DNA of 14,989 bases, taken from contig CAIKYI010000581.1 of the NCBI GenBank assembly GCA_903831545.1, forward strand, positions 1-14,989, written 5' to 3'. Both the position numbers and the translations under genes were made by a program. The notes under the pieces were generated by a model. That model was not told the DNA's origin and searched no databases. It saw only the letters and a program-made list of their open reading frames with translations. How positions within the stretch are numbered: the first letter of the stretch is position 1; the number at the start of each line of letters is the position of its first letter. The DNA is from an uncultured Methylobacter sp. (GTDB lineage: Bacteria > Pseudomonadota > Gammaproteobacteria > Methylococcales > Methylomonadaceae). Shown in pieces: positions 1 to 14,989 of this stretch.

Positions 1-1614
1 GGCTATCATATCAATATCGTTGACACCCCGGGCCATGCCGATTTTGGTGGTGAAGTGGAGCGAGTCTTATCGATGGTTGATTCAGTATTATTGCTGGTTG
101 ATGCGGTAGACGGCCCTATGCCGCAAACCCGTTTTGTAACCCAAAAAGCATTTGCCTTGGGTCTGAAACCGATTGTAGTCATCAACAAAATTGACCGTCC
201 TGGCGCGCGTCCAGACTGGGTTGTGGATCAAACTTTTGATTTATTCGACCGTTTGGGTGCTACCGATGAACAGCTGGATTTCCCTATTGTATTTGCCTCT
301 GCAATCAATGGTTATGCCGGCCTTGAACACACCGTAACGGGTGGTGACATGACACCGTTATTTGAAACTATTATTTCTAAAGTAAGCCCCCCACCGGTTG
401 ATATCGATGGTCCGTTCCAAATGCAGGTAACCAGTCTGGATTACAACACCTATACAGGCGTTATCGGTATTGGTCGTATTCAGCGCGGCACTATCAAACC
501 TAACATGCCACTGGTTATCGTTAATCGGGAAGGTGTGGAACGTAAAGGTCGCATGCTTCAGGTTTATGGTTTTCACGGTTTGGATCGCGTTGAAGTTCAG
601 GAAGCGCGTGCCGGTGACATTATTGCTTTTGCCGGTATTGAAAAACTCGAAATTTCTGACACCATCTGCCATCCGGATTCTGTAGAAGCCATGACACCGT
701 TATCGGTTGATGAGCCTACTGTAACCATGACTTTCCAGGTTAACAATTCGCCATTCGCGGGGCGTGAAGGTAAATTTGTAACTACCCGTCAAATTCGCGA
801 TAGATTGGATAAAGAGTTACAACATAACGTCGCGCTAAAAGTTGAAGACACTGGAGACCCGGATAAATTTAAAGTTTCAGGTCGTGGCGAACTGCATTTA
901 TCGGTTCTGATTGAAAACATGCGTCGCGAGGGCTTTGAAATGGGCGTCTCACGTCCTGAAGTTATTCTTAAAGAAATCGACGGCAAAAAATGTGAGCCGT
1001 TCGAAATGGTCACAATTGAAGTGGAAGAAATCCACCAAGGCACCATCATGGAAAAACTGGGTGACCGTAAAGGTGACCTGACTAACATGGTTCCAGATGG
1101 CAAAGGTCGTATCCGTCTGGAATACATGATGCCGTCACGCGGACTGATTGGTTTCCAAACAGAGTTCATGACCGCTACTTCAGGCTCCGGTTTGTTGTAC
1201 CACGTATTTGATCATTATGGTCCGATGAAACCAGGTGATGTGGGCAGTCGTTCACGTGGCGTATTGATTTCAATGGTTGCAGGTAAAGCGGTTACTTATT
1301 CTTTACATCCATTACAAGAACGTGGCGAGTTGCTGTTGGTAAATGGTGATGAAGTTTATGAAGGCATGTTAGTGGGCCTGCATTCACGTACCAATGATTT
1401 AACTGTTAATCCCTGTAAACCTAAACCGCTGACTAACGTACGCGCATCAGGAACAGATGAAAGTTTGGTGTTGGCGAGAATTCAAAAAATGACGTTAGAG
1501 CAAGCCTTGGAATTTATTGCCGAAGACGAATTGGTAGAAGTCACGCCAAAATCGATACGTTTAAGGAAGAAATTCTTAACTGAAAACGAACGTAAAAGAG
1601 CGTCAAAAAGCTAA
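1..1614 (+). CDS. typA: Ribosome-associated GTPase TypA/BipA, 5' end missing
   Basis: Translational GTPase of the EF-G/LepA superfamily that binds the ribosome and helps 50S assembly and stress or cold adaptation. The reading frame is open from base 1 and gives 537 residues. From memory of the E. coli protein (about 607 aa), roughly 67 N-terminal residues, including the P-loop and switch I, lie outside the window. Visible GTPase motifs are the G3 box DTPGH (residues 9-13 of the fragment), the G4 box NKID and the G5 box SAING. Domain II follows, then the EF-G domain III/V-like parts with [20 protein letters not shown]. The C-terminal BipA-specific domain has [17 protein letters not shown] and [13 protein letters not shown] motifs and ends in a basic tail. 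A GTG at 55 is internal, not the start. The gene converges on the crp-like gene and ends just before a strong hairpin. Identification is certain. Confidence 0.97.
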
Positions 1615-1620
1615 CATGAA

Positions 1621-1653
1621 ACAGATAACATCCCTTCTAGGGATGTTATCTGT
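1621..1653. terminator. Perfect 14-bp hairpin between convergent typA and crp
   Basis: The left arm ACAGATAACATCCC (1621-1634), a 5-base loop and an exactly complementary right arm (1640-1653) form the strongest inverted repeat in the window. It starts 7 bases after the typA stop and ends 14 bases before the crp stop, so it can serve both converging genes. Only a weak T tract follows on either strand: TTT then CATG on the minus strand, and a TTTTT run about 14 bases away on the plus strand. Intrinsic termination is therefore likely but not textbook. Confidence 0.75.
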
Positions 1654-1666
1654 AAATTATCGGTTT

Positions 1667-2320
1667 TTATCTTGTGCCAAAGACCACAATGGTTTTGCCG
1701 TGTGCGGAAATCAGTTTTTTACTTTCGAGTTCTTTTAAAACCCGCCCAGCCATTTCCCTTGAACAACTCACCATACGACCAATTTCTTGTCTGGAGATGT
1801 GCAATTGCATTCCGTCAGGATGGGTTATTGCCTCAGGACTTTTACACAAGTCCAGTAAAGTTCTCGCAACGCGTCCTTCTACATCCATAAACGCCAGATT
1901 ACATAAATTGCGGCTGGTGCTTAAAAGCCTTGCCGATAATTGTTCACCAAGCATATACAAAATATCATGCGCATGTTCCAGTAAGTCTTTTCTTATAACC
2001 TGATGAAAACGGTCGTAACTGATTTCAGCCAAATGGCATTCCGTTCGTGTTCTAACAATCACTTTTCTTGTTTCAACGGTTTGAAAAACCCCAACCTCAC
2101 CAATAAATTCATTTTTATTCAGGTAGGCAAGTATGAGTTCATGATCTCCTTCGGCATCTTCTACGCAAACACTGACTGATCCATCCAAAATAAAAAATAA
2201 ACGATCGCCGGTTTCTCCGGGTCGAACAATAATGGATTTCGCAGGATATTTTTTTACATGACAAAAACGCATGAATTGTTCCAGCGCTTCTTTGTAAGGC
2301 GTTTCTTGGTGGTTAAGCAT
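1667..2320 (-). CDS. crp: Crp/Vfr-type cAMP receptor protein family regulator
   Basis: 217-aa DNA-binding transcription regulator, close to E. coli CRP (about 210 aa) over its whole length. The N-terminal cyclic-nucleotide-binding beta-barrel (about 15-115) contains FIGE (72-75), matching the CRP phosphate-binding loop. A long dimerisation helix (about 112-140) carries R131, T135 and S136, which match CRP R123, T127 and S128. The C-terminal winged helix-turn-helix spans about 170-210. Its recognition helix SREMAGR keeps R188, E189 and R193, equivalent to the CRP residues that read TGTGA half-sites, and the tail SAHGKTIVV is nearly identical to CRP. One pocket residue differs: the CRP Arg82-Ser83 pair is Arg85-Lys86 here. 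An AAGG ribosome site lies 8 bases before the ATG. It is divergent from yhfA, as in E. coli. A role as a true cAMP-responsive regulator is inferred; the family is certain. Confidence 0.93.
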   Translation of the reverse strand: MLNHQETPYKEALEQFMRFCHVKKYPAKSIIVRPGETGDRLFFILDGSVSVCVEDAEGDHELILAYLNKNEFIGEVGVFQTVETRKVIVRTRTECHLAEISYDRFHQVIRKDLLEHAHDILYMLGEQLSARLLSTSRNLCNLAFMDVEGRVARTLLDLCKSPEAITHPDGMQLHISRQEIGRMVSCSREMAGRVLKELESKKLISAHGKTIVVFGTR

Positions 2321-2356
2321 TATAGCAACCTTTCATCTATCATCGGCATTGTTGTA

Positions 2357-2386
2357 ATTATCGCCCACAATGCAGGATTTTCACAA
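2357..2386 (-). promoter_or_regulatory. Candidate crp promoter with a CRP-like half-site
   Basis: On the minus strand, TTGTGA (2386-2381) and GATAAT (2362-2357) are separated by 18 bases, about 35 bases upstream of the crp ATG. The -35-like box contains a TGTGA half-site, but the second half (TGCAT in place of TCACA) is poor. Autoregulation by Crp is thus only a possibility. Confidence 0.4.
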
Positions 2387-2397
2387 AAAAATCAATA

Positions 2398-2428
2398 TTG
2401 TCACACTGGCAGCAAGCGTTTATATGCT
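2398..2428 (+). promoter_or_regulatory. Candidate yhfA promoter
   Basis: TTGTCA (2398-2403) is followed after 17 bases by TATATG (2421-2426), overlapping the alternative box TATGCT (2423-2428, 19-base spacer). This is about 35 bases upstream of the yhfA ATG, which has a GGGG(A) ribosome site at 2450-2454. The boxes are consistent with a sigma-70 promoter but not strongly matched. Confidence 0.4.
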
Positions 2429-2460
2429 AATCTATCAGTCATTTTTTACGGGGAAAATAA

Positions 2461-2877
2461 ATGCAAGTAACAGTTAAGTGGGTAGACGGCGTGATGTTCG
2501 TCGGTGAGACAGGTAGCGGACATGCAGTAGTCATGGATGGGCCTCCTGACCACGGTGGTCGCAATATAGGCATGCGGCCGATGGAAATGCTTTTGCTGGG
2601 TGTGGGCGGCTGTTCGTCATTTGATGTGATCCAGATTCTACAAAAAGGTAGAAATGACCTTGTAAAGTGCGTTGCAGAGGTAACTGCCGAGCGGGTTGAT
2701 GCTATTCCAAGCGTATTTAGCAAAATTCATCTGCATTTTATTGTCAGCGGCCATGATTTAAAACCCGCTGCTGTTGAACGGGCGGTCAAATTATCTGCTG
2801 AAAAGTATTGCTCGGCATCTATCATGTTAAGCAAGGCCGTTGAGATCACCCATGATTTCGAAGTTATTGAGCTTTAA
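2461..2877 (+). CDS. yhfA: OsmC family protein, YhfA-like
   Basis: 138-aa protein matching E. coli YhfA (about 134 aa) along its length: a near-identical start (MQ..VKWV.G..F.GE), PMEMLLLGVGGCS, ILQKGR and LSAEKYCSASIML. OsmC/Ohr proteins are small cytoplasmic dimers with two cysteines, and some are thiol peroxidases acting on organic hydroperoxides. The two family cysteines are at 51 (in GGCS) and 117 (in EKYCS), so the redox pair is intact. The physiological role of the YhfA subgroup is not established, and peroxidase activity is an inference from the family. It is divergent from crp, an arrangement also seen in enterobacteria. No clear hairpin follows it. Confidence 0.92.
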   Translation: MQVTVKWVDGVMFVGETGSGHAVVMDGPPDHGGRNIGMRPMEMLLLGVGGCSSFDVIQILQKGRNDLVKCVAEVTAERVDAIPSVFSKIHLHFIVSGHDLKPAAVERAVKLSAEKYCSASIMLSKAVEITHDFEVIEL

Positions 2878-2919
2878 ATTTTTCCATGAAAGTTGTTAAC
2901 CTAGCAGTGGGAGTGACGC

Positions 2920-3021
2920 TTATGACGCAATTATTGCTTCAATTTGCAACGTAGGCGTAACTTCAATAACAAATGTTGATCCATCGGGGTGATGGAAATG
3001 GTCAGTAGAGATAAATAGAAG
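2920..3021 (-). pseudogene. Possible coding remnant, 33 codons without a start
   Basis: The 178-base gap between yhfA and the next gene holds an open minus-strand stretch that begins just after an in-frame TAA (3022-3024) and ends at TAA (2920-2922). It has no ATG, GTG or TTG start. Its translation looks protein-like, with HFHHPDGSTFVIEVTPT in the middle and the ending LQIEAIIAS. The final IEAI codons lie in a 14-base sequence that recurs in the same frame at the 3' end of the neighbouring membrane gene. It may be the decayed tail of a lost gene or chance. I recognise no family. Confidence 0.22.
2931..2944 (+). repeat. 14-bp direct repeat, copy 1 of 2
   Basis: TTATTGCTTCAATT occurs here and exactly again at 3070-3083, inside the end of the four-helix membrane gene. 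On the minus strand both copies read Ile-Glu-Ala-Ile in frame, which suggests a small local duplication, although chance is possible. Confidence 0.5.
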
Positions 3022-3055
3022 TTATCCCAAGCACCTGAATGGATGCATCAGTTAT

Positions 3056-3559
3056 TCATTTTTTGGCGGTTATTGCTTCAATTATATCTAAATACTCTTC
3101 TATTTTTGGCCTGTATAAAAACAGCCCCAGCGCAGCAAGCCCGGTGAAAATATATAGCGTATTAAAACCGTCACCCCATATAAACATGAGTAAGCCAAAA
3201 ACGCCTATCACTTCGATCAACGACATGGAGACGATGATGGTTGTCAGATAACGTTTTTTAGCTTGAGCAACAATGCTCTCGTCGTTAACAATTGCCTTGT
3301 AGTCAACAGGCATGGTTTGGTTCAGACGTAGTTGAATATGCCGGATCAGGTTTGTTAGTGGAAAGGTTACGATCGCAACTACATAAAATACTGTTCTGAA
3401 AAGTACTCGCTGAGCCTCAGGTAACGGCTCTTGCAGCGTTGCTCCCAAAACATGACAAACAATAGGTATAGCTGCCAACATTGTAAACATTATCCCTGCA
3501 ATGACCCACGGCAAGATAAAATCTGACGTTAATTGTTCGCGTTCAATCGGGCGTCCCAT
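3056..3559 (-). CDS. Unrecognised four-helix inner-membrane protein
   Basis: 167 aa. Four hydrophobic segments are visible: about 14-38, 53-69 (FRTVFYVVAIVTFPLTN), 104-127 (TTIIVSMSLIEVIGVFGLLM) and 133-149. They pair as two hairpins joined by a polar loop of about 30 residues containing RHIQLRLNQT. The third helix has an Ile-Glu-Val-Ile-Gly-x-Phe-Gly pattern with a buried Glu, superficially like rotor-ring or small-hairpin proteins. I cannot assign a family. The ATG at 3557-3559 has a good AGGAAA ribosome site 6 bases upstream. The gene lies 110 bases after the DAB-like operon on the same strand, beyond a hairpin, so it may be read through from it or have its own promoter. A GGTAT-N8-ATACC palindrome sits at 3581-3598, just before the start. 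A role with the operon is not shown. Confidence 0.8.
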   Translation of the reverse strand: MGRPIEREQLTSDFILPWVIAGIMFTMLAAIPIVCHVLGATLQEPLPEAQRVLFRTVFYVVAIVTFPLTNLIRHIQLRLNQTMPVDYKAIVNDESIVAQAKKRYLTTIIVSMSLIEVIGVFGLLMFIWGDGFNTLYIFTGLAALGLFLYRPKIEEYLDIIEAITAKK

Positions 3560-3580
3560 GTTGTTTCCTGTTTAGTTGAT

Positions 3581-3598
3581 GGTATTGACCATGATACC
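3581..3598. promoter_or_regulatory. Small palindrome before the four-helix gene
   Basis: GGTAT (3581-3585) and ATACC (3594-3598) flank 8 bases, ending 22 bases from the ATG of the membrane gene. A second short inverted repeat, ACAAC/GTTGT, lies at 3606-3621. Either could be an operator or chance. Confidence 0.2.
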
Positions 3599-3655
3599 AA
3601 ACCCCACAACCGTCTTGTTGTAATTTAAACATATATACATAATGTGTAGTTTTCT

Positions 3656-3681
3656 GCCAAACATTGACATTAATGTTTGGC
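3656..3681 (-). terminator. Hairpin overlapping the end of the DAB-like operon
   Basis: GCCAAACATT and its complement AATGTTTGGC form a 10-bp perfect stem with a 6-base loop. On the minus strand the TAA stop of NuoM-like 3 starts at the last base of the first arm and runs into the loop. The stem is followed by AGAAAACT, not by a T run. It is a weak intrinsic terminator at best and may instead protect the transcript end or allow read-through into the four-helix gene. Confidence 0.45.
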
Positions 3682-5217
3682 GTCCATGTTGCTCGGAACG
3701 ATTATGTTTTCCAATACCGACTGATCCATGAGCCGAGTCAACCAGGCTTCTGCCGTTGCCCGATTGATTTTAAGCACGTTGTTAGGAAAAAAACCAAAAC
3801 CAAGGATTAATAAGGCTGACACGCACAATAACGTCAGTTCCCGGGGACGTAAGTCCTGTACTTGCCTGACGCCATCCTGGGTAATAGGCCCAAAAAATGC
3901 GCGACGGGTAAAAGACAGCATATACGCGGCACTGAGTATCGCACCAAGTAGTGCGGCGATGCTGATGCTGGGGTGGGCCAGAATAGTGCTTACAACCAAC
4001 AATAATTCAGCGGGAAAACCGCTGGTGCCGGGTAGGCCAATGCTGGCAAGCATGAACAGAAAATAAAAACTGGTTAGCACCGGCATCACTTTAGCCAGGC
4101 CACCCAGATGAATGATTTCGGTACTGCCCAGACGGTGCTGGATAAAACCGGCTAGCAACATCAAAGATCCTGCGATCATCGTAAAATTTAGCAATTGAAA
4201 AATGGCTCCCTGTATACCCTGCATATTCAGGGATGCAATGCCGATGACAACAAGTCCGACATGGCTGACGCTGGCATAAGCAAGCAAACGGCGTAAATTG
4301 GTTTGTTGCAAGGCAATCAAGGCGCTATAAACCAGAGTAATTGCACCAAGAATGCCAAGTACCCAGCTATATTGAACGGCAGCGGAAGGCGCCAGCGGCA
4401 TCACAAAACGAATGATACCAAAAACCCCCAGTTTCAAGCCGGTCAATAGAGCGGTTAACTGCGTGGGCCCTTCCATAGAGACAGTCGGCAGCCAGGTATG
4501 GAACGGTACTAACGGCGCTTTAACCGCAAAGCCAAGGAGTAAGAGCAAAAATACCAGTGCTTGTATATTATCGGCTACTGGCGTTTGCAATAATACCGGT
4601 AAACTGAATGACAAATCCCCTGAAATATTGCCGCCCACAGCGGTGGCATGATTTACAGCAAGTATGATAATTGCAAACAGCAACGGAACTCCGCCAAACA
4701 ACATAAACATCGTGTATTTTATTGCCGCACTCCGTCGCTCTGAGCCTATGCCCCATAAGCCTATCAAAAAGAAAATAGGCGGTAAGGTCAGCTCCCAAAA
4801 CAAAAAGAATAGTGCCAGGTCCAGCGCCAAAAAAACACCCAGAGTGACGCCTTCCAAAGCCAGTAATAAGGCAAAATGCAAGCAGGTCTGATGTTGCACT
4901 GAATTCCAGGAAGCGAGGATAGCCATTATCGTCAGCAGTGCCGACATGGGTAAAAACAAAACCGAAATGCCGTCTACACCAAGCAGATATTCAATATTCA
5001 GGTTTGGTATCCAGGTATAACGCTCAACCAATTGAAAATTAATGTTATCGGCGTCGAACAGCAGCACAATAACGCCTGTCAAAATTAGCTCCAGGGCAGC
5101 AAAAAAAAGCGCAATATATTTTGCAAGGCGAATATTACGGGTCGCTACAATGCAAATTGCACCGAGTATGGGCAGTAAAATAATCAGACTTAAAACAGGA
5201 AAATTTGCATTACTCAT
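3670..5217 (-). CDS. NuoM-like antiporter subunit 3 of DAB-like operon
   Basis: 515-aa polytopic membrane protein of the Proton_antipo_M family (complex I NuoM/NuoL/NuoN, Mrp antiporters), about 14 helices and NuoM length (about 509 aa). The channel residues known from E. coli NuoM are mostly kept: E142 in the FWELTLPP helix (NuoM E144), K233 in FAVKAPLVPFHTWLP (K234), K262 in TGLKLG (K265), and E404 in GFPAELL (E407). The NuoM histidine position in the QMxAHG helix is replaced (QLLNFTMIAG). I take the ATG at 5215-5217 as the start. It overlaps the previous stop by 8 bases, has AGGTTG upstream, and leads straight into a hydrophobic helix. A start at 5268 would add 17 unlikely residues. It is the last gene of the dab-like operon. 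The likely role is ion translocation coupled to DabA; it is not part of a canonical complex I. Confidence 0.88.
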   Translation of the reverse strand: MSNANFPVLSLIILLPILGAICIVATRNIRLAKYIALFFAALELILTGVIVLLFDADNINFQLVERYTWIPNLNIEYLLGVDGISVLFLPMSALLTIMAILASWNSVQHQTCLHFALLLALEGVTLGVFLALDLALFFLFWELTLPPIFFLIGLWGIGSERRSAAIKYTMFMLFGGVPLLFAIIILAVNHATAVGGNISGDLSFSLPVLLQTPVADNIQALVFLLLLLGFAVKAPLVPFHTWLPTVSMEGPTQLTALLTGLKLGVFGIIRFVMPLAPSAAVQYSWVLGILGAITLVYSALIALQQTNLRRLLAYASVSHVGLVVIGIASLNMQGIQGAIFQLLNFTMIAGSLMLLAGFIQHRLGSTEIIHLGGLAKVMPVLTSFYFLFMLASIGLPGTSGFPAELLLVVSTILAHPSISIAALLGAILSAAYMLSFTRRAFFGPITQDGVRQVQDLRPRELTLLCVSALLILGFGFFPNNVLKINRATAEAWLTRLMDQSVLENIIVPSNMDAKH

Positions 5218-6775
5218 GGGGTTCAACCTGGGTACTGGCAGCATCGTCTTTTGATAAAGGCGCGCCATGCATTGGAAATTGTATTTTGATGGCGGCTGCG
5301 TCCTGATCGATAAAGTTCAGCCATGGTGTCGTGTAAAAGCCGGTACCGATAAGAATCAGACAAATGACCACAGTGATGAAACGTTCCTTCCAAACAGGGT
5401 GATGGGAGCAGCTATAAGGTTGTTCAACACGTTTGGGTGTTGCCATAAATATCCGCTGAAAAGCCCATAGCAAAAAAGCGGCAGACATAACATTGCCAAG
5501 CAGAATAGTGATTGCAAGCAACCAGCCGTCTTCTTCGATAATTCCTTCAACGAGTAAGTGTGCCGCGTCAAACCCGGGGGTGCCGGGCATCACCATAGTA
5601 CTCAAAGCAGCTACCAAAAACAGTATGGCTAGCGTACCATTAGTGTCAAACAGGCCGCCTAATCGTGGAAGATAAGCGGTACGGGTACGTTCATAAATCA
5701 GTCCGACACTAAAGAGCATACCTGCCATTGCCAAGCCGTAGGCCACGGACAGTAGCAGGCTACCTTCGAGGCCGTTTTCGTTAAAACAAAAGATGCCTAT
5801 GACCAGCATACCTGTTTGACTGATGACAGCAAAAGCCAATAACCGGCGAATATTGATTTGCATCAATGCAAGCAGTGCTCCGTAAAAGATACTGATAACG
5901 CCCAGCGTCACTACAAAACCGGCCCATTGTTCCGCAACGCCAGGCACCATCGGCAAAATGTACCGAATGACCGCGTAAATACCGAGTTTTAAACCTACCA
6001 AAAAAACCACGGCACTTGCCACTGTGCCCTGTTCGGCCAAAGCGGGCAACCAGCCGTGAAAAGGAAATAAAGGCATTCGGATTGCAAAACCAAAAAAAAG
6101 CAGAATAAAAATTAAAACTTCATCGTGCAAATAGGCGTTGTTTTGTTTAATAGTTAGCCAATCAAAAGTTAGATCATGCTCTGCATCGATTAAACCAAAG
6201 GCCAATAACAAAAAACCTGCCAAGGTCATCAGCAAACCGCTGCCCCAGTATTGCAATAACAAAACCACAACCCATCGTCGATTTTGTCCGGTTCCGGCAT
6301 GGATTGTCAGTAACGCCAGAGGAATAAGTTCCAGAACGCACCAAAACCAAAATTGCAGGGCATTCAGCGCTAAAAAAGCGCCTATCAATATGGTTTCATA
6401 ACCTAGCAAACAAGCAATGAACAAGCGATCGGTAACGTGCCGGGTTATTAAGGTATAAATCAACGCCAGTAACGTCAAAACAGCAGTCAACGGGATAAAC
6501 AAAATATTTGTACCGTCAACGCCGACGCGATAACTTAGTCCCATAAAATGAGCATCTTCAACCAGATGTATACCAGGGTGATCGGCATCGAAAACTGTAA
6601 GTAAATAAACACTGAGCAATACAGTTAGCAGTGCTCCGGCAAAGCCAAATCGTAAGGCAACAACTGATGATCTGGAAAAAAAAATAGCTATCATCGCTAC
6701 CAGTGGAACCAGTGTCAGCGTAGTGAGCAGCGGAAAAGACGTCGTTTCGAACCAGGGTGTAACCGTAATATCCAT
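5210..6775 (-). CDS. NuoM-like antiporter subunit 2, channel residues altered
   Basis: 521-aa membrane protein of the Proton_antipo_M family. The conserved scaffold is clear: the FHGWLPALAEQG loop (239-250), GLKLGIYAVIRY (261-272), LIYERTRTAYLPRLGGL and MPGTPGF. Key residues differ from NuoM: the NuoM K234 position is R233 (FAIRMPLFPFHGW), the K265 equivalent K263 is kept, and the E407 position is not Glu (GFDAAHLL). The histidine in the following helix is Tyr346. E149 in CVLELIP is displaced by two residues from the usual WE-x4-P spacing. The last 25 residues or so form a polar tail. The ATG follows a GAGG site overlapping the dabB stop (gap 7 bases), and its own stop overlaps the next start by 8 bases, so translation is probably coupled. 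It may be a structural or partly uncoupled antiporter module. Assignment to M rather than N type is tentative. Confidence 0.86.
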   Translation of the reverse strand: MDITVTPWFETTSFPLLTTLTLVPLVAMIAIFFSRSSVVALRFGFAGALLTVLLSVYLLTVFDADHPGIHLVEDAHFMGLSYRVGVDGTNILFIPLTAVLTLLALIYTLITRHVTDRLFIACLLGYETILIGAFLALNALQFWFWCVLELIPLALLTIHAGTGQNRRWVVVLLLQYWGSGLLMTLAGFLLLAFGLIDAEHDLTFDWLTIKQNNAYLHDEVLIFILLFFGFAIRMPLFPFHGWLPALAEQGTVASAVVFLVGLKLGIYAVIRYILPMVPGVAEQWAGFVVTLGVISIFYGALLALMQINIRRLLAFAVISQTGMLVIGIFCFNENGLEGSLLLSVAYGLAMAGMLFSVGLIYERTRTAYLPRLGGLFDTNGTLAILFLVAALSTMVMPGTPGFDAAHLLVEGIIEEDGWLLAITILLGNVMSAAFLLWAFQRIFMATPKRVEQPYSCSHHPVWKERFITVVICLILIGTGFYTTPWLNFIDQDAAAIKIQFPMHGAPLSKDDAASTQVEPHE

Positions 6776-6782
6776 CAGGGCC

Positions 6783-8342
6783 TCAAAATGCGACGAGCAA
6801 TGTTATAAACACAAACAACACCAGATAGCGGGGTCTAAGCACCGAGTGTTCAATCATATTGGCGATATGGCCAAGCTGCCTTCCGTAATTGATGGCGTCC
6901 TTGCCAATGCCACGCAACACAAAACGGTCTTCGAACCAATGCAGGATAGCCGCAGTCCATTCAGTAAGTTTTCCTGCCAGGCCACTACCCCGTGCAAATT
7001 TATCGGAATTATTATCCAGCTGGGCTCCTATCATTCGCTCTTCCAGTTGTGCCAATGAAGATATGGCCCTGATTGCCGGATCGGGTGCCCCCATAAGCCA
7101 GTCAACGATATGGTCGTCAAAATAACTAAGGTCATGAGCCAAACCGCGCACCGGCTTAACCAGCGCCCAATCAGTGATGGGGTCAAGCCAGAAACGTTGT
7201 AAGGAGGCAACATATATCCAGGTTGGTATATTGCGCATCAAAGATGTAGTACGCAAATTTCGGACATTATGCATTAGCGCTGGCGCAGTCAAAAATTGAT
7301 AGCAGCGAACCACGGCATGTGCGCACAGATGCCAACCGGCCAATTGCCAGAAGCCCAGACCGCACTCAAGAAACATCAGGCCCAATTGACCTGAGCTTGC
7401 AAAAATCAAAGAGCTTTTAACATCGGTTTGAGTCAGTCCAACCACATAGCTATAAATTGCGGTCAGCAAGCCCACAATTGCAATTAAAGCCATAGCCAGA
7501 GGCGCATGTTCAAAAATGGGTCTTAGTAAAATGATCAGATAGACTCCGGCATGCACCATCACTGCGCCGTAAAAAACCGCGCTTGATGGTGTAGGACCTT
7601 CCATTGCTCTGGCCAGCCAGGGCGTGAATGGCAGTTGCGCGGATTTGGCAAAGGCCGCAACCGTAAAACAAAGTGCCAGTGACGTGGCTTCACCAAGACT
7701 TAACTGGGCAGATGCGGCATTGATGTTGTTCCAGTTGATACTATCTACCCAAGCAAAAGCTAAGCCGGTGCCCAACAAAAAACCGACGTCACCGATGCGA
7801 TTGGTGACAAAGATACGCGTAGCATTCGCGGTGGCTACAGGGCGATCATAAGCATAACCTACCAGCAAATAGGAACACAGACCGGCCACTTCCCAGCCGA
7901 TAAATGTGCAGATTATATTGCCTGATAACACCAGCAACAGCATGGCTGACGAAAACAGGCTCAGGATGAAGAAAAAACGGTGATACCCGGCTTCCCTGTG
8001 CAGGTAGTCAATTGAAAAACGCGTAATTATGGCTAATAGTACTGAAAAAAGCATCGCCAAACGAACATTAAAACCCTGGCAAATAAAGTTGAACTGAATA
8101 TCAAGCATATCGCTGTTAAGCCATTGTCCTGCACTGTAAAACCCGATATTTTTATCTAGTAAGTCAGCGCCCAATAAAGCCAAAGTTAGTAAACAGGACA
8201 TGCTGATAGCCCAGCTGGCAATATCGGCAGTTATGTGCTCAGAACTTTCACCATCAAGCCTGCCAAAAAGATGCCCGAGGCCGATTAGAGCCGCAGCGAG
8301 CAACGGCATTAGAGGGATGAGTATGACTAAGGCATCCATCAT
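6783..8342 (-). CDS. dabB: DabB: NuoL-like membrane subunit paired with DabA
   Basis: 519-aa NuoL-family protein, about 95 residues shorter than NuoL (about 613). Residues 1-355 follow NuoL helices 1-11: WEVAGLCSYLLVG with E151 (NuoL E144), FAKSAQLPFTPWL with K233 (K229), EGPTPSSAVFYG, and H338 and H342. R346 stands where NuoL has Lys342, and the GPTP-helix histidine is Tyr. The usual PGLAGFFSKDE-type helix and those after it are not seen. The sequence passes to LQRFWLDPITDWALVKP, resembling the region before the NuoL lateral helix, then an amphipathic stretch and one terminal helix (about 505-519). In DAB systems this subunit conducts the cation flow that drives DabA. The ATG at 8340-8342 overlaps the dabA stop (ATGA). 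A second ATG at 8337-8339 is better spaced from AGGAG (7 versus 4 bases) and may be the real start. Confidence 0.88.
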   Translation of the reverse strand: MMDALVILIPLMPLLAAALIGLGHLFGRLDGESSEHITADIASWAISMSCLLTLALLGADLLDKNIGFYSAGQWLNSDMLDIQFNFICQGFNVRLAMLFSVLLAIITRFSIDYLHREAGYHRFFFILSLFSSAMLLLVLSGNIICTFIGWEVAGLCSYLLVGYAYDRPVATANATRIFVTNRIGDVGFLLGTGLAFAWVDSINWNNINAASAQLSLGEATSLALCFTVAAFAKSAQLPFTPWLARAMEGPTPSSAVFYGAVMVHAGVYLIILLRPIFEHAPLAMALIAIVGLLTAIYSYVVGLTQTDVKSSLIFASSGQLGLMFLECGLGFWQLAGWHLCAHAVVRCYQFLTAPALMHNVRNLRTTSLMRNIPTWIYVASLQRFWLDPITDWALVKPVRGLAHDLSYFDDHIVDWLMGAPDPAIRAISSLAQLEERMIGAQLDNNSDKFARGSGLAGKLTEWTAAILHWFEDRFVLRGIGKDAINYGRQLGHIANMIEHSVLRPRYLVLFVFITLLVAF

Positions 8343-11300
8343 AGAACTCCTGGCTGTTCAGGTTTGTCCTGAAATGGTTGTTTGATCAAGACCGGCGCTA
8401 CCGGCAGTGTTTGATCCTGGTAACAGTTTTTTGAAGTATCACGAACCGGCAGAGGCCTTGTCTCAGCTTCCCTGCGAACAAACCCCGGGGTTGCGCCAAA
8501 GTTGGCCGTGTGAAAATAAAAAATCTCACCGGTGTCGGGATCTTTTGCGCTTAATTGAACCCAGCCCCCCGCTACCAGTTCCCTGATGCTTTCCTGGCGA
8601 TGATAAATTTTTTCCAACACCGATGTTTTCGCCTCAACCAGAAGCAAAAGGCGCATCGGTTCGTGAATTTCAATCATTTGTCGAGGTAACCCTGTGCGTA
8701 AATCACTACTGGCTCCTTCCATGACCCCAAAAAATCCAGTGACGTTATGGGGAACTTTAGAGCCGCAACCAAAACGGTCGTTATTAACTGTAGAAAAATA
8801 ATATTCCAGATTAATGCCTGCTCCTACCGGAGTTACCGCAAGTAAAATGCCCTCCAGAACTTTACCCTCAGGATCTTGAGTCGGATCATAAGAAATCAGA
8901 AATACCCTTCTATCAAAGAAAGCGCCTTGCGTTAAAGAGCGACGGCCCACTACCGCAGATGCATTGGTCGCATGACCAAGCTCCGGACGAACCTGAGAAA
9001 AATCAGCGGAACGACCCTTGATATGTGCCAAGGCTTGAGCAGGGCTTGGGTTGCGCGGTGCTGAAGCCAACCTGCGGCAGCGTTCGTGGGCGGACATTTG
9101 CTGGGCGTAAGCTAATTCATGCTGTAATTTTTCAAACCCGGCCAGTCGTTCGGTGGGTAATTCTTCAAGGTCATACCAATGGATATCTTCATTGCAAGTG
9201 TTATGTTCCGCGCCGATAAACCAGGAATCTGCAGGGATAGAAAGGCCGGATTTTGCAAGCAATGAGCGTACTTCAGGCCGATTAGCCATTGCCGCAAAAA
9301 CTCGTGCATTGGGGCCGCCATGACGGCCACTGCAAGCCCCGCAATCGTAAGCAGCTAAATGTGGATTATTTTGGCTAAGGGAACCATGTCCCATCAATAC
9401 AATGAGCTCAGAAAATCCGGAGGTTAAGCCGATGTTACGCAAAAAACCTGCGACCCGCTCGGCTTGTTCGATATCGGTAAAGCCCAGTTTAGGGCTTGCT
9501 ATAGAGGCAATCGTGACTGAATCGGCAGAAGTAAACAGTAACTGTGTATCAACTTCAGGAGAGATGAGTTCAGCCGCGAGCGAAACTACATTTTGCGAGA
9601 CTTGGGGAAACAGTGTTTTAGTCAGCAAGCTTGTCATGGCAAACGGTGCGATCACATTAATTACCGGATTCGACAATAACAGATTGCGGCGTAAGCCTTG
9701 ATGAATCTGTCTTGCAAACCATTGGCCCAGCTTGCGCCCCTGATTGTGCCTCCGCACTTGTAATTCACTATCGGGTCTTGGCATTTCCCGAACCTCATGC
9801 GCGGGAGTAACTACCACAGGGCAAAGCGGCGTTACTTTGCTGTCGTCCAAGCCTTTAAAATTCATGGCAACGCCAAAAAAACCGGCGGCGCCCAGTGTTT
9901 CAATGGCGGGATTGAATTCTTCAAGATGGCGTCTAAAACCTTCCTCACGATCGTCCATACAAAACACAAGTTGGGCGTCGGGGCGATGTTTACGAGTGGA
10001 CCAGCGACCACGTTGATGATTAGCTTGTAGCGCCTGGAAAAAATGTTCACGATAATGATATTCGTAAGCCATAAGCCAGACTTTACTGCGCTCAGTCAGC
10101 GTAAATTCATCAAGCACGCTCAACATGGCTTGCATGTCTTTTATATTCAGCGATTGAATGTCAGTGGCATTAAGTCCCAAATGTTGACATAAACGAAACA
10201 AACGCCAGCCACTGTTTTGTTGGTTATGTTGTTCGCTATGCGTTGCCGAGGGGCAGCATTGCCAAGTCCAGATAAGATCGGCAAGGTGTTGCCAATTGGT
10301 GCGGTCATAACGTTCCGAGCCTGCATTTAAAGTCAGTGACTCCGACTTGTGGGTCAAATATTCCGGCAAGTCACCCTGATAAAGACGACTGCGCACCATA
10401 AATTCCGACAGATTTTTACGAAAATAACCTTTGATGGCGCTGAGTTTAGCTTCGACTTTCCAGGTGTCATGACAGGCCTGTTTGAGCCACAGCCTATCCA
10501 AGGTCAGGCGAATAGCGAGATAATCCGCCAGCGTTGGTGCTGCGTCATTCTCGGCAAAGTAATTGGGATGCTGCTGGCGCCAATTGATTAACCCCGACCA
10601 GCCTGGTATTTCAAGTGCCAGTCGCCGAAGATAGCCTTGCCACTTGTCTTGCGGTATTTCAAAATACGTGAGTTGCAAAATGATAGTATCAACAGCATCT
10701 TCCGGCAGTTCGGCGATAATGCTTTGCCAGTCCAGCAGTTCGTGTAAAAAAGGATTGGCGTCAAATTTTGCAGTTGCCCGCCAGGCGGCATAAAGACCTA
10801 ACTTGCCGCGATCGGGCAATTGCCAGGAAGCAACGCCCTCATCCAAGCCGGAGGCACAAAAACGGATTAGCTGCGCTCTGACAGAATCAAGGACATCCAT
10901 GCCGGTCAGGGTTAAGATGAACCCCCTCAGACTGATGCTGTCGCCAATTTTCCTAAAAAGTTCATCCAATGCCAATGCTGCCTGTTGCTGCATTTGTTGA
11001 TGTGTTGTGGTGAGGGGAGTCGTTGCTGTTAAAGTTGCTCCCGCTGACAAATTTTGCTGCGCTTGCTCCAGCCAGTTTTCGGCCTGTTCCACGGACAAAT
11101 CGAGCATGTTTTCGGGATGCAAAGCCGCCTGCTCCAGTCCAAGCCTGGTTAAAATGCTTGTCCATAAAGACCGTATGGCATTACTGTCCGAGGTTAGCAA
11201 GTTCTGGCAAATTAGCTCCGGCACATCGGCTTGAGCGACATCCAATGCCGCCAATTCTTCTATTTGCCAGTTCAGCTGGCTAACGCTGACCGGTTGCAGC

Positions 11301-11653
11301 TCAAATAACAGTGCGATGCGGTAAATATCCTGGCGGGTAATGCGCTTGTCGTTTAGTGCACAAACAATTTGCTCCGCAAGCAAGTCCGGGCATTGTGCAA
11401 AAACCGCAGACAAGTCGTCTTCATCAATTCGTCCCTGCCGATAAAAATCCCTGTTTTGCTGTTCGGGAAGATAACAAAAAATACCTGTCAGGGCCTCAAA
11501 CTCGGCCAGCGCCTCATCAAATGAGCGATGTTGGAAACCATGCAAGGTATTGTGATGCACGAAATCAAGAATAGGTGCCTGCCCAGGCAGAACGTGATCC
11601 AGATGATTCAGTGCGGTGATTATTTGCTCACGTAAAATGTGCGGCTGTTGCAT
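8339..11653 (-). CDS. dabA: DabA: DUF2309/UPF0753 carbonic-anhydrase-like protein
   Basis: 1104-aa, mostly soluble protein of the DUF2309 (UPF0753) family. DabA partners a NuoL-like DabB and is thought to hydrate CO2 to bicarbonate in one direction, driven by cation flow, at the cytoplasmic face of the inner membrane. Zinc-site residues known from Halothiobacillus DabA are all present: C565 and D567 in LVFCMDDREEGFRRH, H756 in VLMGHGS, and C771 in YDCGACSGRHGGPNAR. The His-Cys spacing is 15, as I recall for H. neapolitanus (H524, C539). The N-terminus has the family pattern FVHHNTLHGFQHRSFDEAL (31-49). The C-terminal third has EHNTCNEDIHWYD, RRVFLISYDPTQDPEG and a GFFGVMEGASSDLRTGLP loop. No signal peptide is visible. 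It is a large member of the family. It starts 89 bases after NuoM-like 1 with no recognisable Shine-Dalgarno, and overlaps dabB by 4 bases. Identification is firm; substrate and direction are inferred from the family. Confidence 0.93.
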   Translation of the reverse strand: MQQPHILREQIITALNHLDHVLPGQAPILDFVHHNTLHGFQHRSFDEALAEFEALTGIFCYLPEQQNRDFYRQGRIDEDDLSAVFAQCPDLLAEQIVCALNDKRITRQDIYRIALLFELQPVSVSQLNWQIEELAALDVAQADVPELICQNLLTSDSNAIRSLWTSILTRLGLEQAALHPENMLDLSVEQAENWLEQAQQNLSAGATLTATTPLTTTHQQMQQQAALALDELFRKIGDSISLRGFILTLTGMDVLDSVRAQLIRFCASGLDEGVASWQLPDRGKLGLYAAWRATAKFDANPFLHELLDWQSIIAELPEDAVDTIILQLTYFEIPQDKWQGYLRRLALEIPGWSGLINWRQQHPNYFAENDAAPTLADYLAIRLTLDRLWLKQACHDTWKVEAKLSAIKGYFRKNLSEFMVRSRLYQGDLPEYLTHKSESLTLNAGSERYDRTNWQHLADLIWTWQCCPSATHSEQHNQQNSGWRLFRLCQHLGLNATDIQSLNIKDMQAMLSVLDEFTLTERSKVWLMAYEYHYREHFFQALQANHQRGRWSTRKHRPDAQLVFCMDDREEGFRRHLEEFNPAIETLGAAGFFGVAMNFKGLDDSKVTPLCPVVVTPAHEVREMPRPDSELQVRRHNQGRKLGQWFARQIHQGLRRNLLLSNPVINVIAPFAMTSLLTKTLFPQVSQNVVSLAAELISPEVDTQLLFTSADSVTIASIASPKLGFTDIEQAERVAGFLRNIGLTSGFSELIVLMGHGSLSQNNPHLAAYDCGACSGRHGGPNARVFAAMANRPEVRSLLAKSGLSIPADSWFIGAEHNTCNEDIHWYDLEELPTERLAGFEKLQHELAYAQQMSAHERCRRLASAPRNPSPAQALAHIKGRSADFSQVRPELGHATNASAVVGRRSLTQGAFFDRRVFLISYDPTQDPEGKVLEGILLAVTPVGAGINLEYYFSTVNNDRFGCGSKVPHNVTGFFGVMEGASSDLRTGLPRQMIEIHEPMRLLLLVEAKTSVLEKIYHRQESIRELVAGGWVQLSAKDPDTGEIFYFHTANFGATPGFVRREAETRPLPVRDTSKNCYQDQTLPVAPVLIKQPFQDKPEQPGVL

Positions 11654-11742
11654 TGTGTTGGTTGGTTTTTTATTTAAAATTTAGGACAGGTTTGGGCGTA
11701 TACAGTGACAGGAATTTATCAAAACAGACTGGTGTGCCATGA

Positions 11743-13233
11743 CTATAAAATCCGCTGACTGATGACATTGTTCATCTGAGTTATAGTCGCTGCAGACAAG
11801 TCAATGATCGGCGTCGGCACCAAACCCAAAAACACAATGCCGGTTATCAGTATTCCGGCAGCTAATAACTCCTGTACTTTCAAATCTTCGAGGTCTTGCA
11901 TATCCTGCTTTGCCGGGCCGGTGAAGAGCAGGCTGATCGTTCGTATTGCATAGGCGGCTCCGACTAAAATACTCATGCTAAAACATATCATCACGAACAT
12001 ACTTAGATTAAGGTTGGTAAATGCACTAAAGCTTCCAATCAGGGTGTGCAATTCGGCGATAAAGCCAACTGAGCCGGGCAAGCCAATCGCCGCCAACAAA
12101 GTTAAGGTCAAGAACAACGCAAAACGTGGCATAACCTGAATCAGTGAGCTGTAATCCTGGATGTTACGGGTATGGGTACGCTCATAAAGAAGGCCAATCA
12201 ATAAAAACAGTGCTCCGGCAATCAGTCCGTGTGCGGTCATTTGTAAAACCGCTCCGGTAATACCCGTTTCGTTCAAGGTTGCAATACCTAATAAGACCAT
12301 GCCCATATGACTGATTGAAGAGTAGGCTATCATCGCTTTAAGATCGCTTTGCCGCCAGGCTAGCAAGCCGCCATAAAGCATTCCGAACAATCCCAGAAAA
12401 ATCAGGAAAGGTTGTAATAATTTCGCAGCTTCCGGCAGCATTACCACGGCCCTGATCAAACCATAAGCCCCCATTTTTAGCAAGATACCGGATAACAGGA
12501 TACTGACCGGACTGGGCGCTTCGACGTGCGCCAACGGCAACCAGCCATGCAAAGGGAAAATAGGCATTTTGACGCCAAAGCCGATCAAAAAGCCGAGCAA
12601 CACTAAAACCTGCTCAACTCTGGGCATGTCTTGCGCGGCCTGATGCATGGACGACATTAAAGAGCCACCGTGTTCAAGATCATACTGACTGATGGCCAGT
12701 AAGCTGATCAGCATAAAAACCGAACCGCCCATGGTATAAAGTACAAAATTAAGGCTTGCGGAGTGCCGTCTTTTTCCACCCCAGCGCCCAATCAGGAAAA
12801 ATAAAGGGATTAAAGTCACTTCCCAGAAAATATAAAAAAGTGCCCAATCTTGCGCCAAAAACACGCCTAACATGCCAAACTCAAGTAACAATATACAGAT
12901 GTGATAGCCTTTAACGCCGCTGCTAACAGTAAATGAAGCCAGTAAAGCAATTGAGGTGAGTAGCGTCGCCATCACCAACATCGGCATCGATAAACCATCT
13001 ATGCCTAAAGCATAGGCACTGCCCAATTTAGGATTTAGCGGAAAATATTCATTAAACTGCAAATTTGGATCGTGCGCGTTATAAAGGCTCAGCAACCAGC
13101 AGACCAATAATAGAGTCGCGGCTGTAAACAGATTCGCGATGTAACGGATTAGCAAAATATTCTGGCCGGGAGTTAAAGCCAAGAGCAAGGCTCCTGCTGC
13201 CGGAGTCCAGAGCAGGATACTGAGTATTCCCAT
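11743..13233 (-). CDS. NuoM-like antiporter subunit 1, first gene of DAB-like operon
   Basis: 496-aa NuoM-type Proton_antipo_M protein and the most canonical of the three in this operon. Channel residues are all present: E138 in FWEVTLIPLFFLIG (NuoM E144), K222 in FGVKMPIFPLHGWLP (K234), K253 in GILLKMGAYG (K265), H335 in MTAHGLIAG and E394 in GFIAELHTLIG (E407). HVEAPSPVSILLSG and LLYERTHTR are typical NuoM signatures. I chose the ATG at 13231-13233, 11 bases after AAGGA and directly before the first helix (MGILSILLWTPAAG). An upstream ATG at 13311 would add 26 polar residues and is unlikely. There are no other complex I genes beside it, and dabA follows after 89 bases, so it belongs to a DAB-like energy-coupled assembly and not to a NADH dehydrogenase. 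Whether it contacts DabB directly is unknown. Confidence 0.9.
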   Translation of the reverse strand: MGILSILLWTPAAGALLLALTPGQNILLIRYIANLFTAATLLLVCWLLSLYNAHDPNLQFNEYFPLNPKLGSAYALGIDGLSMPMLVMATLLTSIALLASFTVSSGVKGYHICILLLEFGMLGVFLAQDWALFYIFWEVTLIPLFFLIGRWGGKRRHSASLNFVLYTMGGSVFMLISLLAISQYDLEHGGSLMSSMHQAAQDMPRVEQVLVLLGFLIGFGVKMPIFPLHGWLPLAHVEAPSPVSILLSGILLKMGAYGLIRAVVMLPEAAKLLQPFLIFLGLFGMLYGGLLAWRQSDLKAMIAYSSISHMGMVLLGIATLNETGITGAVLQMTAHGLIAGALFLLIGLLYERTHTRNIQDYSSLIQVMPRFALFLTLTLLAAIGLPGSVGFIAELHTLIGSFSAFTNLNLSMFVMICFSMSILVGAAYAIRTISLLFTGPAKQDMQDLEDLKVQELLAAGILITGIVFLGLVPTPIIDLSAATITQMNNVISQRIL

Positions 13234-13247
13234 AGTTTTAGAATTCC

Positions 13248-13407
13248 TTAAGTTCTGTTGTCTGGTGGTTACAATGTTTTCTAATTGTACGTTAAGACAT
13301 AACCAGAGCAAGCATTACCCTGAGTCTTTTAATGTTTGTACCTTACAGTCATCCTGAAACTGAATTCAAGCCTCTGTTATTTTAGGTGCATATCAGACAG
13401 AACTTAA
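13248..13407. repeat. 11-bp inverted repeat and octamer in the operon leader
   Basis: TTAAGTTCTGT at 13248-13258 is matched exactly in inverted orientation by ACAGAACTTAA at 13397-13407. The core AAGTTCTG occurs a third time at 13497-13504. The copies flank the candidate promoter of the DAB-like operon, so they could be regulator sites. The third copy partly overlaps the kinase-gene terminator. Confidence 0.35.
13284..13311 (-). promoter_or_regulatory. Candidate promoter of the DAB-like operon
   Basis: On the minus strand, TTGCTC (13311-13306) and TACAAT (13289-13284) are separated by 16 bases, giving a predicted leader of about 45 bases before the NuoM-like 1 start. The -10 box has one mismatch to consensus and the -35 keeps TTG. 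No other pair in the gap looks better to me, but weak or activator-dependent promoters could be missed. Confidence 0.4.
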
Positions 13408-13484
13408 CGGCCAAGAGTTTAACACTACAACCTTTCAATAGCCTTTCATCGTTAATGCGGAGCATACTTGGCGAGGCAAAGAGC

Positions 13485-13518
13485 ATAAAACCCCAAAAGT
13501 TCTGCTTACGTTTTAGGG
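13485..13518 (-). terminator. Probable terminator of the sensor kinase gene
   Basis: On the minus strand, CCCTAAAA (13518-13511) pairs with TTTTGGGG (13498-13491), with one G-T pair, across a 12-base loop. TTTTA follows immediately. It begins 7 bases after the kinase stop. A smaller stem, GCTGATT/AATCAGC, sits at 13530-13546 within the last kinase codons. Together these suggest that the kinase transcript ends here and the DAB-like operon starts its own transcript. Confidence 0.55.
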
Positions 13519-13524
13519 CTGTTT

Positions 13525-14898
13525 TTATGGCTGATTAAAAATCAGCTCGATTCTGGTACCGCCCGCCTCGCTAGCGCTATTTAACTCTAGTCGCGCCTTA
13601 TGCAGATCGGCAATCTCCTTGACAATGGCCAGTCCTAATCCACAGCCATCGCCCAGACTTCCTGGAATACGATAAAATCGTTCGAAAACCTTGTCTATTT
13701 CAAACTTGGGTATGCCGGGGCCGTCATCTTCGATACTCAGGCAAGGTGATGGATAAGGTTCGACTTTTACAGTGACATTACCCCGGTCATGCCCGTAACT
13801 AATTGCATTATCGACTAAATTAGCCAACAATTCCCGCAACAAAACTTCATCCCCCTGCACAAATAGTGATGGTTTAACGCATTCAAAACTGAGCTCCATG
13901 TGCCGTTGCAAGGCTTTAGGCACCCAGTCCATACAAGTTTCTTTAGCGAGTTTGCACAAATCGACGGGGCGCAATTCATAATCACCATTGATGGTCTCCG
14001 ATCTGGCTAAAATCAATAATTGAGTGGTCAAATGCGACATACGATCCGCGCAACCTTGAATGTGAATCAGGGCTGGTTTCATGGCAGGTAAATCCTGTTC
14101 GCGCTGTGCGCGTTCAACTTGCAATTTCAAGCCCGCCAGCGGGGTACGTAGTTGATGCGCCGCATTGGCAATAAAACGTTGCTGGGTAGCGATGGCTAAT
14201 GACAGGCGCGCCAGTAAGTCATTGATGGTATCGGTCAACGTCCGCACTTCCAGAAAAACATGCTGTTCGGAGATTGGCCGCAAATCACGTGATGAGCGCT
14301 GGGCAATTTCATCGGCCAATACGTGCAATGGTTGTAATCCACGTTTTACGCCCATTACCAGATAGATACCAGCAAAAAAAACCAGCACCATCTGCGGTAA
14401 AAGGTCAGCCAACAGAATATCCATCATCATATTGCGTCGTTTATTTAAGGTCTCCGCAACATGAACAAAAATCTTTTCCGAGCTGTGTTCAAGACTAATA
14501 AACATGGATACCACTCTGACCGGTTCGCCATACATCTCATCATTGAAATAGACGGGGTGCATCCAATCAGTTTCCAAATCAAGCGGCTCAGGTACAAACT
14601 TATCACCCGCCAAAATGCCTTTTTGGTCCGAAATAATTTTAAAATAGGTTTTATCCGATTCATCCCATTTAAAAATCTCTTCCGCAGCAGGAGGCAATTC
14701 AACGAACACATTGCCTGCACTTACTTTGATTTCCTGGGTTAAAGACCTCGCCGAATCGAGTAGCCAGCGATCATAAGCTACATCAACATGATGCAAAGTG
14801 ACAAAATAAGACAGGACGGACTCGATGCTTATAAAAACAATCAACGGTATGGCCAAGCGTAAAAGGATTTCAGTTTTAAGGCTGCGTTTTTTAGTCAT
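13525..14898 (-). CDS. Sensor histidine kinase, TctE/QseC type
   Basis: 457-aa inner-membrane two-component sensor kinase. Transmembrane helix 1 spans about 11-32, a periplasmic sensor region of the 2CSK_N kind about 33-160, helix 2 about 163-184, then HAMP (about 185-237). The HisKA box has the phospho-accepting H248 in NAAHQLRTPLAGLK. The ATPase domain has N364 in LVDNAISYG, the G1 box DDGPGIP (391-397), FERFYR, and the G2 box GCGLGLAIV (418-426). All catalytic motifs are intact. The start is the ATG at 14896-14898, which overlaps the response-regulator stop by 8 bases (ATGACTAA) and follows GGAGAG. A start at 14925 would lie inside the regulator gene. The sensor region resembles TctE, a tricarboxylate sensor, but the ligand cannot be read from sequence. 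It is directly upstream of the DAB-like operon on the same strand, with a terminator between. Confidence 0.93.
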   Translation of the reverse strand: MTKKRSLKTEILLRLAIPLIVFISIESVLSYFVTLHHVDVAYDRWLLDSARSLTQEIKVSAGNVFVELPPAAEEIFKWDESDKTYFKIISDQKGILAGDKFVPEPLDLETDWMHPVYFNDEMYGEPVRVVSMFISLEHSSEKIFVHVAETLNKRRNMMMDILLADLLPQMVLVFFAGIYLVMGVKRGLQPLHVLADEIAQRSSRDLRPISEQHVFLEVRTLTDTINDLLARLSLAIATQQRFIANAAHQLRTPLAGLKLQVERAQREQDLPAMKPALIHIQGCADRMSHLTTQLLILARSETINGDYELRPVDLCKLAKETCMDWVPKALQRHMELSFECVKPSLFVQGDEVLLRELLANLVDNAISYGHDRGNVTVKVEPYPSPCLSIEDDGPGIPKFEIDKVFERFYRIPGSLGDGCGLGLAIVKEIADLHKARLELNSASEAGGTRIELIFNQP

Positions 14899-14989
14899 CG
14901 GTCGATCTCTCCAGTAAATAACCAAGTCCTCGCACCGTTCGAATCACCGCATCGAAATTTTCTATACGCTTGCGCAATCGATGCACATA
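14891..14989 (-). CDS. OmpR-family response regulator, C-terminal fragment
   Basis: The last 32 codons and TAA stop of a gene running off the right edge. The translation YVHRLRKRIE...IRTVRGLGYLLE is the recognition helix and wing of an OmpR/PhoB-type winged-helix DNA-binding domain. The receiver domain lies outside the window. The stop overlaps the ATG of the sensor kinase by 8 bases, so the two are a co-translated cognate pair (TctD/QseB-like). The target genes are unknown. Confidence 0.9.
   Translation of the reverse strand, partial: YVHRLRKRIENFDAVIRTVRGLGYLLERSTDD

Follow-up and report, generated by a model that had tools for sequence, protein, structure and literature searches.

The DAB2 complex of Halothiobacillus neapolitanus consists of two proteins, DabA2 and DabB2 (PDB 9rd0, 9rd8 and 9rd9; PMC13144422). 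In this complex the finger residue Glu444 is essential, and the finger forms a periplasmic half-channel together with TM12-13 of DabB (PMC13144422). DAB1, which is linked to carboxysomes, comprises DabB1, a small membrane protein and DabA1, whose length is 1046 aa in H. neapolitanus (PMC4633670, PMC13144422). Operons joining DUF2309 to NuoL and NuoM genes were described in 2017 as clade C of this family (YbcC/COG3002), with COG1009, COG1008 and COG0659, and the idea that more membrane subunits would move more ions was already proposed there, with energy flowing in the direction opposite to the one we favour (PMC5700660).

The window analysed here, a whole contig of 14,989 nucleotides from a Methylobacter-like genome, encodes DabA and a DabB (L) together with three NuoM-like subunits (M1, M2 and M3). 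Our preferred reading, to which comparisons of these sequences lead us to give a probability of roughly 0.6, is that the products of all five genes assemble into a single DAB-type (DIC-accumulating) membrane complex, in which proton inflow through a redox-free arm would power vectorial CO2 hydration.

The five-gene locus

According to the ORF list, the genes lie on the minus strand in the order M1-DabA-L-M2-M3 (Table 1). The ORFs, their spacing and the profile matches bear out the earlier note, which had described five same-strand genes arranged NuoM-DabA-NuoL(DabB)-NuoM-NuoM. M1 and DabA are separated by 89 bp, DabA and L overlap by 4 bp, L and M2 are 7 bp apart, and M2 overlaps M3. The longest ORF of M1 opens with a TTG at 13311; its probable start is the ATG at 13233, where the earlier note had placed the end of the locus. 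For M3, whose longest ORF runs from 5268, the probable start is the ATG at 5217, giving an 8-bp overlap with M2, the commonest value among 61 relatives. NuoA-K, NuoH and a redox subunit had been reported as missing, and indeed none was seen among the ORFs of at least 90 aa of the 15-kb contig, which sets the locus apart from complex I; the Mrp partners MrpB, C, E, F and G were not seen in the contig either, setting it apart from Mrp antiporters. An ORF of 167 aa (3559-3056) was rejected as a sixth subunit, having no relative in 80 loci and no Pfam match above the cut-off.

Table 1. Features of the five-gene locus, with positions in the window.
Feature	Position	Strand	Basis
M1, NuoM-like subunit	11743..13311	-	own clade 100/100; charged channel residues intact
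DabA long form, 1104 aa, beta-carbonic-anhydrase-like	8339..11653	-	PF10070; clade 100/100
L = DabB (NuoL-like), 519 aa	6783..8342	-	NuoL-like profile match, DabB clade
L C-terminal tail, residues 362-519	6786..7259	-	stretch resembling NuoL/NdhF lateral arm, then one hydrophobic helix
M2, degenerate NuoM-like subunit	5210..6775	-	profile match, residue pattern; fused to L in Competibacteraceae
M3, NuoM-like subunit	3670..5268	-	sister to M2, 99/96 in tree

Antiporter-like subunits

All three M proteins score above the TIGR01972 (NuoM) cut-off of 264 bits (M1 485, M3 463, M2 280). In the tree, M1 forms its own clade (100/100) and M2 and M3 are sisters (99/96), both groups standing apart from complex I NuoM, and trees of the four subunits support the claim of one NuoL-like and three NuoM-like proteins. 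Charged channel residues are intact in M1 (E164, K248, K279, H361 and E420, numbered on the longest ORF) and in M3 (E159, K250, K279 and E421), where the His of TM10/11 is replaced by F362. The Glu, Lys, Lys and Glu are kept in 94, 95, 95 and 94 of 95 M1 sequences and in 85, 85, 84 and 83 of 85 M3 sequences. M2 carries V147, R233 and A405 at the positions of the TM5 Glu, TM7 Lys and TM12 Glu and keeps only the TM8 Lys (K263); three of the four charged residues are lost in 87/87 M2 sequences.

L is NuoL-like over residues 4-364 only, at 277 bits, below the NuoL cut-off of 407.5, and falls in the DabB clade (95/91), apart from the complex I rows. It keeps E151, R182, D185 and K233 and has Y258 and R346. 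Judged by hydropathy, it is devoid of segments equivalent to TM12-15 of DAB2: after TM11, the same criterion gives one hydrophobic segment in 84 of 90 L sequences, two in 3 and none in 1 (the motif is missing in 2), compared with four in 35/35 DAB1 and 16/21 DAB2 DabB, the usual number outside the five-gene set being four or five. The C-terminal tail resembles the lateral arm of NuoL/NdhF, a weak match (hhalign E 0.0075, but probability 5.2%). Its best PDB match is NdhF 567-615 (E 0.0094), NdhF accounting for three of the five chains listed, and the next is an unrelated CheC-like chain at E 0.057. From these weak matches, L may retain a NuoL-like lateral arm, followed by a C-terminal hydrophobic helix as a putative anchor.

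Since M2 has lost three residues and L has no TM12-15 segments, the set holds at most two complete NuoM-type channels. This bears on the proposal that the extra subunits form a complex-I-like membrane arm. The arm itself fits the subunit trees, the inheritance of the unit with DabA, the L-M2 fusion described below and the probable, if weakly matched, lateral arm; what does not hold is that three extra subunits amount to three extra pumps. In another explanation the M subunits carry no ions, acting as scaffolds or regulators that lend stability to the truncated L and control whether it is open or closed. The dead channel of M2 in all 87 sequences does imply that not every M subunit needs a full channel in order to function, yet a pure scaffold would have no need of the Glu, Lys, Lys and Glu that M1 and M3 keep almost throughout, and we consider this explanation improbable.

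DabA

The window DabA matches PF10070 with 840 bits in a profile search and carries the zinc and dyad residues (C565, D567, R569, H756 and C771); equivalents of C351, D353, R355, H524 and C539, which make up the Cys2His zinc site and the Asp-Arg dyad, are present in 100/100 five-gene DabA. These proteins form one clade in the tree (100/100), and DAB1 DabA forms a separate one. The finger differs: N666 aligns to the essential Glu444 of DAB2, and H894 occupies the position of DAB2 Leu658. Conservation is poor in the part of the alignment around the finger column, where Glu is found in 0/100 five-gene DabA (Asp in 45, Asn in 25, His in 1 and neutral residues in 29), against 36/36 DAB1 and 22/22 DAB2 DabA. 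With Glu444 absent and Leu658 replaced by His, the DAB2 mechanism is not transferable unchanged. The M subunits do not explain these two changes, because sister DABs without the set share both (finger Glu in 0/4 of these odd rows, His at the Leu658 position in 3/4). The four odd rows also have Glu151 of L in common, and Glu151, the loss of Glu444 and His894 were all dropped as effects of the M subunits.

Conservation and co-inheritance

A survey of DabA (DUF2309) neighbourhoods showed that the arrangement is recurrent. The order M1-DabA-L-M2-M3 is complete in 63/80 related loci, and hence beyond chance; contig ends cut 12 more. Wider regions with a DabA of the five-gene type have the full order in 15/22 cases, 2 more being cut by contig ends, and 19/20 additional regions have the set beside DabA, either entire or truncated where the contig stops. 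All five genes are retained elsewhere in the genome in 7/7 split genomes examined. Among the hosts are methanotrophs, Nitrosomonas, Nitrosospira, Nitrotoga and Magnetococcales; Methylomonas sp. LW13 (locus L087) is one with the complete set. By these sequence counts, the five genes are a fixed five-part system, inherited as one unit.

An alternative reading of the set is that DabA and L are a complete two-subunit DAB, and M1-M3 a separate, co-transcribed cation/proton antiporter serving, for example, proton re-export or pH balance during bicarbonate accumulation. The charged antiporter residues of M1 and M3 would suit such a role, two-gene sister DABs without M genes do exist (L076, L086, L245 and L251), and one related DabA lies within an Mrp-like antiporter operon (L114, the only locus with Mrp-like partners). 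In another locus (L226) M1-L-M2-M3 are located away from DabA, but L stays with the M genes in this split. L is moreover fused to M2 in Competibacteraceae (3 genomes and 46 database proteins), M2 was never found without DabA (28/28 M2-bearing genomes among 397 searched), and an L devoid of TM12-15 segments would not be a full channel as in DAB2. We therefore regard a separate antiporter as unlikely.

Genes for handling inorganic carbon occur in the fetched flanks of 29/76 loci, a raw count without background control, and are absent from those of 47/76 (a number that falls to 45 on including the carbonic anhydrases of L088 and L109); the window shows none. RuBisCO, found in only 23/58 genomes, was rejected as a defining partner.

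A putative mechanism

In the single complex that we favour, DabA would catalyse a strictly one-way hydration of cytoplasmic CO2 to bicarbonate, at the expense of inward proton flow through an arm made of L, M1, M2 and M3; we infer the proton as the ion, as well as its direction and stoichiometry. M1 and M3 would be two complete NuoM-type channels and M2 a channel-dead spacer or relay carrying a fixed positive charge. L would provide a NuoL-like cytoplasmic half-channel adjoining the DabA finger, its putative lateral arm and anchor helix holding the M subunits to it. The benefit may be bicarbonate supply at low proton-motive force. Of the two possibilities raised in the earlier note, the complex might move several ions per CO2 hydrated; on simple energetic grounds we think operation at low driving force more likely than the build-up of a steeper gradient.

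Energy might instead run the other way, the exergonic DabA reaction powering outward ion pumping, as was put forward for DUF2309-NuoL operons at a time when their function had yet to be established, with complex I as the model (PMC5700660). However, the proton-motive force is given as the driving force of DAB2 (PMC13144422), and a hand calculation puts the energy released by CO2 hydration near pH 7.5 at only about 6-7 kJ/mol, far less than one proton at 150-180 mV, so that we find outward pumping hardly credible.

A more specific form of the inward-driven complex is offered tentatively, the more so as the lateral-arm match has a low hhalign probability. The complex might be a relative of the complex I arm that does without redox chemistry: the M1 and M3 channels, the dead M2 and a truncated, half-NuoL subunit whose lateral arm is long might pass proton flow over long range to a carbonic anhydrase, replacing the finger-Glu coupling of DAB2 and using no electrons. 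How energy is transmitted along the antiporter-like subunits of complex I is an old question, complicated by electron transfer. If our reading is true, an arm in which nature combines intact antiporter subunits with a dead and a truncated one would make long-range coupling testable without redox chemistry, and it would account for bicarbonate supply in methanotrophs, nitrifiers and magnetotactic cocci, some of them without RuBisCO.

Comparison with known systems

The locus has the sequence features expected of a DAB, namely a PF10070 DabA with zinc site and dyad and a NuoL-like DabB encoded with it. With DAB2 it shares these features, down to the same zinc and Asp-Arg residues, and the lack of a redox partner. 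DAB2 differs in having two subunits only, a DabA of 870 aa, no NuoM-like subunits, Glu444 and Leu658, and a DabB that spans the membrane with 15 TM helices and whose arm is short (PMC13144422). DAB1 also combines a long DabA with DabB, but its order is L-small protein-DabA, NuoM-like subunits are absent, its DabB has the four segments after TM11 and its DabA belongs to the separate clade. Clade C of PMC5700660, with DUF2309 upstream of nuoL, NuoM genes and a SulP permease, probably includes the five-gene system; the passages of that paper dealing with clade C give no subunit count, division into M1, M2 and M3, analysis of NuoM residues or helices, or CO2 function.

The arm of respiratory complex I (NuoL, NuoM and NuoN) is built from the same subunit families, with a NuoL lateral arm that L matches weakly, whereas the five-gene set has no N-type subunit, NuoA-K, NuoH or peripheral arm, and its M1 and M2+M3 clades lie apart from complex I NuoM. 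The cyanobacterial NDH-1MS complexes hydrate CO2 with the subunits NdhD3-NdhF3-CupA; they differ in being driven by electrons from ferredoxin, in having a full NDH-1 core and in their unrelated carbonic anhydrase subunit. In both, NuoM- and NuoL-like subunits are coupled to a protein resembling carbonic anhydrase (PMC13144422). The conserved five-gene set points to a CO2-uptake machine of a known type that is larger and of different construction.

Distribution and gene order

The window (14,989 nt), whose closest kin is Methylobacter judging by the five-gene locus, is in full one of 805 contigs of a 3.64 Mb genome with 72.7% completeness. DAB complexes take up CO2 and are known in forms with one to three subunits. 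Here the minus strand carries, in order, a NuoM-like gene (M1), DabA (the PF10070 carbonic-anhydrase-like protein), a NuoL-like DabB (L) and two further NuoM-like genes (M2 and M3), and Pfam and NCBIfam calls class one protein as DabA, one as NuoL-like and three as NuoM-like. The DabA-L-M2-M3 joints overlap or span at most 7 bp, and an 89-bp gap separates M1 from DabA. A PF00361 scan of this genome (72.7% complete) found six matches, four from the set and two Mrp-like, and no complex I NuoL, NuoM or NuoN; all three are encoded in a relative (G019). The QseC-like kinase (Table) also lies upstream of M1 on the same strand at four other loci (L040, L041, L049, L081; 80-84% identity) and is a possible regulator.

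A scan of species genomes for DabA relatives gave 372 stretches, of which the best 80 were analysed. The order M1-DabA-L-M2-M3 was complete in 63 of these 80 loci, counting L032, where the L gene is interrupted, and L086, with an extra DAB upstream. Another 12 were interrupted by contig ends and otherwise agreed with this order, and L was not seen beside DabA in five (L066, L068, L070, L073, L091); the contigs of L066, L068 and L073 stop 183, 238 and 846 bp past DabA. Named hosts included Methylobacter, Methylomonas, Methylovulum, Crenothrix, Nitrosomonas, Nitrosospira, Nitrosovibrio and Nitrotoga. Among the 61 simplest loci, genes overlapped or lay within 10 bp at M1-DabA in 45, DabA-L in 53, L-M2 in 58 and M2-M3 in 57. 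Four loci (L039, L041, L054, L055) share a DabA-L intergenic stretch of ~0.4-0.45 kb (74-90% identical), and in methanotroph loci L076 and L086 a second, two-gene DAB (DabA 867 aa, DabB about 630 aa) adjoins the set upstream of M1.

The set also persists when divided. All five genes were present, on other stretches, in 7/7 split genomes examined (G386, G148, G143, G437, G447, G448, G567), a check that left out the genomes of L066, L070 and L073, plus G266. DabA stands alone in G148, with M1-L-M2-M3 together, and M1-DabA is separated from L-M2-M3 in G447 and G448. In one family, L and M2 form a single protein of 1037-1045 aa with the L domain N-terminal; the matches listed include at least 46 such fusions, each at least 93% covered, with named hosts mostly Competibacter, Contendobacter or Competibacteraceae.

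Within the window's class, 90 of 370 genomes carry PF10070. From part of these matches we took 80 regions, 60 picked for a long DabA (three from an earlier search) and 20 for a short one, a sample partly overlapping the 80 loci (length and coordinates identify L136 with the contig of L102). Besides odd forms, three main architectures emerged: five-gene, DAB1 (L-small protein-DabA) and DAB2 (L-DabA). The five-gene type, with DabA above 1000 bits, accounted for 22 regions: 15 in order (including L161, whose contig ends within M1, and L158, whose M3 is divided over two ORFs), two truncated after L by the contig end, three with L-M2 fused and two split. The remaining 58 had no M-type match above 410 bits; their two strongest were complex-I-like (L149) and Mrp-associated (L114). 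Against 397 phylum genomes, with at most three candidates scored per genome, an M2 profile gave 27 clear matches (≥525 bits) and one fragment, the next best scoring 322 bits. Twenty regions were taken from this search, one inside the class (G638) and 19 outside it, Magnetococcales among them (G464, G479, G492, G520). DabA accompanied the set in 19/20, some cut by contig ends, and was absent from the rearranged region L296. With all searches combined, 28/28 M2-bearing genomes had DabA of the five-gene kind.

A 2017 paper (PMC5700660) notes that nuoL with an upstream DUF2309 gene is often accompanied by NuoM and SulP genes and suggests that added membrane subunits mean added ions moved; PMC13144422 mentions two- and three-subunit DAB forms. 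Besides PMC5700660, no paper in the literature searched (mainly open-access, without supplements) was seen to describe a defined complex of five subunits.

Coordinates of features beside the five-gene set and of related DAB loci
Locus	Positions	Feature
C581 (window's contig)	13525-14925	QseC-like sensor kinase, upstream of M1
L032 (Methylobacter tundripaludum SV96)	14600-15600	~0.95 kb interrupting the L gene at the TM11/tail junction
L048	18063-19181	Cluster c13 protein, weak CsoSCA match (35 bits)
L114 (genome G103)	544-12451	DabA (950 aa) after a SulP-like gene, heading a Mrp-type operon: MnhE and chain-4L-like (Pfam), other small genes resembling Mrp (by eye), followed by N-, NuoL- and NuoM-like
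L155 (genome G446)	5179-12442	Three-gene form: SulP-like (by eye), DabA, L, one extremely divergent NuoM-like

Descent and residues

Five-gene DabA formed a single clade (support 100/100). Its sister comprised two-gene methanotroph DABs and three-gene L155 (grouped 98/93), beyond which lay L114, DAB1 and DAB2 (midpoint root). M1 (100/100), M2 (100/100) and M3 (99/99) were separate clades on the NuoM side of the tree, M2 and M3 being sisters (99/96) and M1 grouping weakly with complex I NuoM (90/74), and L fell among DabB (95/91). An earlier subunit tree, long branches included, gave broadly the same picture. L114 is a different DAB expansion. In L155, as in the five-gene set, L seems to be missing hydrophobic segments beyond TM11, judged by elimination from the hydropathy count.

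The DAB2 zinc ligands and Asp-Arg dyad were invariant (100/100) across the five-gene DabA alignment, in which some rows are near-duplicates. Changing the finger Glu444 to Ala or Gln kills DAB2 activity, according to PMC13144422, and Glu occupied this column in 0/100 five-gene DabA versus 36/36 DAB1 and 22/22 DAB2. The Leu658 position was His in 100/100. Both traits also occurred in rows of the sister lineage (finger Glu 0/4, His 3/4).

Channel positions follow the E. coli residue numbers. The NuoL Glu was retained in L (94/94) and in the four sister rows, and lost in DAB1 (0/35) and DAB2 (0/21). The TM5 Glu, TM7 Lys, TM8 Lys and TM12 Glu were kept in 94, 95, 95 and 94 of 95 M1 and in 85, 85, 84 and 83 of 85 M3, the TM10/11 His of M3 being replaced by Phe in 85 rows. 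M2 was uncharged at both Glu positions and had Arg in place of the TM7 Lys in 87/87, the TM8 Lys being retained. This pattern recurred in the M2-search regions (17 DabA, 20 L, 20 M2, 18 M1, 19 M3), save one M2 row with a gap at TM5 and one with His at TM12, and all 46 listed fusions carried the same residue signature.

A simple hydropathy count, with four over-long L ORFs left out, placed a single post-TM11 hydrophobic segment at the extreme C-terminus of L in 84/90 sequences (two segments in three, none in one, motif missing in two) and one segment in 15/19 from the M2-search regions (four without the motif). DAB1 had four in 35/35, DAB2 four in 16/21 and NuoL five in 5/7. The L tail aligned to NuoL 514-581 with E 0.0075 and an hhalign probability of only 5.2%; its best PDB match was the equivalent NdhF region (E 0.0094), and of five chains listed three belong to NdhF, with an unrelated CheC-like chain ranking second. 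From these counts and alignments, TM12-15 appear to be missing from L, with lateral arm and anchor probably retained. Losing four helices would keep its topology unchanged.

Genomic context and proposed mechanism

Five clusters of neighbouring genes were tallied, with one member each Pfam-checked: SulP, Sbt_1, PII, Pro_CA and weak CsoSCA. They occurred in fetched flanks of 29/76 tabulated loci, a raw count uncorrected for background over flanks of unequal length; L088 and L109 had an additional Pro_CA gene. The c13 protein lies near the set in eight loci, mostly of nitrifiers. RuBisCO was detected in just 23/58 genomes bearing five-gene DabA or M2 (0/10 in the window's genus, 0/4 in other family members, 0/3 in the fusion family, 0/18 outside the class and 23/23 in the remaining in-class genomes), and the role of the set is therefore broader than the Calvin cycle.

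By hand calculation, a 100-fold bicarbonate gain costs ~11 kJ/mol, which needs ~118 mV with one proton and ~59 mV with two, so the benefit of extra channels would lie in working at low driving force, not in steeper gradients. Protons would most simply pass by way of M1 and M3, M2 acting as a spacer and L joining the M subunits to DabA. DAB2 is described in PMC13144422 as a vectorial carbonic anhydrase powered by proton-motive force. Its periplasmic half-channel uses the finger glutamate and TM12-13, whereas the five-gene system has no such glutamate and appears to lack TM12-13, from which we infer that a half-channel of the DAB2 form is impossible here.
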